Source: Phycisphaerales bacterium (GTDB lineage Bacteria; Planctomycetota; Phycisphaerae; Phycisphaerales; UBA5793). From it: a stretch of DNA of 64,000 nucleotides. The notes below the pieces were generated by a model that saw only the letters and a list, made by a program, of their open reading frames with translations, did no database searches and had not been told where the DNA came from. The position numbers were made by a program, and so were the translations under genes. The DNA lies in NCBI GenBank assembly GCA_020852515.1, contig JADZAS010000015.1:248001-312000 (forward strand), in the 5' to 3' direction. How positions within the stretch are numbered: the stretch's first letter is position 1; each line of letters starts with the position of its first letter. Shown here one piece after another: positions 1 through 64,000 of the stretch.

Positions 1-2
1 CG

Positions 3-299
3 CCCGCGGAAGTGGCGCACGAGATCGTGCAGGGTTCGACGATACCGGTCATCGGCTGCGGGGCCGGGCCGTCGTGTCACGGACAGGTGATCGTGCTGCA
101 CGACCTGCTGGGTCTGACGGACTGGCAGCCCAAGTTCGCCCCGCCGGTGGCTGACTTCGGCCACGAACTCGTCAAGGCCGTCAAGACCTGGATGGATAAG
201 GTCGATCGCAACGATCTGGGAGAACATCCCTACCAGATGGTAAAGCCCGAGGGGCACGATGCGGCGCCGCGCCGCCCGCCCACGCCCGCGGCGCGATAG
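3..299 (+). CDS. panB: 3-methyl-2-oxobutanoate hydroxymethyltransferase, C-terminal part (cut by window edge)
   Basis: This is the end of ketopantoate hydroxymethyltransferase, which makes ketopantoate from 2-oxoisovalerate and 5,10-methylene-tetrahydrofolate in pantothenate and coenzyme A synthesis in the cytoplasm. The frame is open from base 3, so the N-terminal two thirds lie outside the window. Seen: a Pro-Ala-Glu-Val stretch, then STIPVIGCGAGP and VIVLHDLLGL, which match the conserved C-terminal blocks of PanB (IPTIGIGAGP, QVLVLHDxLG). The rest is the usual helical tail with a Pro/Arg/Ala-rich extension. The stop is 22 nt before the start chosen for the next gene, so the two may be cotranscribed. 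Confidence 0.9.
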   Translation, partial: PAEVAHEIVQGSTIPVIGCGAGPSCHGQVIVLHDLLGLTDWQPKFAPPVADFGHELVKAVKTWMDKVDRNDLGEHPYQMVKPEGHDAAPRRPPTPAAR

Positions 300-321
300 G
301 ACGCCGCGCAGGAGTTTGTCG

Positions 322-1749
322 TTGAATACGCGGGGACTGCATCGATACGCACCGAGCGTGGTGGTGATGATCGCCGCCGCGGTGGTGCTGCTGGCGGGCC
401 CGATGCTCGTCGATCGCCTGCAGTACTCCGAAGAAGCGCTGACCACGCGCGTGGCCCGGCAGGAACTGCGATCCTCGTCACTCCTGGCGCAGATGAACAA
501 CACCTTCGAGAGCATCGCCCGGGCGGTGGAGCCCAGCGTCGTGCACATTACCGTGCAGCGCAGCAGCCGCGGCATGCTCTCCTCGCTTCCTTCGCAGGGC
601 AGCGGCTGGGTCTATGACGACCAGGGCCACATCGTCACCAACTACCACGTCATCGCCGACGCATCGCGCATCGAAGTGCGATTTGTGGATGGCCTGCCGC
701 ACACGGCCAAGGTCGTCGGCGGCGATGAGAGCACCGACATCGCCGTACTCCGCATCGACGGCCGGCGCGTGGTCCCCATCCTCCGCGCCACCGACACGAG
801 CGTGCGGCAGGGCGATCTCGTCTTCGCGTTCGGCTCGCCGTTCGGTTTTGAGGGGTCGATGTCGTTCGGCATCGTCTCGGGGCAGGGGCGCCAGGCGCAC
901 CTCAACAGCGGGGGCGGGTACGAGAACTACATCCAGACCGACGCCGCCATCAACCCCGGCAACTCGGGCGGGCCGCTGACCAACATCTACGGCGAACTGG
1001 TCGGCATGAACATGGCCATCGCGGTCGATCCCAAGGACCCGATCCGCAGCGGCCGCTTTACGGGCGTGGGTCTGGCCATTCCGCTGGACATCATCGAGTT
1101 TGCCGTCGAGCAGATCATCGCCGGCGTGCCCATTCAGCGCGGCGGGCTGGGCGTCGAACTGCGCGACCTGCCGAGCGACGAGGCACTGATCGCCGAACTT
1201 GGCCTGCCTGAATCGGGCGTGCTCATTGAATCCGTGTCGCAGGGTTCTCCCGCCGAAGCCGCAGGATTGCAGCCCGGCGACGTGATTCTCCAAGCCTTCG
1301 GCCAATCCGCGATACGCATGGACACCTTGCGCACCATGATCCACAACCTGCGGCCCGGTTCGGTGGTGCGGCTGCAGGTCTGGCGCGACAAGCAACTCGT
1401 CCCCATCGACGTCGTGCTGGGAGACTGGTCGCTTATCGACTTGCGCAACCGGCTCGAGGATCTCGGCCTGGCCGCCAGCGCGCTCACCGCCGAACAGGCC
1501 CGCGCCGCCGGCCTGCCGGCCGTCACCGGCGTGCGCCTCGAGCGCGTCGAGCCGGGCCTGATTGCCGAGCGGCTGGGTCTGACGACTTCGATGATCGTGC
1601 TCGAAGTGGGCGGCAAACCTGTTGCCTCGGTCGCCGATCTCGTCAAGGGCCTGGATCCGCTCAGCCGGGGCGAAGCGGTTGACATGGTCTACCTGGGCAG
1701 CGACGGTCAGCGCCGCACGCGCACCCTTCACGTCGGGCAGGGCTGGTAG
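322..1749 (+). CDS. HtrA/Deg-family trypsin-like serine protease with two PDZ domains
   Basis: An envelope quality-control protease of the DegP/DegQ/DegS type, 475 residues. One N-terminal hydrophobic segment (about residues 12-30) is a signal anchor, so the catalytic part should face the periplasm. The triad is visible: His in TNYHVIADA, Asp in ESTDIAVLRID and Ser in NPGNSGGPL. A PDZ domain follows (GVLIESVSQGSPAEAAGL), then a second, more divergent one near the C-terminus (GVRLERVEPGLIAERLGL). I chose the TTG at 322 because AGGAG at 310-314 lies 7 nt upstream. An in-frame ATG at 259 overlaps panB and would add an Arg-rich leader unlikely to be real. The family is certain; which paralogue it corresponds to is not. 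Confidence 0.93.
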   Translation: MNTRGLHRYAPSVVVMIAAAVVLLAGPMLVDRLQYSEEALTTRVARQELRSSSLLAQMNNTFESIARAVEPSVVHITVQRSSRGMLSSLPSQGSGWVYDDQGHIVTNYHVIADASRIEVRFVDGLPHTAKVVGGDESTDIAVLRIDGRRVVPILRATDTSVRQGDLVFAFGSPFGFEGSMSFGIVSGQGRQAHLNSGGGYENYIQTDAAINPGNSGGPLTNIYGELVGMNMAIAVDPKDPIRSGRFTGVGLAIPLDIIEFAVEQIIAGVPIQRGGLGVELRDLPSDEALIAELGLPESGVLIESVSQGSPAEAAGLQPGDVILQAFGQSAIRMDTLRTMIHNLRPGSVVRLQVWRDKQLVPIDVVLGDWSLIDLRNRLEDLGLAASALTAEQARAAGLPAVTGVRLERVEPGLIAERLGLTTSMIVLEVGGKPVASVADLVKGLDPLSRGEAVDMVYLGSDGQRRTRTLHVGQGW

Positions 1750-1787
1750 TCGCAGGAAATCGACGCTCCGGCAGCGGATGATCCGCC

Positions 1788-2939
1788 ATGCGATTTCTCA
1801 TCGCGCCTGATGGGTTCAAGGAATCGATGTCGCCGGCTGAGGCGGCCGCGGCGATCGCCAGGGGCGCCGCGGCGGCGTCGCCCGAAGCCGAACTCGATCT
1901 GTGTCCGATCGCCGACGGCGGCGAGGGCACCGTCGAAGCGATCGTGAACGCCACGGGAGGCGCGATGCGCACCACCGCCGTGCGCGGCCCGCTGCCGGGA
2001 ATGCGCATCGACGCCCAATGGGGTGTGCTGCCGGATGATGAAACTGCCATCATCGAACTTCCCAGCGCAGCCGGGCTCGCACTCGTGCCCAGGCAGAGCC
2101 GAAACCCGCTGCACACAACGACGTTCGGCGTGGGCGAGCTGGCTCGTGCCGCGATCGAGGCCGGCTGCACGACGATTATCATCGGCCTGGGCGGCTCATC
2201 GACGTGCGACGGCGGCTGCGGTCTGGCTCAAGCGCTCGGAGTGCGGTTCATGCTCGACGACGGTCGCACGCTCGACGAGTCGAGTGACGAGAGCATGACG
2301 GGCGCGCATCTCGAAGCGCTGCGCATGATCGACCGATCGGCGGCGGCAGCGCTGGGGCAGCGCGGCGTGCGCTTCATCGCCGCCAATGACGTGACGAACC
2401 CGCTCTATGGACCGCGCGGATCCGCGTTCATTTTTGCGCCGCAGAAGGGCGCCTCGGCGGCGGATGTGCAGCGGCTCGATCGCGGTCTGCGCCACTTCGC
2501 CTCGCTGCTGCCCCATGCCGACGCGGGTGCGCCGGGCATGGGCGCCGCGGGCGGGTGCACGTTTGGCATCACCGCGCTGCTTGGCGGCTCGCTGCGGCGC
2601 GGCATCGAACTCGTGCTCGACACCGTCGGCTTCGACCAGCGCCTCCGACAGGCCGACCTGGTGCTGACGGGCGAGGGCCGGCTCGACGAGCAGTCGATCG
2701 GGGGAAAGGCGGTCAGCGGCGTGGCGGCGGCGGCGGCCGCGCGCGGCGTGCCGGTGATCGCGCTCGTCGGCGACGCTTCTGCCGAGGCCCGGGCATGGAC
2801 GCGACCCGATGCGCCGCTACGGCTGCAAGCAATTCACGCCATTAGTGATCTGGGCCATGATCGCGACGAATCCATGCGAAACGGCGCACAGTACCTCGCG
2901 CAGATCGCCGAAACGGCGCTGCGGCAGTGGCTCGATTGA
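1788..2939 (+). CDS. glxK: glycerate kinase (type I, GlxK/GarK family)
   Basis: Phosphorylates D-glycerate with ATP, normally giving 2-phosphoglycerate in this family, and feeds glyoxylate/glycerate carbon into lower glycolysis. The full-length 383-residue protein starts with MRFLIAPDGFKESMS, a family hallmark, followed by PIADGGEGTVEAI and the glycine-rich GLGGSSTCDGGCGLAQALG. The C-terminal LVLTGEGRLDEQS and GKAVSGVA blocks complete the two-domain fold. It begins 38 nt after the htrA stop, with no hairpin between them. No other glycerate-pathway gene is next to it, so its pathway role here is inferred from the family only. Confidence 0.93.
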   Translation: MRFLIAPDGFKESMSPAEAAAAIARGAAAASPEAELDLCPIADGGEGTVEAIVNATGGAMRTTAVRGPLPGMRIDAQWGVLPDDETAIIELPSAAGLALVPRQSRNPLHTTTFGVGELARAAIEAGCTTIIIGLGGSSTCDGGCGLAQALGVRFMLDDGRTLDESSDESMTGAHLEALRMIDRSAAAALGQRGVRFIAANDVTNPLYGPRGSAFIFAPQKGASAADVQRLDRGLRHFASLLPHADAGAPGMGAAGGCTFGITALLGGSLRRGIELVLDTVGFDQRLRQADLVLTGEGRLDEQSIGGKAVSGVAAAAAARGVPVIALVGDASAEARAWTRPDAPLRLQAIHAISDLGHDRDESMRNGAQYLAQIAETALRQWLD

Positions 2940-2981
2940 CTTTTTGCCCGCCGGGCACTGCGCGGTCCTTATTATCGTTCA

Positions 2982-5039
2982 ATGGCATTTCCCATTCGTC
3001 ATTTCGCGCCGATCGTTGTGCTGACCCTGGCCTCGCTGTGCAGCGCGTGCGGGCGCGAGGAGCCGGCGCCGCGGCCGGACGCCCCAAGCGAGGAATCGAC
3101 TCTGGAGCAGCCCCAGCCGCCCGAGAAGCCGGTCGAAGCGGAGTCGCCGGCCGAAGCGCCGCCACCGCAGGGCGGGCAGACGCAGGAGGCCAAGCGATCG
3201 ATCGAAGACTACCCGTGGCCGGTGCGGCCGGGCTTGCGCGTCGCCATGGTGCGCTCGAAGGTGCCGACGATCGACCGCGTGGTGCTCGTACCCGATGAGG
3301 CGACCTACGTGGAAGCGATTTCGGAGTGGAGCCTGCTCGGTCGCTGGCCCGTGCTCTTTGAAGATGACCAGTACGCGCCGATGTTTATCCGACGCTTCAA
3401 GCCAGCCGAGGTGGTCCGCAAGGCGCCTACGCGTCACCCGCTGCCCCAGCCCGCAGCGCTGCAGGAGCAGATGCGCGTCATCGTCTCGCGAGCCTGGAGC
3501 ACGGGGTCGGAGGCGGATGAGCCGACGGCTGAGAACATGAAGGATCGCTTTGCGGCCGTGCAGTGGACGCCGCCGGGCGTGGTCATCACGTCCGTCAAGG
3601 ACGATGCGTGGCCGGCGGCGCTGGCGCTCGCGGCCGATCGCGGCCAGCCGATCGCATTTCTCGATGAGCGATTCGGTCGAGCCAATCAGGTGGTCTCAGC
3701 CGACGACTGGCCCCGGCTCAGCGCCGCGGTCGAGTCCTGCGTGGCTTCGGCGGGCTATCCATATGACGCCCTGGGCGATGCGATCGACACGATCACGCTG
3801 GCGCGCCAACTGGGCAATCGCTACGCCGATGCGAGCGACGCGTCGGGGCGGTCGCACATTGCAGTCACCGACGGTCTGGCTCGCACGGGTTTGAAGCGTT
3901 GGGCGGTCGCGGGCTGGATCTTCGGCCCGACGGCTCGGACCACGTACATGGCCATGTCTTCGATCTTCCTCGAGCACGACGCGGCGCTGCTCTTTGACAC
4001 GTACGGCGGAGGCTCGCCGTGGTCGCGCTACGCCATGGACCAACCCGCCGCGCGCCTGCGCGAGGCCGGACTGGACGTGCGCGAGATTTCCAGCCCGGCA
4101 AGCACCGCCGCGGCGTGGGAGCGGCTGGCGCCCAGCGGGCTCAGTGCCGATCTCATTCTTGTCAACACGAGCGGCAACCAGAACTGGTTCAACACCGCCG
4201 ACGAGACGCGCGTGTTCATGCACGACATGCCGATTCTTAACACACCTGCGGCGGTTCACTTTGTGCATTCATGGTCGGCGCTGGCGCCCGAGAACCGCAA
4301 TACGCTCGCCGGCCGCTGGCTCGAGCGCGGCGCCTACGCATACGTCGGCAGCGTGGAGGAGCCGACGCTCAGCGCCTTCGTGCCGCCTGAACTGCTCGTC
4401 GATCGGTTGCGCTCAGCAGTTCCGTTCCTCGTTGCCGCGCGGGTATGGGAGCAGGCGCCCTGGCGCGTGACGACCATCGGCGATCCGCTCATGATCCTGC
4501 TGCCCGATCTTCCCCGCCTCGCGCCCGACGCGCGGCCGATCGAAGGCGCGAATCTGCGCGACGTGCTGCGGGAAGCGACGGACGCCGCCACGGCCGGGGG
4601 CGACTGGACGCCGGTGCTGCGCACGCTCAATCTGCTCGGCCTCGACGAGGTGGCGATGAGCCTCTACGAGCAGCGCCTCAAGGACGCCGCTTCGGCCGAC
4701 ACGATCGCGCTGGCTCTGGGCGTCGTGTTCCGCAAGGGCGATGCGCCGACCCTGCTGCACGCCTTCGAGCAGATTCCCCTTTCGCAGGTCATGCCCGAAC
4801 AGCAGGACCTGCTCTGGCTCAAGTGGATTCCCTCGCTGACATCGATTGATCAAGGGGCTGACCTGATGCTGCTGCGCCGGCACATCCGCACGCCCAAGGG
4901 CTACGTCGATGCGGCGCGCCTCGCGCCGGTGATGGAAGCGCTGGGCCAGCGCGACCAGATCAACGCCATGCTCGATGAGTTCGAAGCGGAGGCGAAAGAG
5001 CCGTACGCGCGCGATCTCGTCCGCCGCGCGCGGCCGTGA
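2982..5039 (+). CDS. large putative lipoprotein with a C25/TIGR03790-like region
   Basis: 685 residues. The N-terminus has a short hydrophobic segment ending in LCSAC, an imperfect lipobox with Cys at position 23, followed by a Pro/Glu/Ala-rich linker (about residues 25-70). Such linkers often tether an outer-facing domain. The middle (about 240-500) has YPYDALGDAID, a GGGSPWSRY stretch, YAYVGSVEEPTLSAF and VTTIGDPLMILLP. This order resembles the TIGR03790/gingipain-like group, where an alanine- and glycine-rich active core ends in a 'GDPL' segment. I cannot see a confident catalytic Cys-His pair. The C-terminal ~180 residues look helical, perhaps TPR-like. A TATTAT hexamer at 2970-2975 lies 6 nt before the ATG. 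The function is unknown; the lipoprotein call is moderate and the fold assignment weak. Confidence 0.6.
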   Translation: MAFPIRHFAPIVVLTLASLCSACGREEPAPRPDAPSEESTLEQPQPPEKPVEAESPAEAPPPQGGQTQEAKRSIEDYPWPVRPGLRVAMVRSKVPTIDRVVLVPDEATYVEAISEWSLLGRWPVLFEDDQYAPMFIRRFKPAEVVRKAPTRHPLPQPAALQEQMRVIVSRAWSTGSEADEPTAENMKDRFAAVQWTPPGVVITSVKDDAWPAALALAADRGQPIAFLDERFGRANQVVSADDWPRLSAAVESCVASAGYPYDALGDAIDTITLARQLGNRYADASDASGRSHIAVTDGLARTGLKRWAVAGWIFGPTARTTYMAMSSIFLEHDAALLFDTYGGGSPWSRYAMDQPAARLREAGLDVREISSPASTAAAWERLAPSGLSADLILVNTSGNQNWFNTADETRVFMHDMPILNTPAAVHFVHSWSALAPENRNTLAGRWLERGAYAYVGSVEEPTLSAFVPPELLVDRLRSAVPFLVAARVWEQAPWRVTTIGDPLMILLPDLPRLAPDARPIEGANLRDVLREATDAATAGGDWTPVLRTLNLLGLDEVAMSLYEQRLKDAASADTIALALGVVFRKGDAPTLLHAFEQIPLSQVMPEQQDLLWLKWIPSLTSIDQGADLMLLRRHIRTPKGYVDAARLAPVMEALGQRDQINAMLDEFEAEAKEPYARDLVRRARP

Positions 5040-5079
5040 ACGTGCGCCTGGCGCCCGGCGGTCGCTACCATCGCACACG

Positions 5080-5886
5080 ATGCTGCGCGAGCAGGACATT
5101 GCGACAGCCACGCGAGCGGCGCAACTCGTCGTCGAAACGCACCAGTTCCTCGCGCCGCGGCTCCGCGCGGGGATGACGCTGGGGGAGATCGACCGGCTCG
5201 TCGGCGAGACGCTGGGGCGGCTCGGGTCGCGCAGCGCCTTTCTCGGCTATCGCACCGGCAGGTACCCCGCGTTTCCGTCGCACGCCTGCCTGAGCGTCAA
5301 CGACGTCGTCGTCCACGGCACCGCGGGCATGACGCTCGAGCCGCTCAAGCGCGGCGACGTGATTTCCATCGACATCGGCGTGGTCTACCACGGCTGGATC
5401 GGCGACGCCGCCTGGACCTACATCATCGAACAGGGCAGCGATGAAGCGATCCGCCTGTGCGAGTGCGGCATCGAGGCCCTGCGGCGCGGCGTCGAGCAAC
5501 TGCAGCCGGGCTACCCCCTCACCCGCTGGGCCCGCACGGTGCAGCAGTGCGTCGAGAGTGAATACGGCTTCCACTGCGTCACCGGCCTGGGCGGTCACGG
5601 CTACGGCCGCAGCCTGCACACCGAGCCGCACGTGGCCAACGCGATACCCGCCTATCCGGGCGACTGGCCCGATGCGCAGTACCGCATCACGCCCCCGCTT
5701 CTGCTCGCCGTCGAGCCGATCATCGCCGTGGGCACCAGCCGGATGGAGCAAAAGCCGCGGCAGTGGCCCATCCGCACCGCCGACGGCTCGCTGAGCGTGC
5801 ACTACGAGCACGACGTGCTGATTACCGAGCAGGGGCCGCGCGTGCTCACGGCTGGTCTCGAAGAACTGCCGATGATCGTCGGCTGA
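5080..5886 (+). CDS. map: type I methionine aminopeptidase
   Basis: Removes the initiator methionine from new proteins in the cytoplasm. 268 residues, the normal length for the bacterial type I enzyme. The five metal ligands can be placed: Asp in ISIDIGV, Asp in IGDAAWTY, His in GYGRSLHTEPHV, Glu in LAVEPIIAVG and Glu in the C-terminal LITEQGP. The substrate-binding His is in VNDVVVHG. The ATG at 5080 fits the family N-terminus (MLREQDIATATRAAQLV); the frame is open further upstream inside the previous gene but that part is not MetAP-like. There is no Shine-Dalgarno sequence. TACCAT at 5066-5071 sits 8 nt before the ATG, suggesting a near-leaderless message. Confidence 0.95.
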   Translation: MLREQDIATATRAAQLVVETHQFLAPRLRAGMTLGEIDRLVGETLGRLGSRSAFLGYRTGRYPAFPSHACLSVNDVVVHGTAGMTLEPLKRGDVISIDIGVVYHGWIGDAAWTYIIEQGSDEAIRLCECGIEALRRGVEQLQPGYPLTRWARTVQQCVESEYGFHCVTGLGGHGYGRSLHTEPHVANAIPAYPGDWPDAQYRITPPLLLAVEPIIAVGTSRMEQKPRQWPIRTADGSLSVHYEHDVLITEQGPRVLTAGLEELPMIVG

Positions 5887-5993
5887 GGCCGGCGGCCGGG
5901 ACGCGCCGATATCATTGCTTCTCAGGGCCTGCGCGTGTGGCGCGCGCGGGCGAATTTCGACGCGCTCACTGAAAACTGCAAGAGGAGAAGCAC

Positions 5994-6218
5994 GTGAAGG
6001 TTTCCATCAAGTACTGCGGCATGTGAAACTACCGCCCGCGAGCCGCCGGTCTGGCGGACGAGATCAAAAATCGATTCGGCGCCAAGGCCGAGTTGATCGA
6101 GGGTTCAGGCGGCGTCTTTGACGTGACCGTGAACGGCAAACTCATCTACAGCAAGCACGAGACGGGCGAGTTTCCCGACCACGCGAAACTGCTCGACGCG
6201 ATGGCGAGTTACGCCTAA
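5994..6218 (+). CDS. SelW-like (SelT/SelW/SelH, Rdx family) selenoprotein with in-frame TGA read as selenocysteine
   Basis: A 74-residue thioredoxin-like protein hidden from ordinary gene calling because codon 11 is TGA (6024-6026). With TGA as Sec it begins VKVSIKYCGM-Sec-NYRPRA, giving the CxxU redox motif after the first beta strand that defines the Rdx family. The rest fits too: LADEIKNRFGAKAELIEGSG, then GVFDVTVNGKLIYSK and HETGEFPDHAKLL, and a stop TAA at 6216-6218. Start GTG at 5994 has a strong GAGGAG at 5982-5987. A hairpin 21 nt downstream of the TGA has the features of a bacterial SECIS. Family proteins are thought to act in thiol redox reactions. Decoding needs selA, selB, selC and selD elsewhere in the genome, which I cannot see. 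If there is no selenocysteine machinery this would be a nonsense pseudogene, but intact coding on both sides argues against that. Confidence 0.88.
6043..6057 (+). promoter_or_regulatory. bacterial SECIS apical hairpin (bSECIS) of the SelW-like gene
   Basis: Five GC base pairs (CCGCC 6043-6047 with GGCGG 6053-6057) close a GGTCT loop (6048-6052). The loop begins 22 nt after the last base of the TGA, inside the reading frame, which is the placement known for bacterial SECIS elements bound by SelB. The GGUCU loop is the one I recall for the E. coli fdhF SECIS, in which the loop guanines contact SelB. The sequence and pairing are seen; SelB binding is inferred. Confidence 0.8.
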
Positions 6219-6235
6219 CCTCGCCTGCGCGAAAC

Positions 6236-6269
6236 AAAGCCCCCGCCGAACCGGTTCGGCGGGGGCTTT
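6236..6269. terminator. bidirectional intrinsic terminator
   Basis: A 15-bp inverted repeat (arms 6236-6250 and 6255-6269) around a CCGG loop, with TTTT after the right arm. On the other strand the hairpin is followed by TTTGTTTC. It lies between the converging SelW-like gene (+) and the subtilase gene (-) and can serve both. Confidence 0.85.
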
Positions 6270-6292
6270 TCGTTGGAGCATGAAGCGCCGGA

Positions 6293-8092
6293 CTACTCGA
6301 TGAAGAGATCGACCACGTTGCTCTTGCGCTGGAACTCGGCGGCCTGCATCCAGACGTGCACGCCCTGCGTGTTGGGCGGCACGCGCTTGCGGAGCAGTGC
6401 GTAACCATCCTGGTCGGCCGTGCGGACGCCCGCAAGAGCCGGCGAGGCGAGGTCGATCGTCACATCCAGTTGCGGCACGTAGGTGCTGCCGACGCCCTGG
6501 ATGCTGTAGATGAACGCGACCGTCGCGCCCGGCGTGGCGCGGAAGACTTCGGCGTCGGCATTCACGCCCGCGACGAAGCGCGAGGTGACCAGACGCATCG
6601 GCGGATCTCCGGTCATCGCCGCGATCACGGCTTCATAGGCATTGACGCGGCCCGAGCCGAATCGGTTGTCCTTGCCCGGATCGCCCAGGTCCAGCGCCGT
6701 GGCTTCGAGCAGGTCCTTGATGGCGAAGTGATCGAGGCTGGGGTTGGCTTCCAGCATCAGCGCAATCGTGCCCGCCACGTGCGGCGTGGCCATGGAGGTT
6801 CCGCTGTAGATCTCGTAGCCCGAGCAGTTTGACGAGGTGGACTTCGTATTCACGCCCGGCGCCGAGACGGTCGGCTTGATTTTTCCGGGAGGATATGGCC
6901 AGTCATTCCAGGGCTGGATGCCGGTCCAGGAGACCGGACCCTGGCTCGAAAAACTCGCGAGGCTGTCGTTGCAGTCCGTCGCGCCGATGGTGATCATGTC
7001 CGGCACGTCGCCGGGCGTGCGCACCGAGTCAACCGGCGGGCAGCAATTGCCTTCATTGCCCGCGGCGAACACCACCGCCACGCCGGCCGCCATGGCGTTC
7101 TCGCACACCGTGCGCCACGTCGGGCGATCAGGCAGTGTTGAATGCGGCCAGCCGAGGCTGGCGGTGAGCACATGCGCGCCGTTGTCCACGCCGTACTGGA
7201 TGCTGTCCCACACCGACTGCTCGCCGGAGAAGGAGTTCCAGAACTTGAGCGTCATGAACGAGGCGTCGGGAGCCATGCCCGTCTGCGTGCCGTTCGCGCC
7301 GTCGCCGCACACCGTTCCGGTCACATGGGTGCCGTGACCGAAGGTGTCGCCGACGTTGTTGTTGTTGCTCTCGAAGTTCCAGCCGTTGATGTCGTCGATG
7401 AACCCGTTGCCGTCGTCATCGATGCCGTTGTTGGCCACTTCGCCGGGATTGGTCCAGACCTGGTTTCGCAGATCGGGATGCGTGAGGCAGGCGCCGGTGT
7501 CGATGACGCCGACGACGACGCCGCGGCCGGTGAAGCCGAGTTCGTTCCAGACGAGCGGCGCGCCCATGAGGTCGACGCCGCATTCGATTTCGCTGATCGT
7601 GTTGCCTGAGCCCGGCTCAAAGGGCAGCACTTCCACGCCCATTGGCCGATCGTAATGGACGTAAGCCACGTCGGGCCGCTGCGCGATCTGCGCGATCACT
7701 TCCGGCGTGGCGCGCACGCCGATGACGTTGTGAATCCACAGCGGGCGGATCCGCTCGACGGCGCCGGTCGCCTGGGCGCGATTGAGGTCGGCCAGCAGGT
7801 CGGCCTGCGACGCCTCGGCGAGCGGCTTGAGCAGGTCGCGCATGGCCTGCCGCTGGAAGTCTTTGTCTCCCAGGTGGGCGATGCGATCGACCTCCTGGCG
7901 CGAGGCCTGGTCGCGCATGATGATCGCGACCGGGACGATGGCATCCGGCTGGGCCTGGCGGAGCACCTCGGCGAGGTTGTCGCGCAACTTCGCCGAACCG
8001 ATGTCCTGAGCCCACGCGGTGCCCGCGCCGCTCAGTCCCAGCGCACCCAGCGCCAGTACTGCAGCCGCGATGTGACGACTTCTCCTGTACAT
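6293..8092 (-). CDS. secreted S8 subtilisin-like serine peptidase with shared C-terminal module
   Basis: 599 residues. A Sec signal peptide (MYRRSRHIAAAVLALGALG... ending AWAQ) is followed by an inhibitor-I9-like prodomain (about 25-150) and the S8 catalytic domain. Triad: Asp in VGVIDTGACLTHPDL, His in FGHGTHVTGTVCG, Ser in YSGTSMATPHVAGT. A Ca-binding-like GIDDDGNGFIDDINGWNF follows the Asp motif, as in many planctomycete subtilases. The last ~95 residues (from MRLVTSRFVAGV) form a module also found in the second subtilase and, more divergently, in the FG-GAP proteins. Start ATG at 8092 has a strong GGAGGAG. The upstream in-frame start at 8128 would precede the signal peptide. The 177 bp between this start and the MscS stop holds no gene that I can support. 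Confidence 0.92.
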   Translation of the reverse strand: MYRRSRHIAAAVLALGALGLSGAGTAWAQDIGSAKLRDNLAEVLRQAQPDAIVPVAIIMRDQASRQEVDRIAHLGDKDFQRQAMRDLLKPLAEASQADLLADLNRAQATGAVERIRPLWIHNVIGVRATPEVIAQIAQRPDVAYVHYDRPMGVEVLPFEPGSGNTISEIECGVDLMGAPLVWNELGFTGRGVVVGVIDTGACLTHPDLRNQVWTNPGEVANNGIDDDGNGFIDDINGWNFESNNNNVGDTFGHGTHVTGTVCGDGANGTQTGMAPDASFMTLKFWNSFSGEQSVWDSIQYGVDNGAHVLTASLGWPHSTLPDRPTWRTVCENAMAAGVAVVFAAGNEGNCCPPVDSVRTPGDVPDMITIGATDCNDSLASFSSQGPVSWTGIQPWNDWPYPPGKIKPTVSAPGVNTKSTSSNCSGYEIYSGTSMATPHVAGTIALMLEANPSLDHFAIKDLLEATALDLGDPGKDNRFGSGRVNAYEAVIAAMTGDPPMRLVTSRFVAGVNADAEVFRATPGATVAFIYSIQGVGSTYVPQLDVTIDLASPALAGVRTADQDGYALLRKRVPPNTQGVHVWMQAAEFQRKSNVVDLFIE

Positions 8093-8269
8093 GTTCGACT
8101 CCTCCTGTAGGTGGTTTTCTGCCCCCATGATCGACCTCTTTTAACAACTCCCCGGAGCGGTCGGTTATGCCCGCTCTTGGCCGCCCGGGCGACCTGCGGC
8201 AGGCCGCCCCACATCCTACCCGATCTCCGGCCCCTTCCGTGCCGGCAACCACGCGTTTCGACCGCCTGC

Positions 8270-9163
8270 TCACGCAGCGCCACGGTCCAGGTGAACATCC
8301 ATCTGCGGGAATGGGATTTCGATGCCGGCCGCATCCAGTGATTTGCGAATCGCCCGGATCGTGGCCTGCCGCACGTCCAGGAAATTCGTCCGCTCGGCCC
8401 AGATGCGGACCTGCCAGTTGACCGAAGAATCGCCGTAGTCCATCACCACGACCGTCGGCTCCTTCTCCAGGGAGCGGATGCTGACGCTCGTGGCCGCTTC
8501 CATGAGCGCGGCCCGCGTGGCGTCCTGGTCCGCCTCGTACGAGACACCCACCGACACGTCGACGCGCCGGATGGGGTGGTAAGTGATGTTCTCAATCGTG
8601 TTGCCGAACACCTGGCCGTTGGGAATGAAGATACGCCGGTTGTCGAACGTGTCGATGGTGGTGACGAAGAGATCGATGGCGAACACGATTCCGGTCTCGC
8701 CGCCGATCTTCACAACGTCGCCGACGCGGAACAGGCGGAAGACGAGCAGCATCACGCCGCTGGCGAGGTTGGACAGGCTCCCCTGCATCGCCAGGCCGAT
8801 GGCGATGCCCGCGGCGCCGAGCACGGCGGCGACGCTGGTCATGTCGAAGCCAAAGAGCGTCAGGCAGGTCACGATGCCCAGGATCATGATCGCCCAGCGC
8901 ACCATCGTCCCGAAGAAGCGGGCGAGCGTCACTTCCAGCCGCGCACGAACGAGCGCCGCCTCCGTCGCCCGCCGCGCCCACGCCGAGATCACCAGCGCGG
9001 CGATGAGTACGACGATCGCGCCGAGCACCGGCAGGGCGTATTCGCGAATGAGCACCTGGGCCTGCATGATCCACTCAGGCAGTTGTTTGGACGTTTCCTC
9101 AACCGCCTGGGCGTCTGCGTTCTGGCCTTCGGCCTGGGCAAACATCAGGATTGTGGGCTTCAC
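8270..9163 (-). CDS. small-conductance mechanosensitive channel, MscS family
   Basis: 297 residues, about the length of E. coli MscS. Three membrane segments: about residues 41-62, 85-105 and the pore-lining TM3 (AAVLGAAGIAIGLAMQGSLSN), whose Gly/Ala-rich pattern and Gln-Gly kink are typical. The cytoplasmic beta domain follows (FRVGDVVKIGGETGIV, NRRIFIPNGQVFGNTIENIT), then the alpha/beta domain. It would release solutes under hypo-osmotic shock. The GTG start at 9163 is preceded by AAGG. Some 30 residues before TM1 are polar (Gln/Glu/Ala-rich), so a signal peptide is unlikely. Confidence 0.93.
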   Translation of the reverse strand: MKPTILMFAQAEGQNADAQAVEETSKQLPEWIMQAQVLIREYALPVLGAIVVLIAALVISAWARRATEAALVRARLEVTLARFFGTMVRWAIMILGIVTCLTLFGFDMTSVAAVLGAAGIAIGLAMQGSLSNLASGVMLLVFRLFRVGDVVKIGGETGIVFAIDLFVTTIDTFDNRRIFIPNGQVFGNTIENITYHPIRRVDVSVGVSYEADQDATRAALMEAATSVSIRSLEKEPTVVVMDYGDSSVNWQVRIWAERTNFLDVRQATIRAIRKSLDAAGIEIPFPQMDVHLDRGAA

Positions 9164-9268
9164 GGTTCACTACCTTGCAACAGAATCTGAGATCACGATT
9201 CGAGGCATTCTACCGCCGCCCGCTTCGGGGCAACTGGATGCGGGCGCGCTGCAGCATTATGCTCGGAC

Positions 9269-10936
9269 ATGAACGCGCGGCGGACAGGTCGGCTGCGTCG
9301 CGGGCTGCTTCATGCAGCTTCGGTCGGTCTGACGCTCGTGGCCGCCATCGGCCGCCCGGCAACAGCGCTGGCGCAGAGCGATGCAGGCGAAATCGCCCCG
9401 TCGGCCACGGCCTACTTCCCCGAATCGCGCTGGCTCAGCGACGCCCATTGGCTCGACGACGACACGCTGCTCGTCTCATCGCGCGTTGACGCGATCAACC
9501 TCTGGTCCGTCGCCGTCGAGAACTGGGTCGAACCGGCCTTCGGCCTTGTGGGCGTCGCGCTGCTCTGGATGCTGCTGCGCCTGCTGCGGCGCTCGTGGGG
9601 CCAATGGCGACTCGCGCCCGGCCAGCCCCACTGCCGCGATTGCTACTACCAACTCACGGGCCTGACCGAGCCAATCCGGTGCCCCGAATGCGGCGCTGAA
9701 CTTGGCGAGTCACGGATCGTCCGGGGGCATCGCGCGCCGTACCGGGCCCTGCTCGCCGTCCTGGTTTTGCTGGCCATGCTTGGCGGTCTCTACTTTGGAT
9801 TCAGCGACGCGCTGCCGCGCCACGGCTGGCTGTCGCGGCTGATCCGCTGGCCTTCGGCGCGCAGCATGAACTGGGCCGTCGCCGCAGGTGACTCGGGCTT
9901 CATCGACCGGCACCGGATTGCGATGGTCCGGCTGGATGAGATCGACGCCCGCACCGGCGCCGTGCGGCACCGCATCGTCAGCCGGCCCATGTTCACGCGG
10001 ACCGGACCGGAAATTGAAGAGCCGTACTTCGTCATTCTCACAAAGACCCGCTCGATCCTGCTGATGGGCCAGCGCGAACTGTTGGAATTCGACCTGCAGA
10101 ACGGCTCGCTGCGGCGTCGCATCGCGGCCTTCGATGCTTCCGAGCCGGCGGTGGTGCTTCGAGGGCTGGCGCTGGATCCGCAGGAGCGCTTCGTCTGCGC
10201 CATCCGCTCGGACCGGCAGTCGGCGACCATCGATCTGCCCAGCGGCAGGCGTCGCGCGCTCGTGCCGCTCGACCGCGTGCCGGGCTGGCCCAACGTGCCC
10301 GTCGCTGCGGTGCGCGAGCCGGGGACAATCGTGTCGGTGCGCGGCACCTCGGGTGAGCCGAATCTGCCGTCGCTGGAACTGTTCGATCTGAGTGATGGCA
10401 AGTCGCTGGCGCCGCTGCGCGGCGCCGTCTCCAGCGAGTGCTGCCTCGCCGGCGGCTCCGAGCACGTGATCGCGCTCTACAGGGGCCTCGCTCGATCGAC
10501 CTGGTCAGCGGAGGGAACCCTCGTGATTGCCGGTGTGTGGTCGCCCGGCCAGGGGCAGGTGCCACCCATGCCCCACCCGCCGGTGGATCTGCCGAGAGCG
10601 GCCGATACGGCGTTGGATGGATGGACGACCGCCACGACGCCGCGCCAGTCGGACGAGCGGATGGGTCTCGGTTCAGGCGGTTCGCCGGCATACCTCACCA
10701 CCGGCTCTTTCGCACTCATCGATGCGGCCGCGGGCAGAATCCTCGCCACGCTGGGGGGGTCGCCAGGCGATGAAGAGCCTCACGTGGCGTTCTCGCCCCG
10801 CGGCGGCACGCTGGCCGTGTGGGCAACCGGAGGCTACGGCAAGACCGGCCGGCGCACGATGTCGTGCAGCGTCGTCTTCTACGACACCTCGCCTCTGTCG
10901 CTCAGGCCGGCGGCAGCCGGCGCGAATCAGAAGTGA
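9269..10936 (+). CDS. membrane protein with zinc ribbon and C-terminal propeller-like region
   Basis: 555 residues, no family recognised. The N-terminus looks like a signal sequence or first membrane segment (GLLHAASVGLTLVAAIG... ATALAQ). A membrane segment follows at about 90-110 (FGLVGVALLWMLLRLLRR), then a zinc ribbon with paired cysteines (CRDCYYQLTGL ... CPECGAEL, about 126-150), then another membrane segment at about 162-180. The topology puts the ribbon on the cytoplasmic side. The C-terminal ~350 residues are beta-rich with WD40/YVTN-like fragments (LALDPQERFVCAIRS, VAFSPRGGTLAVWA). Zinc ribbons of this CxxC...CPECG form are common in planctomycete membrane proteins. TATGCT at 9258-9263 lies 5 nt before the ATG. 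It overlaps the converging acetyltransferase gene by 10 bp. Confidence 0.7.
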   Translation: MNARRTGRLRRGLLHAASVGLTLVAAIGRPATALAQSDAGEIAPSATAYFPESRWLSDAHWLDDDTLLVSSRVDAINLWSVAVENWVEPAFGLVGVALLWMLLRLLRRSWGQWRLAPGQPHCRDCYYQLTGLTEPIRCPECGAELGESRIVRGHRAPYRALLAVLVLLAMLGGLYFGFSDALPRHGWLSRLIRWPSARSMNWAVAAGDSGFIDRHRIAMVRLDEIDARTGAVRHRIVSRPMFTRTGPEIEEPYFVILTKTRSILLMGQRELLEFDLQNGSLRRRIAAFDASEPAVVLRGLALDPQERFVCAIRSDRQSATIDLPSGRRRALVPLDRVPGWPNVPVAAVREPGTIVSVRGTSGEPNLPSLELFDLSDGKSLAPLRGAVSSECCLAGGSEHVIALYRGLARSTWSAEGTLVIAGVWSPGQGQVPPMPHPPVDLPRAADTALDGWTTATTPRQSDERMGLGSGGSPAYLTTGSFALIDAAAGRILATLGGSPGDEEPHVAFSPRGGTLAVWATGGYGKTGRRTMSCSVVFYDTSPLSLRPAAAGANQK

Positions 10937-12114
10937 TCGGCGAGCCACGGCGAGCCGCCGCCGAAGATCGCGCTCAGAGGCGCGATCGCTTCATCGCTGC
11001 CCTCCAGCCGCCCCGCCGCTCTTGCCTGCCAGGGCGTGAGCAGTCCTGAATAGAGCGACGCCAGGCCGCGGACGCTGACGCGCACGTCGCCGCGACCTGC
11101 CTCGCGCTGTACCGTCGCCCTGCCGCCTTCGACGCGAAGCAGCCAGCGGCCGTGGTTGATCTCGGGCAGCACGGCGTCGTCGTGTACGTCGAGGTGAATC
11201 TCAGCACTTACGCCCGGCTCATAGCCGCGCGCTTCGAGCGCTTTGCCGACGTCGAGCAGTCGGAGCATCCACTGGTCTTTCACTTCGTCGCGGATGTGCT
11301 GCTCGCGCAGGTTCTGGTGCAGCGCGTCGCCGGGATGGCCGTGCCAGATGACGTCGCCGACCATCGAGCGATGGTCGGCAAAGAAGCGCAGCAGGCGCAG
11401 CGCAGCCGTCTGGGTGATCGCAACGAGATCAGTGCAGTAGAGGTTGTACGACCGCGTCGGCGAGTCCTGGTGCGCGTAATAGACGTATCCCTCGACACCG
11501 TGGTCGCCTTCGACGAGAAAGCCGCGCGCCGGCTCATTGCGGTGATGGCGGGCCCGGGTCCAGACGTAGGGGCCGCGATCGAGGTGCCCGTTTACATGCC
11601 GCGCCCGCTGCTCATAGCACTGCTCGACATCGGCCAGGTCCGCCGGCGCGATCTCCCGCAGGTGCAGATCGCGATGGCGCGCGTCGATGGCGGCAGTGGG
11701 CAGGATGCAGCGGTAGAACGTGCCCGCCTGCTCGTATCCGGCGCGCTGGTAGAGCGGCTGAGTGGCGGGGTAGAGCGAGGTGATGGGGTATCCCATGCCG
11801 TGCATCTCGCGCACCGCCGCGCCCATCAGCGCGCTGGCGGCGCCTTGGCCGCGCATGTGCGGGTCGATTCCCACGGCGGCGATCCCGGCCATCTTCACCG
11901 ACCGGCCGCCGAAATACTGCCCCATATGAACGATGACCAGCCCGCCGACCACCGAGCCGCCGTGCCGCAGTACGCGCAGATTCTCGTGGCCTGACACTTC
12001 AAAGAACTGCGGCACGCGCTCGCGCAGGAAGTTGAAGGTTTGTCGCAGAATCTCGCCCAGCGCCGCCCGCTCGCCATCGCTTCCGGGCACGCCATATTCG
12101 AAGTCCTGGCTCAT
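10927..12114 (-). CDS. Eis-like GNAT N-acetyltransferase with C-terminal SCP2-like domain
   Basis: 395 residues with the three-part layout of the Eis family. The N-terminal GNAT domain has the acetyl-CoA motif AVGIDPHMRGQGAASALMGA (about 82-101). A Tyr in QPLYQRAGY sits at the position of the Eis general acid. A second, degenerate GNAT domain follows, then a sterol-carrier-like domain (VSVRGLASLYSGLLTP). The protein ends in Phe (LADHF), as Eis does, where the C-terminal carboxylate takes part in catalysis. Known Eis enzymes acetylate amines such as aminoglycosides or lysines; the natural substrate here is unknown. GGAGAGG lies just upstream of the ATG. Confidence 0.85.
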   Translation of the reverse strand: MSQDFEYGVPGSDGERAALGEILRQTFNFLRERVPQFFEVSGHENLRVLRHGGSVVGGLVIVHMGQYFGGRSVKMAGIAAVGIDPHMRGQGAASALMGAAVREMHGMGYPITSLYPATQPLYQRAGYEQAGTFYRCILPTAAIDARHRDLHLREIAPADLADVEQCYEQRARHVNGHLDRGPYVWTRARHHRNEPARGFLVEGDHGVEGYVYYAHQDSPTRSYNLYCTDLVAITQTAALRLLRFFADHRSMVGDVIWHGHPGDALHQNLREQHIRDEVKDQWMLRLLDVGKALEARGYEPGVSAEIHLDVHDDAVLPEINHGRWLLRVEGGRATVQREAGRGDVRVSVRGLASLYSGLLTPWQARAAGRLEGSDEAIAPLSAIFGGGSPWLADHF

Positions 12115-12216
12115 CGTCCACCTCTCCGATCAAAAGACGCCACCTCGAGCCCCACCGGTCGATATCATTCGTGCCGACCATGGTAGGATCCGCTTCGCAA
12201 CGACCGGAGAACAGGC

Positions 12217-13920
12217 GTGGCCCACACTGACGACACCGCCAAAGCGGTGGGAGAGCACGACCGCGAGGACCTGTCGGTCATCGACACGCTCCAGTCGCTG
12301 CTCATCGCGTTCATCCTCGCGTTCACGTTTCGCGGCTTCGTCGTAGAGGCGTTCGTGATTCCGACCGGGTCCATGGCGCCAACGCTGCTGGGCGCCCACG
12401 CCGCCGTCCGCGCGCCCGACAGCGGGTACAACTACACCGTCGGGCCGAGCGACAATGATGGAAGAGCGGGCCGCGGCCAGGCAGGACCAGTTCTCGGCGG
12501 CCAATCGCCGTACGTGCTTTCCGACCCGATGCTCATGAGCAACCGGGCCGATGAGATCGTGATCTCCAATCGCCGCACGCGCATGGGCGACCGCATCCTC
12601 GTGCTCAAGTATCTCTATTCCTTCTTCGATCCGACGCGATTCGACGTCGTGGTCTTCAAGAACCCGACGGATCCAACAGAAAACTACATCAAGCGGCTCG
12701 TCGGTCTGCCCAGCGAGGCGATCTGGCTCGCCGACGGCGACGTGTTCTCCGTGACCGACGCAATCGAGAAGCTGCGCAGCGCCGGGCTCGCCGCCGACGC
12801 AACTCGCGAGCAGGCCGCCGAGTTCCTGCACGATCTGATGCGAGAAGACGGGGCGCGGGCATCCGAGTGGTTCGCGGTGCGCCGCAAGCCCGAGCACGTA
12901 CAGCGCCACGTCTGGCAGCCGGTGTACCACAGCGGGTTCATCCCCATCGAGGCCGATCGTCTGCGCGGCGGCTGGACGCCGCCCTGGTCCGGCGAGGGCT
13001 GGGACGTGGCAAACCGGCGCTCGTATCGGGCCGATTCACCGTCGCCCGCGCCTCTCGCGTTCGCTCTGAACCGGGCCGTCACCGACCGCGTCGCGTACAA
13101 CGAGCCGGTCGAGGACGAACGCGAGAGTCAGTTGCCGCTCAATGTCTCGGATATCCGCCTGGCTGCGATGATCGCGCCCGACTCCGATGGGCTGGAATCG
13201 ACCATCCACCTCGAATGTCGCGGACATGAGTTTGAAGCGGCGCTGACGCCGACGAAGGCGCAGTTGCGCATGCGGCCGCAGGGTGGCGCCTCGCAGTGGA
13301 CGGTGCTCGCCGACGAACCGATCGACGGATTCGCGCCCGCCGGCCGGGCGACCAGCGTGGAGTTCTGGCACGTCGATCAGGCCCTGTGGCTCTGGATCGA
13401 CGGGCAGCGCATCGCCCACGCCACGTATGACTGGCATCCGTCGGAGCGCCTGCTGTTTGCCACCGGCCTGTCAGGCGCACAGGCGGCGCAGGACGGCAGC
13501 GAAAACCAGTACGTGTCCGCCGAGCACCAGCCCAGGCCGCTGCGGCTGGAGTGGCGCTTCGCCAACTCGCCCGTCACGCTGCACCGGGTCGAACTGGATC
13601 GAGATCTCTACTACCGGCCCTCTGCCCGCGGTCAGGGCAACCCCGCGCCGGCCCTGGCCACGCATCCGACGACGCTGCTGCTGCTGGATGACGATCAGTA
13701 TTTCTGCTGCGGCGACAACAGCCCGGCCAGCCTCGACGGCCGACTGTGGGGCGATCCCGCTCCGTGGATCGCACAGGAGATCGACGATGCGCCGGGCGTG
13801 GTCAATCGCGAACTGCTGCTCGGCAAAGCGTTCTTCGTCTACTTCCCGTCGCCCGAAGGCGTGCGCGAAGGCGCGATTCGCTTCGTGCCCAATTTCGGCG
13901 CGATGCGGTTCATTCACTGA
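12217..13920 (+). CDS. lepB: signal peptidase I with a ~320-residue insertion
   Basis: Cleaves signal peptides of exported proteins at the membrane. 567 residues, about twice the usual length. A membrane anchor at about 22-45 is followed by the catalytic Ser52 in FVIPTGSMAPTL. The general-base Lys is in ENYIKRLVGLPSE (about Lys159). The conserved GDNSPASLDGRLWG box comes only at about residue 499, because residues ~171-494 form an insertion. That insertion has a beta-rich segment (SVEFWHVDQALWLWIDGQ) resembling LamG/concanavalin-like lectin domains. Start GTG at 12217 is preceded by GGAGA at 12206-12210. The next gene starts 6 nt after the stop. Its large set of secreted clients is visible nearby (subtilases, PEP-CTERM-like and FG-GAP proteins). 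Confidence 0.92.
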   Translation: MAHTDDTAKAVGEHDREDLSVIDTLQSLLIAFILAFTFRGFVVEAFVIPTGSMAPTLLGAHAAVRAPDSGYNYTVGPSDNDGRAGRGQAGPVLGGQSPYVLSDPMLMSNRADEIVISNRRTRMGDRILVLKYLYSFFDPTRFDVVVFKNPTDPTENYIKRLVGLPSEAIWLADGDVFSVTDAIEKLRSAGLAADATREQAAEFLHDLMREDGARASEWFAVRRKPEHVQRHVWQPVYHSGFIPIEADRLRGGWTPPWSGEGWDVANRRSYRADSPSPAPLAFALNRAVTDRVAYNEPVEDERESQLPLNVSDIRLAAMIAPDSDGLESTIHLECRGHEFEAALTPTKAQLRMRPQGGASQWTVLADEPIDGFAPAGRATSVEFWHVDQALWLWIDGQRIAHATYDWHPSERLLFATGLSGAQAAQDGSENQYVSAEHQPRPLRLEWRFANSPVTLHRVELDRDLYYRPSARGQGNPAPALATHPTTLLLLDDDQYFCCGDNSPASLDGRLWGDPAPWIAQEIDDAPGVVNRELLLGKAFFVYFPSPEGVREGAIRFVPNFGAMRFIH

Positions 13921-13926
13921 ACGCCC

Positions 13927-14568
13927 ATGGCAAGACCCGTCATCGGCATCACGGCGGACGCGGATGATCGCTGCTACAAATCCGCGCGCGCCTATTCGCA
14001 CATGATCGCTCAGGCAGGGGGCACGCCGATCGTGCTCCCCCACCAGGTCGAGCGCCTCGACGAGTACCTCGCGCTGTGTGCCGGCTTTGTCTTCTCGGGC
14101 GGCGACGATCCGCGCATGGAGCACTTCGGCCGCGCCACGCACCCGCTCGCCACGCCGCTGCATCCAGAGCGCCAGGCGTTCGAGGTGGCGCTGCTCGAGA
14201 GGCTGCCACGCGAGCGGCCGGCGCTGGGCGTGTGTCTGGGCATGCAACTGATGGCCCTGGTCGCGGGCGGCGATCTGCACCAGCGCCTGCCTGAGACGCT
14301 GCCCACGCACGAACAGCACTGGGGGCAGAAGCTGCACGCCATCAGCGGCGCCATCGGCACGGGCGACGTGCAGAGTCATCACCGCCAGGCGGTATCCGAC
14401 CCAGGCCGGCTCGAAGTGGCTGCGGTCTCGAACGACGGCGTGATCGAAGCACTCGTCGATCCCGCTTGCCCATTTCGCGTTGGCGTGCAATGGCACCCCG
14501 AGCGCACCATCGACGCCGCCCTCGGTCTGGGCCTCTTCGAACGCCTCGTGGCGGCATGCCGGCCATAA
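13927..14568 (+). CDS. class I glutamine amidotransferase-like hydrolase (PuuD/gamma-Glu-GABA hydrolase type)
   Basis: 213 residues. The class I amidotransferase triad is present: Cys in LGVCLGMQL, and His-Glu in GVQWHPER. The N-terminus MARPVIGITADADD and the GFVFSGGDDP segment fit the PuuD / peptidase C26 group, which hydrolyses gamma-glutamyl bonds. It is shorter than PuuD (~250) and no polyamine or GABA genes are near, so the substrate is open. It is probably cotranscribed with lepB (6-nt gap). Confidence 0.85.
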   Translation: MARPVIGITADADDRCYKSARAYSHMIAQAGGTPIVLPHQVERLDEYLALCAGFVFSGGDDPRMEHFGRATHPLATPLHPERQAFEVALLERLPRERPALGVCLGMQLMALVAGGDLHQRLPETLPTHEQHWGQKLHAISGAIGTGDVQSHHRQAVSDPGRLEVAAVSNDGVIEALVDPACPFRVGVQWHPERTIDAALGLGLFERLVAACRP

Positions 14569-14841
14569 ACTCCGCCGCATCGCTCGCGGTGAAGTCGAAC
14601 AGGGCGCGGCGTTGCTATTGACGCTCTCGCAGGGGCTCTATTTGACGCGAAACTCCCGCCGCGCACAGGGTGAAGTGCTTAGTGTTTCGGCCTCGGGGCG
14701 GCGTTCCCGGAATGGCGAGAAACCATCACGAAGCATGCGCGAGTCTCGAAGTTGGCTGTATTCTTAATCAGGCGATGAGAGGCTGCGCCGCATCGCGGAA
14801 TCGACGAGCCCATCGCGACGATTTCAGTTGGAGGAAGTAAG
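14569..14841. other. intergenic region upstream of the PEP-CTERM-like trio
   Basis: 273 bp with no supportable gene. It holds a TATTCT hexamer at about 14758-14763 with no good -35 partner, and a strong GGAGG immediately before the ATG at 14842. It is presumably the leader and promoter region of the first exported paralogue; no riboswitch or clear terminator was recognised. Confidence 0.4.
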
Positions 14842-15576
14842 ATGAACGACACGAGATGCAAGTTGCTCCTTGCAGGCGCCGCCGTCGTCGCCTGCAGCAT
14901 GTTCGGCGCGACTCGCGCCGACGTGATGACCAACGCCGGCTTCGAGAACATGATCTCCACCACAGGACCGCTGCCGACGGACTACGGCTATTGGCGCGGA
15001 GACATGACCAACATCCTCCATGGGGAGAACGACATCAATCCGTTCGAAGGCCTGTGCATGCTGCGCTTCGATCACACGACAGAGCACGGCTCTTCGCCGG
15101 CAACCGGCTCGGAACTCTGGCAGGTGCTCGACGTGTCGTCGTTCATCCCGCTGATCCGATCCGGCGGAGCGATCGCCGATGCAGGCGCCTGGTTCAATCG
15201 CGTGGGCCCGCCCACCGAGACGCCCGTTGACACGATGTTCGCGCTGGGCGTGTACGCATACGCCGGCGAGGTCGGCTCGTTCCCCGCGCAGTGGGGCCAT
15301 GGCGAGCTTGGCTCAGCCATGCTCACCCTTGACTCCGACAGCCACATTGAGACGTGGGAGCAGATCGCCCTGCAGTGGAACCTGCCTCAGGCAACGGACT
15401 TCATCGCGATTCGCGTCTGCGCCTCCGAGAACGTCTACAACGACGTCACGGGCAATGAATTCGCAGGCCACTATGTGGACGGCGTTGGGTTCACCATCAT
15501 TCCCACGCCGGCCTCGATCGCGTGCCTCCTGCCCGCGAGTCTCCTGCTGCTGGGTCGAAGGCGTCGCCAGCCGTAG
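14842..15576 (+). CDS. exported protein with PEP-CTERM-like tail, paralogue 1 of 3
   Basis: 244 residues: a signal peptide (MNDTRCKLLLAGAAVVACS... ending TRADV), a ~195-residue beta-rich domain, then a sorting tail. The tail reads IIPTPASIACLLP, a hydrophobic stretch and GRRRRQP, the tripartite layout of PEP-CTERM signals but with Pro-Thr-Pro instead of Pro-Glu-Pro. The domain shares with its two neighbours the motifs GFENM, YGYWRGDM, ENDINPFEG, GSELWQVLD, FAGHYVDGVGFTIIP. This could be a jelly-roll/carbohydrate-binding-like fold, but I do not recognise the family. Exosortase-type processing is inferred from the tail; no exosortase gene is in the window. Confidence 0.8.
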   Translation: MNDTRCKLLLAGAAVVACSMFGATRADVMTNAGFENMISTTGPLPTDYGYWRGDMTNILHGENDINPFEGLCMLRFDHTTEHGSSPATGSELWQVLDVSSFIPLIRSGGAIADAGAWFNRVGPPTETPVDTMFALGVYAYAGEVGSFPAQWGHGELGSAMLTLDSDSHIETWEQIALQWNLPQATDFIAIRVCASENVYNDVTGNEFAGHYVDGVGFTIIPTPASIACLLPASLLLLGRRRRQP

Positions 15577-15611
15577 CCGCGGGCGCAGCGTCCGACCATG
15601 CCTTCAAAGAG

Positions 15612-15640
15612 GGGGCTCGGCCTGAGGGGGGCCGAGCCTC
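15612..15640 (+). terminator. hairpin after paralogue 1, terminator-like
   Basis: The inverted repeat GGCTCGGCC (15614-15622) / GGCCGAGCC (15630-15638) with a 7-nt loop lies about 35 nt after the stop. It is followed by TCTCTTCG rather than a clean T-run, so termination efficiency is uncertain. Confidence 0.6.
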
Positions 15641-15763
15641 TCTTCGGCGAGGGGGCACCTTACCGACCCAGAACATCCCACGATCAGGGTGTCCCAGGCG
15701 GCAACCCGGCGTGCCGCGGTAGGCAAAAACCTCGGCAGTTTTTGCAAATCTTCCGGCGTTCCC

Positions 15764-15792
15764 TTGCATTATCGCCGGAGTTGTGGTATTCT
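15764..15792 (+). promoter_or_regulatory. sigma70-like promoter of PEP-CTERM-like paralogue 2
   Basis: TTGCAT (15764-15769) and TATTCT (15787-15792) are separated by exactly 17 nt, in an AT-richer stretch 71 nt before the ATG. TTTTGCAA at 15740-15747 just upstream recurs at 16781-16788 before paralogue 3 and could be a shared element. Confidence 0.65.
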
Positions 15793-15862
15793 AACGGGTC
15801 CGAATAGGTTGCGCGCTTGCGCGAACCTGCTTCGGTGGGACCTGTTTTACGGGGAGAGTGAG

Positions 15863-16597
15863 ATGAAATCTGCTATTCGCAGCGTCGCGTCCTTCGGTGC
15901 AGCCGCGGCCGTCTTTGGCGCCGCTGGCGCGGTCCAGGCTGACATGATTTCCAACGCAGGCTTTGAGACGATGGTCTCGACCACCGGCACCCTGCCCAAC
16001 GGCTACGGGTACTGGCGCGGCGACATGAGCACGATCGTCGGCATCGAGAACGACATCCTGCCGTTCGAAGGTGTTTGCATGCTTCGCTTCGACAACACGA
16101 CGCGGAACGGCGCCTCGGGCTCGGTCGGCGCGGAGATCTGGCAGATCATCGACGTTTCCTCGTACGAATCGATGATCCGCTCAGGCAACGGTCAGATCGA
16201 CGCCGGCGCGTACTTCAACCGCATCAACCAGTCGCTCGGCTCAGCCGTGGACAGCATGTTCTCCATCGGCGTGTATGCCTACGCCGGTTCGGCGGACACG
16301 TTCCCGAGCCAGTGGACTCGCAACGAGCTCGGCTCGAGCCAGTCCACCTTCCTCAGCGATGGCGATCTTCAGTCCTGGCAGCAGGCGTCGCTGTCCTTCC
16401 TCCTCCCGCAGGCGACCGATTTCGTGGTCCTGCGCCTCAGCGCGACCGAAAACATCTTCAATGACATCACCGGCGCCGAGTTTGCCGGTCACTACGTGGA
16501 TGGCGTGGGCTTCACGATCATCCCGACGCCGGCTTCGCTGCTGTGCCTGGCACCCGCCGGCCTGGTCGCCCTCGGCCGCCGTCGCCGCCGCGCATGA
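15863..16597 (+). CDS. exported protein with PEP-CTERM-like tail, paralogue 2 of 3
   Basis: 244 residues, the same layout as its neighbours: signal peptide (MKSAIRSVASFGAAAAVFGA ending VQADM), beta-rich body with YGYWRGDM, ENDILPFEG, EIWQIIDVSSY and FAGHYVDGVGFTIIP, then the tail IPTPASLLCLAPAG and a final GRRRRRA. The ATG at 15863 is preceded by GGGGAGAG and agrees with the start of paralogue 1; the frame is open upstream to 15689 but that part has no signal peptide. It has its own promoter and terminator, so it is probably transcribed alone. Function unknown; likely a surface or matrix protein. Confidence 0.8.
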   Translation: MKSAIRSVASFGAAAAVFGAAGAVQADMISNAGFETMVSTTGTLPNGYGYWRGDMSTIVGIENDILPFEGVCMLRFDNTTRNGASGSVGAEIWQIIDVSSYESMIRSGNGQIDAGAYFNRINQSLGSAVDSMFSIGVYAYAGSADTFPSQWTRNELGSSQSTFLSDGDLQSWQQASLSFLLPQATDFVVLRLSATENIFNDITGAEFAGHYVDGVGFTIIPTPASLLCLAPAGLVALGRRRRRA

Positions 16598-16624
16598 GTC
16601 TGCACTCCAGCTAAACGTTGCACG

Positions 16625-16658
16625 CGACCCGGCCCAAGCGGCCGGGTCGTTCGTTTTT
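16625..16658 (+). terminator. intrinsic terminator of paralogue 2
   Basis: 10-bp stem CGACCCGGCC (16625-16634) / GGCCGGGTCG (16640-16649), 5-nt loop, then TTCGTTTTT. The same stem recurs in the terminator after paralogue 3. Confidence 0.85.
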
Positions 16659-16987
16659 GGATGCCGGCGGCAGTGCCGGACCGGATCGGGAGACGTTGCG
16701 GCGTCACTGGCCGCAAGCATGAGCATCGTTGGATTTCGAAACGGCGGTGTCTCGCGTGCGAGGCGCGCGTCCGAGGCTCGTTTTGCAAGGTATTTGCTTA
16801 TAGGCATTGATATCGCGTCAAAAACGCGGATTTTGAGAAATTCAGTCGGAGCGTTTTTCGGCGAAATCGCGCCAAATCGGTAGCCGGCTGGACCGGAGCG
16901 ATTAACCTATCGTGTGGATGATCGATGGATCACGGCTCGTGCGTGGTTCATGAAACTGATTGCTCACCTCATAGGGAGAAGAGAGAG
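16659..16987. other. AT-richer intergenic region upstream of paralogue 3
   Basis: 329 bp without a supportable gene and visibly richer in A/T than its surroundings between 16781 and 16870. Seen: TTTTGCAA at 16781-16788 (also present before paralogue 2) and a spaced inverted repeat TCAAAA (16818-16823) / TTTTGA (16831-16836) that could be an operator. I cannot place a convincing -35/-10 pair. It probably carries the promoter and regulation of paralogue 3. Confidence 0.4.
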
Positions 16988-17725
16988 ATGAAACCATCGA
17001 AGTACACAGTGCTTCTCATCGGTGCGGCCGCAGCCATTGGCACGGCCGGCGTTGCGGAGGCGGATGTGCTGGTCGCCAACGGGGGGTTCGAGACCATGAC
17101 CGAGACGACCGGCGCCCTGCCGACTGGCTACGGCTACTGGCGTGGCGACCTGTCGTCCATCGTGGAGCAGGAGAATGACATTCGCCCATTCGAGGGCGTG
17201 AACATGCTCCGCTTCAATGCCACCACCGTCAACGGGGCCGCCCCGTCGATGGGCTCCGAACTCTGGCAACTTGTCGACCTGTCTGACTACCGGTCGATGA
17301 TCAACTCAGGGAACGGTCGAATCGACGGCAGCGCGTTCTTCAACCGCGTCGCGGACAACTACTCGATCGACGTGGACACGATGTTCTCCGTCGGCCTGTA
17401 TGCCTACTCGGGCGACGCGAGCACGTTCCCCGCGCAGTGGGGCCACAACGAACTCGGCGCCACCCAGTCGAGCATCCATAGCGACGGTAACGTCGGCACT
17501 TGGGAAGAGGCTCGCCTGAGCTTCATCCTTCCCGAAGAGACCGACTTCATCGCCATCCGCATCGCCGTTTCCGAAGACGTCTACAACGACGTGGCGGGCC
17601 AGGAATTCGCCGGCCACTACGTTGACGGCGTGGGATTCACCATCATCCCGGCTCCGGCCTCGGTCCTTTGCCTCCTGCCCGCGGCAGGGTTCCTCGGTAT
17701 CGGACGTCGCCGCCGCACGGCCTGA
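16988..17725 (+). CDS. exported protein with PEP-CTERM-like tail, paralogue 3 of 3
   Basis: 245 residues. Signal peptide (MKPSKYTVLLIGAAAAIGTAG ending EADV), the same body as the two upstream paralogues (YGYWRGDLSS, ENDIRPFEG, SELWQLVDLSDY, FAGHYVDGVGFTIIP), then IPAPASVLCLLPAAG and GRRRRTA. The ATG at 16988 is preceded by GGGAGAAGAGAGAG. Its terminator repeats the stem found after paralogue 2, so gene and terminator seem to have been duplicated together. The sigma/anti-sigma pair begins 126 nt downstream. Confidence 0.8.
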   Translation: MKPSKYTVLLIGAAAAIGTAGVAEADVLVANGGFETMTETTGALPTGYGYWRGDLSSIVEQENDIRPFEGVNMLRFNATTVNGAAPSMGSELWQLVDLSDYRSMINSGNGRIDGSAFFNRVADNYSIDVDTMFSVGLYAYSGDASTFPAQWGHNELGATQSSIHSDGNVGTWEEARLSFILPEETDFIAIRIAVSEDVYNDVAGQEFAGHYVDGVGFTIIPAPASVLCLLPAAGFLGIGRRRRTA

Positions 17726-17756
17726 GACGCTTCGCCCATTCCATCCTAGTACGATC

Positions 17757-17785
17757 AACGACCCGGCCCTCTTGGCCGGGTCGTT
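17757..17785 (+). terminator. intrinsic terminator of paralogue 3
   Basis: 12-bp stem (17757-17768 with 17774-17785) with a CTCTT loop, followed by GCGTTGTGTTTG. The core CGACCCGGCC is identical to the terminator at 16625-16658. Confidence 0.8.
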
Positions 17786-17851
17786 TGCGTTGTGTTTGCC
17801 CTTGCGGCGGGAAAGATGCAATGAACGCCGCGGCGGTCCTACATTCGTGCT

Positions 17852-18529
17852 GTGGAAAAACGCATGGCCGGCACTGAAACCCAACGCGACATGGCGCGCG
17901 CGGACACGTCGGCCGGGGGTGCGTCTCGATCCCGCTCCGGACAGATCTCGCCCGGCGAGTTTGCGGCGCTGTTCGAACAGTCCTTTCGGGTCCTGTGGTA
18001 CATTGCCCTCGGCCTGATTCACGATCGCAACCTCGCCGAAGACGTGGTGCAGGAAGCCGCGATCATCGCCCTTGGCAAGCTGGATCATTTCCAGCGGGGC
18101 ACGAACTTTGTCGCCTGGATGGGCCAAACGGTGCGCTACGCCGCTCTCAACCTCGCCCGACGCAATCGACGCCACACCAGCGCCTCCACAGACCCCGCGC
18201 TCATCGACGCCGACCCCAGCCAGCCGCCGCGCGGCGAGCGCGGCAAGGCCGACCCGCTCCGCCTCGCCGCCGACTTCTCCCTGCCCGGCGGCCAGGACGC
18301 CTTTGACGACCGCCTGCTCCGAGCCCTCGACGGCATCAGCGACACCGCCCGGGCCTGCCTGCTGCTCCGCACGATCGAAGGCATGGAGTATCGCGAGATC
18401 GCCCGCACGCTCGACATCGCCGAAGGCACCGCCATGAGCCACGTCCACCGGGCGCGCACCGCACTGCGCGACCGGCTCGCGGATTCGGCCGGGGCTACCA
18501 GCCGCCCCGGCGGGAGGGAGGGCTCATGA
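17852..18529 (+). CDS. ECF-type RNA polymerase sigma factor
   Basis: 225 residues. The sigma-2 region is at about 36-105 (ALFEQSFRVLWYIALGLIHDRNLAEDVVQEAAIIAL, interrupted here by no gap; then FVAWMGQTVRYAALNLARR). A linker of ~45 residues precedes sigma-4 (LRALDGISDTARACLLL, GMEYREIARTL, EGTAMSHVHRARTALRD). This is the layout of planctomycete ECF factors. The stop overlaps the next start (ATGA at 18526-18529), so sigma and putative anti-sigma are translationally coupled. TACATT at 17840-17845 lies 6 nt before the GTG; the ATG at 17864 is an alternative start. Targets are unknown; the adjacent exported paralogues are candidates. Confidence 0.9.
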   Translation: MEKRMAGTETQRDMARADTSAGGASRSRSGQISPGEFAALFEQSFRVLWYIALGLIHDRNLAEDVVQEAAIIALGKLDHFQRGTNFVAWMGQTVRYAALNLARRNRRHTSASTDPALIDADPSQPPRGERGKADPLRLAADFSLPGGQDAFDDRLLRALDGISDTARACLLLRTIEGMEYREIARTLDIAEGTAMSHVHRARTALRDRLADSAGATSRPGGREGS

Positions 18530-19368
18530 GCACGACCCCCTCCCAACAGCACGATTCCGGCAGCGCCCTCGATCGCTACCTCGATGGCCTGATGTCAGCC
18601 GAAGAGCGCAGCGCGTTCGAGGCCCGCCTGGCTGAAGACGCGGTGCTCGCCGGCGAGATTCAACGTCAGCGGCGCATCGACGACGGCCTGAACCGCTATG
18701 CCCAGCCGCCCGCAGCCGATCGCGTGCTTGCCGCCATCCGCGCGCACATCGAAACGGCTGGCTACGACGAGGCACGCGCGGAGCAGCGTCCGCCGCAGAT
18801 GAAACTGCGTCTGCCCGCTACGTGGCGCCGCTTTGCCGTCGCGGCCGCGCTGCTGCTGGGCATCGTGGGCATCTGGCAGATCGTCTCGGTCATGACCGGC
18901 GCGCCGGAAGGCGACTACGACTCCGGGCCGCATCGCAGCGTCATGCAGGCCTACCACCACACGGTCGATTCGGGCTTCAAGGAGGAGTGGGTCTGCAGCG
19001 ACGACGCCGTCTTTGCCATGGTATTCCAGGATGCGTTCGGCCAGATGCTGTCGATGAACCTGCCGCTGCCGCCGGGCGTGGATGCCAAGGGGCTGAACTT
19101 CTTCAACATCTTCAGCAACAAGACCATCGGCGTGCTGGCGGTGGTCGAGGATCAGCCGGTGATGGTGTTCATCGATCGTCTTGAGAACGAGGATCGTGAA
19201 CCGCCGCCTCAATCTGACTCGGGGCTGCGCGTGTTCCGGCGCGAACTCGGTTCGCTGGTCTTATTCGAGGTCACACCGCTCGATGCGCCCGCGCTGGTCG
19301 AGCATCTCACCGTGCCCGATCGGCTGCCCGAACCCGTCCAGCCGCAGCCCGAGCCGCCGCAGCGCTGA
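18526..19368 (+). CDS. membrane-anchored anti-sigma-factor-like protein
   Basis: 280 residues. The cytoplasmic N-terminal part (ALDRYLDGLMSAEERSAFEARL) matches the start of anti-sigma domains, which hold the sigma factor at the membrane, but it lacks the HxxxCxxC zinc motif. One membrane segment follows at about 103-122 (RFAVAAALLLGIVGIWQIV), then a ~155-residue outer domain. Coupling to the ECF gene by a 4-nt overlap is the strongest argument for the role. The C-terminus ends in a Pro/Glu/Gln-rich tail. No Shine-Dalgarno sequence is needed if translation is coupled. Confidence 0.78.
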   Translation: MSTTPSQQHDSGSALDRYLDGLMSAEERSAFEARLAEDAVLAGEIQRQRRIDDGLNRYAQPPAADRVLAAIRAHIETAGYDEARAEQRPPQMKLRLPATWRRFAVAAALLLGIVGIWQIVSVMTGAPEGDYDSGPHRSVMQAYHHTVDSGFKEEWVCSDDAVFAMVFQDAFGQMLSMNLPLPPGVDAKGLNFFNIFSNKTIGVLAVVEDQPVMVFIDRLENEDREPPPQSDSGLRVFRRELGSLVLFEVTPLDAPALVEHLTVPDRLPEPVQPQPEPPQR

Positions 19369-19531
19369 GCCGGAGATTTTTCTCGGGTTCGTGCAATCGG
19401 CCTCGCGGCGGGCGACATCTTCCGCTGCCGCGCCAGGATTGCGCGGCGGGACACGCCACGCGTCAAAGTTCACAGTCATCAGTCGAATCCAACAGCCCCC
19501 GGGTGGCTGGTGACTGGTTCTTCAAAGTCGT

Positions 19532-19554
19532 CCCGCGACCACACCGGTCGCGGG
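19532..19554. terminator. hairpin between converging genes
   Basis: 9-bp stem CCCGCGACC (19532-19540) / GGTCGCGGG (19546-19554) with a 5-nt loop, between the anti-sigma gene (+) and the first of the four membrane paralogues (-). T-runs are weak on both sides. The remaining ~165 bp from 19369 shows nothing else. Confidence 0.55.
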
Positions 19555-19560
19555 GCGATT

Positions 19561-21138
19561 TCAATTGCCGGCTTCCTCCGCCGCCTGATTGTCGTCAGCG
19601 GGCAAGTCCTCAGACTGCCCCGCCTCTTCGAGGTCGGACCAGGGATCGCGAAACGTATTGAAGATGTAGTCGTAGCCGTGCCCCTCCGTCGCATCGCTCA
19701 TGGCCATCCACTCGCGCCCGCCGGGCACCTGTTTACCGCCGTTGTCGGTCCCGTCGAGGCCGACGCTATAAAGCCACCAGGACCGAGGGTCGTCAGCGGT
19801 CGGCTGGCGCGCAGTGAAGACGAAGCGTTGACCGGAAATCGGATCGCCCGGAACTTCCGACAGAAACTCCGGGGCGAGCGCGTCGAGCCCGTCGGGGATT
19901 CGGCCGTACTTCGCTTCGAACCCCTCAATGGCGACCAGAACGCGCGTAGCCTCGTGCAGGGCCCTCCCGCCTCGGGCGGCATGCATGGCTCGCGAAATCG
20001 CGGGCAAAAGCAGGCCGAGGAGTTCATTGCGATCGGCCACCTCCTCGGCGAAGACATCGAGATCCACTGGTGCTGCGGCCTGCTCGGCGGCTGTCATCGT
20101 GCACTGTGCGATCGCAGCGTCGAAGTAGTCATTGACGAGTCGCGTCGTCTCCGCCCGGCCAGGCTCGAGGAGGCCAGTGACGTTGAAGATCGGATGCGAC
20201 TCCAGAGTCGGTGGGGCGCCACTCATGCCATCGGAAATCCTGGCCAGTTCGGACCTGAGCAGGATGCCGTCTCCGCGGCCGTCATCCGAAAAGACGCGCT
20301 GAATCGTGTCCAGTTGCGACAGGCGCTCCGCTTCGAGCGCAAGCAACTGCGGCGCAACGCGGTGCCGTTCCAGCATCTCCAGCAGCCGCCTGCACGTCGC
20401 CTCGTCGAGTTGTTTGTCCACGACCGCGCAAGCGATTTCGGCGTTGACAAGACTGGAGACGGCTATCCCGACGAGATGGCTTATGAGGAAGGGATCGTGC
20501 GATGTGATCCGCGCTATCGCCAGGCTGTGCTCGGTCGAGCGGAGGAACTGCTCGGTGTCACCCGCCTCGAGCGAGGCCCGCATGCGCGATGTTGACATCT
20601 TCGCCAGGCCGCGCGCCTGTCCAAGTTCGGGAAGCAGCACAAAGAGCATGCCAGAGCCCGTGCCTTCAAAGCTCTCCCGCACAGCGCGCGGTGCGCGGGC
20701 GGCGGCGTCGAGAGCATCGAGCACACCCGCCTGCTCGGCGTGCTCGATCAACGCCAGTTCAAACCTCACGCGATGCGGATCGAATTCGCCCTGGAGGATC
20801 CGCGTGTAGCCTTCGATGTCGTACTGCACATTCTTGTCCGTCGGCCAGTCGGGGCGATCGGGGTGGCCCATGCCGCGGAAGCGCTCGGTGGCGTCAACGA
20901 AAGCGGCCCAGCCGTTTTCACCTTCGGGCTGCAGGCTGGCGCTCAGTTCGGCAAGCTTCTGCGGATAGTCGACGAGCGGTCCGGGCCGCGCGGTGACCGC
21001 CCCGATGATGATCCACACCACCCAGCCGCACAGCAGCAGTGCAACGATGAGAATGACATAGCGCTTTCGAACGCGGCCGGTGCGATGCAAGACGGGGCGA
21101 TGCGTAACGGAGGCGTCGGTCTGCTGGGAGATTCTCAT
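19561..21138 (-). CDS. membrane-anchored protein, tandem family member A (last in the row)
   Basis: 525 residues, family not recognised. A short basic N-terminus with GRVRKRYVILIVALLLCGW gives one membrane segment (about 24-47) with a positive-inside anchor. The rest (~475 residues) should be outside the cytoplasm. The ectodomain starts with RPGPLVDYPQKLAEL and ends with the conserved block RFVFTARQPTADDPRSWWLY, SVGLDGTDNGG and YDYIFNTFRDPW. It is helix-rich, with cysteines in the middle (AEIACAVVDKQ, EATCRRLLEML). Three paralogues follow upstream on the same strand with 60-75 nt spacing, so the four probably form one operon read from 25867 downward. This copy is the most divergent at its C-terminus, with an acidic extension. 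Confidence 0.7.
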   Translation of the reverse strand: MRISQQTDASVTHRPVLHRTGRVRKRYVILIVALLLCGWVVWIIIGAVTARPGPLVDYPQKLAELSASLQPEGENGWAAFVDATERFRGMGHPDRPDWPTDKNVQYDIEGYTRILQGEFDPHRVRFELALIEHAEQAGVLDALDAAARAPRAVRESFEGTGSGMLFVLLPELGQARGLAKMSTSRMRASLEAGDTEQFLRSTEHSLAIARITSHDPFLISHLVGIAVSSLVNAEIACAVVDKQLDEATCRRLLEMLERHRVAPQLLALEAERLSQLDTIQRVFSDDGRGDGILLRSELARISDGMSGAPPTLESHPIFNVTGLLEPGRAETTRLVNDYFDAAIAQCTMTAAEQAAAPVDLDVFAEEVADRNELLGLLLPAISRAMHAARGGRALHEATRVLVAIEGFEAKYGRIPDGLDALAPEFLSEVPGDPISGQRFVFTARQPTADDPRSWWLYSVGLDGTDNGGKQVPGGREWMAMSDATEGHGYDYIFNTFRDPWSDLEEAGQSEDLPADDNQAAEEAGN

Positions 21139-21198
21139 GTTGCATCAGAGGACCGCCGGGACCGGCCGGCAAGTCCTGATCGGCCATCAACGCGACAT

Positions 21199-22710
21199 CT
21201 ACCGCTCGTCGCTCACGGGATCGCGCAGGCGGTTGAAGACGTAGTCCGCCTGCAGCGTGGCATCGTACACCGCCCTCGATCGATCGCTCACGTGCTCCAC
21301 CCCGCCGTTGTCCACGCCGTCGGCTCCGAACGAGTACAGCAGATACGGCCGCGGGTCCTCCGCCGCCGGCTCGCGCCGCATGTAGCCCAGCGGCTGGCCG
21401 CTGATGACGTCTGGCGGGATCGAGTCGAGGAAATCGGGAGCGAGTTGGTCGAGCGATTCGGGCCAGTCGCCGTGCCGCGCGTGCCACATTTCAAGAGCCA
21501 GCATGACCCGCGTTGCCTCGACGTTGACCACGCCGGATTCGTGCGAGGAAACCAGCCTGCCGATGGCCGGCAGCATGAGGCGAAGGAAGATCTGAAACCG
21601 CGGCAATTGCGCGACGTACTCATCGAGGTCAACGCCGTCGGCCTCGCGCTGCGGCCGCGTCTTCTTCGCCTGCTCGACGGCGAGATCGAAGAACTCATCG
21701 AGCGTGCGCTTCGTCTCGGCCCGGCGCGGCAGGACAATGCCGGCGACGTTGACGATGGGATGCCGCAGTCCGCCGCCGCTTCCGCCGCCCGTGTAGTTGG
21801 CCAACTCCTGCAGCTTGCTCATGAGCAGGATGCCGTCGCCGCGCCCGTCGTCGGAGAAGGTGTGTTGTATGATGTCGTACTGCGCGAGGCGCTCGCGCTC
21901 GAGCACCGCGCTGACCGGCGCGAGCACGGGCCGCTCGTCGATGACCGCCAGCAGACGCTGGCACGTGGCTTCATCGATTTCATGCTCCGTAAGGATGCGG
22001 TTGAGTTCCTGCGTGCCCAGTGCCAAAATGGCGACGCCGACGAGATCGCTGATGATCGTGGGGTCATAAGACATGGCGCGCGTGAGGGCGAGGGTGTGCG
22101 ACCACGCGCGGACGAGTTCATCCATGTCGCCGCGCTCGGCGGCCACGCGCATGGCGGCCACGCGGGCCCGCGCGGCGCTTCGCGCCAGGCTCAACTCCGG
22201 TAGCAGCACAGCCAGGAGCCCGGCATCATCGTCGCCTTCGAAAGCCGTGCGCACCGCCCGCGGGCAGGCGGCGAACTCATCGAGACGCTCGAGCACGCCC
22301 GAGGCGCGGATGTGTTCGAGATACGCAAGTTCAAACTTGAGCCGCTCGGGATCGAACGGACCTTCGAGCACGCGATGCAGCGAGCGGGCATCTTCGGCGA
22401 CCTGCCGATCGTCGGGCCAGTCCTCGCGCTCGGGCAGGCCGATCGCCTGGAGCTGGTCCAGCGCCTCGGTCATGATGGTCCACCCGTTGTCGCCGGGCGG
22501 CTGGAGGCTGGCGCTCATGTCAAGCATCTGCCCGGCGTAATCGACCAGCGGGCCGGGTCGCGCCGTCACGGCCCGGTAGATGGTCCAGCCGAGCCAGCCC
22601 AGCAGCAGCAGCGCGATGATGAGGATGATGTAGCGCTTGCGCACCCGGCCGCGGCGCGGTGGAGCGAAATGCGCGCGTGATGCTGCATCAGAGGCGGCGG
22701 GGAGTCTCAT
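21199..22710 (-). CDS. membrane-anchored protein, tandem family member B
   Basis: 503 residues, same architecture as member A: MRLPAASDAASRAHFAPP, GRVRKRYIILIIALLLLGW (membrane segment), RPGPLVDYAGQMLDMSASLQP and a long helical ectodomain. Shared internal blocks include DDGRGDGILLMSKL and the C-terminal FGADGVDNGGV and DYVFNRLRDP. I start it at the ATG 22710, where the N-terminus aligns with member C. The open frame upstream to 22788 translates the repeated intergenic block and lacks family similarity. No enzyme motif is recognised. The EATCQRLLAVI segment aligns with the same position in A and C. Confidence 0.72.
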   Translation of the reverse strand: MRLPAASDAASRAHFAPPRRGRVRKRYIILIIALLLLGWLGWTIYRAVTARPGPLVDYAGQMLDMSASLQPPGDNGWTIMTEALDQLQAIGLPEREDWPDDRQVAEDARSLHRVLEGPFDPERLKFELAYLEHIRASGVLERLDEFAACPRAVRTAFEGDDDAGLLAVLLPELSLARSAARARVAAMRVAAERGDMDELVRAWSHTLALTRAMSYDPTIISDLVGVAILALGTQELNRILTEHEIDEATCQRLLAVIDERPVLAPVSAVLERERLAQYDIIQHTFSDDGRGDGILLMSKLQELANYTGGGSGGGLRHPIVNVAGIVLPRRAETKRTLDEFFDLAVEQAKKTRPQREADGVDLDEYVAQLPRFQIFLRLMLPAIGRLVSSHESGVVNVEATRVMLALEMWHARHGDWPESLDQLAPDFLDSIPPDVISGQPLGYMRREPAAEDPRPYLLYSFGADGVDNGGVEHVSDRSRAVYDATLQADYVFNRLRDPVSDER

Positions 22711-22840
22711 GTAAGATGAGAGGAGCAGCGCGGCGATCTGGCAAGTCTCGCGGACGCGGATTTGCGACGCCCGGCGCCGACGCCTCAACGATCCTCCACC
22801 GGCTCGCGCAGGCGGTTGAAGATGTAGTCGTAACCTGCCC
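22603..22840. repeat. duplicated junction block, copy 1
   Basis: About 235 bp nearly identical to 24192-24426. It covers the N-terminal coding end of member B, the intergenic gap and the C-terminal coding end of member C. Identical stretches include the gap sequence around CAAGTCTCGCGGACGCGG. It marks recent tandem duplication or gene conversion. Confidence 0.75.
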
Positions 22841-24299
22841 CATCGACCTCATCGATCAGCGCGGCGGTTGGGTCGTCTTCGAACTCTACCGCTCCGTGGT
22901 CCTGCAGATCGACGCCCACTGAGTAAAGCAGATACGTGCGCGGGTCTTCGACGGTCGGCTCGCGCTGAACATAGCCGAACGGCAAACCGCTGACAGCGTC
23001 GATCGGCAGCGCCTCGATGCACTCGGGCGCGAGTGCATCGAGAGTTTCAGGAAGGCGGCCGTGAATCGCTTCGTACATCTCGATGGCAATGGCGATGCGC
23101 ATTGCGGCAAGGCGAGACTGCCAGGCGGGCTGTGAACTCAGCACCCGGTCGAGGAACGGCAGAAAGAACCGTCCAAACACCTGCCGCTCGGGCAATTGAT
23201 CGCGCAACTGCTCCCCATCGAACGGATCGGCGTGCCGCTCGGCCCGCGAGTAACGGGCCTGCTGAATGGCGGCATCCATGTAAGCATCAACCAACTGCCG
23301 CGTCTCCGCACGACTCGGATAGGCGATGCCGATGACGTTTGCGATCGGGTGATCAACCGAACCGAATCGAGCGGACCACGGGTTCTGGCCCGACAACCGC
23401 TCGATCCAGCTGGGAATGAGCAGGCCATCGCCGTTGCCATCATCGGTGTGTGTGCGCTGAATCAGATCGCGCATCATCAGGCGATCCCCTTCCAAGGCAA
23501 CTGAAAGCGGCAACCCAATCTCTTCGCTTGGAAGTATCTTCAGCAGTGCGCGGCAGGTCGCCGCATCAAATTCGTGTTCAATCAGCAGGCAGTTCATTTC
23601 CTCGCAGGCAATCTGGACAATGCTCTTGGCCACCATGTGAGACAGGACGCATGGATCGCCGGTGGTCGCCGCTGCAAGCCGGTTCAGATCGTGGAACGCA
23701 GAGAGCAGTTCGCCGGTGTCGCCGCGCTCGGCGGCAAGGCGCATCGAGCCGCGACGTACTTTCGCAACCGCACGCGCTGGCCGGACCTCGGGCAGCGCAA
23801 TGCCAATCATTCCGTAGTCGTCCATGTCGAAGACCGTTCGCACGAAGCGAGGCGCCTCCAGCGCCGCCTGGACTTCGCGAAGCGCATCGGAGCCCTCCAC
23901 GAATTCGACGTAGGCGATTTCAAGTTCGACGCGTGTCGGTTCAAATGGGCCCTTCACCAGAGCCTTGAGGTCCTTCACTTCGCTCGATTGATCAGGATCC
24001 GTCGGCCAGCCGTCGATCGCCGGGTCGTCCAACGCGTCAAAGCGCGCCAGCGCAGCCGAAAGTGCTGGCCATCCATTCTCACCCTCCGGCTGTGCCGACT
24101 CAGACAAGGCTCGGAACTGCACGGTATAGTCCACCAGCGGATTCGCCTTCGCCGACACGATGCGGAAGAGCTTCCATCCAGCCCAGGCAGTGAGCAGCAG
24201 CGCGATGATGAGGATGACGTAGCGCTTGCGCACCCGGCCGCGGCGCGGCGGGGCGAAATGCGCGCGTGATGCTGCATCAGAGGCGGCGGGAAATCTCAT
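22785..24299 (-). CDS. membrane-anchored protein, tandem family member C
   Basis: 504 residues. MRFPAASDAASRAHFAPP and GRVRKRYVILIIALLLTAW are almost identical to member B. After the membrane segment the ectodomain diverges (ANPLVDYTVQFRALSESAQP). The C-terminal block YLLYSVGVDLQDHG and YDYIFNRLREPVEDR is shared with A, B and D. The ATG at 24299 was chosen by alignment with B; the frame is open to 24623, but the extra ~108 residues are Arg-rich antisense-like sequence overlapping member D. No known domain is seen. Conserved N-termini with divergent ectodomains suggest a common anchor and different partners. Confidence 0.72.
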   Translation of the reverse strand: MRFPAASDAASRAHFAPPRRGRVRKRYVILIIALLLTAWAGWKLFRIVSAKANPLVDYTVQFRALSESAQPEGENGWPALSAALARFDALDDPAIDGWPTDPDQSSEVKDLKALVKGPFEPTRVELEIAYVEFVEGSDALREVQAALEAPRFVRTVFDMDDYGMIGIALPEVRPARAVAKVRRGSMRLAAERGDTGELLSAFHDLNRLAAATTGDPCVLSHMVAKSIVQIACEEMNCLLIEHEFDAATCRALLKILPSEEIGLPLSVALEGDRLMMRDLIQRTHTDDGNGDGLLIPSWIERLSGQNPWSARFGSVDHPIANVIGIAYPSRAETRQLVDAYMDAAIQQARYSRAERHADPFDGEQLRDQLPERQVFGRFFLPFLDRVLSSQPAWQSRLAAMRIAIAIEMYEAIHGRLPETLDALAPECIEALPIDAVSGLPFGYVQREPTVEDPRTYLLYSVGVDLQDHGAVEFEDDPTAALIDEVDGAGYDYIFNRLREPVEDR

Positions 24300-24426
24300 A
24301 TGAGATGAGAGCAGCCGCACGGCGATCTGGCAAGTCTCGCGGACGCGGATTTGCGACGCCCGGCGCCGACGCCTCAACGCTCCTCCGCCGGCTCGCGCAG
24401 GCGGTTGAAGACGTAGTCGTAACCGG
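24192..24426. repeat. duplicated junction block, copy 2
   Basis: Partner of 22603-22840. It covers the N-terminal coding end of member C, the gap and the C-terminal coding end of member D, with only scattered substitutions. Confidence 0.75.
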
Positions 24427-25867
24427 CGGAGCCTCTTTGGTCCGTGAGCGCGTTTGGGCGCCTGCCGTAGTCGTTCAGCGGCGGCTCGACTCCGCCGTTG
24501 TCTTCGCCATCCGCTCCCACGGAATAGAGAAGGAACGTGCGCGAATCGTCGGCGTTGGGTTCGCGCACGACGTACCCGAACGGGCCACACCCGACCGGAT
24601 CGGATCGCTGGCCTACGCGCCACTCGTCGATCGCCTCCGCGAGCGATTCGGGCGCGCGGCCGTGGCGGCCCTGGTACACCTCGATGGCCAGCAGCAGCCG
24701 CGTGGCATTCACGACGCTGCCGTGCGCATCGGCGGCCGTGATGGCGCGCTCGCCGATGGGCAACGAACGGCTGAGGAAGTCATACTTGTGGGGGACAAGG
24801 GTGAAGTTCATAAACCTGTCGAAATCGAACGGGTGATTCGCGCGCTCGACGCGCGACATGGCGGCCTGTTCGATGAGTGCATCAAAGTACTCGTCTGCCA
24901 GTTGCTTCGTCTCTTCACGGTTCGCCTGGATGATTCCCTTGAGGTTCTCGATGCTCGCCGGCGACGGGCCGGGCGGGGCATCCACGTTGCCCAGGCGCGA
25001 CATGATCACCTGGCCGCCGGCGGTGTGCGTGCGCTGGATGAGGTCGTAGACCATCAGCCGCTCGCACTCGAAGACCTGGGAGACCGGCGCCAGGCGGACT
25101 CGCTCATCCAAGAGAGTCAGGAGCGTGCCGCACACGGATTCAGGCACTTGACGCTCACCCAGAGTGAGCGCGAGTTCATTGCAGGCGTTTGTGACGAATG
25201 AACTCGCAAGCAGATATCCAAGGATGCTCGGCTCCTGGCTTGCAGCGCGCGCGAGAGTCAGGAGATCGTTGAATGCAAGCGCGAACTCCGCCCAATCGCC
25301 GGACACTGCGGCAACGCGCATCGAGGCGCGGCGCACCTTGCCAAGGCGACGCGCCTGCGCCAGCTCATCGGGCGCGAGCGATCCGATCAGTGATCGATCG
25401 CCCTCGACGTCCAGTTCAGGGCGAGTGAACCGCTGATAGCGCGACAGGTCGCCGAGCGCCTTGAACACGCCGGCCTCACGAAGGTCGGCAAGGTAGGCGA
25501 GTTCCGCCTCAAGCCGTCCCGCTTCAAAGTCGCCTCTCACGACCGAGTCCAGGTCGGTCGGGCTCGGCCGCCCCAGCGCATCAGGCGCTTCAGGCGCCGG
25601 CACCGCATCGAATGCGGCAAGCGTCTTCACGTAAGCCGTCCAGCCGTTCTCATCGTCGGCGTGCCGCGTCTCCAGCAGGTCGATGACCTGCGCTTCATAA
25701 TCGACATATGGCCCCGGCTTGGCGAACAGCAGTCGCACGACGGTCCACCCCGCCCAGCCGAGCAGCATCAGCATGACGAGCAGAACTATGTATCGCTTCT
25801 TCACTCGACCGAAACGAGTCGCGCCAGGATCGCGTGCATACGCCGTCGCTGTGGTGTTGCCTTTCAT
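24374..25867 (-). CDS. membrane-anchored protein, tandem family member D (first in the row)
   Basis: 497 residues. N-terminus MKGNTTATAYARDPGATRFG, then RVKKRYIVLLVMLMLLGWAGW (basic residues plus one membrane segment), then KPGPYVDYEAQVIDLLETRH. The body has the family blocks around ECERLMVYDLIQRTHTAGG and EVYQGRHGRAPESLAEAI, and ends YSVGADGEDNGG ... YDYVFNRLREPAEER. The block linking a helical region to RHGRxPESL-like and GxDGxDNGG-like ends recalls the C-terminal domains of type II secretion pseudopilin-like planctomycete proteins, but this is only a resemblance. Likely the first gene of a four-gene operon. Confidence 0.7.
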   Translation of the reverse strand: MKGNTTATAYARDPGATRFGRVKKRYIVLLVMLMLLGWAGWTVVRLLFAKPGPYVDYEAQVIDLLETRHADDENGWTAYVKTLAAFDAVPAPEAPDALGRPSPTDLDSVVRGDFEAGRLEAELAYLADLREAGVFKALGDLSRYQRFTRPELDVEGDRSLIGSLAPDELAQARRLGKVRRASMRVAAVSGDWAEFALAFNDLLTLARAASQEPSILGYLLASSFVTNACNELALTLGERQVPESVCGTLLTLLDERVRLAPVSQVFECERLMVYDLIQRTHTAGGQVIMSRLGNVDAPPGPSPASIENLKGIIQANREETKQLADEYFDALIEQAAMSRVERANHPFDFDRFMNFTLVPHKYDFLSRSLPIGERAITAADAHGSVVNATRLLLAIEVYQGRHGRAPESLAEAIDEWRVGQRSDPVGCGPFGYVVREPNADDSRTFLLYSVGADGEDNGGVEPPLNDYGRRPNALTDQRGSAGYDYVFNRLREPAEER

Positions 25868-25941
25868 GGCCTATCAGAGGCACTGAATCAGCCCGCGGCA
25901 AGCATGCATGGGGATTTCAATCCCCGCCCAGCCGGCGCCTC

Positions 25942-27090
25942 TCATCTGCCGCCGCGCTTGGGCGCCTTGATGATCTTCCACTCGAGCATCTGGTCGCTGG
26001 GCACCGACACGGGCACGGGCTGCCAGCCCCAGAGCATCGGCTTGCCGTCGCGCCCTTCGGCGCGCACGCTGGCCGGTGGATGGAAGTGATAGGAAATCGG
26101 CACCATCAGGTTCAGTTCATCGTTGGTTCCCACGCCGGGCCACTCGCGGTTGAGGTCGTGCATGCGGCCGGGCGCTTTGAACAGCGGGCGGAAATCGACG
26201 GCGATCCAGCCGGCAGTCGGCACGTAAAACTCGGCCCATGAGATGATGCGCTTGTCGTCGTCCTTGAAGTCGCGGCCGCGGTCGTCGTCGAGCATCTGGA
26301 TGCCGATGACCGGGCGCGCGGGCAGGCCGGCAGCGCGGCAGACGGCCACGAAGAGGCACACGCAATCGTGCGACGTACCGCGCATGTTTTCCACCGACTT
26401 GAGCGCGCCCTGTACTTCGAGGCCGGCGAACTTGTTGAGTTCATCATTGAACCAGTTCTTGCCGCTGATCTGAAAGTTCTGCACCGTCAGGCGCGTCAGT
26501 TCCTTGCCCAGCACAAACGGCGGGGCGGATTTCGCCTTGCCGTTGGTCCACTTTTCGAGCAGTTGCACGATCTGCTCGCTGGTCGATTCGACATAGCGCT
26601 GCGGCTGCAGTTCGCTCGACACTTCGGCAGGCCACTTCTCCGGCCAGCCGATGGCGCGCAGCCGGGCTTCATCCACTTTCGCGTTGTAGCAGGTGACGAA
26701 CTCTTCGAGCGAGTACTCTATCTGCTTGCCCTTGAACTTGGGCACGTTGAAGCGAGCCAGCCGCCCGTCGGCCTGCGCCGTGGGCAGGATCTCGAACTTG
26801 GATTCCGCGGGCCGGTCGTCGAGTTCGAGGACGGTCTTGAGGCGCTCCATGTCAATGGTGTGATACGCCCCATTGGGGATGATGGGGAACACGAGCGGCG
26901 CGTTCTCCAGGTTGAGTTCGTACTGATCGTCGGCGTTGAAGCGGCTCTGGAACGCGGTCACGTAGCCGGTGATCGTCAACTGATACTCGACCGGCTCGTA
27001 ACGCTTGATGGCGTCGCTGAGCGGCGGCGAGGCCAGAGTGGTGGCGGCGGCGGCGAGCGACGCGGCAGCAAAGAGTGCAGTGGCTTTCAT
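25942..27090 (-). CDS. exported transglutaminase-like protein, apparently lacking the catalytic Cys and His (copy 1)
   Basis: 382 residues with a signal peptide (MKATALFAAASLAAAATTLA). The C-terminal part has the transglutaminase-like core: SHDCVCLFVAVCRAAGLPAR, then IISWAEFYVPTAGWIAVDF. In active members the first block carries the nucleophilic Cys and the second begins HAW. Here, aligned by eye, the Cys position is Ser and the His is Ser; the Asp of the VDF segment remains. It is therefore probably a non-catalytic or altered fold. The N-terminal ~200 residues are unrecognised. GTG at 27102 is an alternative start. A paralogue lies upstream with a 129-nt gap, same strand. Confidence 0.72.
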   Translation of the reverse strand: MKATALFAAASLAAAATTLASPPLSDAIKRYEPVEYQLTITGYVTAFQSRFNADDQYELNLENAPLVFPIIPNGAYHTIDMERLKTVLELDDRPAESKFEILPTAQADGRLARFNVPKFKGKQIEYSLEEFVTCYNAKVDEARLRAIGWPEKWPAEVSSELQPQRYVESTSEQIVQLLEKWTNGKAKSAPPFVLGKELTRLTVQNFQISGKNWFNDELNKFAGLEVQGALKSVENMRGTSHDCVCLFVAVCRAAGLPARPVIGIQMLDDDRGRDFKDDDKRIISWAEFYVPTAGWIAVDFRPLFKAPGRMHDLNREWPGVGTNDELNLMVPISYHFHPPASVRAEGRDGKPMLWGWQPVPVSVPSDQMLEWKIIKAPKRGGR

Positions 27091-27219
27091 GGTGAATCTC
27101 ACTTGCGGCGGAGGCGGCGCGAACGAGCGCTGCGGCGATCCGCCGGTCAGGGTTTGTGGTTATGCGCGAACGCCGCGCGGTCGAGGTCCATTCAATCAAT
27201 GATACCGGGCAGTTACCTC

Positions 27220-28329
27220 TCACTTTTGCGGTGCGCGGCGAGGCGCGCGATCGACTTCGATTTTCAGCGTCCCTCTCGCGGCGCCGTTCCGGCGGTCCTC
27301 CGGGATCACTTCCCACGCCCAGAGCAGCGGATCAGGCGCCGGTTCCGGCGACTTGTGAATCGGCGGCGCGTAAAAGTAGCACGACAGCGCAATGCGCTCG
27401 TTGAGGTCATCATCGTTGGCCAGGCCGGGCCAGGGGCGGTGGATGTCCACCATCGAGCCGGGGCTGCCAACGAGGCGCTCGAAGTCGACGGTCACCCAGC
27501 CGGCGTCGGGCACGTAGAATTCGGCCCACGAAACGAGCGACTCCTCCTGCTCGCCGGAGTCGATGCCGATGATCGGCCGCGCGGGAAGGCCCGCGGCCCG
27601 GCACACCGCGACGTAGAGGCACACGAGATCGTTCACCGAGCCGCGCTGGTTCTCGATCGCCGCCAGCGCGCCCTGCACGCGGATGGCCGTGATGACCCGC
27701 TGCCGGCGCGAGCCCGGCTCGAGCGACACTTCGACTGGCTCGCCGTCGACGCGAACGAACCCGACGGACCGGCGGGCGAGTTCCTTGCCGAGATGAAACG
27801 GCGTGACCGATCGGGGCTCGCCCCCCGTCCACGCGTTCATCAGGTCCACCACGCGCTGGTTGAATGACTCGATATACATCTGCGGCCGCAGCGCCCAGTC
27901 CACTTCGATCGGCCAGGCGTTGGGCCAGTCAATCGCGGCGAGCGCGGCTTCGTCGGCCTGCGCCGAGTACGCCGTGACGTACTCCGTTATGCGCATCTCG
28001 TTCGGGTATGACCCGCGCGAGCCGCGCTCGATCGTGGCGTAACTGCCCATCGACGGGAGGTCGATCGGCCGGGCGCTCCAGTCGGGCTTGTGGCGATCGA
28101 AGGGCGCGCCGGCGACGAACTCGTCGAAACGCTGCATGTCGATGTGGTGATACTGGCCTTCCTTGAACAGCGGCATCCAGAGCGTCTTGCGGCCCAGGTG
28201 AGGGACCGAAATGTCCATCTGCACTTTGTATTCGATGGGATCGACGCGCTGAATGAGGCCGGCCCCGACCGGCGGCGCGGCCGGCGGCTGAACAAGCGCC
28301 AGCGCCATCGTGGCGATGTGCACAGTCAC
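27220..28329 (-). CDS. exported transglutaminase-like protein, apparently lacking catalytic residues (copy 2)
   Basis: 369 residues, paralogue of the gene downstream. The N-terminal hydrophobic stretch (MTVHIATMALALVQPP) is a short export signal. Shared blocks: YHHIDMQRFDEF, SVNDLVCLYVAVCRAAGLPA, SLVSWAEFYVPDAGWVTVDF. The position of the catalytic Cys is Val and that of the His is Ser. The GTG start at 28329 has AAGGAG 6-7 nt upstream. The C-terminal half also contains a conserved PLLWAWEVIPED, matching PMLWGWQPVPVS in copy 1. Role unknown; binding rather than cross-linking seems more likely. Confidence 0.72.
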   Translation of the reverse strand: MTVHIATMALALVQPPAAPPVGAGLIQRVDPIEYKVQMDISVPHLGRKTLWMPLFKEGQYHHIDMQRFDEFVAGAPFDRHKPDWSARPIDLPSMGSYATIERGSRGSYPNEMRITEYVTAYSAQADEAALAAIDWPNAWPIEVDWALRPQMYIESFNQRVVDLMNAWTGGEPRSVTPFHLGKELARRSVGFVRVDGEPVEVSLEPGSRRQRVITAIRVQGALAAIENQRGSVNDLVCLYVAVCRAAGLPARPIIGIDSGEQEESLVSWAEFYVPDAGWVTVDFERLVGSPGSMVDIHRPWPGLANDDDLNERIALSCYFYAPPIHKSPEPAPDPLLWAWEVIPEDRRNGAARGTLKIEVDRAPRRAPQK

Positions 28330-28393
28330 GGTTCGCTCCTTCGCGCCGGCGCACCAGGATCCCGCCGGGCGTACGGCGCGATCAAGTGAGCCC

Positions 28394-28828
28394 TCACGGC
28401 TTGTACATGTACTGCTCGAGGTACTGAATGGTCTGGATGTGAATCTCGTCCTGCACGATGTTCAGATCGCCGATCGAGATCATCCCGGCCAGCCGGCCGT
28501 CTTCGACCACCGGCATGTGGCGGATGCGCCGCGAGCGCATCATCGTCCGCACCTCGTCGAGCGTCGTCTCGCGCGAGCACACGGCGACCGAAGTCGTCAT
28601 GACTTCGCGCACATGAGTCTCGGCGGGGTTGCGGCACTCGGCCACGACGCGGCTCATCACATCGCGCTCGGTGAAGATCCCGGCCACCTGCCCATCCGCC
28701 TTCACGATCATGACCGCGCCGATGTGGTGGTCGCTCATCAGCCTTGCTGCGTCCTTGACCGTCGCATCCGGCGAGGTCGTGATGACGTTTGAACCCTTGC
28801 GGTCGAGCAGTTGGCCCACGGTGCGCAT
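28394..28828 (-). CDS. two-CBS-domain protein
   Basis: 144 residues made only of a CBS pair. CBS1: ITTSPDATVKDAARLM, IGAVMIVKADGQVAGIFTERD. CBS2: MTTSVAVCSRETTLDEVRTM, RIRHMPVVEDGRLAGMISIGD. CBS pairs bind adenine nucleotides and regulate partner proteins; stand-alone ones of this form are widespread. The ATG at 28828 has AAAGGAG upstream; the longer open frame to 29092 runs into the neighbouring promoter region and lacks similarity. Partner unknown. Confidence 0.9.
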   Translation of the reverse strand: MRTVGQLLDRKGSNVITTSPDATVKDAARLMSDHHIGAVMIVKADGQVAGIFTERDVMSRVVAECRNPAETHVREVMTTSVAVCSRETTLDEVRTMMRSRRIRHMPVVEDGRLAGMISIGDLNIVQDEIHIQTIQYLEQYMYKP

Positions 28829-29036
28829 CGACGTGCTCCTTTCGGTCCTCCGGAGTGTCGTCGCTGGTAGTATGAACCATTTTACGCTCGACTGCAAGTC
28901 CCGGGTTCTCAATGTGCACAACTCGACCGCCTCGCCGTCCTCTTCCGGATGCGGTTTGGCACGCGATTCGTCGAATTCGTGACGATTTGACGCCCGGTTG
29001 GAGCGGTTATTCCCGCCAGAATCGCCTGGAAAGGCC

Positions 29037-30590
29037 CTATTCGATGCGGTGGGCCGGCGGCGGCGTCTCTTCGTTAATCTCTTCACGATCAATCTCGTCC
29101 CCGCCGCGGCAGGTGAGCAGCGTCATCTCCTCGTTGATGCGCAACTGCAGGTGCACCGGCCGCTTCCACATCACCTGCAGCGCGCCGAGCACTTCCGCCG
29201 CCCGGGCCGCATCCACCTCCAGCCCGTTCCACTGGTGCGCGAGGTAGAGTTCGCCCCGGTTGCGGTAGTTCGCGTCCACCACGTAGATGAACGGCTGGCC
29301 CATGTTGCTGATGCGATAGAGCATCGTCTGCCGCACCACCCGCGGATCGCGGCTGACGATGACATTCTCGCCGGTGTGCGGGTCGCGGCGATACTGGTAG
29401 AGATTGAGCCGATCGATGAGTTCATCCGTGAGGAACTCGTCGATGAAGTTGACGTCGTTGTAGATGCGACGGACTTCGAAGATCTTCTCGCGCCCCCGGT
29501 TCGACTTGTCGTCGTAGCGCTGCTTCTCGCCGATCCCCTCGAGCGCTTCCCACTGCTGGCCGTGGCGGCCGGTGTTCCAGCGCTCTTCGATGTCCTTGTA
29601 GATCTCCACGCCTATCTTGTAGGGGTTGAAGCCGCCCGGTCCCATGTAGACCACGCCGCTGTGCTGCTCGGCGTAGTCGATGATCTCGGTCGTGTCGAGC
29701 AGGTGCGAAGTCATGATCTTGCTGTGCCAGTAGGTGGCCCAGCCTTCGTTCATGATCTTGGTCATCGCCTGCGGAGCGAAGTAGTACGCCTCATCGCGGA
29801 TGATGCCCAGGATGTCGCGCTGCCACTCTTCGAGCGGGGCGTGGCGCAGCAGGAACAGCAGCACATCGCGCGATGGCTCGAGGGGGAACTTGCGCTTCGC
29901 GGCCGCCTCGACCTCCTTGCGCCGGGCTTGCTCCTGCGCGATCTTGTCGGGCGGGTTGATGAAGCGGTCCATGTAGTCCTTGGCCGGCAGTTTCACGCCG
30001 TCGAACAGCGTCGGCCCCTGCTCCGCCGGGTGCATCTGGCCCGCGGCGCGACGGTCGCTCTCGCGCGTCACCCACATCGAGAGTGGATCGATGAGATGCT
30101 CGATGCTCAGGCACGAGTCGATGAAGCGCTCGATCTCATCCACGCCGTGCCGTTCGACGAGGCGCTGCACGCGCGTGGCGTGGTTGGCCATCTCGTCCAT
30201 CATGTTGCGGTGCGTCTTGCCGAACCACGCGTTGCACTTGAAGAAATCGCAGTGGGCGTAGACGTGCGCCATGACCAGCTTCTGGTCGGTAACTGAGTTG
30301 CTCTCCTGCAGGTAGGCGTAGCAGGGGTCGTTGTTGATGACCATCTCGTAGATGCGGCCCATGCCGTAGGTGTCGCGCTTGCGGAGTTTCTCGTACTCCA
30401 TGCCCCAGTGCCAGTGCGGATAGCGGATCGGAAATCCGCCGTAGGTCGCCAGCTGGTTCATCGTGTCGAAGTCAACGACCTCGAAGATGGTCTCGAAGAA
30501 GTCCAGGCCGTATTCGGCGGCGCGGGCGCGAGCCTCAGCCTGCCAGGCGCGGAGTTCGGGCGGAAGATCGGTGGAGGTTCGAATCGGCAC
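29037..30590 (-). CDS. spoVR: SpoVR-family protein
   Basis: 517 residues, full length for the family, named after a Bacillus sporulation gene involved in cortex formation; the molecular activity is not established. Characteristic segments: YGLDFFETIFEVVDFDTMN, YGGFPIRYPHWHWGMEYE, MVINNDPCYAYLQESNS, AHVYAHCDFFKCNAWF, GFNPYKIGVEIYKDIEERW. In many bacteria spoVR sits with prkA and a yeaH-like gene (DUF444); neither is next to it here. The GTG start at 30590 has TACCCT only 5 nt upstream and no Shine-Dalgarno sequence, suggesting a leaderless transcript. Confidence 0.93.
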   Translation of the reverse strand: MPIRTSTDLPPELRAWQAEARARAAEYGLDFFETIFEVVDFDTMNQLATYGGFPIRYPHWHWGMEYEKLRKRDTYGMGRIYEMVINNDPCYAYLQESNSVTDQKLVMAHVYAHCDFFKCNAWFGKTHRNMMDEMANHATRVQRLVERHGVDEIERFIDSCLSIEHLIDPLSMWVTRESDRRAAGQMHPAEQGPTLFDGVKLPAKDYMDRFINPPDKIAQEQARRKEVEAAAKRKFPLEPSRDVLLFLLRHAPLEEWQRDILGIIRDEAYYFAPQAMTKIMNEGWATYWHSKIMTSHLLDTTEIIDYAEQHSGVVYMGPGGFNPYKIGVEIYKDIEERWNTGRHGQQWEALEGIGEKQRYDDKSNRGREKIFEVRRIYNDVNFIDEFLTDELIDRLNLYQYRRDPHTGENVIVSRDPRVVRQTMLYRISNMGQPFIYVVDANYRNRGELYLAHQWNGLEVDAARAAEVLGALQVMWKRPVHLQLRINEEMTLLTCRGGDEIDREEINEETPPPAHRIE

Positions 30591-30641
30591 GCTTAAGGGT
30601 ATCGGACGAAACGCGGCCGTGTTCGAACAAATCTTGCACTG

Positions 30642-30663
30642 AACCGGGGAGCTAGGCCCGGTT
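30642..30663 (-). terminator. weak hairpin after the HEPN gene
   Basis: AACCGGG (30642-30648) / CCCGGTT (30657-30663) with an 8-nt loop, just downstream of the HEPN stop on the minus strand and upstream of spoVR. There is no good T-run. Confidence 0.35.
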
Positions 30664-30701
30664 TAGCCGCGACCCGAAGGCTCGGCGCAAGGGAGCGCGG
30701 C

Positions 30702-31070
30702 TCATTCTTCTGGTTCATCGCACTTGGGCGGCTCCGCTACCGCCGGAGCGAGCTGTGCAACGAGCTTCGGCACTTCGACGGTTGCGACGTGCCACAGTCG
30801 ATCGTGTTCGAGAAAGAAGTAGCCGTGCGCGATGACGTTGCGCTGCTGAACGATCGCCCGCCACGGGATTCCGTCGTACTGCTTCTTGAATTCGTCGGAC
30901 AGTGAACGCGCGGCCTCGCCGATGACCTCGATGCATCGCTCGACGGCGATCTGCTTCACCTCGTCGGCGCTGTACTGTGGCCAGGATGTGTCTTTGAGCA
31001 GCCGGGCAAGACGCTCGCCCCATTGGACGATGTCCCAGACACGCGCCATGTCGCTGTCTTCAGGCCGCAT
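30702..31070 (-). CDS. HepT-like HEPN-domain ribonuclease toxin (DUF86)
   Basis: 122 residues. The HEPN active motif RX4HXY is present exactly, in RNVIAHGYF, inside WRAIVQQRNVIAH. In HepT proteins this motif forms the RNase site in a dimer, and the Tyr is adenylylated by the partner MNT protein. Upstream helices (CIEVIGEAARSLSDEFKKQY) fit DUF86. Start ATG 31070 lies inside the end of the MNT gene (11-nt overlap), typical for this pair; the frame is open to 31184 but that would overlap the MNT gene deeply. The tail is acidic (CDEPEE). Confidence 0.88.
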   Translation of the reverse strand: MRPEDSDMARVWDIVQWGERLARLLKDTSWPQYSADEVKQIAVERCIEVIGEAARSLSDEFKKQYDGIPWRAIVQQRNVIAHGYFFLEHDRLWHVATVEVPKLVAQLAPAVAEPPKCDEPEE

Positions 31071-31377
31071 GCCGATGAATGACCTGGCGATTGGACAGGA
31101 TGTGCTTTCGCCGATATGGGTTTCGCACGGACCGCTTCTCAACAAGGTCGACGGGGCGACCGAAGATGGCACTGAGTTGGTCACTCATGGCCCCCCAGTC
31201 CCAATACGTCCAGGGAGCACCATCCTCGAAGACCACGAGCACATCGACATCGCTGTCGGGGCGGAAATCATCCCGCAATACCGAGCCGAAGAGTGACAGT
31301 TCGACCACTCTCCACTGCTGACAGAAGTCGATTACTGCCTCGTGATCGTAGGTCAGGTTATTGTGGACTCTCTGCAT
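31060..31377 (-). CDS. MntA-like minimal nucleotidyltransferase antitoxin
   Basis: 105 residues. The signature GSX10DXD is seen exactly: GSVLRDDFRPDSDVD, followed by VLVVFEDG. In the HepT/MntA system the nucleotidyltransferase transfers AMP to the HEPN toxin and silences it. The start at 31377 (MQRVHNNL) has GAGG 8 nt upstream; an ATG at 31395 is also in frame. TAGAAT directly upstream could be the -10. Together with the overlapping HEPN gene this forms a type VII toxin-antitoxin module. Small open frames and a repeat-poor setting around it mark an accessory patch. Confidence 0.87.
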   Translation of the reverse strand: MQRVHNNLTYDHEAVIDFCQQWRVVELSLFGSVLRDDFRPDSDVDVLVVFEDGAPWTYWDWGAMSDQLSAIFGRPVDLVEKRSVRNPYRRKHILSNRQVIHRHAA

Positions 31378-31492
31378 CCCGTGATCCTCAGCCATCGGAT
31401 TCTATTGCCAAACTCTCCAGGCGCCTTCATCGGCCGCCAAATCGGGCTGGCAAGCACGGTCCATGCACCCCCGGGCGCATCTGTCAGGCCAG

Positions 31493-31804
31493 TCACCACT
31501 CCCAGACCTGCTCCTCAGGTCCGCCGTTTGGCGGCGAGGTCGACACGCGCAACGTGAATCCGTCGCCGCTGCGGACGTAGGACATCGGCTCGCCGATGAA
31601 TACGTCCGTCGGCGTCTTGAACGTCGCTGGGTCCGGATACGCGCCGGTCCGTGTCTTCTGCTCGCGCAACTTCAGGGCGGTGATCGCCTGGTTGATGATG
31701 TTCTCAAATGACGCGGTGGTCTTGCACAACCGGTCCAGCATCTCTTCATCCAGTCGGAGCTCCGGCGTGCGAGCGCCGCTGGGAAGCGGTTGCACGTCGC
31801 TCAT
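31493..31804 (-). CDS. small hypothetical protein next to HEPN/MNT
   Basis: 103 residues, not recognised. The N-terminal half is helical (LRLDEEMLDRLCKTTASFEN, IINQAITALKLREQ), and the C-terminal half is beta-like with GDGFTLRVSTSPP and ends EEQVWEW. No membrane segment or signal. It is on the same strand as the toxin-antitoxin pair and the tiny ORF upstream, 115 nt before the MNT start. The amino-acid composition is ordinary, which supports real coding, but there is no family evidence. Confidence 0.5.
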   Translation of the reverse strand: MSDVQPLPSGARTPELRLDEEMLDRLCKTTASFENIINQAITALKLREQKTRTGAYPDPATFKTPTDVFIGEPMSYVRSGDGFTLRVSTSPPNGGPEEQVWEW

Positions 31805-31834
31805 CGCCGTTCTCTGATACTGCGGCCGGCTCGC

Positions 31835-31948
31835 CTAGTCGACAAACAGACCCAGCATCTTCAAGTCGCTGATCAAGCCGTCGGCAATTGCACCTGACAT
31901 CGGCTGCTCGGCGATCGGAGTCGCTGCTGCTTCGATGCGCATATGCAT
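31835..31948 (-). CDS. possible 37-residue small ORF with good ribosome binding site
   Basis: MHMRIEAAATPIAEQPMSGA..., ending LKMLGLFVD. GGAGG lies 5 nt before the ATG at 31948, unusually good for this region. It ends 31 nt before the 103-residue gene. It could be a small protein cotranscribed with that gene or a translated leader; there is no family evidence. Confidence 0.35.
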   Translation of the reverse strand: MHMRIEAAATPIAEQPMSGAIADGLISDLKMLGLFVD

Positions 31949-32048
31949 GATGGCCTCCGAGAGATTGGTGGCGAGTCAATCGACTTCGCTCATCATACCG
32001 GAGCCACCCGGGCGCGGCTCAGTCGCCGACGCGGCTGCCACCGGTTCC

Positions 32049-33197
32049 CTACTTCTTCGGCAGCACAAAGATCCCGTTTACCGTGTCCTTCGTGAAGCCG
32101 ATGATGTTGGCCCGCCTCGAACTGGGCAGGACCTGCACGTCGAACAGTTCTTCGCAGCCGGCTTCAAACTGGATAAACGCGACGACCTGGCCCGCGTCGA
32201 GATCGACGACCTGGATGCCGCATTGCAGTTCAGTCTTGTGTTCTTCGATGGGCAGGCCGCCGAACATGCGCTTCTCGCGTGCCTTCGACAAGCCGACGAA
32301 CGCGAAGCGATCATAGAACGCCAGCCCCCGCGCGTAGCCTGGCAGCCGCACCACCGTCTGCCTGCGCATCGTCTCCGGATCGACGTACTGCAACTCGGCC
32401 CGGCCCGATTCGAGCACCCACAGGCGGTCGCGGTAGAGACGCGGCGAGTGCGGCATGGCCATGTCGCGCGCGACGACTTCGCTACTGCGCACGTCGATGA
32501 TGCACCCGCCGTCGGTCTTGTGATCGCGCCAGCCCTGAGCCGTGTCGCTGCGCGCGAGCATCGTCACGTAGCGCGGCCGGCCGCCTTCCATCGCCATGCC
32601 GTTGAGGTGGCAGCGATCTTCCGGCGCGAGTTTCGTGATGAACTCCGGCCGCCAGCGCGGCACGAACGAAAAGCCCTGGTCCAGCGTCGCCAGGCACGAG
32701 AAGCGCGTATTCACCACCCAGAGCGAATGAAAGAGATCGTCGCCACCATCCGCGCCCGTCGAGGCGCCGCCGTCGCCGGCTTCGGGGTTCACGCCCCACG
32801 CCGCCTCATGGCCGGCGATGTCGCCCGTCACGTGCATGCGCCGCGGCACGTAGAACGCGTCGTACTGCGGCCGCTTGCCTTCCTGGTCGATAAGATCGGT
32901 CTGGTTGACGAGGTGCAGCACCTGGTTGTTGCACACCAGAGCCATGCGATCTTTGTTGAGAGCCATGCCCATCGGATGCTGAAACGCGCGCAGCAGCAGC
33001 GAGCACCGCCCGCCGCCGCCCGAAAACGAAAGCACGCGCCCGGCCTGAAACGTGGTCGCCATGACGGTGATGTTGAGATGCTCGAGCAGGTCGGGCAGGT
33101 TGGCGCTGTGGACGTATTTGAATGGGGGCTCTTTGGGCGCAGCGGCATCCCGGGCGGTATCACTTGATTCCTCGAGCGGTTGTTCGACGTCCGTCAT
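32049..33197 (-). CDS. TIGR03032/DUF4915-like conserved protein
   Basis: 382 residues resembling the TIGR03032 family, whose function is unknown. It looks like a beta-propeller: LLRAFQHPMGMALNKDRMAL, DLFHSLWVVNTRFSCLATLD, RCHLNGMAMEGGRPRYVTML, MPHSPRLYRDRLWVLESGRA, GYARGLAFYDRFAFVGLSKA. There is no signal peptide; the N-terminal ~30 residues are acidic and disordered. TAAACT lies 9 nt before the ATG. In other bacteria such proteins are found near TPR or glycosyltransferase genes; here it precedes the FG-GAP row, with no obvious link. Confidence 0.75.
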   Translation of the reverse strand: MTDVEQPLEESSDTARDAAAPKEPPFKYVHSANLPDLLEHLNITVMATTFQAGRVLSFSGGGGRCSLLLRAFQHPMGMALNKDRMALVCNNQVLHLVNQTDLIDQEGKRPQYDAFYVPRRMHVTGDIAGHEAAWGVNPEAGDGGASTGADGGDDLFHSLWVVNTRFSCLATLDQGFSFVPRWRPEFITKLAPEDRCHLNGMAMEGGRPRYVTMLARSDTAQGWRDHKTDGGCIIDVRSSEVVARDMAMPHSPRLYRDRLWVLESGRAELQYVDPETMRRQTVVRLPGYARGLAFYDRFAFVGLSKAREKRMFGGLPIEEHKTELQCGIQVVDLDAGQVVAFIQFEAGCEELFDVQVLPSSRRANIIGFTKDTVNGIFVLPKK

Positions 33198-33228
33198 AGA
33201 AGCACAAGTTTACCACGCCCAATCGGCA

Positions 33229-34785
33229 TCAGTCAGTAATCCGCGCCGTGCGAAACGGCGTCTTGACCGAATCCACTCCGCCCGTGCCGCGGCGGATGAG
33301 GGACTGCATCATCACCGTCGTCAGCGGCGCGCTGGGCGGGACGTTGACTGTCAACGCGGCGACGCCATTGGCGTCGGCAACGGCGCGACCGATGACTTGG
33401 ATCGGATCGAGGAGATCAAGTGTCATGCCGATCTGCCAGATGCCGAGGCTGTTGCCAGCGCCTCGAAGTGAGTAGAGAAAGTGCACCTGTTCACCCGGCT
33501 GCGCATCCGTAACCGTCATGGTGACGGGCGTTCCGCGTTTGAGCAGTCCGTGTTCAAGCACCGGTCCGTTGTAGGGTGTGATGTTGGGATAGACGGCAAG
33601 TTCCGCGCCGCCGTCCACCGCGTCAAAGCGTCCATCGCCATCCAGATCGGACAGCGTCAGCACCGCGCCCGAATACCGGGGCGAAAGAACCAACCGCGCC
33701 GGCTCAAAGCCGAACTGGCCATCGGCCTCCAGAAGCCACGTATCGCGCGAACCCTTGACGAGCAGATCGATGTCGCCGTCGGTGTCCAGGTCTCCCGCCG
33801 CGATCGACGTTTCACCCACGGCTGAGCCGACCAGATGATGATCGCGGAGCAGGAACTGCGTGCCACCCAGGCGCCCCTCGATCGTGAGCACGTCAACCGG
33901 CCTCCCGGGATTCTGCGGCACCGCTGCGCCGACCACCAGATCGAGGTCGCCATCACCCTCAAGGTCGGCCACTTGCAACGTGCGCGGCATCGGGTCCTCG
34001 CCGTAGCCGCCGCCCCCGAAGGGCAGGTGCACTGGCCGGCTCGTGGGAAATGATCCGGAGCCATCATTCCAGAAGATCCGAACCTCACTCGCATCCAGCT
34101 TCCAGCCGTACATGTAGTCGTGGATGTTATCGAGGCTCAGGATTGCGAAATCCACATCGCCATCGCCGTCGAGGTCGCCTGATACGAGGCTGACGTTGTC
34201 GAGCCACGGCAGCAGCATGGTCTCGCCCGCGACCAATGTGCCGCGCTCGTTCCGATACACGCGAGCCAGCGGAGACGACCCGCGCGCATCAGCGACGATC
34301 ACATCCACCCAACCATCGCCGGTCACATCTGCAACCGTGATGCTTCCCGCGGCGCGCGGCAACGATACAGCGATCGTGCGCGATACCCGACCGTCACCCC
34401 GCCCGTACGCGATTTGAAGCGAAGCCTGTCCGATCATCGTCTGAATCCAGACCAAGTCCTGATTCCCGTCGTGATCGAAGTCGGCCGACCGGATCTGCGA
34501 CAGCACGGCGCCGGGCTCATACAGCGACCCGAATCGAAGCAGGAGACCGTCACCCTGGTTCAGAAAGACGATCGTGGACTCGATTCGCTCGTTGGCGATG
34601 ACATCGGACCACCCGTCGTTGTTCATATCCGCAATAGTCACCCCGCCCGCGCCAGCCGCGAGCAGGTACACGTCCGGCGTGGCGAACTCGATTTGTGCAA
34701 GAGCCGTGGATGATACAGGGACGCCCGCTCCCGCAACCGCAAGCATCAGCCGCGCTCGCGCCGCAACAGGTCTGTCGTCACTCAT
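33229..34785 (-). CDS. exported FG-GAP/VCBS repeat protein 1 (last in the row)
   Basis: 518 residues. Signal peptide (MSDDRPVAARARLMLAVAGA ending STALAQ), then about seven FG-GAP-like repeats with calcium-binding loops such as ADMNNDGWSD, DFDHDGNQD, DLDGDGDVD, DLEGDGDLD, DLDTDGDID and DLDGDGRFD, predicted to fold as an extracellular beta-propeller. The last ~100 residues (from ALLKRG-like LLKRGTPVTM) are the shared C-terminal module, ending GGVDSVKTPFRTARITD. I chose the ATG at 34785 because it precedes the signal peptide with AGGTAG upstream; the open frame starts at 34821. Confidence 0.88.
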   Translation of the reverse strand: MSDDRPVAARARLMLAVAGAGVPVSSTALAQIEFATPDVYLLAAGAGGVTIADMNNDGWSDVIANERIESTIVFLNQGDGLLLRFGSLYEPGAVLSQIRSADFDHDGNQDLVWIQTMIGQASLQIAYGRGDGRVSRTIAVSLPRAAGSITVADVTGDGWVDVIVADARGSSPLARVYRNERGTLVAGETMLLPWLDNVSLVSGDLDGDGDVDFAILSLDNIHDYMYGWKLDASEVRIFWNDGSGSFPTSRPVHLPFGGGGYGEDPMPRTLQVADLEGDGDLDLVVGAAVPQNPGRPVDVLTIEGRLGGTQFLLRDHHLVGSAVGETSIAAGDLDTDGDIDLLVKGSRDTWLLEADGQFGFEPARLVLSPRYSGAVLTLSDLDGDGRFDAVDGGAELAVYPNITPYNGPVLEHGLLKRGTPVTMTVTDAQPGEQVHFLYSLRGAGNSLGIWQIGMTLDLLDPIQVIGRAVADANGVAALTVNVPPSAPLTTVMMQSLIRRGTGGVDSVKTPFRTARITD

Positions 34786-34817
34786 CGTTCTACCTGCTTT
34801 CGTTTTCTGCTCCTCGC

Positions 34818-36365
34818 TCAATCCTCAACCAGAACACTGGCAAAGGGCGTTTTGACGCTGTCTGCTCCGCCCGGCCCGCGCCGTATCACCGCTTGAAAGA
34901 CGATCGGCTCGAGTGGCGCGTTTGCCGGGATGCGCCGGCGCACGATGACCGAACCGTCTGAGCCGGCAGTGGCGGTGGCACATTCCGTTATCGGCTGCCG
35001 AAGATCGAGCGTGATCCCGCCGAGAAACTGGCGGCCCCGCGTGCGCCCGGCGCCCCCGAGGCTGTAGAGAAGGGTGACTCGCTCCCCAGGCGCCGCTTCG
35101 CGCACGGTGAATGTCGCGACTTGGCCGCGCACCAGTCGCGAGACGTCGAGGCGCGGACCGTGAATCGCGGTCTCGTTCACCAATACCGCAAAACCTTCGG
35201 TGCCTGCCTGCACCAGATCGAACTGTCCATCACCATTCAGTTCCGCCACGTTCATTGACGACCCATAGATTCCGCTCGGAAACGGACTCATCCCGGCAAA
35301 TTCAAGGCCGCCGAGATTGCGCAGCACGTAGACCCCGCGAATGGTGCCGGTCGCGAACACGACATCGAGGCGACCATCGGTGTCAACGTCTGCAAGATCC
35401 ACACTCTCGGGCCACCCCTCCGACAACCTGTACGTATCCGCGGGGTAGAGCGCCCCCTCGGTATTCTCAAGCACAACGAATTCATCCGGCCCGGGGTCGT
35501 TTCCGGGGCTGCCGGCAAGAACCGCGTCGAGGTCGCCGTCGCCGTCCAGGTCGCCGCCCGCCATGGCCCAGGCAACCACGTCATTCTGCTCCCACGGCAG
35601 GCTGATTTCGGGTCCGAGTCGAAACGGTACGGTGCGATCGTTCATCAACAGCGACACGTTCGTACCCTTTACTGACTTGTACCGGTAGTCGTAGATGTAT
35701 TGAAAGGTGGCAGCGATATCCGCATCGCCGTCGTCGTCAAAATCGCCGGGAACGAATGAAGACAGCGTGTAATCAGGCAGGTCGTATTCAAATATCCGCG
35801 TCAGAGCGAACGTACGATCCCCACCGTTGATGAATGCGTCAACGGTCGCGGGTTCGGCCCCAAAGACGACGTCGTTCAGGCCATCTGCATTCAGATCCCA
35901 CACGACCATCGGAACATTTTCAAAGCCCGGAAACGGCGTCTCGATGGTCTCGCCCGCGCGCCCATCGCCGGCATTGTACCAGACCGACAACACATACGTG
36001 CGGTCTTCGCGACGATCAAACCAGACGACGTCTAGATCCCGATCGCCGTCCATGTCTGCAGCGGCGAGATTCCAGATCGATCGATAGGCAATGGCGGTTT
36101 CCGCATGCAACTGCCCGACGCCATCGTTGAAATAGATGTTGATCGCACCACCGCCGGTGACGACCATATCCATGTGCGCATCGCGATCGAAGTCGCCAGA
36201 CGCGAGGTATCCCGATCGCCCCGTGTCATCATACAACACAGGTTCACCAAACCGGATCTGCTGAGCGAGCGCCCCCGCCGTTGCGGCGGCAGTGGCGCCA
36301 ATCACCGTCAGTCGCCCGGCAACCACGGCGCCTTGAGAGCCTGAAATCCGCATTGAAGTGATCAT
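34818..36365 (-). CDS. exported FG-GAP/VCBS repeat protein 2
   Basis: 515 residues. Signal segment (GRLTVIGATAAATAGALAQ), then repeats with calcium-loop motifs DFDRDAHMD, DMDGDRDLD, DLNADGLND, DFDDDGDAD, DLDGDGDLD, DVDTDGRLD, ELNGDGQFD, and the shared C-terminal module ending GGADSVKTPFASVLVED. It is most similar to protein 4 (DFDDDGDADIAATFQYIYDY versus the same block there). The ATG at 36365 has GGAGGAA upstream. Function unknown; such propellers usually bind ligands or other surface proteins. Confidence 0.88.
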   Translation of the reverse strand: MITSMRISGSQGAVVAGRLTVIGATAAATAGALAQQIRFGEPVLYDDTGRSGYLASGDFDRDAHMDMVVTGGGAINIYFNDGVGQLHAETAIAYRSIWNLAAADMDGDRDLDVVWFDRREDRTYVLSVWYNAGDGRAGETIETPFPGFENVPMVVWDLNADGLNDVVFGAEPATVDAFINGGDRTFALTRIFEYDLPDYTLSSFVPGDFDDDGDADIAATFQYIYDYRYKSVKGTNVSLLMNDRTVPFRLGPEISLPWEQNDVVAWAMAGGDLDGDGDLDAVLAGSPGNDPGPDEFVVLENTEGALYPADTYRLSEGWPESVDLADVDTDGRLDVVFATGTIRGVYVLRNLGGLEFAGMSPFPSGIYGSSMNVAELNGDGQFDLVQAGTEGFAVLVNETAIHGPRLDVSRLVRGQVATFTVREAAPGERVTLLYSLGGAGRTRGRQFLGGITLDLRQPITECATATAGSDGSVIVRRRIPANAPLEPIVFQAVIRRGPGGADSVKTPFASVLVED

Positions 36366-36446
36366 GACCCGTTCCTCCGCCCGCGTTTCGTCGTACCTCG
36401 TCCGCAGTCACTTTCGCAGGACACTTGCGCTGCTTCACCTCGCCGA

Positions 36447-38015
36447 CTAATCCGTAATCCGCGCCGTGCGAAACGGCGTCTTGACCGAATCCGCCCCGCC
36501 CGGGCGGCGGCGGATGACGGCCTGGAGAACCACTTCGGCCAGCGGGGCGTTGGGCGGCACGGTGAAGTGGAACTCCGCCACGCCGTTGGCGTCAGCCACG
36601 GCGCTGCCGAGCATCTGAATTGGTTCGTTCATATCGAGCGTGATCCCGCCGAGTTGCCTGATGCCGACAGTACTTCCAAAGCCACGCATGCTGTAAAGGA
36701 AGCGCACATTCTCCAGAGGGAGCACTCCGCTAGCGGTCAGAGTCGACCTGGCGCCTCGCTTGAGAGCGGTATGTTCAATGGTGGGGCCAGCATAAGCGGT
36801 CTCATTCAGATAGACCGCGCAGCCTGGGTATTCCGGCGCCACCCAATCGATTAAGCCGTCATCATTGAAATCGCCCAGAACAGGGCCGGGTGGACGCAAC
36901 TCCGTCACACCCGCAGACGTGACCAGAAATTCCCCCTCGCCTGTGTTCTCGCAGATCCACAGGTTGCGTCCGCTGATGTTCATGAGCAGATCAATGTCGC
37001 CGTCCACATCAAGATCACCGGCCTGGAGGGTGCTCTCACCACGGTTGATATCGAGCACGAGCGGAGTGAGCAGCCTGAAGTCGCGTCCTGAGTCCACAGA
37101 CTCAATTACCTGCAGAAGCACATCAGAACTGTCGTTCAGGCTGGACGCAGACACTGCCATATCAAGATCGCCATCACCATCGATATCCGCCTGGGCCACC
37201 GAGTGCGGCATTGGGTCATACGACCCGCCCTGACCGTACGGCAACTCAAGGTACAGTCCCGGTGTAAACACGCCCTCGCCGTCGTTGAGAAGTATTCCGA
37301 TCTCGCTGTGGTAGATCTTCCAGCGGTTGTAGTCATTCACCTCAAGGTCCGCCGTGAGCACGCACACGTCTGCGTCGCCATCGTCATCGATATCTCCAAT
37401 TGCGACGTCCTGACCGGCGTTGTCATTCAGGAACTGCGTCTGGGAGAGCACAAAGGCGCCCTGCTGATTTGCGTAGATGCGAACGTCACACGTATCGCTC
37501 AAGAAGCGGAATCCGCCAACGACCACCAGGTCCGGCAACGGGTCTTCCGTGACATCGCCGAAGGCGACCGCGCCCGGAGGTTTGCTTCCGATCGGGACCG
37601 ATCCGAACCAACCGGACCGCCCGTCCCCGGCGTTGTAAAATATCGTGATCTGGTACGCACCACCTGTCCTTTGGGTCCACGCCAGGTCGATATTTCCGTC
37701 ACCGTTCAGATCAATCGCCTGGATGTCTCTCAGCGTTGCTCCCGGCTCGTACAGCGAGCCAGCCAGCACAAACCCGCCGTTGCGGAGTCCTCTGAAGTAG
37801 CGGACGGACTCGAGAGTTTCGCATGTGACGATGTCAGTAATGCCGTCACCATTGAGATCAGTGGGTGCGACACCACTCACGGGCAGTGGTGTGGGCAGGT
37901 GCAGGAGTTCACTGAACTCGATCTGTGCTCGCGCCACGCCACATATCGGAACCCCGGCGCCGAAGACGGCAAAGATCTGGGCCGGTGAAAGCCTGTTGTG
38001 TTTGACGCTGCCCAT
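36447..38015 (-). CDS. exported FG-GAP/VCBS repeat protein 3
   Basis: 522 residues, closest to protein 1. Signal segment (SPAQIFAVFGAGVPICGVARA). Calcium-loop motifs: DLNGDGITD, DLNGDGNID, DIDDDGDAD, DIDGDGDLD, DLDVDGDID, DFNDDGLID. The C-terminal module ends GGADSVKTPFRTARITD, identical over the last 13 residues to protein 1. GGGGAG precedes the ATG at 38015. The gap to protein 4 is only 30 nt, so proteins 3 and 4 are probably cotranscribed. Confidence 0.88.
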   Translation of the reverse strand: MGSVKHNRLSPAQIFAVFGAGVPICGVARAQIEFSELLHLPTPLPVSGVAPTDLNGDGITDIVTCETLESVRYFRGLRNGGFVLAGSLYEPGATLRDIQAIDLNGDGNIDLAWTQRTGGAYQITIFYNAGDGRSGWFGSVPIGSKPPGAVAFGDVTEDPLPDLVVVGGFRFLSDTCDVRIYANQQGAFVLSQTQFLNDNAGQDVAIGDIDDDGDADVCVLTADLEVNDYNRWKIYHSEIGILLNDGEGVFTPGLYLELPYGQGGSYDPMPHSVAQADIDGDGDLDMAVSASSLNDSSDVLLQVIESVDSGRDFRLLTPLVLDINRGESTLQAGDLDVDGDIDLLMNISGRNLWICENTGEGEFLVTSAGVTELRPPGPVLGDFNDDGLIDWVAPEYPGCAVYLNETAYAGPTIEHTALKRGARSTLTASGVLPLENVRFLYSMRGFGSTVGIRQLGGITLDMNEPIQMLGSAVADANGVAEFHFTVPPNAPLAEVVLQAVIRRRPGGADSVKTPFRTARITD

Positions 38016-38045
38016 GGTGCTCTCCCCAATTCGCAGAGGTATGCT

Positions 38046-39596
38046 CTAATCCTGTACCAGCCGCGTGACAAACGGCGTCTTGACGGACTCCTGCCCCGCC
38101 GTCCCTCTACGAATGGCCGCCTGAAACGTAACGGGGATTGGCGGTGCACTCGGCGATATCTGCTTTCTGACGACCGCACGTCCATTCGAGTCCGCGAGGG
38201 TCCTGGACAAGAGCACCGTCGGGCTTGCCAAGTCAAGCGACAAGCCTCCAAGGTACCGATAGCCGGTGCTTGGTCCGTACCCTTCGAGACTATAGATGAA
38301 CTCGACTCTTTCGCCGGGCGCTGCATGCTCCACAATGAACCTGGCCTGCCGGCCGCGCCTCAGCGGTCCGACGCCTAGAACTGGCCCGCGCAGTCTCGTC
38401 GTATTCACCAGAGCGGATAGACCGGAACCGATGTGCAACAGATCGATTTGTCCATCACCGGACAGATCGGTGACTGCCACACTCCGCGCACCTCCTCCGC
38501 TGTAGAACGGGCTCATGCCCGTCAGCGAGAAGCCGCCGTCATTGCGGGCCACGTACACGCCGTTCACATTGCTCACCACGAAGACAAGATCGAGTCGGCC
38601 GTCCGTATTGATATCAGCCAGTGTGGTGTTCTGGCGGCCATCGCTTGCAGGATACACGGAGGCAATTTCCAACGCGTGACCACTCTGGTTCCGCATGAGG
38701 ATGAACTCGTTCGTTCCCGGTCCATTCCCTGGGTACCCCGCCACCACCACGTCGAGATCTCCATCGCCTTCAAGATCGCCCGCAGCCACATCCGCCGCGA
38801 CGATGTCCAGCGCGTTCCAATCGAGCGGGGTCGACGAAGCGAGTCGGAATGGAGCGCGCCCGTCATTGAGCAGCAACAGAACGTCCGTTCCCCGCACCTC
38901 CTTGTTTCTGTAGGTGTAGATGTCCTGGTACGTCGCCGCCACGTCCGCATCGCCATCGTCGTCGAAGTCACCAGCCGCGAGCGCCTTAACTTCGTATTCC
39001 CTCAAGCCATATCGGAAGACATCCTGAAGAGAAAACGCCCGGTCTCTGCCGTTGAGAAGGACGCTGATCGTCCGCTCCTCACGAACGAACGCGACGTCAT
39101 CGAATCCGTCGGCGTCAAAGTCGCCGATGGCGGGCTCGATGTTCACGAAGAAGTCTGGCAGCAGAGTCTGGACGACTGTCCCCGAAAGGCCATCACCATC
39201 GTTGTACCAGACTGAGAATTGCGAACCCAGACTGGGATGCCGACTGAACCAGCCGACGTCAGCGTGCTGATCACCGTCAAAGTCTGTGACGAGCAAATAG
39301 AAGTTGTCCCCCTCAAGGGGAATTTCCGTCATGGGCGACAAGCCACCCACTCCATCGTTGAAGTAGATGTGCTGCGCCGTCAGTGATGAGACGACGACAT
39401 CGCTGTCCGCATCTGAATCAAAGTCCGCCGATGCGACGTAAGTGCACCTGCCCGTGTCGTTATAGATCACCGGTTCCGCAAACCGGATGGTTTGCGCCAC
39501 GCCTGACGCGCCCACCGCAGTTGAGCCGAGTCCGAAGACCGCCAGCCGACCGACTCTCTTGGTGTTTGGTGTCGATCCGGTCGCCAACTGCGTCAC
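38046..39596 (-). CDS. exported FG-GAP/VCBS repeat protein 4
   Basis: 516 residues, closest to protein 2. GTG start at 39596 with GGGAGGTGAGG upstream. Signal region LAVFGLGSTAVGASGVAQ, then calcium-loop motifs DFDSDADSD, DFDGDQHAD, DFDADGFDD, DFDDDGDAD, DLEGDGDLD, DINTDGRLD, DLSGDGQID. The C-terminal module reads AAPGERVEFIYSLEGYG and ends QESVKTPFVTRLVQD. The intact central block here is the reference that shows what is missing from the broken copy upstream. Confidence 0.88.
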   Translation of the reverse strand: MTQLATGSTPNTKRVGRLAVFGLGSTAVGASGVAQTIRFAEPVIYNDTGRCTYVASADFDSDADSDVVVSSLTAQHIYFNDGVGGLSPMTEIPLEGDNFYLLVTDFDGDQHADVGWFSRHPSLGSQFSVWYNDGDGLSGTVVQTLLPDFFVNIEPAIGDFDADGFDDVAFVREERTISVLLNGRDRAFSLQDVFRYGLREYEVKALAAGDFDDDGDADVAATYQDIYTYRNKEVRGTDVLLLLNDGRAPFRLASSTPLDWNALDIVAADVAAGDLEGDGDLDVVVAGYPGNGPGTNEFILMRNQSGHALEIASVYPASDGRQNTTLADINTDGRLDLVFVVSNVNGVYVARNDGGFSLTGMSPFYSGGGARSVAVTDLSGDGQIDLLHIGSGLSALVNTTRLRGPVLGVGPLRRGRQARFIVEHAAPGERVEFIYSLEGYGPSTGYRYLGGLSLDLASPTVLLSRTLADSNGRAVVRKQISPSAPPIPVTFQAAIRRGTAGQESVKTPFVTRLVQD

Positions 39597-39712
39597 GCCT
39601 CACCTCCCAAGTGTCCTAACCCTCGAAAAAGATTCCCCTCTTCTGGCTGCATGACGCATAAGCAAGCGCTCATACGACATGTGGTCCCCCTGCCACGTCA
39701 AGGTCGATGCTG

Positions 39713-41110
39713 TCACGGCCCAATCCGCGCCGTTCGAAACGGCGTCTTGACCGAATCCGCCCCGCCCGGGCCGCGGCGGATGACGGCCTGGGTCGTGACT
39801 GTGCGCAGCGGAGCATTTGCGGGAATGGTGCGACGGAGCGCCGCGCGCCCGTCCGGCTGAACGGTCGCCGCGCCGAACCTCGTGATCGGATCCGCAAGGT
39901 CGAGCGTGATGCCGCCAAGTGTGCGAACGCCGCGGGAAGGTTCCGGCGCGCCGAGGCTGTAGAGAAAGTGCGCCGTCTCGCCCGGGACGCCGCCGATAAC
40001 GACGAACTCAGCCGGCTCTCCCCGCCGGAGAGGCGTGTGATCAAAGAACGGACCTGGCAGACTGGTGATGTTCATCGCGGTCGCCAAGGCGCGTTCGCCG
40101 GCGTGAATCAGGTCGATCTGCCCATCTCCGTTGAGGTCCGACGAGCTGAATGCCGGGCCAAACTCATCCGTCCGTATCGCGTCGAGTTCCGTAAAAGCCC
40201 AGGCCCCTTCATTGAGCAGCGGGATGATGCCCGCTTCCCAACCCGGATACCGGGCGAGAAGGATCTCCAGCCGGCCATCCGTATTCAGGTCAGCGATCGT
40301 GACGGCGCACTCATCCGCGCGCGCGATGACGTGCGCATCCACGAAGGTAAGCAGTGCTCCATCTTCGTTGCTGACCAACAGGACCTCGGTTTCGCCGCTT
40401 GAGAACCACTCAGCCTGATCCGCGCCTATCGCCATGTCGAGATCTCCGTCGCCGTCCAGATCGCCAAGGGCGATGTCCTGTACCAGGTTATCGCGCTCCT
40501 CTCACACCAGACGCATCGGCTCCTCGTGGCTGGGGATGTGCCAGTACAGGTCATGGCGCACGAACGTCCGATCGCCTTGATTGACAAGCGCTGTAACCAC
40601 TGGTGGATCGACCGCTAGCACCAGATCAACGAGGCCGTCATCTGATACGTCGGCGGCGGCCATGTCCACCGCACCCTGCGCCTGGGTTGGCACAGCGATC
40701 GTCTCACCACTCTGGCCGCTGCCATCGTTGTACCACACCACCATTTCTGAGAAAGATTCGTCCCGCCACACGAGGTCCACGTCGTGATCACCGTCCATGT
40801 CGACGGCCAGCAACTGCACAGCCGTCGGCACAGCCGGAATGCTGATTGCCAACGTCAGTGTCCCTCCGCCATCGTTGATATACACCTGAAGCGCTTCGAG
40901 CGTCGCGACTACAACGTCGATGCCTGAGTCTTCATTGAGATCAGCACTCACGACCACGTGCTGGATTTCGGAAAGCGGGTAGAAAGCCGGTTCGTCAAAC
41001 TCGATGACTTGCGCCGCGGCGCCCCCGCCGAACGAAGCCGTCCCGGCGGCAAGCCAGGCCAGCGTGGGGCTGGACGGGGCGATAAGACGCAGTGCGCACC
41101 TGTCTGCCAT
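39713..41110 (-). pseudogene. broken FG-GAP/VCBS repeat protein 5 (in-frame TGA, probable internal deletion)
   Basis: Two open pieces in the same frame. The N-terminal piece (41110 to the TGA at 40504-40502) has signal region LAWLAAGTASFGGGAAAQ and repeats. The frame then continues from codon 40501 through DNLVQDIALGDLDGDGDLDM to the C-terminal module ending GGADSVKTPFRTARIGP (stop at 39713). Against proteins 2 and 4, about 45-50 residues containing the DFDDDGDAD repeat are missing right at the TGA. The total is 466 codons against 515-522 in its neighbours. GGAGGG precedes the ATG at 41110. It is most simply a decayed gene; it could also make two polypeptides, the second from ATG 40435. Confidence 0.75.
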
Positions 41111-41260
41111 CCTGTTTCCCTCCATTCTTTGAGACAGTGTACTCGATTTTGATTGAAGGGCAGCAAGTAGTCTCCGGTTTCCGCCAGAAATCCACATATA
41201 ACGCCTGCATGCGGCTAGACGCTTTCCGAGCCTTGGAACGGTCCAAAGACGTGTCTCCGT

Positions 41261-42169
41261 TCAATGAGACCCCACCCGCCGCACCATCACCTCGCGCCGG
41301 TGCGTCGCCGCGCCCGCCTTTCGGGCCAGGCGGTGCGTGTCCTGGTGGCGGTCGCCGGCGAGGAAGCGGATGCGATCAAACCCCTGACGCAGCGCCGCCG
41401 AGGCCGCTTCCTGCATGATTGCGACGTTCACCCACGAACGGCGGTGTCCGGGGGCGACGACTTTGCTCTCCACCGTCAGCCGCTGATATCGGTCCACCTG
41501 CGCCAAAAGAAAGCCGCACACGCGGCCATCCATCATGGCCACGCGGCTCAGGTGCGGCTCGAAGGGGTAGTAGCCCCGGCCGCGCAGGCGCGTCTCAAGC
41601 CGGCCTGCATCGCCGCCGATGTGCTCGATCTGGAGTTGAATCACTTCGCCGATCGGCGACTCGGCAAGAGGGATGATCCGCGCCTCGATCGGCACGTGGC
41701 CGCGCACCGTCAGCGCATCATACATTGGCGTAAGCAGATCAAGGTACGCGGCCAGCAGCACTTCGTAATGCGCCAGTTTGGCATTCGACTCAAAGCCCAG
41801 GCGCCGCCACAGGCGCGACGACTCGCTGCCCTCGGGCACGCTGTCGCCTGCGTAGAGCGCCTGAAGACCGAGGCTCGCCGCGCTCCGCTCGGCCTCGCGG
41901 AGCAGCGCCAGGCGCACCGCATCCGCTTGCGGCCCATCATCAACAAACAGCCGCACGGCGCGGCCGGTGATACGAAACGGCGCGGGATACGGATCGGCCG
42001 CCAAGGCGCCGCAGAGATCGCCGCTTTGCCGGTCTCGCGCTACGCAGATCTCCTGCGGCTCGGGCAGCGCGACCAGTTCGGGCCAGCGCTGCGCGGCATC
42101 GCTTCGATCCGCGGCAGCCGCAGGTTCGATGCAAACATTCGCGCTGCGAAGCGCGTCGCCTGTATCCAT
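41261..42169 (-). CDS. GNAT-type acetyltransferase-like protein
   Basis: 302 residues. Weakly conserved GNAT features appear twice: RLALLREAERSAASLGLQAL with SRLWRRLGFESNAK, and VVAPGHRRSWVNVAIMQEAA with AALRQGFDRIRFLAGD. This fits a tandem GNAT protein with a degenerate first domain. Substrate unknown. Its ATG lies 8 nt after a TACGAT hexamer, suggesting a leaderless message. It is separated by only 44 nt from the response regulator but that gene lies upstream with its own operon. Confidence 0.68.
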   Translation of the reverse strand: MDTGDALRSANVCIEPAAAADRSDAAQRWPELVALPEPQEICVARDRQSGDLCGALAADPYPAPFRITGRAVRLFVDDGPQADAVRLALLREAERSAASLGLQALYAGDSVPEGSESSRLWRRLGFESNAKLAHYEVLLAAYLDLLTPMYDALTVRGHVPIEARIIPLAESPIGEVIQLQIEHIGGDAGRLETRLRGRGYYPFEPHLSRVAMMDGRVCGFLLAQVDRYQRLTVESKVVAPGHRRSWVNVAIMQEAASAALRQGFDRIRFLAGDRHQDTHRLARKAGAATHRREVMVRRVGSH

Positions 42170-42213
42170 GGCGATGTATCGTACCCAGCCGGACGGCGCG
42201 GCGCAGCGCCGCG

Positions 42214-42879
42214 CTACGGCTCGACGATGCCTTCGCGGATGGCGTAACGCGTCAGTTCGACGCGGTCATCAATGTCGAGTTTGCGCATCAGGCTCGTGCG
42301 ATGGGCGTCGATCGTCTTGGGGCTGCGATGCAGCACGCCGGCGATCTCCTTGGTGCTCAGGCCCTTGGCGATGAGGCGCATGACTTCGAGTTCGCGCGGC
42401 GTGAGAGTGCTGATGGGCGTGGTCGACTCGGTCGTGCGCCGCCGAATGTTGCCGCCGCTGAATTCAAACCGCTCGAGCACCTCGGGCGGAAACGCCAGAT
42501 CGCCCTGCAGCACGCGGCGTACGCCCTTGAGTATCACGTCGAACGGATCGTTCTTGGAGAGATAGCCCCACGCGCCGGACTGCACCGCGGCATCCATGTA
42601 TCCGTCGCGCATGTAAGCCGACAGCATGACGATGCGGATATCGGGGAACAGACGCCGCAGGTCGGCGATCATCGTGAACGGATCGGCGCCGGGCATGTCG
42701 ATGTCCATGAGGACCAGTTGCGGGTGGTGCTTCTCGCACACCTGGATGAGATCGTCGGCCGAGGGCAACTCGGCCAGCACGGTGAGATCGGGCTCGACCT
42801 CGATGCGCGACCTGATTCCCTCGCGGGCAATCTCATGATCATCAACAACAACAATGCCGATCTTGTGCGCTGCGCTCAT
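42214..42879 (-). CDS. NarL/LuxR-type response regulator
   Basis: 221 residues. Receiver domain with phospho-acceptor Asp in QLVLMDIDMPG, acidic pair in VVVDDHE, and Lys in YLSKNDP. A linker leads to the LuxR-type helix-turn-helix (LTPRELEVMRLIAKGLSTKE, VLHRSPKTIDAHRTSLMRKL). The start ATG overlaps the histidine kinase stop (ATGA at 42876-42879), so the two are coupled and form a cognate two-component pair. DNA targets are unknown. Confidence 0.93.
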   Translation of the reverse strand: MSAAHKIGIVVVDDHEIAREGIRSRIEVEPDLTVLAELPSADDLIQVCEKHHPQLVLMDIDMPGADPFTMIADLRRLFPDIRIVMLSAYMRDGYMDAAVQSGAWGYLSKNDPFDVILKGVRRVLQGDLAFPPEVLERFEFSGGNIRRRTTESTTPISTLTPRELEVMRLIAKGLSTKEIAGVLHRSPKTIDAHRTSLMRKLDIDDRVELTRYAIREGIVEP

Positions 42880-45257
42880 TCGTCCTGACCTCTGCACTCA
42901 CTCTGCCGGGCCGCGACTGACTCGACGATCTTGTAAAACGTTGAGGCGTCCACCGGGCCCGCAAGCCACAGTATAGCCTGCGGCCAACCGGCCCGATCAT
43001 CGGCCGGCCCCAGCGCGGCGACCACGAGATCGGGCCGCGCGTGCATGGCGCGCGCGACATCGGCCGGCTCGACGAGGGCGGGGTCGATGATCCACGCCAC
43101 CTCGTCCTGCTCTGGCCCGCCGCGCGCCTCCACGCGCGCGGCCATCCCCGCGTGCGCCAGCCCCGTGCGGATGAACGCCGCCACGCGCGGGTCGCCCAGG
43201 CCGACGAGCACCTTGCCCGGTTGGGGTGCGTGTTCGGGCGCGGGCCGAATTCCGATCGAACCGTTGCCGTCGGGTTCCTCCATGGCCGGCACGTCCACGA
43301 TGATCGACGTGCCCTGGCCCAGCCGGCTTCGGATCTGCACCTGCCCGCCTGCAGATCGAACAATGCTGCCCACCAGCGCCAGGCCCAGCCCGGTGGACTT
43401 GCCGCGCGCCTTGGTCGAAAAGAATGGATCGAACGCGCGCTGCAGCACCTGCTCATCCATCCCGCAGCCCTCATCGGTCACGGTGAATCGCACACCCGGC
43501 AGGCTGGCGCGATCGACGCCTTCGTATTCGCCCGGGCTCGACGCGGCGCTGAGAGGCTCCACGGCCACGGCCCAGCCCCGCGGGCTCCGATCGACCTTGA
43601 GCGTGACGGTCCCGCCGCCCGTCATCGCATCGCGCGCATTGAGAAACAGGTTCAGAATCGCCTGTTTGAGCAGGTCGCCGTCGATCTTGGCGCAGCGCGG
43701 CGGATCGTGCATCTCGAGGCGAACGATGATCGGCGGATCGCTCTCGCGCGCCGCAATCGCGTCCTGGTAGAACGGCAGCGCCGACTCGACCCACGTGCGC
43801 ACCTCCGTCGCCGTCGTAGACAGGGCCGACACCTGCGAATCCTCGTGCCGCGTCCACATGAGCAGCTTCTTGGTGAGTTCGGCGATGTGATCCGTCGCCC
43901 GCCGGATCGACGCCACGCGCGCTTCGACCTTGTCCGGATCCGGATCGCGCTCGAGCACGTCGAGCCCCGCGCGAATCGGCAGCAGCAGGTTGTTCAGATC
44001 GTGCGCCAGTCCGCCCGCGAAGGTGCCGAGGATGGCCAGCCGCTCGCGCTCGCGCAGGCGCTGCTGCATGTCGCGGATGGCGGTGATGTCGCGCGCCACG
44101 CCATGGAAGCCCATGACCTCGCCGTCCACGACGACGGGATACTCCATAATCTCGCACAGCACCGGCTCGCCGGATTTGCGGCGGAGCACCACTTCGTACT
44201 GCGGCTGGCGACGCTTGGTTTCAATAGCGGCAGCCACGCTCTCGCGCGCCCGGGCCAGGTCAGCCGCGACGTGATCCGGATGAAACTCGCCGAAGCGGTG
44301 GCCCAGCAGTTCGCTGCTCTTGTACCCGAGCATGCGCTCGACGGATGGGCTGACGTAGGTCAGCCGGCGGTCGGCATCGTGCTCATAAAAGATGAAATCC
44401 GAAACGCCCTCGACCAGTTCGCGAAAGCGGCGCTCGCTTTGGCGGAGTTCTTCCTCGGCCGTCTTCTGGCGCGTGATGTCGATGACCACGCCAGCCAGTT
44501 GCGGCTCGATGCCCGCCACAGCCGGCAGCGGGCCCGCCGTGTCGCGCACCCACCGCACCGTGCCGTCGGGCTTGATGTAGCGGTAGTCGATGTCGTAGCG
44601 GTACTGCCCCGCGATCGCCTGCGAAATCGTCCGCCGCACCAGGGCCCGGTCATCCGGGTGCACGTGGCGCTCCCAGTCGCGGCTGGGACCGATGAATGAC
44701 TCGGCTTCCTGGCCGGATACGTTGCGGATGCTGCGGCTCACCTGCGTCGTCATGCCCGTCGAGCAGTTGATGATGTACAGCGCCACGGGCGCGTGCAGCA
44801 CGAGCGATGCGAGGCGCTCGCGCTCGGCCTGGAGTTGATCGAGGATGCGCCGCTCGCTGGTGACGTCGCGGAAGGTATAGAGCCGCTCGCCGCCGCGCGC
44901 CGCCTGTGTGCGGCCGATGATGAACCGGCCGCTGAGCAGTTCGAGTTCCATCTCGCGCCCGCCCGGCGCTTCGTGGCGCTTGAGAACGCGGTTCATGTGC
45001 TCGCCGCGATCGGGGTTGCGGTTGCGCTGCCGCTCGTAGATGGCCTGGGCGACGGCCTGCACCGTCGGCTCCGAGTTCACCCATTGCTGCTCGAATCCGA
45101 AGATCTCGACAAAGCGCTGGTTGAAGGCAATGACGCGCGAATCCCGCGCCGAAAACAGGCAGAACCCCTCATCCGCGGTGTCGAGGATCAGGCGTTCGAG
45201 CTCGGCGCTGACCGCCTCTGGCCGCAGGGCCGGGTCGTGATGGGTCACGTCATTCAT
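42876..45257 (-). CDS. PAS-domain sensor histidine kinase with receiver-like tail
   Basis: 793 residues, no membrane segment, so probably cytosolic. Three PAS domains: about 20-130 (ILDTADEGFCLFSARDS), 140-270 (LVLHAPVALYIINCSTG) and 275-400 (VEGVSDFIFYEHDADRRLTY). The HisKA His is in GGLAHDLNNLLLPIR. The ATPase domain has the N box NLFLNARDAM, G1 DEGCGMDE, G2 GLGLALVGSIVRSAGG. The last ~110 residues (KVLVGLGDPRVAAFIRTGL, AWIIDPALV) look like a degenerate receiver without a clear phospho-Asp. It signals to the overlapping response regulator. The ATG at 45257 has TATCAT 9 nt upstream; an open frame extends to 45458 through the divergent promoter region. Confidence 0.93.
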   Translation of the reverse strand: MNDVTHHDPALRPEAVSAELERLILDTADEGFCLFSARDSRVIAFNQRFVEIFGFEQQWVNSEPTVQAVAQAIYERQRNRNPDRGEHMNRVLKRHEAPGGREMELELLSGRFIIGRTQAARGGERLYTFRDVTSERRILDQLQAERERLASLVLHAPVALYIINCSTGMTTQVSRSIRNVSGQEAESFIGPSRDWERHVHPDDRALVRRTISQAIAGQYRYDIDYRYIKPDGTVRWVRDTAGPLPAVAGIEPQLAGVVIDITRQKTAEEELRQSERRFRELVEGVSDFIFYEHDADRRLTYVSPSVERMLGYKSSELLGHRFGEFHPDHVAADLARARESVAAAIETKRRQPQYEVVLRRKSGEPVLCEIMEYPVVVDGEVMGFHGVARDITAIRDMQQRLRERERLAILGTFAGGLAHDLNNLLLPIRAGLDVLERDPDPDKVEARVASIRRATDHIAELTKKLLMWTRHEDSQVSALSTTATEVRTWVESALPFYQDAIAARESDPPIIVRLEMHDPPRCAKIDGDLLKQAILNLFLNARDAMTGGGTVTLKVDRSPRGWAVAVEPLSAASSPGEYEGVDRASLPGVRFTVTDEGCGMDEQVLQRAFDPFFSTKARGKSTGLGLALVGSIVRSAGGQVQIRSRLGQGTSIIVDVPAMEEPDGNGSIGIRPAPEHAPQPGKVLVGLGDPRVAAFIRTGLAHAGMAARVEARGGPEQDEVAWIIDPALVEPADVARAMHARPDLVVAALGPADDRAGWPQAILWLAGPVDASTFYKIVESVAARQSECRGQDE

Positions 45258-45323
45258 GAGCGGGCAATGATAGGTGTCGCCGGGTCGCTGCACGGAATTG
45301 CCGCCGGGGCGTACACTTCCGCG

Positions 45324-46394
45324 ATGCTGCGAATCGGGCCGTTTCAGACTGACTGCCGCGTGCTGCTGGCGCCCATCGCGGGTTACACCGACCTCGCGTT
45401 TCGGCTCACCTGCCGGGCGGCCGGCCACGGCGGCCTCACCTACACCGAACTGCTCCACAGTCGCGGCATCCTCGAGCAGAACCGCGACAGCCTCGAGATC
45501 GCCCGCGTCAGCGCCGAGGACGAGCCATACGGCGTGCAGTTATACGGCAACGACGCCGACTGGTTCTGCCAGGCGGCGCAGTGGGCCCAGTCGCAGGGCG
45601 CGACGCTCATCGACATCAACATGGGCTGCCCCGTGGACAAGGTCACCAAGACCAACGGCGGCTCGATGCTGCTGTGCGACCCGGATCGCACCACGCGCAT
45701 GGCCGAGCGCATCGTCAGGTCGGTCAGCATTCCGGTAACGGCCAAACTGCGCCTGGGCTGGAGCGCGTGCGAAATCACCGCGCCGCGCCTGGCGCGGCAA
45801 CTCGAAGACGTCGGCATCCAACTCATGACCATCCACGGCCGCACCACGGCGCAGCGCTTCAAGGGAACGGCCAGCCTCGACGGGATCGCCGAGGTCGTCG
45901 CCGCCGTGCGCCAGGTTCGGGTGATCGGCAACGGCGACGTGGACAGCGCCGCCGCCGCAGCGCGGATGATCGAACACACCAGGTGCGCCGGCGTCATGGT
46001 TGCGCGAGCGGCCATCAAACGGCCGTGGGTGCTGCGCGAGATTCACGAGATGCTCACACTCGGCCGGAGCCCCGCCGAGCCGACCGTGCTCGAAAAGATC
46101 CGCCTGATCCGCCGGCACTTTGATCTCATGCGGCGCTACCGGGGCGACCGGCTGGCGATCATCGTCATGCGCGGCCGAATCGCGGCCTACGGGACCAGCC
46201 TCGGGCACGTCAAGCCGTTCAAGGAGCGCATTCGGCTCATGAACAGCGCGAGTGAATTCGACGCGGCGATGGATGAGTTGGAATCACGCGTGGACCCGGC
46301 GTGGACAATGGTGCCGCACTGGGCATTTATCGAACATCTCGGTACAACGCAGCCGGATGAGGTGGCGGACCGAGAAGCAGTCATTCCAACCTGA
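45324..46394 (+). CDS. dus: tRNA-dihydrouridine synthase
   Basis: Reduces specific uridines in tRNA D-loops, using FMN and NADPH. 356 residues. N-terminal FMN-binding VLLAPIAGYTDLAFRLTCR, catalytic Cys in INMGCPVDKVTK, then TAKLRLGW, MTIHGRTTAQRFKG and VIGNGDVDSA, all Dus hallmarks. The start ATG 45324 follows TACACT by 6 nt, without a Shine-Dalgarno sequence; the open frame to 44793 is antisense to the kinase gene. The C-terminal ~40 residues are an extension. It is divergent from the kinase gene (66 bp between). Confidence 0.95.
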   Translation: MLRIGPFQTDCRVLLAPIAGYTDLAFRLTCRAAGHGGLTYTELLHSRGILEQNRDSLEIARVSAEDEPYGVQLYGNDADWFCQAAQWAQSQGATLIDINMGCPVDKVTKTNGGSMLLCDPDRTTRMAERIVRSVSIPVTAKLRLGWSACEITAPRLARQLEDVGIQLMTIHGRTTAQRFKGTASLDGIAEVVAAVRQVRVIGNGDVDSAAAAARMIEHTRCAGVMVARAAIKRPWVLREIHEMLTLGRSPAEPTVLEKIRLIRRHFDLMRRYRGDRLAIIVMRGRIAAYGTSLGHVKPFKERIRLMNSASEFDAAMDELESRVDPAWTMVPHWAFIEHLGTTQPDEVADREAVIPT

Positions 46395-46443
46395 TTCGTG
46401 CGCGCCTGTCGATTGTGCGCCCCGGCAATCGAATAATCGACCG

Positions 46444-47361
46444 GTGGCCAAACTGCAGTTCAGGTCGTCGCTGGTTCTGAAGATGCGTCTGAAGGCGTTC
46501 TGGCTGCGCGCGTTCGAGTCCGGCCGCGACCCGGGCGTGGCGACCCGGCCGTTCATCCTCACCGGCCCGCCGCGCAGCGGCACGAGCCTGCTCAGCGCCC
46601 TGCTCACGCGCAAGCAAAACGTCGTCGTCGTCAACGAGCCGGTCGTGGTGGGCGACCCGCTGCTGGCGCGGGGCGAGCCGGCCAAACTCCTCCGCGGCTA
46701 CATGAACTCGATCGCCCGGCAGATCGCCACGCGCGGCACCGTGCCCACCAAGGTCGATCGCAAAGACCCGTCGCGCCCCACCACCGACACCGCTCACCGC
46801 GGTTCGGTGCGGCGAAACGTCCACATCGACTTCGATCGCGCAGCGCCGCTGTGCATCGGCGTGAAACACCCCATCTCGTTCATGGAGTTCCTCGGCGAAC
46901 TCGTCGAAGGATGGCCGGAACTCAAAGTCATCGTCCTGAACCGCGATCCAGTGCACACCATCCGCTCGTGGCGCGAGACAACCTACGGCTGGCAGCCGGG
47001 TCTTGACAGCCCGAGCGAAGGTCTCTGGCGCCGCATCTACGGGCAGGTTCCGGCCGACGCGAATCCGCTTGCCAAGCGCGCTCACCTGTGGAAGCTGCTC
47101 GTCGAACGCGGCGAGAAGTACGCGACGAGCCATCCGTCCCAGGTTCTGATGCAGCGCTACGAAGAACTCCTTGCCGATCCGGCGGCGATCATGGCCCGGC
47201 TCTTTGCCCACATCGGCGCCCCCCACCCCGATGAGCCGATCGACGTTTCCGACGTGCGGCCGCAGGAGCGTGCGACGTACAAAGGCTTCACCGATGAAGA
47301 AGTGCAGATGATCCAGTCGATCTGCGGCCAAGCCGATCGCCGCACGCGTCGCGAGGCTTGA
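46444..47361 (+). CDS. sulfotransferase-family protein
   Basis: 305 residues. The 5'-phosphosulfate loop for PAPS is seen in ILTGPPRSGTSLLSALL. The 3'-phosphate-binding element fits VIVLNRDPVHTIRSW. The C-terminal LMQRYEELLADP motif is common in this family. It transfers sulfate to an unknown acceptor (carbohydrate, lipid or protein). I start it at GTG 46444; ATG 46483 is an alternative, and the open frame from 46252 lies inside dus. Confidence 0.85.
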   Translation: MAKLQFRSSLVLKMRLKAFWLRAFESGRDPGVATRPFILTGPPRSGTSLLSALLTRKQNVVVVNEPVVVGDPLLARGEPAKLLRGYMNSIARQIATRGTVPTKVDRKDPSRPTTDTAHRGSVRRNVHIDFDRAAPLCIGVKHPISFMEFLGELVEGWPELKVIVLNRDPVHTIRSWRETTYGWQPGLDSPSEGLWRRIYGQVPADANPLAKRAHLWKLLVERGEKYATSHPSQVLMQRYEELLADPAAIMARLFAHIGAPHPDEPIDVSDVRPQERATYKGFTDEEVQMIQSICGQADRRTRREA

Positions 47362-47899
47362 GCAGCGCTACTCGAACGTCCAAGTCACCGTGCGGCTGAT
47401 TTCGCATTCGAAGGGCGCGATGGCCTTTACGCCGAAGGCGTGATCGTCAGTAGCCGGGCGGTGAAGCGAGTCGTCGAGCGCCACCCCCGGAAGGCGAAGC
47501 GATTGTTCCTGAACTCTGAAGGAGTTCTCGTGGCGTGTGGCGCGCAAGTGCGGCCGCACGATACGAGCACGCCTTCGGGGTGCGATGGATTTGGGCCCGG
47601 CGGCCCGGGGGTCGCGCTCGCTGCGCTCCCTGGACCCCCGGCTGCGTGCGATGAGGCCTTCGGCCTCGAAGACGGGACGTTGGGCACGCGTGACATGTGC
47701 GCAAGTCAATCGCAGGCGAATTGCCGGGCCTGCGCCCTTCGGGTTTTCTCAGGCTCTTCGACAAAGCCTTGTCCCGACCTGCGGGCGCGCTGCGTATCCG
47801 AATCGCCGGGCCTGCGCAGAGCCTTGTCCCGACCTACGGGCGCGCTGCCGCATGCGCAAAGCCTTGTCCCGACCTACTCGCGCAGACGCGGTTCTTCTC
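47362..47899. other. 538-bp non-coding region rich in short repeats and palindromes
   Basis: No ORF here has convincing coding character. It has several palindromes with CTTCGG-type loops (for example GAGGCCTTCGGCCTC near 47663), a longer interrupted inverted repeat (CCGGGGGTC... GGACCCCCGG, about 47607-47643) and three copies of GCCTTGTCCCGACCT (separate entry). GCCGGGCCTGCGC also occurs twice (about 47723 and 47804). On the minus strand the frame ending at 47368 (FECEISRTVTWTFE) could be the last part of a decayed gene. Nothing else was recognised. Confidence 0.5.
47766..47875. repeat. three copies of a short direct repeat
   Basis: GCCTTGTCCCGACCT at 47766-47780, 47821-47835 and 47861-47875. 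In the first two copies the match continues with (G/A)CGGGCGCGCTGC. Spacing is 55 and 40 nt, so it is irregular and not CRISPR-like. Confidence 0.8.
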
Positions 47900-48886
47900 T
47901 CATGTCAGCCGCTGCATTGTCTCTTCGAGCACGTCGAGATTGATTTTGAGGACGATGGGGTTGCCCTCGGTGCGCAGGAACGCCGGGGCCGAGCCGGCCA
48001 GCAGGACACGGCGGATGTCGGCGAGACGCGCGTGGTTTTCGCCGTTGCCCAGGCCGCGCTCAGCCCGCTTTTTTGCGATGAGTTTGACCGGCGGGCTGTC
48101 GGCGATGCGGTCGGGGCGGATCCAATACAACCGCTCGAGGTACACCGCGTCTTCGAGCCAGTGCCCAGGCCGGATCTCCGCCAGGTCGATGAGCATCGCC
48201 GGGTCTTCCGGGCGGTTCGAGCGCGACATGGCGTTGGCCGGGTGCAGGTCGCCGTGACACCACTCGCCTTGCGCGCGACCGCGCCATTCATTCACCCACG
48301 TGTCGAGATACTTCTGCGCCGTCTTGAGCGTCTTGTTCCAGCGCTGCTTGTCGGTGAGGTTGTTCTCCTGGCACTGCTGGCGGGCCCGCTCGAAATGCGC
48401 GTGCCAGTCTTCTTTCTTGTGCTCGGCGGTGCAGGGGAACTCGCCAGCGCGCCAGTAGAAGCGCGCCGCAGCGTCGGCCATGAGGTCGATGGCGTCAGTG
48501 CGCTTGAGACCGAACAGCGGCCCCTCCGGGAAGCGCTCCATGACGATCCAGGCCAGGTCGTAATCGCCCAGCGATTGGCCGCTGGCGTAGAGGCGGGCGG
48601 TAATGCCGTAGGGATCGGCCTTGTTGGGCTGGAGGCGCTGGTTCCAGAGCAGTTCGGTCGGGCCGACGGGGATTTTCACGACGACCGACTCTTCGCGCCC
48701 GTCTGGCGTGCGCCAGGTGCTGCGGCCGGTGCGGGCCCCGCCGCGCTGCCAGTCGGTGCGAAACCACGCGATGGGTCCCAGCCGGTCGCCGCACGCCTCG
48801 CGCAAGAGCGAGGCGAAACGGTCGCCCAGGCCGTCCATGCCCGCCAGTTCCTGGGGCAGTTCAGCAGGCCCCATGCTGCTCGACAT
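47900..48886 (-). CDS. aminoglycoside phosphotransferase-like kinase (APH family)
   Basis: 328 residues. The kinase catalytic loop is GEWCHGDLHPANAM (HGDxHxxN form), followed by AMLIDLAEIRPGHWLEDAV with the metal-binding Asp. A Lys in ESVVVKIPVG is the likely ATP-binding Lys. The APH fold includes small-molecule kinases such as homoserine, choline and antibiotic kinases, so the substrate is not predictable. Start ATG 48886 (MSSSMG) is uncertain; GTG 48898 and an open frame to 49030 are in phase. It is divergent from the peptidase gene, with 116 bp between the chosen starts. Confidence 0.82.
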   Translation of the reverse strand: MSSSMGPAELPQELAGMDGLGDRFASLLREACGDRLGPIAWFRTDWQRGGARTGRSTWRTPDGREESVVVKIPVGPTELLWNQRLQPNKADPYGITARLYASGQSLGDYDLAWIVMERFPEGPLFGLKRTDAIDLMADAAARFYWRAGEFPCTAEHKKEDWHAHFERARQQCQENNLTDKQRWNKTLKTAQKYLDTWVNEWRGRAQGEWCHGDLHPANAMSRSNRPEDPAMLIDLAEIRPGHWLEDAVYLERLYWIRPDRIADSPPVKLIAKKRAERGLGNGENHARLADIRRVLLAGSAPAFLRTEGNPIVLKINLDVLEETMQRLT

Positions 48887-49002
48887 CTTCCATGACACGA
48901 TCTCCTGCCGGAATGATCCTATGCCCGAGGCGCGGCCGGGCCGGCGCGGCCGGTCGCGGGTATGGTTGGGCCGCGTACTGTCGCCTCTGCAGGGAGAATG
49001 AC

Positions 49003-51234
49003 TTGCCTCCGATCCACACGACTGGCTCATGTATTCGCATCGCCGCGTCCGCCGCGCTCCTGCTCGTCGCCGCCGCCCAGCCGCCCGCGGCCACCACCCC
49101 CGCCGCCGACGGGGACGGCACGATCGCGTACTACGCGCGCGATCAGCGCAGCGCCCAACTCGCCTATGAAGCCGCGCTGCGCGATGCCATATCGCCCCAG
49201 CAGCTGCGACGTTGGCACGACCTCACTTCATCGCGGCCGCACGTGGCCGGAAGCGAAGGCGATCGGATCCTGTGCGATCGCATCGAGGCGGCATTTGCCG
49301 AGATGGGCCTCAACGTCGAGCGCCACGAGTTTCAGGCTTACCTCGCCCGGCCGGTCAGCGCTTCGCTCTCCATCGTCGCGCCCGATGAAGTGCAACTGCC
49401 CATCACGGAGATGCAACTGCCCGAAGATCCCGACACGGCCAGCAACGAACTCACTTTCGGCTGGAATGCCTACAGCGGCAGCGGCGAGGTCACGGCTGAA
49501 GTCGTTTATGCCAATCGCGGCACGAAGGAAGACTTCGAACTGCTTCGCGATCTCGGCGTCGATTGCACGGGCAAGATCGTCATCGCGCGCTACGGCGGCA
49601 ACTACCGCGGATACAAGGCGAAGTTCGCCCAGGCCGCCGGCGCCGCAGGGCTGATCATCTTCACCGATCCCGCCGACAGCGGCTTCGGGCGCGGGGACGT
49701 GTACCCGCAAGGCGGCTACGCCAACGAGAGTTACATCCAGCGCGGCTCGATTCTCACGCTTGACTACCCCGGCGATCCGCTCACGCCGTTTCTGCCTGCT
49801 GAAGAGGGCATCGAGCGCCTCGACCCCGCGGAGGTCGCGCTGCCGAAAATCCCAGTCCAACCGGTCGGCTGGAACGCGGCACAGCAGATCATGTCGCGCA
49901 TGACTGGTGAAGCCGTCCCCCCGCCGTGGGCCGGCGGCATGCCCATCGAGTATCGGCTCACCGGCGGGCCTGAACTCAAAGTGCGCCTCGCCGTGCAGCA
50001 GCAGCGGCAACTCATGACCACGTGGAACGTGGTCGCCACGCTGCCGGGGACCGACTGGCCGACCGACCGCATCATCATCGGCGCGCACCACGATGCGTGG
50101 AGTTTCGGCGCCGGCGATCCGAACTGCGGCACCATTGCCGTGCTGGAAGCGGCGCGCGTGTTTGCCGGGCAGGCGGCGCAGGGGCGCCCACCGCGGCGGT
50201 CGATCGTTTTCGCGTGCTGGGGCGCTGAGGAGTTCGGCATCATCGGCTCCACCGAGTGGGTCGAGTCGCGCGAAACGATGCTCAGCACCGGCGCGCTTGC
50301 CTACTTCAACCTCGACATGGCGTCGATGGGATGCAACTTCGGCTCATCCGCGGCGCCGACGCTCAAGCCCGTGATCATCGACGCCACCCGCTACGTGCCC
50401 CAGCCGCCCGTACCCGGCGAGCCGCCCCCGGATGCATCGGTCACGGTTTTCGATCGCTGGCTGCGTCAGGCGCAGGGGGTGACGGAAACCGATGAGCCGA
50501 ACTTCGGCGAACTCGGCGGCGGATCGGATCACGTTGGCTTCTATTGCCATGTCGGCATCCCGTCGGCATCAATCGGCGGCAGCGGCGCGCCCGGGCACTC
50601 CTACCACTCGAACTACGAAACACTCACGTGGTACCGTCGCTTCGTGGGCGAAGACTACGCCTCGGCGCGCATGGTCGCGCAGGTTACGACCCTGAGCGCC
50701 GCCCGCCTGGCCAACGCGCCGATCATTCCGCTCCAGCCCGCTCGCTACGCCGCCGACCTGCCGGCGCATCTGCAGGCATTGAGCAGGCGGGCCCGCGAGA
50801 TCGGATTCGCCGAATCGCCGGCGCCGCCACAGGATGGCGCTGCGATTGAAGAAGTCCTGCCGGAGTTTCAGTCGATCCTCGACGCAGCGCGTTCGTTCCG
50901 CAGCGAAGCCGATCTGCTCGACGGCATGCTGCGATCCCCCGCTATCGTCGCCCGGCAGGATGTCAATACGCTGGCTCGCATCAATCGAACCCTGCTCATG
51001 CTCGAGCGCGACTGGCTCGACTACCGCGGCGTGCCCGGCCGGCCCTGGTTTCGAAATGGCTGGGCGGCGACGGATGAAGACTCGGGCTACGGCGCGTGGA
51101 TGCTGCCCACGCTCCGCGCCAGCATCGAACATGGCGACCGCCAGAAATTCGACGAAGCGGTGCAGTGGTACGGCGAAGTCTTCATGACGCTGCGCGATCG
51201 CGTGCGCGGCTTGCGCGAATCGCTCGCGCTGTAG
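49003..51234 (+). CDS. M28 family metallopeptidase, glutamate carboxypeptidase II/PSMA-like
   Basis: 743 residues, the size and layout of the M28B group. N-terminal hydrophobic signal segment (IRIAASAALLLVAAAQPP); PA domain about 150-320 (GKIVIARYGGNYRGYKAKFA); zinc peptidase domain from about 345. Zinc ligands and catalytic residues: His and Asp in GAHHDAWSFGAGDPN, Glu-Glu in FACWGAEEFG, Asp in YFNLDMASMG, His in GHSYHSNYET. A C-terminal transferrin-receptor-like dimerisation domain follows (about 600-743). It would cleave C-terminal residues from peptides outside the cytoplasm. I chose TTG 49003 because AGGGAG at 48991-48996 lies 6 nt upstream; the frame is open to 48892. Confidence 0.9.
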   Translation: MPPIHTTGSCIRIAASAALLLVAAAQPPAATTPAADGDGTIAYYARDQRSAQLAYEAALRDAISPQQLRRWHDLTSSRPHVAGSEGDRILCDRIEAAFAEMGLNVERHEFQAYLARPVSASLSIVAPDEVQLPITEMQLPEDPDTASNELTFGWNAYSGSGEVTAEVVYANRGTKEDFELLRDLGVDCTGKIVIARYGGNYRGYKAKFAQAAGAAGLIIFTDPADSGFGRGDVYPQGGYANESYIQRGSILTLDYPGDPLTPFLPAEEGIERLDPAEVALPKIPVQPVGWNAAQQIMSRMTGEAVPPPWAGGMPIEYRLTGGPELKVRLAVQQQRQLMTTWNVVATLPGTDWPTDRIIIGAHHDAWSFGAGDPNCGTIAVLEAARVFAGQAAQGRPPRRSIVFACWGAEEFGIIGSTEWVESRETMLSTGALAYFNLDMASMGCNFGSSAAPTLKPVIIDATRYVPQPPVPGEPPPDASVTVFDRWLRQAQGVTETDEPNFGELGGGSDHVGFYCHVGIPSASIGGSGAPGHSYHSNYETLTWYRRFVGEDYASARMVAQVTTLSAARLANAPIIPLQPARYAADLPAHLQALSRRAREIGFAESPAPPQDGAAIEEVLPEFQSILDAARSFRSEADLLDGMLRSPAIVARQDVNTLARINRTLLMLERDWLDYRGVPGRPWFRNGWAATDEDSGYGAWMLPTLRASIEHGDRQKFDEAVQWYGEVFMTLRDRVRGLRESLAL

Positions 51235-51248
51235 GCGATGACCATCCG

Positions 51249-51797
51249 TCAGTTGTGAACCGGCGCGCCGGCGAACTCGTTGATGAGGTCGTTGAGCCGG
51301 GCGATGGGATCGACCAGCCGCTTGTCGCCATCCTCGAGCGCGATGTTCACGGCGCGGTGGGCCTTGTCGATGCATCGCTCGCGCTGGCCGCCGGGCGTTG
51401 AGTCGCACAGGTTGTCGTATACATCCGCGAGTTTGACGATCTTCACGCGCCAGTCGCCGGCGGCGAGTTGGCGGTCATACGCCGGCTCTCGCTCGGCGTC
51501 GGGCAGGCGCATGTCCTTGGTCATCGCGGCGACGATGTCGGCTACCTCGGTGCCGCAGGCGTAGAACACATCGTCGTAGTCGGCCGGGGTGTCTTCGATC
51601 ACGTCGTGCAGCAGCGCCGCAGAGAGTACGACCGGATCGTGCACGTTGAACACATTCGAAACCACGATCGCGACGCGGAAGGGGTGGGCCACATAGGGCG
51701 TGCGGCCGTCCTTGCGGGCCTGGTTGACGTGGAAGCGGGCCGCCAGCGATGCAGCCTTCTGCCAGAGATGCGGGTTGCCGCTTGCGTCAGCGGTCAT
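51249..51797 (-). CDS. HD-domain phosphohydrolase (MESH1/SpoT hydrolase-like)
   Basis: 182 residues, a single HD domain. His residues in HVNQARKDGRTPYVAHPFRV and the HD pair in LLHDVIEDTPADYDD are the metal-binding site; KLADVYDNLCD carries the second conserved Asp. Length and motif order fit small ppGpp hydrolases (MESH1 type), acting on 3'-diphosphates of guanosine, but other nucleotide substrates are possible. The end of the upstream ispF gene overlaps this start by 11 nt, and the frame is open with a TTG at 51803. Cotranscription with ispF is likely. Confidence 0.82.
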   Translation of the reverse strand: MTADASGNPHLWQKAASLAARFHVNQARKDGRTPYVAHPFRVAIVVSNVFNVHDPVVLSAALLHDVIEDTPADYDDVFYACGTEVADIVAAMTKDMRLPDAEREPAYDRQLAAGDWRVKIVKLADVYDNLCDSTPGGQRERCIDKAHRAVNIALEDGDKRLVDPIARLNDLINEFAGAPVHN

Positions 51798-52320
51798 GCT
51801 CAAGAGTTCCTTTCTTCACCAGCAGGGCCACGGCGTGGACGGCGATGCCCCGGCCGGCGCCGAGCGCATCGAGTTTTTCGTGCGTTTTGCCCTTAAGGTT
51901 CACCCGGTCCGCCTCGATCCCGAGTTGTTGGGCAAGGCGGCTCCGGATGGCGTCCTTGTGCGGGGCGATTTTGGGCTTCTGAAGGATGATCGTCGCGTCC
52001 AGGTTGCCTAACTCGTATCCAGCTGTGCTCATTCGACTTACGGCTTCCTCCAGGAAGATCGTCGAATCCGCCCCCTCCCATTTTGGGCTCGTATCGGGGA
52101 AAAGTTCGCCGATATCCGGCTCGCCCAGTGCGCCGAGAATGGCGTCGGTCACCGCGTGAAGCAAGGCATCGCCGTCGCTGTGCCCCACCGGCCCCAGATC
52201 GTGCTCGATCCGGATTCCGCCGATGATCAGAGGCCGGCCCTCCCCGGCCGGCGCGATGGGCTCGAGACGGTGCAGATCAAAGCCGTGTCCGATGCGCCAG
52301 GGAGGTGTTGCACGAGCCAT
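51787..52320 (-). CDS. ispF: 2-C-methyl-D-erythritol 2,4-cyclodiphosphate synthase
   Basis: Fifth step of the MEP isoprenoid pathway: cyclises CDP-methylerythritol 2-phosphate, releasing CMP. 177 residues. Zinc-binding Asp and His in RIGHGFDLHRL, a conserved GHSDGDALLHAVTDAILGA, and the C-terminal NLKGKTHEKLDALGAGRGI. TATCCT (minus strand, 52329-52334) lies 8 nt before the ATG, so the mRNA may be leaderless. No other MEP gene is in the window. Confidence 0.96.
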   Translation of the reverse strand: MARATPPWRIGHGFDLHRLEPIAPAGEGRPLIIGGIRIEHDLGPVGHSDGDALLHAVTDAILGALGEPDIGELFPDTSPKWEGADSTIFLEEAVSRMSTAGYELGNLDATIILQKPKIAPHKDAIRSRLAQQLGIEADRVNLKGKTHEKLDALGAGRGIAVHAVALLVKKGTLEHDR

Positions 52321-52501
52321 AGATGGGGAGGATACGCGCTGCCGGGCGTCGATTCAGTCGGCGGACGCCGGAGAACCGGGGTCTGAGCCCCACAGGCCCA
52401 TGCAGCGCCGCCTCAAGCCCGGCGGCGTGCGGGCCCGAAAGACTTCCTGTCGCGCGCTAGGATTGTGAGCCACTTCAGCGGACGCAAGTGAGGAGATGAG
52501 C

Positions 52502-53023
52502 ATGGGAGAGTCAATTCACGCCGCAAGTCGCCCCGGACTGGCTGCACGGGCGGCCATCCTCACCTGCGCGGCACTGGTCGCCACCGGCTGCGGCTACCGC
52601 CCCGGCGGCCAAGGCTGGACCGGCTCGTCCGAGACTTGGCCCAGCACCGAGTTTCACCCCGCGACGCTGACGCTCGTCGATGTCCGAACCGGTGAAGAAC
52701 TCTGGACGCAGGACATTCCCGTGGGCTATCAGATGGTCACACGCTTTGTCGAGGGCGGCGGCCCCGACAAGGTCGAACGTCCCGACCGCCTCGAATACCA
52801 GATCTTCCTCGTCGGCACGAAATACGGCAAACTCCGCTCGACCATCGCCGTCCCCCCGGCCACCTGCCGCCGCTGGGAACTTTCCTACCGCGATGCGCCG
52901 GAATACCGCGAGCCGGGCGTGCGCAACGGCCTGCTGGGCAACATGCCGCCGTGGTGGGAACTGCCCGCCAAACCCCTGCCCGACCTCGACACCGACAGCG
53001 GCGACATGTATCAGAAGCAGTAG
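52502..53023 (+). CDS. putative small lipoprotein
   Basis: 173 residues, not recognised. N-terminal signal with LAARAAILTCAALVATGCGY, where VATGC is a plausible lipobox. The mature part is a small beta-rich domain (FHPATLTLVDVRTGEELW, RLEYQIFLVGTKYGKL) ending in a disordered acidic tail. ATG 52502 has GAGGAG 7 nt upstream; ATG 52496 is also in frame. The 181 bp before it contain the divergent ispF start and a TAGGAT hexamer near 52458. Probably a planctomycete-specific envelope protein. Confidence 0.6.
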   Translation: MGESIHAASRPGLAARAAILTCAALVATGCGYRPGGQGWTGSSETWPSTEFHPATLTLVDVRTGEELWTQDIPVGYQMVTRFVEGGGPDKVERPDRLEYQIFLVGTKYGKLRSTIAVPPATCRRWELSYRDAPEYREPGVRNGLLGNMPPWWELPAKPLPDLDTDSGDMYQKQ

Positions 53024-53072
53024 CGGCGCCGGTTTCGCATGTGCGCCAAGCGCCAGCGCCTCCTCGTGCCGT

Positions 53073-54599
53073 TCAATTTGCGTGCAGCCTCGGATCCGAC
53101 AGGTCGAGGCGGTACATGACCTGGTTGTAGTCGTAGCGCGGCGTGGCGATCGGATTGTTCGTGAAACTGCGCGTGTACGTGCCTTCGAGATAGATCAGCC
53201 GCCCGCCGTCCTGGTCGAAGAACGGATGGTGCACGACGTTGTAGAACGAGTAGTTGTCGTGCGTGATGATCTTGCGCGCCTCGCTCCACGGCCCGATGAG
53301 CGTGGGCGATTCGAGATACCACACCTCGCCAAGCACTGATGAGCCGAACAGTTGCTGCAGAATCATGATGTAACACTGGCGGTACTCGTTCCAGTAGATC
53401 GAGCCGCTGTGGCCGATGACCTTTTCGCCGGTCTCGACGTCGCGCGTCTGGATGAGCGCCTCATCTTCGCTCAACAGCCCGGCGTTGATGAGTTCGAGTT
53501 GCTGGCTCGCCTCCACGAGGCCGGTGTTGCGCTTCCACGCGTAGATCAGTTTGCCTGAAGCGTCGCGATCAACCTGCGAGTTTTCCTTGGCGTACTTCGT
53601 GCCCTCTATCAGACACGTGTACGCCTCGTAGGCTTCAGGGTCGATGAGGCTGTCGTAGTCGGCCTGGCAGCGCACCAGCGCGTAGGGCGAAGGGAAGTAG
53701 TAGTATTCGACGCCGCTCTCGGTGACTTTGATCGGGTTCGCCCGCGCGTGCAGCGGCGCATCCACGGGGATCGATCTGATCGGCTCGAAGATGTCCTTGT
53801 CATCGTTGTAGAGCGCAAAGCCCGCTTCGTAGATCTCGCCGAGCGTCTTCACGCGGATGAAGTGGCACAGCAGCCGCTCGCGGCCTGACTCGTCCTTCGC
53901 CGTCACAAGGCCGTCGAACCACACTGGGCCGGGCTTGTCGCCCAGCGGGCACATCTTCTTGCTGAAGCCTTCCTCGTTGACGAAGTAGCGCAGGTTGACG
54001 CCGACCGATGGATCAAGCCCGCCCTTGCCGGGCAGATCGGAAACCGCGCCCGAGCCGGAGAAGTTGCCCAGCGGATAGGCCGTGCGGCCCGTGTCGCCCC
54101 AGAACCAGTGAATCTGCCCGCGATAGATGATGCGCTGGACAGAATCCTGCCCCGTCACCTGCGCGTTGAGCACGGGCTGCTCGATGGGCGGCGTGTCGCC
54201 GAGTTTCACGCTGTCGCTGTAAATCCCTTCGCCGGTCACGCGGTAGAGGCGCTGAGCGATGTTGACGCGATCGACCTGCAGCATCGCCTCGCCGCCGGGC
54301 TTCACTTCGATCGCCTTTCCCTCGTAGCCGAACCCGTCGGCGGGAAACGTGTAGCCGTGGCTCTTGACAAAGAAGAACACGCGCTGGTTCATCAGACCGG
54401 GATCGTCGATAGCCGCGACGCCGGCGCTGTCGGTCACGTACGTGACTTCGTTGACGGTGCGCAGTTCGACGAGCGGTACGCCTCGCTGCGTCTTCGAGTC
54501 GACGACGGTGATGCGAAACGGCTGCGCGAGAACAAGCGGCGCGGCCAGGACGTTCACGATGACAACCAGCAGCAGTGAGTGCAAGCGGGAGTTTTTCAC
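53073..54599 (-). CDS. exported beta-propeller-like protein of unknown function
   Basis: 508 residues. Signal peptide MKNSRLHSLLLVVIVNVLAA ending VLAQ. The body begins with a beta-sandwich-like segment (FRITVVDSKTQRGVPLVELR, carboxypeptidase-regulatory-like) and continues with blades reminiscent of five-bladed GH43/DUF4185-type propellers: IIYRGQIHWFWGDTGR, YYYFPSPYALVRC, GHSGSIYWNEYRQCYIM, LGEVWYLESPTLIGPWSEA. The last pattern, 'GPWSEA' after an image of a sequential propeller, is common in carbohydrate-active or binding propellers. No catalytic triad can be assigned. GTG start at 54599 with GGAG nearby. Confidence 0.7.
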   Translation of the reverse strand: MKNSRLHSLLLVVIVNVLAAPLVLAQPFRITVVDSKTQRGVPLVELRTVNEVTYVTDSAGVAAIDDPGLMNQRVFFFVKSHGYTFPADGFGYEGKAIEVKPGGEAMLQVDRVNIAQRLYRVTGEGIYSDSVKLGDTPPIEQPVLNAQVTGQDSVQRIIYRGQIHWFWGDTGRTAYPLGNFSGSGAVSDLPGKGGLDPSVGVNLRYFVNEEGFSKKMCPLGDKPGPVWFDGLVTAKDESGRERLLCHFIRVKTLGEIYEAGFALYNDDKDIFEPIRSIPVDAPLHARANPIKVTESGVEYYYFPSPYALVRCQADYDSLIDPEAYEAYTCLIEGTKYAKENSQVDRDASGKLIYAWKRNTGLVEASQQLELINAGLLSEDEALIQTRDVETGEKVIGHSGSIYWNEYRQCYIMILQQLFGSSVLGEVWYLESPTLIGPWSEARKIITHDNYSFYNVVHHPFFDQDGGRLIYLEGTYTRSFTNNPIATPRYDYNQVMYRLDLSDPRLHAN

Positions 54600-54680
54600 A
54601 CGAGGCTCCGTTCGTGGCGAAGTGGAGAGGTCGTGGAACCATAGAGGCGTGAGCCATCGGGTTTGCCGCGCCCAAAGAAA

Positions 54681-54709
54681 ACCCCCGCCGAGGCAGGCTC
54701 GGCGGGGGT
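54681..54709 (-). terminator. intrinsic terminator of the second subtilase
   Basis: 12-bp stem (54681-54692 with 54698-54709), 5-nt loop. Read on the minus strand it is followed by TTTTCTTTGGG, about 30 nt after the peptidase stop. The rest of 54600-54740 shows only this and leader sequence. Confidence 0.85.
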
Positions 54710-54740
54710 CGCGAATCGCTGAAAACCGGACTCGGCCCTG

Positions 54741-56333
54741 TTATTCGATCACGACTTCGGCGACGTTGCTGATGCGCTGGAACTCAGCCGCCTGCATCCA
54801 GATTCGGGTCCCCTGCGAGTTGGCCGGGATGCGCTTGCGCAGCAGGGCGTAGCCGTCCTGGTCGGCGGTTCGGATGCCGGCCTGAACCGGACTGGCCAGA
54901 TCGAGCGTCACATCGAGTTGAGGCACATAGGTGCTGCCCAGGCCACGCACGCTGTAGACGAACACGACCGTAGCGCCGGGAGTGGCGCGGGTGACTTCGG
55001 CGTCGCCGTTCACGCCCGCGACGAAGCGCGACGTGGTCAGCCGCATCGGAATTTCACCCGAGTAGGCCGCTTCAATGGCATTGCGCAGGTTGATGCGGCC
55101 GTAGCCGTAGGTGTCATCGAGGCCCGGCGCGCCGAGATCGTTGCAGGTGGTCTTGAGGAAGAACTCGACCTCGTCGGGCGTCAGTGCTGGATTCGTGGAC
55201 CAGAGCAGCGCCGCCAGGCCCGAGACCTGCGGGCAGGCCGCGCTGGTGCCGCTGAAATTGCGATACTGGTTGTCGCCCTCGCTGGTGATGTTCCAGACTT
55301 CCTCGGCGGGCGCGACGAGATCGACCATGCGGCCGTAGTTCGAGAACGACGACTTGACATCCTGTCGGCTCACGGCGCCGACAATCATCACGTCGTCAGC
55401 GTCACGGTCGTTGGTGGTCATGTTCTGGTTGGAGTTGCCCGCGGCCCAGATCATGAGTCCGCCGATGGACTTGATGTACGTGGCCGTGTCGCGGACGGCT
55501 TGGTTGTCCACGCCGCTGTAACTCAGGCTCGCGACCTTGTCGCCGTTCTCGACTGCAGTTGTCGCCGCGTGGTTGAGCCACTCGATGGACGAGCCGCCGC
55601 CGCTGCTGTTGGTGACGCGAAGCATGCGGTGGCTGAGATTCCAGCCCATGCCGGTCACGCCGATGCCGTTGTCGCCATTGGCGGCGGCGCAGCCCGTGGC
55701 GTTGGTGCCGTGGCCGTAGATGTCGTTGATCTGCCCGCCTTGAGTCTCCCAAAGCCGATCAACGGCGTTGTAGCCTTCCTGGCGGTGCAGTTGAATGTCT
55801 TCGTGCGTGACGCGCACGCCGGTGTCGCACACGCCCACGGTCACCTCGGAGGTGCCGGTGTGGATGTCCCAGCCGGCGCAGGAGTCGAAGCGATCGACGC
55901 CGTGGTACCACTGCGAGCCGAACTGCGCATCGTTCGGGCAGTCCTGCGGGTAGACACGCCAGTTGGGCTCGACGAACTTGAACAGGCCCGAGGCGAGCAG
56001 ATGGTCCGCCACGCCGTTTTCGGTAAAGCCCATCGGCAGATTGAAGATGTACTGATCCGTCTGCCAGACGTGGTTGCGCACCGCGGCGATGGCGCTGATC
56101 ATGGCAAGCGCCTGGTCGTAGCGCTGCTGCGCGTCATTGACGCTCAGGCCCTGTTGCACCCAGTGCGACACGGGCCAGGGGCGGGCGATCATTGAACCTG
56201 AAAACTCCTGGTAGCCAGGCTGCTCGACGTAGCGGGCCTGGCCATGGTCGGCCCAGGCAAACGGGGTGGCGATCGAGGCGGCCAGCGCGAAACTCAGCAT
56301 GTGCAGGGCTCGTGGCGTATGGGTGCGTGACAT
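54741..56333 (-). CDS. secreted S8 subtilisin-like serine peptidase with shared C-terminal module (second copy)
   Basis: 530 residues. Signal peptide ending PFAWAD, then a ~120-residue N-terminal region with RYDQALAMISAIAAVRNHVW. S8 triad: Asp in VGVCDTGVRVTHED, His in IYGHGTNATGC, Ser in NFSGTSAACPQVSGL. The final ~95 residues (MRLTTSRFVAGVNGDAEV onwards) closely match the end of the first subtilase at 6293-8092 (over 70% identical by eye) although the catalytic parts differ, so the module is the conserved element. GGAGGAGAAG precedes the ATG. Its own terminator follows. Confidence 0.92.
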   Translation of the reverse strand: MSRTHTPRALHMLSFALAASIATPFAWADHGQARYVEQPGYQEFSGSMIARPWPVSHWVQQGLSVNDAQQRYDQALAMISAIAAVRNHVWQTDQYIFNLPMGFTENGVADHLLASGLFKFVEPNWRVYPQDCPNDAQFGSQWYHGVDRFDSCAGWDIHTGTSEVTVGVCDTGVRVTHEDIQLHRQEGYNAVDRLWETQGGQINDIYGHGTNATGCAAANGDNGIGVTGMGWNLSHRMLRVTNSSGGGSSIEWLNHAATTAVENGDKVASLSYSGVDNQAVRDTATYIKSIGGLMIWAAGNSNQNMTTNDRDADDVMIVGAVSRQDVKSSFSNYGRMVDLVAPAEEVWNITSEGDNQYRNFSGTSAACPQVSGLAALLWSTNPALTPDEVEFFLKTTCNDLGAPGLDDTYGYGRINLRNAIEAAYSGEIPMRLTTSRFVAGVNGDAEVTRATPGATVVFVYSVRGLGSTYVPQLDVTLDLASPVQAGIRTADQDGYALLRKRIPANSQGTRIWMQAAEFQRISNVAEVVIE

Positions 56334-56485
56334 TTGCTTCTCCTCCGGGGTCGTGGGTTCTCGTTCAGGGTCGCCTTAGGCGAATGAGCCTTGAGCGGCT
56401 CTCATTCTAATGCATGGCAGCGGCGATCTGTTCCTCAATGTGGCCCAATCTCCCTGCCCATTTCACAAAACCAGCCGGGCAAAGG

Positions 56486-57415
56486 TCATTCAGGGCGTTT
56501 TTCTGCCGCCGAAAGCAGCGACTCGACCTCCGCACGGCGCGGCAGCGAGGGAATGGCCCCTTTGCGGCTGACGGCCGCGGCCCCCGCCGCGTTGGCCAGC
56601 GCCAGCGTCTGCTCGACGCTCAGCCCCTCGCACCAGCCCACCGCCCAGGCCCCGGCAAAGGCGTCGCCGGCCGCTGTGGTGTCGATGACCTCCACCCGCG
56701 GCGCCGGCTGCCGCGTGGTTGTCTGGCCGTCGCAGTGCACAGCGCCATCCCGGCCCAGCGTCACCACCACGTGCCCGCCCGAGAGCGAACACAGGTGCGA
56801 TGCGACCTGGGCGTGCGACAGCGCCGGGTCGTGCAGATCGGAGACGATGCGGCTCTCCCCCTCGTTCACGATCAGTACATCCACGCACTCAAGCAGCGCG
56901 GCGGAAAGGCGCTGAGCGGGCGCGGCATTGAGAATAACCGGCACGTCGTGCTGCCGGGCGATCTCCGCGGCTCGCTGCACGGCAGGCAGCGGTGATTCGA
57001 GCTGCATCAGCACTGCATCGGCCTGCTCGATCACTTCGCGCGCCGCCTCGACATCGCGCGTCGTGAGCGCCATGTTCGCACCCGACGCGACCACGATGGT
57101 GTTCTGTCCCGCGGCATCGACGGTGATGACGGCAACGCCCGTGCGCTCGCCGCCGCGCGAGAGGACGTGCGCGACGTCGATCTTCTCCGAAGCGAGCAGA
57201 GCCCGCAGCTCCGCGCCCCACGCATCGCGGCCGACGCAGCCGATGAAGGTGACTTCGGCGCCGAGCCGCGCCGCGGCGACGGCTTGGTTCGCTCCCTTGC
57301 CGCCGGGAAAGGTCTGAAAGGCGCCGCCCAGCAACGTCTCGCCCGGCGCAGGAAAACGCGGCGTCGTCACGACGAGATCCATGTTGATCGAACCAAGTAC
57401 GACGATGCGCGGCAT
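56486..57415 (-). CDS. rbsK: ribokinase (PfkB family)
   Basis: 309 residues. Phosphorylates D-ribose at C5 with ATP. N-terminal MPRIVVLGSINMDLVV, the GGAFQTFPGGKGANQAVAAARLG substrate block, and the C-terminal PfkB signature IDTTAAGDAFAGAWAVG, with the catalytic Asp in AAGDAF. An Asn and monovalent-cation site region fit ribokinase rather than fructokinase. TATGAT (minus strand, 57421-57426) sits 5 nt before the ATG, so a leaderless transcript is likely. No ribose transporter is next to it. Confidence 0.9.
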   Translation of the reverse strand: MPRIVVLGSINMDLVVTTPRFPAPGETLLGGAFQTFPGGKGANQAVAAARLGAEVTFIGCVGRDAWGAELRALLASEKIDVAHVLSRGGERTGVAVITVDAAGQNTIVVASGANMALTTRDVEAAREVIEQADAVLMQLESPLPAVQRAAEIARQHDVPVILNAAPAQRLSAALLECVDVLIVNEGESRIVSDLHDPALSHAQVASHLCSLSGGHVVVTLGRDGAVHCDGQTTTRQPAPRVEVIDTTAAGDAFAGAWAVGWCEGLSVEQTLALANAAGAAAVSRKGAIPSLPRRAEVESLLSAAEKRPE

Positions 57416-57437
57416 GAGGCATCATATGGCCGCCGAT

Positions 57438-60074
57438 TCAATCACCGGCGGTCTCGCCTTTGGTGCGATGCACGGTCGCCCAGATCTTGCGCTTGGCGTC
57501 GAGATCACGGTATTCCTTGCGGCCCATCACCATGTCGGCGTACACCGTCGCAATCTCGCGCGGCCGCATGCGGAACGTCACTTGCGACCATTGCAGCGGT
57601 TGACCGCGAAACTCGTAACACTGACTCGTGTTTGGATCGATGGCCCACTCCGGCGGCTCGGCGGGCGTCACGTCGAGCCAGCACGTATCTTCACCCGCCG
57701 CAACGTGCATACCGATTTCGCCCAGGAGATTCGTCTTGGCGGCGCTGGCAACGGGGCCGACGAGTTTGAGCGTAACCTCTGCCGGCTCGCCGTTGTACTC
57801 GACCAGCCGAACGACGAACGGATGCGTGCAGGCGCCTTCACTGCGCTGCGCCATTTCATGCCCAACCCAGTCAGGAAGATGTTCGCCGGACTTGCTCGAC
57901 TCACGAAAGAACGCCGTGGCGAGAACGCCGGGCGCACCCTCGACGCTGAGCGGGCCGAAAGTCCGTGGCATTTCATTCGACCATGCCTCGGACACCCGTT
58001 GTACGAGCAGGTGGCTGAACGCATGAGGAGGCTCGAGTGCCGAACACAGCTGCACACGCTGCGCGTTGGTCAATCGGCCATGCGGGACAAACCGAAGCCG
58101 GCGCGTCATCATCCCCGCGCGGCAGTCGGAATTACCCTCGTCCCACGGGTCGTACGTGACCAACACCTGTCGCAGTCGGTTTTCGAGAACAAAGAACTGC
58201 TGCGCGCCGTCGTGGATGACCAGCAGGCCTCGACCACTCGCCGACCGCTTGTCAACAAAATCAACGAAACTCAGCGCTGTCAGGGCTCGCGGCAGATCCT
58301 CGAACCACTGCGGCGAGGTCATCCAGTCGCCGGTGGGGTACTTGCGACGGGCGCCGACAAAGCCTGACACGTCGTGAACAGCGCCGGGCGAGTTCGCCAC
58401 CAGGCAAGCATCCTCGAACGCCACGCAATGATCGATCGACAAGGCGTTGAGCAACCCCGGATCGGGGCGAGGCACATCGAATCCCAGCGTCACGTCCACC
58501 GCATCGGCATCAACCGCAAGGTGCACGGTCGCAGTCATGCTGACTCCGCCGCGTCCCTTGCGACGAATCGTGACCATCGCACCGAATCCGGGTTCTCGCT
58601 CGATCTCGACGTCAGTCGTTTCGAACGTGCGTTCGGCCCCGTTGACGGCGGTCCGGCAGTTGAGAAGCGACTGCTCCGGTGAAACCAGCGAGCCGCGTGT
58701 ACCCGGTCCTCGGAGATCGACCATGCAACCGGTTCGACGATCAACGGTGACGGCGAGTGAGCCGCGCGAGAGCGTAATCGTGTTTTTTGTTCGCTTGACG
58801 GATTCCTTCGGTTGCCGGACTGGTGCTCGTGTTGAGGAAGGCTCAACGCGAAAGCCGAACGGCGGTGTGGAGTTCGACGGGCGCTTTCGCGAACCGGCAT
58901 TTCCTCCGACCGGCCAGCCCAGCAGATTCGGCGACAGGTGCGGCCCGCGCTCCCCGGCCACGCGTGATGCCAGTGCCTGAACGACTCGGCCGGGAATCGG
59001 TCGAACCAACTGTTCTGCCCGGCGCATCGACGTGAATCCGATGGACCCGCACAACCCCTCGCACTCGTGATTGTCATGATGCTGCGCGGCCAGAAGTTCG
59101 CGCCAGGCTTCGTCGAGCTCCCATGTCGGATACACGTCCCACTGTGCGTACGGCCGGCCCAGCAGGCTCGCCGTCGCCGCCAGCGATTCAGCCGCGAGGA
59201 TCGATCGTTCGGCGGCGCGACTGGTGCGCGGGTGCTTGTCACCATTCTTTCCCAGCGTCATCCCGTGCCACACGTCGTCATTCGTGTAGCGGCGCAGCGG
59301 CGCCTCGGCGCTGCCGATCTTCTCGATCACCTCCGAAAGCGTACCTGGTACGATTTCAAACTCCGGATTGGCGATCAACTCCTTCAATTTCGGCAGCAGC
59401 ACCTCGCTGCGGCACATCCAGTCTTTGCTCGGCATCAACTCGACCCACTGCACGATTGCCGGCTGCTCCAGATCGCGCAGCAGTTTCGATTCAAACAGCG
59501 GCGCGAAATCTTCCGGCCACTGATGCAGGTTGAGTTCGTTGCGCGGCAGCGTCGGCAGGCGCGAGCCGTCGATGCCCTCCCAGATGATCAGCGCGTGCGG
59601 CTCGCGCGGCACTTCGGGCGTGTGCCACGTCCACTGAAAGAAGAGACACGCGCCTGTGTAGCCGCATTGGCGCAGCATCTGCGGCAACTGTGGGAAAAAG
59701 TAGAACTCCTCCTCCCAGAAAGCGTGCGGCCGCACGCCCAGCAGGCGGCGCGTCGAGCGCACGCCGAAGGTGAGTTGGCGGATGTTGGACTCGCTGCCGT
59801 TGAACTGGCCGTAAGGCTGGCCATAGGAACAACCGACAGGTTCGATGATGCCCTGCGCGATCGCCCTGCGCAGTTCGGCAAGCGCTTCGGGGCACTCGGC
59901 GGCCATTTTCTCGTAGCCGACGACGTCGAAGTTGACGTTTCCCTTGACGCCGGTCTCGCGGCAGAGGTGGAGCATGTCGCGCACGCTGCCGGGCAGCACG
60001 TCGTAGCCCCACAGCCACTGCATGTCGACCCAGTGCATGTGGTTGCCGAAGGTGAAGTGAACGGGCTTGCGCAT
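57438..60074 (-). CDS. glycoside hydrolase family 38-like alpha-mannosidase
   Basis: 878 residues, no signal peptide seen. The N-terminal GH38 domain begins HFTFGNHMHWVDMQWLWGY, matching the HxHxD zinc/substrate motif. The middle has a HDNHECEGLCG segment (helical domain; QHHD-type in the family). The C-terminal two thirds are beta-sandwich sequence (VTVDRRTGCMVDLRGPGTRG, VDVTLGFDVPRPDPG). Alpha-mannosidase activity is the usual function, but the catalytic nucleophile Asp cannot be placed with confidence, so I keep the activity tentative. It is 14 nt from the AbgT gene and 23 nt from rbsK, so cotranscription is possible. Confidence 0.78.
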   Translation of the reverse strand: MRKPVHFTFGNHMHWVDMQWLWGYDVLPGSVRDMLHLCRETGVKGNVNFDVVGYEKMAAECPEALAELRRAIAQGIIEPVGCSYGQPYGQFNGSESNIRQLTFGVRSTRRLLGVRPHAFWEEEFYFFPQLPQMLRQCGYTGACLFFQWTWHTPEVPREPHALIIWEGIDGSRLPTLPRNELNLHQWPEDFAPLFESKLLRDLEQPAIVQWVELMPSKDWMCRSEVLLPKLKELIANPEFEIVPGTLSEVIEKIGSAEAPLRRYTNDDVWHGMTLGKNGDKHPRTSRAAERSILAAESLAATASLLGRPYAQWDVYPTWELDEAWRELLAAQHHDNHECEGLCGSIGFTSMRRAEQLVRPIPGRVVQALASRVAGERGPHLSPNLLGWPVGGNAGSRKRPSNSTPPFGFRVEPSSTRAPVRQPKESVKRTKNTITLSRGSLAVTVDRRTGCMVDLRGPGTRGSLVSPEQSLLNCRTAVNGAERTFETTDVEIEREPGFGAMVTIRRKGRGGVSMTATVHLAVDADAVDVTLGFDVPRPDPGLLNALSIDHCVAFEDACLVANSPGAVHDVSGFVGARRKYPTGDWMTSPQWFEDLPRALTALSFVDFVDKRSASGRGLLVIHDGAQQFFVLENRLRQVLVTYDPWDEGNSDCRAGMMTRRLRFVPHGRLTNAQRVQLCSALEPPHAFSHLLVQRVSEAWSNEMPRTFGPLSVEGAPGVLATAFFRESSKSGEHLPDWVGHEMAQRSEGACTHPFVVRLVEYNGEPAEVTLKLVGPVASAAKTNLLGEIGMHVAAGEDTCWLDVTPAEPPEWAIDPNTSQCYEFRGQPLQWSQVTFRMRPREIATVYADMVMGRKEYRDLDAKRKIWATVHRTKGETAGD

Positions 60075-60087
60075 CGGCTGTTCCCGC

Positions 60088-61941
60088 TTACCCGCCGACT
60101 GCCGCCACAGCGCCCTTGGTCACGTCGTACCATAGCGGCGCATCGGGCCCGAGCGGCCAGCCCATCTGCATCCAGATGATGAGCAGGGTCGTCCAGACGA
60201 TGGTGAACACGATGGTGTAGGGCACCATCGCGGCAATGAGCGTGCCCATGCCGCCCTTGGGCACATACTCCTTCATGAACACGAGGATGATGACGAGATA
60301 AGCATTCAGCGGCGTGATGACGTTGGTCACCGAGTCGCCGATGCGGTACGCGGCCTGGGTCAGTTCAGGAGAGATGCCCACGAGCATGAACATGGGAACG
60401 AAGATCGGCGCGAACATGGTGTACTTGGCGCTCATCGAGCCGATGAAGAGGTTGAAGAACATCACGACGAGAATGAACACGACCATCAGCATCCACGGCG
60501 CCATGTTCATCTGGCCGAGCACGGCGCCTCCCTTGTTGGCCAGCATCAACCCGAGGTTTGACTGGTTGAAGTAGGCGATAAACTGGCCGGCAAAGAAGGC
60601 GAGGACGATGATCGGCCCCATCGTGGCCATGGAATCAATGAGCATCTTCGCCGCGTCCTTGTCGCTCTTGATTGTCCCGACGGTGATTCCAAATGTGAGA
60701 CCGGGGATAAGAAATCCGAGAAAGATCAGCGGCACGATGACGTCCACCCATCGATCGACCTGGTGGCCACTCTTCACGTACACGCGACCGTCGTCAGCAG
60801 TGAACGATTGCTCGGGCGGCGCGGCATCCGCCGAAGGCGCGATCCACAGTTCGGCAACAACCCGTTCACGATCTTCTACGGGTCGCGCCGTATCCGTCGG
60901 ATCCGGAATCCGAATCGTGTGCAACGGCGCCCCGGGGATGACGATCAGCGCCACGAACGAGCCGATCATCAGCGCGATGGCGAGGATCGTCACTCGGAGT
61001 CCCCGAACCTCCGTCCCACTGAGTCGTTGCGATTCAAGATCCTCGGTGGAGGCGATCGCCGGACCGCCTTCTTCCGGCGACTTGTTCGCCATTCGGCGCT
61101 CGACGAAGAATGAAGTCACCGCCCAGCCAGCGAACGTGATGAGAATGGTCGAGGCCATCAGAAAATACCAGTTGCACGGAGGCGAGACGAAGTAGCCCTT
61201 ATCAACCACCCGGGCGCCTTCCGTCGAGAGACCCGAAAGCATCGGGTCAAGCCCGGTGATGAGCAGATTGGCATTGAAACCAGCGGAGACGCCGGCGAAG
61301 ACGGCAGCGAGTCCGGCCAGCGGCGAGCGACCCACTGACTTATACAACGCCGCTGCGAGCGGAGGCAGGACGACGTACCCGGCATCCATCGCCATCGAAG
61401 ACATGACTCCGACGAACACCATCGCCGGCGTGAGCGCCCAGGACGGGACCACGAGCATGAACGCTTTCATCAGTGCGCCCAGCAGCCCCGTCCGCTCCGC
61501 TACGCCGATGCCAAGCATTCCGGTGAGGACGATTCCCAGTGGAGCGAAATCCTTGAAGTTCTTCACCATGGTGTTGAAGCACCAGTAGAGACCCTCGCGG
61601 CTCAGCAGGTTCCGGCTCTCGATCGGGGACCCCTCCGGCTTCCACTCGACAATGGCCTGACCCGTAACAGGATCCTTCTTGAACTCCATGACCGGCTCGC
61701 CGGTCTCGGGATCGCGGATGACTTCGCCGTGGTCGTCAAGCATCTCGACCATGACCGGCTGCGGCCGCATGGGCTGCACCTTCACGTTGGTCTCGGAGAA
61801 GATCCACGACAGGAACATCACCAGCGCCGCCCCGAGCAGAAACAGCGTCGCCGGGTCCGGCAATTTGTTGCCGACCCACTCGATGAAATCGAGGATGCCC
61901 TTTGATCCGGATCCGTGCCCGCTGGTGCTCGAGGTGGCCAT
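60088..61941 (-). CDS. AbgT-family transporter
   Basis: 617 residues, predicted 11-13 membrane segments. Family features: FIEWVGNKLPDPATLFLLG at the start, FAPLGIVLTGMLGIGVAE, MVFVGVMSSMAMDAGYVVLPP, and the C-terminal SMSAKYTMFAPIFVPMFML. Named for E. coli AbgT, which takes up p-aminobenzoyl-glutamate; other members export antifolates or move peptides. Two charged loops (about 45-95 and 350-400) make it longer than the ~510-residue type. GGAGA precedes the ATG. Its stop is 13 nt before the mannosidase start. Confidence 0.9.
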   Translation of the reverse strand: MATSSTSGHGSGSKGILDFIEWVGNKLPDPATLFLLGAALVMFLSWIFSETNVKVQPMRPQPVMVEMLDDHGEVIRDPETGEPVMEFKKDPVTGQAIVEWKPEGSPIESRNLLSREGLYWCFNTMVKNFKDFAPLGIVLTGMLGIGVAERTGLLGALMKAFMLVVPSWALTPAMVFVGVMSSMAMDAGYVVLPPLAAALYKSVGRSPLAGLAAVFAGVSAGFNANLLITGLDPMLSGLSTEGARVVDKGYFVSPPCNWYFLMASTILITFAGWAVTSFFVERRMANKSPEEGGPAIASTEDLESQRLSGTEVRGLRVTILAIALMIGSFVALIVIPGAPLHTIRIPDPTDTARPVEDRERVVAELWIAPSADAAPPEQSFTADDGRVYVKSGHQVDRWVDVIVPLIFLGFLIPGLTFGITVGTIKSDKDAAKMLIDSMATMGPIIVLAFFAGQFIAYFNQSNLGLMLANKGGAVLGQMNMAPWMLMVVFILVVMFFNLFIGSMSAKYTMFAPIFVPMFMLVGISPELTQAAYRIGDSVTNVITPLNAYLVIILVFMKEYVPKGGMGTLIAAMVPYTIVFTIVWTTLLIIWMQMGWPLGPDAPLWYDVTKGAVAAVGG

Positions 61942-62174
61942 CGCCTCGTCTCCTGTGGTCTGAGCAGACGTGTCTGGGGGAACTGCCGCGTGGTGGTTAT
62001 AGCGGCCTGACAGGGCCTGCGAAAGCCCGGTGGCGAATCTCCCGCCAATCCGGTCTATGGCTCTCCGACCGCGGTGCGCCAGCCCCGGGCCGGGACCATG
62101 AAGCTCGACGTTCGCCGGCGCGGCGAACGGACCGTAGAATTGCGGTCAGGCCGGTCTCTCGCCCCGGCTGTTGG

Positions 62175-63944
62175 ATGGACACCGTGAACCAGACGCTTGC
62201 GGGCAGCCCGGCGACGACACTGACGCCCCCGGTTCAAGTCGCGCCGATCCGGTCAATGGGAGAACGCCTCCGCCGCTGGCTCGTCGTTCTCGTCCTTGCC
62301 GTCCAGTGCGTTTTTCCGATCTGGCTCAGCCTCAACGACCACCCGCTGTACGCCCCCGACGAGGGGCGCTATGGCTCAGTGAGCGAGACCATGCTCCGGA
62401 CCGGCAACTGGCTCGTGCCGATGATCGACGGGCATCCGCACCTGACCAAGCCGCCGCTGGTGTACTGGCTGCAGGCGATCGCGCTGACCGCGATCGGCGA
62501 CGCTGCAGTGCCCGAGCCCCACGGCCGAGGTGAGGATGAACTCGCGCTGCGCCTGCCCTCGGTCCTCGCCGCGACGTTGATCGTGCTGATCACCTTTGGG
62601 CTTGGCGCCAAGTGGGGCGGGGCGCGGCGCGGCCTCATTGCCGCCGGGTTGCTTTCACTCATGCCGCTGCACGTGGCCGTCGGCCGGCTGGCGATCACCG
62701 ATTCGGTGCTGTCGCTGTTCTGGACCGCCGCGCTCGCCGCGGGGTTCATGGCGGTCGATCGCGGCGGCGACTCCACCCGCCGCGCCTGGCCGTGGGCCGG
62801 CGCGATGTGGCTGGCCGTGGCGCTGGGCCTGCTCGCCAAGGGGCCGTTGGCGCTGGCGCCCGTTGCGGTGCTGCTTATCTGGCTGGCGCTCACCGGCCGG
62901 TGGACCCACGCGAGGCGGCTGCACCTTTGGGGCGCGCTGCTGGCGTGCCTGCCCGTGGGCGTCTGGGCCTGGCAGATCGTGCAGAGCCAGCCCGAGGCGC
63001 TCGCCGTCTGGCGCTACGAAATGCTCAATCGAGCGACAGGCAGCGGCGAGCACCCCGAGCCGTTCTGGTTCTACCTGCCGATCGTCATCTGCGGGCTGTT
63101 TCCCGCCACGGCCACGCTAAGCCTGCCGGGCATTGAATACTCCTGGCGCGCCGGCTGGAAGTGTTGTCGCACCCCCGGCATGGGCAGCCTGATGGCCATG
63201 GCCGTCGTGGCGCCACTCATCGGCTTCACCTTCATGAGCGGCAAACTTGCCACGTACCTCCTGCCCCTGGCGCCGCCCCTGGCGCTGCTCGCGGCCGGCG
63301 TATTGGAAGATCGGCTCATGTCCGCACGTGGCGACGCCCAGCAGGCAAAAAAGGCGCTTCAGTCGATCGCCACCGTCTGCATCAGTTCAGCGATCGTCCT
63401 CGTGATCATGCTCGTCGGCGTCGCGCGGCTCACGCTCCAGGTCTTCTGGGTCGCCGTTCTCGTATCGCTGCTCCCGCTGACGGCGCTGATGATCTGGCGC
63501 CTCTGGCCGCTCATCCGCGGCGACCTCCAGCGCTCGATGGCCGCCCTGGCGTTGCTGTGGGCTGCGGCGGCGACCGCGTGGTTCGGCGCCTTTGAATTCG
63601 AAGATTCCCTCACGACGGTCTACGGCACCGAGCAACTCATCGAACTCGTGCACGAGCAGCCCGGCCTGCAGGACCCACTCATCGCCACCCTCGGCTACGA
63701 CGATCCGACGCTGTTCCGCTACGTCCACGATCCCGCCATGGCACTCAAGAATTCGCAGATTGAACAGTGGATCGATTCACTCTCGACGGATGATCGCCGC
63801 CGCGCCGTGCTGCTGGCCAAGGAAGACATTTGGCGTCAGATCATGGCGCGCCGCCCGCAGGTGTCGGACCTCTTTGCCGATGTCGGCAAGGGCACCTACC
63901 GCTTCAACACGAGCGTGATCGTCCTGCGCCTCCATCAGCAGTAA
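62175..63944 (+). CDS. ArnT/PMT-type membrane glycosyltransferase (GT39/GT83-like)
   Basis: 589 residues, about 11-12 membrane segments. N-terminal luminal-loop motif HPLYAPDEGRYGSVSETML with the conserved acidic DE pair after TM1, then NWLVPMIDGHPHLTKPPLVY, the hallmark of polyprenol-phosphate-sugar transferases that modify lipid A or proteins. It would use an undecaprenyl- or dolichyl-phosphate-linked sugar on the periplasmic side; donor and acceptor are unknown. ATG 62175 was chosen because it precedes the first membrane segment closely; the open frame to 61902 overlaps the AbgT gene start. It is divergent from AbgT with 233 bp between. The last 56 bp of the window hold no recognised gene. 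Confidence 0.88.
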   Translation: MDTVNQTLAGSPATTLTPPVQVAPIRSMGERLRRWLVVLVLAVQCVFPIWLSLNDHPLYAPDEGRYGSVSETMLRTGNWLVPMIDGHPHLTKPPLVYWLQAIALTAIGDAAVPEPHGRGEDELALRLPSVLAATLIVLITFGLGAKWGGARRGLIAAGLLSLMPLHVAVGRLAITDSVLSLFWTAALAAGFMAVDRGGDSTRRAWPWAGAMWLAVALGLLAKGPLALAPVAVLLIWLALTGRWTHARRLHLWGALLACLPVGVWAWQIVQSQPEALAVWRYEMLNRATGSGEHPEPFWFYLPIVICGLFPATATLSLPGIEYSWRAGWKCCRTPGMGSLMAMAVVAPLIGFTFMSGKLATYLLPLAPPLALLAAGVLEDRLMSARGDAQQAKKALQSIATVCISSAIVLVIMLVGVARLTLQVFWVAVLVSLLPLTALMIWRLWPLIRGDLQRSMAALALLWAAAATAWFGAFEFEDSLTTVYGTEQLIELVHEQPGLQDPLIATLGYDDPTLFRYVHDPAMALKNSQIEQWIDSLSTDDRRRAVLLAKEDIWRQIMARRPQVSDLFADVGKGTYRFNTSVIVLRLHQQ

Positions 63945-64000
63945 CATCGGCGCTACGTCGCGGGGGTGGCCCTGACAGTCGCGCCGCAGGCCTCCGGTTC

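Follow-up and report, generated by a model that had tools for sequence, protein, structure and literature searches.

The window, by which we mean the whole 64-kb stretch of DNA that was analysed, belongs to a genome of 4.72 Mb in 39 contigs (96.7% complete) and contains, between map and a gene for a subtilisin-like protease, a short reading frame with an in-frame TGA at its eleventh codon. The features of this locus are the following:

2982-5039: gene for a 685-residue protein without a Pfam match, found near map and selW in congeners at 58-90% identity
5080-5886: map, adjoining the SelW-like gene and kept there in congeners
5982-5987, plus strand: Shine-Dalgarno sequence GAGGAG, 6 nt upstream of the GTG; most relatives likewise have an AGGAG-type motif ahead of the start
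5994-6218, plus strand: selW-like selenoprotein gene, with GTG start at 5994, TGA at 6024-6026 (codon 11) and TAA at 6216-6218
6015-6026, plus strand: CxxU redox motif Cys8-Gly9-Met10-Sec11
6024-6026, plus strand: UGA codon read as selenocysteine (Sec), with TGA at the same codon in relatives and Sec machinery in the genome
6043-6057, plus strand: bacterial SECIS stem-loop, CCGCC (6043-6047) pairing with GGCGG (6053-6057) around the loop GGUCU (6048-6052)
6236-6270, plus strand: terminator-like hairpin of 15 bp with a short T tract (-29.4 kcal/mol, z -4.28)
8128-6293: subtilisin-like protease, kept around the SelW-like gene in congeners

The conserved linkage to map, the 685-residue protein and the protease gives no clear functional hint. 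The strong Shine-Dalgarno sequence described in the original prediction is in place; the terminator that it placed after the stop is partly borne out, in that a stable hairpin lies there, but the T-run is only 4, and for this reason a consensus terminator scan passed over it.

Read with Sec at the TGA, the product has 74 residues (VKVSIKYCGMUNYRPRAAGLADEIKNRFGAKAELIEGSGGVFDVTVNGKLIYSKHETGEFPDHAKLLDAMASYA), and its proposed fit to the SelT/SelW/SelH (Rdx) family was upheld by profile comparisons. TIGR02174 gave 62.1 bits against the product and 56.5 bits against the gene in the genome profile search, with one TGA inside the match (cut-off 34.2 in both cases), while the Sec-read protein scored 76.7 bits with PF10262 (Rdx; cut-off 22.6) and 91.7 bits with NF041051, "SelT/SelW/SelH family (seleno)protein" (cut-off 88). 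All three curated family cut-offs are thus exceeded, and sequence comparison places the protein in this family from end to end. The Cys-Gly-Met-Sec motif likewise occupies the CxxU/CxxC site of the family, the columns of Cys8 and Sec/Cys11 being invariant in our 36-row alignment (A1). An AlphaFold2 model (pLDDT 91; strand at residues 3-8, helix at 14-28) has SelW-family proteins as its best PDB matches, with TM up to 0.94 and including 2fa8 and mouse SelW 2npb, and is predicted to adopt the thioredoxin-like Rdx fold. The CxxU site lies between the first strand and the first helix of the model, a location that, by analogy with the family, points to thiol-disulfide redox chemistry. Coding on both sides of the TGA, as had been claimed, is apparent from comparison with four congeners: upstream the differences are few (1-5 in 30 nt) and mainly in the third position, and downstream they fall mostly on third codon positions.

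Of 103 relatives parsed from other Planctomycetota genomes, 102 retain the TGA at this codon, and the remaining one (L057), the sole parsed homologue of the phylum without TGA, has Cys at the Sec position; counted with the gene of the window, the parsed genes of the class and phylum comprise 103 with TGA and 1 with TGC. This distribution is in line with Cys or Sec at residue 11, and no other residue was seen at this position among the parsed relatives. The gene is present with its TGA in all 6 genomes of the host's family and in 88 of 397 genomes of its class, where each of the 93 SelW matches listed contains one TGA and none is a Cys form. Hence Cys, for which close relatives were to be inspected, was found once among the parsed genes of the class and phylum and not among these 93 class matches. 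At the level of the phylum 143 of 392 genomes have a SelW match. Most of these matches contain TGA, and at least 11 of those listed lack any stop. The nearest relatives in named genomes are from Planctomycetota, including Phycisphaerales bacterium UBA5793, and more distant TGA forms occur in records titled Thermodesulfovibrionia, Gammaproteobacteria, Acidobacteriota, Chloroflexota and Actinomycetota; four cross-phylum rows with mis-parsed frames (L193, L196, L200 and L202) were left out of the counts. A further record titled Vicinamibacteraceae (Acidobacteriota; L153) is probably mislabelled, because its locus is the planctomycete one at genus level, flanking genes included.

The genome encodes a complete apparatus for Sec insertion, selD, selB, selA and tRNA-Sec forming one co-oriented cluster on another contig (C16:103305-98647):

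C16:103305-102379, minus strand: selD, with an in-frame TGA within NCAGUAGKLSAQ
C16:102239-100353, minus strand: selB, encoding winged-helix domains 2 and 3, typical of SECIS binding
C16:100199-98832, minus strand: selA
C16:98742-98647, minus strand: tRNA-Sec (selC), called by ARAGORN as SeC with anticodon TCA (UCA)

All four genes that were to be sought are therefore present, among them selA, selB and selC, whose absence was to have counted against Sec, and together with a covarying SECIS, which the original prediction had not included, they support its claim that the host decodes UGA as Sec. Its further suggestion that such decoding is documented in few planctomycetes was overstated: selA is found in 152 of 397 genomes of the class, above cut-off in 144, and Sec insertion genes in planctomycetes are also described in the passages available from PMC4807772. 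A selA match was found in 84 of the 88 genomes with SelW and in 68 of the 309 without it (Fisher p 3e-38, relatedness not corrected); Sec decoding alongside SelW is widespread in the class. The four SelW genomes in which no selA match was found comprise three incomplete drafts (83-88% complete) and one rated 98%; the latter (G242) has SelW with TGA, and its lack of a selA match would reflect either an assembly gap or a real loss.

The hairpin after the TGA was assessed by covariation, because folding of single sequences, which we rejected as evidence, fails even on the true fdhF SECIS (z merely -0.36). Numbering from the T of TGA as 1, nucleotides 20-24 pair with 30-34 and 25-29 form the loop. 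Standard pairs occupy 480 of 500 cells in 100 distinct sequences (mean 455 and maximum 462 when the 3' partners are shuffled), and 22 cells show double changes (mean 3, maximum 9 in shuffles); once sequences of other phyla are included, bringing the set to 143, 677 of 715 cells are paired. The compensatory changes seen in the stem include CG to TA, CG to AT and GC to AT. On a tree that was built without the SECIS codons and rests on a short protein, parsimony infers repeated double changes, with four separate CG to TA events at pair 21-33, for instance. TGA and hairpin together are common to Gammaproteobacteria, Acidobacteriota, Thermodesulfovibrionia and Chloroflexi, and within the window the motif is matched at 6043-6057 only. 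The hairpin also agrees with the published bSECIS model (loop of 3-9 nt, stem of 4-16 bp, G in the first two loop positions, spacing of 16-37 nt, MFE <= -7.5 kcal/mol; PMC13188914), having the 5-nt loop GGUCU, 5 bp, 21 nt from UGA to loop and -9.5 kcal/mol for the hairpin itself. It differs, however, from the MFE structure of the isolated sequence: when the 40 nt after the TGA are folded alone a competing structure is preferred and the pair probability of the stem is 0.009; the stem becomes the minimum only with the first 15-18 nt omitted, as they would be under ribosome cover.

The loop is AGUUU, GGUCU or AGUCU in 95% of the sequences. Of 42 inferred changes at positions 25 and 28, 16 are joint switches between A-U and G-C, in either direction, and G-U never occurs; AGU is mostly followed by UUG, and since both UUG and CUG encode Leu, the Leu-codon side of the switch is synonymous. 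This pattern suggests that bases 25 and 28 of the SelW SECIS may pair with each other across the loop. A wider scenario, which we regard as possible though rather doubtful, is that the SelW SECIS is nearly fixed across phyla, that the cross-loop pair exposes only GU to SelB, and that SelW and its SECIS are retained or passed on together, possibly as a main reason why the class keeps Sec decoding.

In its essentials the original prediction holds. The gene, its family membership, the Sec machinery, the SECIS covariation and the predicted fold are directly supported, and we are very nearly certain that the locus encodes a SelW-like selenoprotein with Sec inserted at UGA codon 11 via SECIS and SelB. 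That the TGA is instead a genuine stop, in a decayed pseudogene or through a sequencing error for TGC or TGT (Cys), has in its favour the interruption of the frame and nothing specific otherwise; such a locus is hard to reconcile with the TGA that congeners and all parsed relatives save L057 have at this codon, with third-position-biased differences past it, or with a conserved Shine-Dalgarno sequence and a covarying SECIS. Conservation, as judged from these comparisons, rules this explanation out, and we accord it a negligible probability. Some bacteria read through UGA without Sec, and decoding by a near-cognate or suppressor tRNA (e.g. Trp) could be considered on that ground; here the codon falls where the family has its redox Cys/Sec, L057 has Cys there, and the genome possesses a complete Sec system with a SECIS, so that this too is extremely improbable.

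Only slightly less improbable is that the hairpin is conserved through protein constraint or codon bias alone, the SECIS lying elsewhere or having another shape. Conservation of AxGLA/AxSLA in the protein and the differing lone MFE fold are compatible with that account, but protein constraint would leave unexplained the frozen synonymous positions (GCC in 91%, AGT or GGT in 95%), the compensatory stem changes and the exclusive use of CTG, never TTG, after GGT. Moreover, the loop motif is absent from the Cys homologue L057, and alternative slid pairings of the region score far lower.

For the SelW-like selenoprotein we envisage that, when the ribosome arrives at UGA codon 11, the mRNA hairpin about 20 nt downstream would bind the C-terminal winged-helix domains of a SelB that carries Sec-tRNA-Sec, which SelA makes with selenophosphate provided by SelD. 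SelB would then deliver Sec at the UGA and translation would run on to the TAA, yielding a small protein of thioredoxin-like fold in which CxxU would serve as a thiol/selenol redox site. SelB binding to the hairpin, Sec incorporation in vivo and redox function are steps that we infer from what is known of the family.

Both the family and the Sec mechanism are already known in bacteria, SelW-like proteins since 2005 and planctomycete Sec since at least 2016. SelW-like was the most abundant selenoprotein family in Sargasso Sea data (Zhang et al. 2005, PMC1088965), and in organisms that use Sec its Cys forms were noted in 2006 to be few or absent (Zhang et al. 2006, PMC1794560). The members described in the available passages of these papers share with ours the CxxU, the size, a bacterial SECIS whose small apical loop contains G and the scarcity of Cys forms in Sec-using organisms, but are from other host lineages, no planctomycete being named in those passages. 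Similarly, Planctomycetes P1 and P2 from Porphyra (PMC4807772, 2016) are of the same phylum and have complete Sec insertion genes and selenoproteins, but represent other lineages, and the passages available name FdhA and FmdB and not SelW. A literature search in an incomplete library returned no description of SelW in the host's class. The SECIS of E. coli fdhF has the same GGUC loop on a short stem near the UGA (confirmed in E. coli genomes), but belongs to an unrelated protein and has a different stem; counted from the U of UGA, its loop begins at nt 22 and ours at nt 25, and the stem here has no bulged U. Mouse SelW (2npb) and Agrobacterium Atu0228 (2fa8) share the fold with the motif position aligned, although Atu0228 has CxxC where our product has CxxU. 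NF041051 (SelTWH_Campy), whose equivalog cut-off the product passes, is named for Campylobacterota; because NCBI already curates this model, the gene would not necessarily escape automated annotation, contrary to what had been expected, though it is easily mis-annotated. It is a securely supported selenoprotein and, with Sec and SelW so widespread in the class, work on gene numbers and redox biology in this group calls for annotation that takes Sec into account. The many SECIS hairpins are a natural source of covariation data on how SelB recognises its targets; our understanding of the genetic code and of SelW is unchanged by this gene.

At least three further UGA-containing genes with similar hairpins (GGUC or AGGUU loops) are present in the host genome. 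Two encode thioredoxin/TlpA-like (AhpC-TSA) proteins (L147 and L148; C5 at ~145 kb and C13 at ~396.9 kb) with the UGA in a WUPPC or WUGPC motif, each followed 31 nt past the UGA by a near-identical GAGC-GGUC-GCUC hairpin with its loop at nt 35. The third is selD (L018), whose TGA precedes a 6-7 bp hairpin with the loop AGGUU at nt 35, and SelD itself is, by its sequence, a predicted selenoprotein. That one GGU-type loop recurs behind several UGA codons unrelated to each other is evidence that a single SelB recognises them. FdhA was rejected as a selenoprotein here, the five molybdopterin domains in the genome having no TGA inside. A scan of the window for TGA followed by a hairpin gave 7 other candidates besides the SelW-like gene, all of which look like chance. 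Elsewhere in the window, two adjacent and similar proteins (14842-15576 and 15689-16597) bear a C-terminal tail of the form IIPTPAS...LLxLGRRRR that resembles PEP-CTERM sorting signals.

Follow-up and report, generated by a model that had tools for sequence, protein, structure and literature searches.

The hairpin at 6043-6057 of the window, the 64,000-nucleotide stretch analysed here as a whole, is almost certainly the selenocysteine insertion element (bSECIS) of the SelW-like selenoprotein gene located at 5994-6218 on the forward strand. A preliminary description, made from the letters of the stretch, had read the hairpin as a bSECIS that makes an in-frame TGA a selenocysteine (Sec) codon. 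This reading is supported by the covariation of the stem, by the contrast with homologues carrying Cys, by the assignment of the gene to the Rdx/SelW family and by the complete Sec machinery of the source genome.

The SelW-like gene and its product

Translation with TGA read as U, together with family models, defines a SelW-like (Rdx family) selenoprotein gene at 5994-6218 (+ strand), which begins with GTG, comprises 74 residues with a predicted Sec at codon 11, and ends with the stop codon TAA at 6216-6218. Direct reading of the sequence reveals a likely Shine-Dalgarno sequence upstream of the GTG (5981-5987, + strand; AGAGGAG region, AGGAG-like) and, 3′ of the gene, an inverted repeat resembling an intrinsic terminator, CCCCCGCCGAACC/GGTTCGGCGGGGG, and then a T-run (6240-6271, + strand). 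With TGA as Sec the N-terminus reads VKVSIKYCGMUNYRPRAAGLADEIK..., and the CxxU redox motif Cys-Gly-Met-Sec (CGMU) is encoded by TGC GGC ATG TGA at 6015-6026 (+ strand). The TGA itself, codon 11 at 6024-6026 on the same strand, is predicted to be read as selenocysteine on the grounds that homologues carry TGA at the equivalent codon. The mechanical ORF list of the window does not include the gene. It lies between two ORFs that, from their translations, we take to be methionine aminopeptidase-like (ending at 5886) and subtilisin-like (opposite strand). Elsewhere in the window, ARAGORN called a tRNA-Cys at 10366-10459 inside a long protein ORF, where Rfam indicates no tRNA; this call is probably false.

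Three curated models, each over its cut-off, place the gene in the Rdx/SelW family. PF10262 matched the genome at 5994-6218 with 68.5 bits, one TGA lying inside the match, and with 76.7 bits when the protein was used, while NF041051 and TIGR02174 gave 91.7 and 62.1 bits, respectively. In line with the family definition, which demands CxxU or CxxC, the product has CxxU near its N-terminus, and among the solved structures similar to it are those of Selenoprotein W (2npb) and of bacterial SelW-related proteins. With Cys-Gly-Met-Sec in a thioredoxin-like Rdx fold, it would most probably act as a small thiol/selenol redox protein, a role that we infer from its sequence.

SelW-like proteins formed the most abundant selenoprotein family in the Sargasso Sea set (PMC1088965) and are listed as pfam10262 CxxU in a review of prokaryotes (PMC9312934); bacterial members with a bSECIS have long been known (PMC1088965, PMC1794560, PMC9312934). 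The gene at 5994-6218 has in common with the bacterial SelW-like selenoproteins (PF10262; TIGR02174; NF041051) the N-terminal CxxU, a length of about 75 residues, the TGA at the Sec codon and the bSECIS directly downstream, and differs from them in sequence divergence and host lineage only. In the literature covered, one paper, PMC1794560, was returned for planctomycete SelW-like selenoproteins, and its main text names no such planctomycete gene.

Selenocysteine machinery and distribution of the TGA form

The source genome (4.7 Mb, 39 contigs), whose nearest named relatives are metagenome genomes of Planctomycetota and Phycisphaerales, contains the complete Sec-decoding trait. On one strand of contig C16, selD (348 bits), selB (363 bits, with SelB-wing_2 and SelB-wing_3 domains), selA (531 bits) and tRNA-Sec (68.2 bits; called SeC with anticodon tca by ARAGORN) are clustered in this order. 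Planctomycete isolates P1 and P2 from Porphyra likewise possess the full set of Sec insertion genes as well as selenoproteins (PMC4807772); the main text of that report does not mention SelW, and the order selD-selB-selA-tRNA-Sec is that of the source genome. The selD gene (L144, C16:102379-103305; also L123) has an in-frame TGA of its own, past which TTGCAC-AGGTT-GTGCAA places a loop start 31 nt downstream. Thus, selD is itself likely a selenoprotein gene, with a second bSECIS-like hairpin predicted from its sequence.

These observations bear on the possibility that TGA specifies another amino acid throughout the genome (Trp or Gly, code 4 or 25) and that the hairpin is incidental. The in-frame TGA alone would fit such a code. 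However, the full Sec machinery is present, the TGA falls where this known CxxU family has Cys or Sec, and TGA terminates ordinary genes of the window, such as the methionine aminopeptidase-like ORF. Given this use of TGA as a normal stop, a genome-wide code change was rejected, and its probability is negligible.

The TGA is widespread among relatives of the gene, being found at the Sec codon in 172 of the 185 homologues read. Within the order, 400 genomes were sampled, 20 of which carry an Rdx gene; 20 of the 21 matches have TGA at this codon and one has TGC. SelB exceeded the cut-off in 26 of these 400 genomes, including 18 of the 19 with a TGA-type Rdx gene. The remaining one, G331, is 90% complete and in about 230 contigs, and the sole genome of the order sample with a Cys-type Rdx gene, G345, has no SelB over the cut-off. 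At the level of the phylum, an Rdx match was obtained in 143 of 392 genomes, nearly all with one TGA. Further TGA-type homologues come from metagenome genomes of other groups, gammaproteobacterial, acidobacterial and chloroflexotal ones among them. One genome from the genus of the source genome, G024, harbours two TGA-type SelW-like genes (L036 and L022); the second is less like those of the genus members, which suggests transfer, an old duplication or contamination.

Sequence, covariation and conservation of the hairpin

The hairpin (6043-6057, + strand) consists of the arms CCGCC (6043-6047) and GGCGG (6053-6057) enclosing the loop GGUCU (GGTCT in the DNA, 6048-6052); 16 nt separate the TGA from the 5′ arm. 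Its identification as a bSECIS draws on covariation, silent sites, loop codon bias and published bSECIS limits. The sequence agrees with the perfect 5-bp stem and GGUCU loop first described, and the loop starts 21 nt past the last base of the TGA, exactly as claimed. According to PMC13188914, a bSECIS has an apical loop of 3-9 nt with G in the first two positions followed mostly by G or U, an upper stem of 4-16 bp, a distance of 16-37 nt between UGA and apical loop and a minimum free energy of at most -7.5 kcal/mol. The 5-nt loop and 5-bp stem lie within these size limits, GGUCU conforms to the rule for the first two positions, and the isolated 15-nt hairpin, at -8.2 kcal/mol (-9.5 with neighbouring bases added), passes the energy limit. 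The spacing of 21 nt falls inside the published range, and the view that it is typical of bacterial SECIS elements holds.

The preliminary description had also equated the loop with that of E. coli fdhF. This is correct: the sequence of fdhF, the prototype of the bSECIS, reads TGA, 18 nt, GGTCT. Both elements thus share GGUCU, with G in the first two loop positions, whereas the distance from UGA to the loop is 18 nt in fdhF and 21 nt here and the stem sequences are unrelated. The fdhF SECIS contains a bulged U; no comparable bulged U was identified in the hairpin at 6043-6057. A search for SelB, SECIS and GGUCU together found nothing in the literature covered.

Perfect 5-bp stems whose 5-nt loop has G in its first two positions occur 16-37 nt past 21 of the 908 TGAs on the + strand of the window, and the same class follows 2.4% of TGAs in Markov-resampled sequence, so that the stem by itself is weak evidence. 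When the loop is restricted to RGTYT, the site at 6043-6057 is the single case on both strands of the window, and resampled sequence yields one per 8070 TGAs. Rfam scans, run on 5800-6300 with a loose threshold and on the entire window with the gathering threshold, returned no SECIS-like family, which is little informative because bSECIS elements are short and varied.

Covariation was assessed in 102 non-redundant TGA-containing homologues and compared with 500 shuffles, which ignore relatedness, and with slid positions. The five stem pairs are formed in 91.2% of cells (81.1% in shuffles), and both sides of a pair have changed in 43 cells as compared to 11.0 in shuffles. The resulting covariation score of 0.331 (0.151 when shuffled) was reached in 0 of 500 shuffles and lies far above every slid control. 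Accordingly, the check for covariation in related genomes that had been proposed at the outset revealed compensatory changes across the 102 sequences, silent sites included, and with 91.2% of cells paired the stem is, overall, not disrupted in relatives that keep the TGA. Compensated stems include, besides CCGCC/GGCGG of the window, CGGTC/GGCCG (L070), CTGTC/GGCAG (L084), CCGAC/GTCGG (L053), CCTCC/GGAGG (L103) and CCGCA/TGCGG (L068).

The second stem pair lies between two Ala codons and involves the third base of each, a silent position in both cases. These bases are paired in 113 of 121 sequences, with 74.9 expected and none of 20000 shuffles as high. In nearly every homologue carrying the usual element the loop reads RGUYU. 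Of 151 sequences, 136 use GGT or AGT as the loop codon, yet downstream in these genes GGT accounts for 12% of Gly codons and AGT for 5% of Ser codons. The pairing of silent sites and the rare loop codons indicate that the RNA, and not the protein only, is conserved. A tree-based test of the silent sites retained only 4 well-supported independent pairs, in the expected direction (p 0.125) but too few to reach significance, or 16 if unsupported branches are allowed. RNAalifold found no consensus structure for all 102 rows, and a weak partial one (-0.3 kcal/mol) for the 89 rows with the usual loop.

Could the stem be a by-product of the conserved Ala-Ala-Gly-Leu-Ala and of high GC, and the TGA a true stop or a sequencing error in a pseudogene? 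It is true that these residues are fairly well conserved and that, as shown above, a perfect 5-bp stem near a TGA is no rarity. Nevertheless, this explanation is extremely improbable: two silent third positions vary together, the loop codons are rare elsewhere in the gene, the TGA stands at the same codon in an intact frame over many genomes and phyla, and the presence of SelB tracks the TGA form. A pseudogene, a sequencing error or a chance stem kept by codon identity was rejected on the basis of the silent-site covariation and the co-occurrence with SelB.

Cys homologues that keep the same stem would likewise have spoken for codon identity. All five Cys (TGC or TGT) homologues lack the CCGYC-RGUYU-GGCGG element, with between one and four of the five stem pairs formed and the RGUYU loop in none. 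This contrast is weaker than the covariation because the Cys homologues are rather distant from the protein of the window. Six Planctomycetota genomes (L124-L129) carry, alongside a TGA copy, a CxxG-type Rdx homologue, in which Gly replaces Sec, and two of these homologues, L126 and L127, are still able to form five pairs, with a different loop.

In a minority of TGA homologues, mostly from Acidimicrobiia with a few from Planctomycetota, the usual stem is not formed and a GUGAGC-type sequence is found. In the TGA-type Rdx homologues L043, L054, L055, L060, L117-L120, L122, L194 and L205, GCCGUGAGC or a similar sequence replaces the RGUYU hairpin. Homologues with the GUGAGC-type sequence must use another structure, and those listed may use another bSECIS class.

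Alternative folding, decoding and implications

In the free RNA of the window, the minimum-energy fold pairs CCGC (6036-6039) with GCGG (6054-6057) instead of forming the 5-bp hairpin. When 6027-6036, about 10 nt past the UGA, are omitted from folding, the hairpin attains a probability of about 0.98. The folding check suggested in the preliminary description bears out the hairpin once these bases are left out, and fails to do so when they are free and the other pairing is preferred. About this length of mRNA is covered by a ribosome that holds UGA in its A site.

Alternatively, the element might be a true bSECIS whose functional structure is the longer fold, the minimum-energy structure as long as 6027-6036 are free. 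We regard this as very unlikely, since relatives do not conserve the 5′ arm of the longer fold, and the 5-bp hairpin both co-varies and dominates with about 10 nt masked. For the 5-bp hairpin, the following sequence of events can be envisaged. The UGA at 6024-6026 would enter the ribosomal A site, and the bases just past it would be covered. The downstream hairpin would then be free to fold and would be held by the winged-helix end of SelB, while the EF-Tu-like part of SelB would bring Sec-tRNA-Sec to the A site, with the result that UGA would be read as Sec.

The folding predictions raise the further idea of a ribosome-gated SECIS in this GC-rich planctomycete, in which the SelB-binding hairpin would appear only with about 10 nt past the UGA covered. 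Folding of the 89 homologues with the usual loop favours the hairpin in 65 cases without masking and in 72 with 11 nt masked, indicating that masking matters more for the species of the window than for the family. Gating is an unlikely, if conceivable, refinement; if true, it would confine SelB binding to ribosomes on the point of decoding Sec.

Both the insertion mechanism and the protein family are already known, and the gene is a planctomycete addition to them. Gene finders that stop at TGA lose the gene at 5994-6218, and the set of co-varying hairpins offers a natural alignment useful for refining bSECIS models. Given how often an Rdx match, nearly always with TGA, was found in the genomes of the phylum sample, counts for Planctomycetota may underestimate both selenium use and this small redox protein.

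Follow-up and report, generated by a model that had tools for sequence, protein, structure and literature searches.

What kind of protein is encoded by the four tandem genes at positions 19561-25867 of the 64,000-nt Phycisphaerales stretch analysed here (the window), and is the row a variable sensory system, a passing amplification or a set of separately kept envelope proteins? The original prediction had read the genes as paralogues of an unrecognised membrane-anchored family, possibly variable sensors or receptors, next to an anti-sigma gene on the opposite strand. The genes (P1 to P4) and their neighbours are given below; G001 to G004 are the other genomes of the genus with which this genome was compared.

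17852-18529, plus strand: ECF sigma factor gene, a syntenic neighbour in the five genus genomes
18526-19368, plus strand: anti-sigma factor gene, a syntenic neighbour, convergent with P1
19561-21138, minus strand: P1, 525 aa, array member 1, nearest the anti-sigma gene; groups with the G002 and G003 copies
21199-22710, minus strand: P2, 503 aa, array member 2; 86% identical to a G004 copy, in a clade with a G001 copy
22785-24299, minus strand: P3, 504 aa, array member 3, start at ATG 24299; 87% identical to a G004 copy, in a clade with a G001 copy
24374-25867, minus strand: P4, 497 aa, array member 4; 82% identical to a G004 copy
25942-27102, minus strand: TG1, transglutaminase-like, a syntenic neighbour
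27220-28329, minus strand: TG2, transglutaminase-like, the tandem neighbour of TG1

The four ORFs fill the interval, and the adjacent, oppositely oriented anti-sigma gene is confirmed. The starts of P2 and P3 were set by a conserved upstream box (see below) and differ from those of the mechanical ORFs. P2, P3 and P4 are 47, 39 and 35% identical to P1, and P1-P4 were recovered from their own genome at E-values of 5.4e-80 or better, well beyond chance. The predicted architecture is borne out, since all four have a stretch rich in R/K, a single hydrophobic segment and a C-terminus that is conserved. Neither of the two C-terminal motifs proposed as common to the row is exact throughout: P1, P2 and P4 match G-x-D-G-x-D-N-G-G fully, with GVDLQDHGA in its place in P3, and P2-P4 match NRLR(E/D)P fully, with NTFRDP in its place in P1. 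The middle parts, which had been described as diverging, are indeed less conserved, but only modestly so (mean paralogue identity of 35, 40 and 38% in three middle parts vs. 44% in the C-domain). Conservation is highest in the tail (74%) and in the basic/TM segment (63%).

Full-length P1-P4 found no acceptable match in Pfam and NCBIfam (a few weak P1 matches at E 0.055-0.11 were far under the cut-off), and a profile search of PDB with P1-P4 gave two matches only, both at chance level. No literature on the family was found, judged by titles and abstract openings. Planctomycetes have another set of many paralogues, the DUF1559 proteins, which have a pilin-related N-terminus and begin with a prepilin signal; the present family is likewise one of several paralogues, but Pfam gave no DUF1559 match for any of the four proteins at E up to 10. 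By profile search the family is nevertheless widespread in Planctomycetota, without a name in Pfam or NCBIfam, and is not local to this genome. Two genome searches agree on the same eight members (E 3e-27 or better): besides P1-P4, one lies on the same contig 38 kb off (C15:227849), C30 has a tandem pair of which one copy contains an internal TAA, and C5 has one. Five additional partial matches scored E 9.5e-4 and above. At E 0.001 the four-protein profile had a match in 39 of the 41 genomes sampled between genus and order level. A 14-protein profile matched at least 124 of 392 phylum genomes at E 1e-5, which is a lower bound because at most three candidates were scored per genome, and many of them extend over only a part of the profile. 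Tandem members also occur in other genera, for example five at locus L085 and four at L081.

We next consider the part of the proteins that precedes the conserved C-terminus, for which the segment of P1 is as follows.

20965-21084, minus strand: basic stretch and single membrane segment of P1 (residues 19-58)

In an AlphaFold model built for P1 with 14 sequences (pLDDT 80.9, pTM 0.80), a membrane helix spans residues 25-48 and further helices follow up to residue 411; residues 1-16 have a pLDDT under 50. Just ~25 residues lie N-terminal of the membrane segment, thus there is no cytoplasmic output domain. The R/K residues ahead of the hydrophobic segment suggest an N-in, C-out topology, so that the anchored, outward-facing arrangement originally proposed is probable. 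The invariant alanine after the hydrophobic segment would fit a cleaved signal peptide; two positions ahead of this alanine the residue is A, V, L, I, M or T, and this variability mildly favours an anchor over a cleaved signal. Between membrane segment and C-terminal domain lie ~330 mostly helical residues (the arm). Comparison of the arm with solved structures gave no convincing relative (VIA Z at most 8.8, with designed helical proteins in many of the best rows), and no helical-repeat (TPR-like) Pfam profile matched P1-P4.

The C-terminal block proved to be recognisable, and in this respect the family is less unrecognised than had been thought.

19633-19998, minus strand: pseudopilin (GspG)-like C-terminal domain and tail of P1 (~residues 381-502); an equivalent block ends P2-P4, and the domain model was built for P2

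A profile of 46 C-terminal domains (heads) matched 2kep, the GspG structure from P. aeruginosa, at E 2.5e-6. Among its 19 matches in total were seven more GspG-type chains (E 0.095-0.99); the rest were haemoglobin and T-cell receptor chains with weak E-values and one other chain. Significance was reached only with this broader profile, since a profile from the 14 array members alone placed GspG third at E 1.5. Scanned singly at E up to 1, 17 of the 46 heads matched PF08334 (T2SSG; best E 0.0015), and two of 14 full proteins matched TIGR01710 (gspG; best E 0.047), whereas none of full-length P1-P4 matched PF08334 at E up to 10. GspG was absent among the 50 best hits of the whole-protein structure search, which gave low-confidence, mostly helical matches, and after it the C-domain was folded and searched alone. 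The P2 domain model (pLDDT 80.5, pTM 0.73) has a long helix before the beta part. Its eight best Foldseek matches were GspG chains from three entries (probability 0.92-0.99, E 0.026-0.083, none reaching E 0.001), followed by type IV pilins. By VIA the six best were GspG (Z 7.8-9.4), the top one being 3g20 (Z 9.4, 3.3 Å over 97 residues); 2kep, the best sequence match, scored just Z 4.8. An hhalign comparison with six GspG-like stretches of the same genome gave a probability of 93.5 and, as a single comparison without a null, is given no weight. In the genome itself the head profile matched eight places at E up to 0.01, all of them family members. Taken together, these sequence and model lines support well a GspG-like pseudopilin fold for the C-terminal block. 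The head resembles GspG (PF08334) in fold and, weakly, in sequence profile, with the long helix, P-x-(S)-L, D-P-x-x-G-x-P and an LYSxGxDG loop; it differs in its C-terminal position behind a helical arm and membrane segment, in the missing prepilin N-terminus and in an altered calcium loop. A pseudopilin-like head outside pili provides a structural handle on a family that has no database name.

According to PMC3396595, the loop G-x-D-G-x5-D-D coordinates calcium in the pseudopilin 3G20, and the PERCAL-type loop is given as G-x-D-G-x-x-[GN]-[TN]-x-D-D. A review states that secretion is impaired when the calcium-coordinating aspartates are altered (PMC10574481). The G-x-D-G start is common to the family and 3G20; the family lacks the following D-D, and P3 lacks the second G. 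Two aspartates of the loop region are invariant in all 14 array members, nine of which have the full G-x-D-G-x-D-N-G-G. Calcium binding by the head is plausible as a prediction from this partly kept loop.

The reading we prefer, and which we rate at about even, is that P1-P4 are four old, separately maintained planctomycete envelope proteins, i.e. anchored extracytoplasmic scaffolds or adaptors with a pseudopilin-like head. The short basic N-terminus would be cytoplasmic and the single anchor would hold the protein, while the arm would extend into the periplasm and present a GspG-type (major pseudopilin) head, probably calcium-stabilised and followed by a short tail. We infer that the head would bind a partner and that the partner would differ between paralogues. 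A related reading, in which the proteins are adaptors of a type II secretion or pilus-like machinery whose heads dock on or mimic the pseudopilus and whose arms position them, draws on the GspG fold and on five T2SSG matches in the genome (E 2.2e-18 or better); we consider it unlikely. The sole T2SSG match on the same contig is ~59 kb off, and no gsp gene stands beside the array, where the annotated genes are those for the sigma and anti-sigma factors and for transglutaminase-like, CBS and SpoVR proteins. We also surveyed the neighbours of members off the syntenic site, including dispersed genus copies (216 frames picked, 192 left after a length filter, 111 scanned with Pfam, long ones cut to 300 aa). 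Among the 25 of 85 matched Pfam families that were listed, none occurred in more than four of the 111 neighbours and type II secretion families were not present.

The history of the row bears on whether its members are maintained as envelope scaffolds or are diversifying. The gene order in the genus is SpoVR, CBS, transglutaminase-like (one to three genes), array, anti-sigma, sigma and secreted-protein-like genes, and the sigma/anti-sigma pair adjoins the array in all five genomes. Copy number varies between species at this same site, as had been anticipated: four here, three in G004, two in G001 (one broken by an in-frame TGA), one in G002 and at least one in G003, where the contig ends. The G002 copy is a P1 orthologue in the same slot; a single-copy orthologue, which would speak against an expansion, thus exists in one species, while this genome, G004 and G001 have rows of four, three and two. 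In G004 two genes, which we take to be FG-GAP-like, lie between the array and the anti-sigma gene, at P1's position here. In a tree of 41 of the 68 collected proteins (loci above L075 and rows of >700 aa or <300 aa were dropped), P1 grouped with G002 and G003 (100/100), P2 with G004 (100/100) and less firmly with a G001 copy (93/89), P3 with G004 and G001 (100/99), and P4 with G004 (100/100). Because the copies fall in separate clades with those of other species, they predate the divergence from G004. In comparisons with the G004 orthologues, dN/dS was 0.18 for P2, 0.19 for P3 and 0.25 for P4; five regions were tested per orthologue pair, and the maximum of 0.51 was reached by P3 in its short TM segment. 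We concluded that the array members are old and under purifying selection, and that a diversifying receptor is therefore not supported.

Each array gene in the window is preceded by a promoter-like box of one type.

21139-21173, minus strand: promoter-like box of P1, CTTGCC-N18-TCTGAT-N5 before ATG
22711-22745, minus strand: promoter-like box of P2, same type, upstream of ATG
24300-24334, minus strand: promoter-like box of P3, same type, upstream of ATG
25868-25902, minus strand: promoter-like box of P4, same type, upstream of ATG

The consensus upstream of array genes is CTTGCC-N18-TCTnAT-N5-ATG. A loose pattern matched 13 sites in five genomes (~23 Mb), and its reversed control matched nowhere. 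Twelve of the 13 directly precede array-type genes, so that 12 of the 16 genes of this type are covered (none of them in G002), and the remaining site, at G001:C70, is not at an array gene. By matrix, 15 of the 16 genes scored 19.6 or more, C52b being the one without a box; thirteen of the 15 had been used for training, and the two G001:C63 copies outside it scored 27.0 and 21.0. Elsewhere the matrix reached at most 15.4 within the scanned genus loci and 15.6 across 0.38 Mb of other genera, and C30-type loci L057-L060 have no box. Counted from ATG, the two halves of the box occupy -35 to -30 and -11 to -6, which is the arrangement of a promoter with its start at the ATG. Agreement with AGGAGG upstream of the 15 boxed genes is one to four of six positions (four only in K4). 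Among eight neighbouring genes it is five for PEP1, ASIG and TG2, four for PEP2 and PEP3, three for SIG, and two for TG1 and SpoVR; weak leaders are not peculiar to the array. The box is probably a leaderless promoter private to array genes, as judged from its spacing and distribution, and each array gene of the window would then have its own promoter and, probably, a leaderless mRNA. In none of the five genomes did the matrix detect a box upstream of the sigma gene, so control by the adjacent sigma factor is not supported, nor is the box as that factor's own promoter.

The variable sensor or receptor of the original prediction, wired to the adjacent ECF sigma/anti-sigma pair, fits the constant company of that pair and a protein with one hydrophobic segment and an outward domain. 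We consider it quite improbable, given the missing output domain, the selection values above, the unboxed sigma gene and the dispersed array-type genes that have the box away from the sigma locus (G001:C52, G003:C25 and G003:C38).

Signs of probable sequence exchange within the row are seen at the joints between genes.

22604-22838, minus strand: joint of P3 end, promoter box and P2 start, 94% identical over 235 nt to the P4/P3 joint
24193-24427, minus strand: matching joint of P4 end, promoter box and P3 start

In G004 the joints before K2 and K3 are 91% identical over 256 nt. Over the initial 40 nt of coding sequence, paralogues within a genome are 95% identical vs. 80% for orthologues between genomes, whereas the next 40 nt have no such gap (95 and 100% vs. 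95 and 100%). At residues 1-18, P2 and P3 are 94% identical, each being 72% identical to its own G004 orthologue. These values suggest gene conversion over a short stretch after the species split. A passing tandem amplification without distinct functions, shaped by birth and death and gene conversion, would account for the joint similarity, the varying copy number and the internal stops in copies at G000:C30 (this genome) and G001:C63. It is very improbable, because purifying selection on the P2-P4 orthologues and the grouping of P1 with G002 and G003 indicate that the array members are maintained.

The class III prepilin signal is G-(F/M)-(S/T)-x-x-E ahead of the hydrophobic helix. It is absent from all 14 array members and carried by all three GspG sequences of the same genome that were tested; in the wider set it occurs in one of 68 (GLTRWE, in a frame with an uncertain start). 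Because the signal is missing and ~330 mostly helical residues separate the membrane segment from the head, the proteins have a pseudopilin-like head and are not pilins, and a true, highly derived pilin or pseudopilin that polymerises, which the fold and the long helix ahead of the beta part might recall, is almost certainly the wrong reading.

Besides the box, the array genes share a DNA element at their ends.

21221-21246, minus strand: conserved 26-nt tail element of P2; also at 22804-22829 in P3 and 24393-24418 in P4

The element may be a regulatory, recombination or RNA element. Promoter boxes and conserved tail codons lead to concrete hypotheses on regulation and recombination. In one such extension, to which we give little chance, the family would be planctomycete-wide decoy or adaptor pseudopilins with permanently anchored helical arms, whose heads plug into different pseudopilus-like machines, one per paralogue, with private leaderless promoters and with DNA boxes at start and tail that allow middle parts to be exchanged by recombination. 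The tail codons (DY-I/V-FNRLR) are identical in 678 of 898 cells vs. 453 expected from how these residues are encoded in the rest of the 15 genes, the cells not being independent, and this window is the strongest of 486. The 26-nt pattern, with up to three mismatches, has 12 matches in the five genomes and none when reversed, and all 12 are tails of array genes (12 of 16).

The DNA of the tail codons in the array genes is conserved beyond the level seen in the protein, both between species and between loci. DNA comparison delimited a conserved tail element in three of the four tandem genes P1 to P4:

21221-21246, minus strand, conserved tail element of P2
22804-22829, minus strand, conserved tail element of P3
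24393-24418, minus strand, conserved tail element of P4

The joints between adjacent array copies (gene end, promoter box and start of the next gene) at 22604-22838 and 24193-24427 are near-identical, which suggests gene conversion as the source of the shared sequence. In the C30-type arrays L057-L059, which lack this promoter box, the first members (n = 3) have a common alternative upstream stretch, laid out as about GAGACATGTC, followed by TGTAG(G/T)ATGA and then ATG. The sole match to the loose promoter-box pattern away from array genes was found at G001:C70:31519-31556 (L113), in another genome of the genus. Two family copies, located at 9706-11214 of locus L050 and at G000:C30:113340-114773 in the window's own genome, carry one internal stop each and are possibly pseudogenes or assembly errors. 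An internal T2SSG-like stretch passing the Pfam cut-off (E 7.7e-8) was also detected in a 435-residue frame (L094, 846-2151), which we take to be TraB-like.

Two further sets of tandem genes lie near the array:

25942-28329, minus strand, two tandem transglutaminase-like proteins
14842-17725, plus strand, three tandem paralogues of ~243 aa with a C-terminal hydrophobic segment and RRRR

Relatives carry 1-3 transglutaminase-like frames at the corresponding place. The plus-strand paralogues are presumably PEP-CTERM-like; an NCBIfam search gave no match for them at E 0.01, and their copy number appears to be variable within the genus. In G004, of the same genus, two genes that we assume to be FG-GAP-like (L049, 12836-16247) are found between the array and the anti-sigma gene, the place taken by P1 in the window. 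The SpoVR neighbor in the window has an echo in G027, which belongs to a different taxonomic family: there, a SpoVR gene with 63% identity (L081, 9559-11226) is surrounded by four members of the protein family. Small overlapping genes were also noted at 30702-31395 (minus strand), which in our reading resemble a HEPN/MNT nucleotidyltransferase pair; their relatives adjoin SpoVR in G004 and G001.
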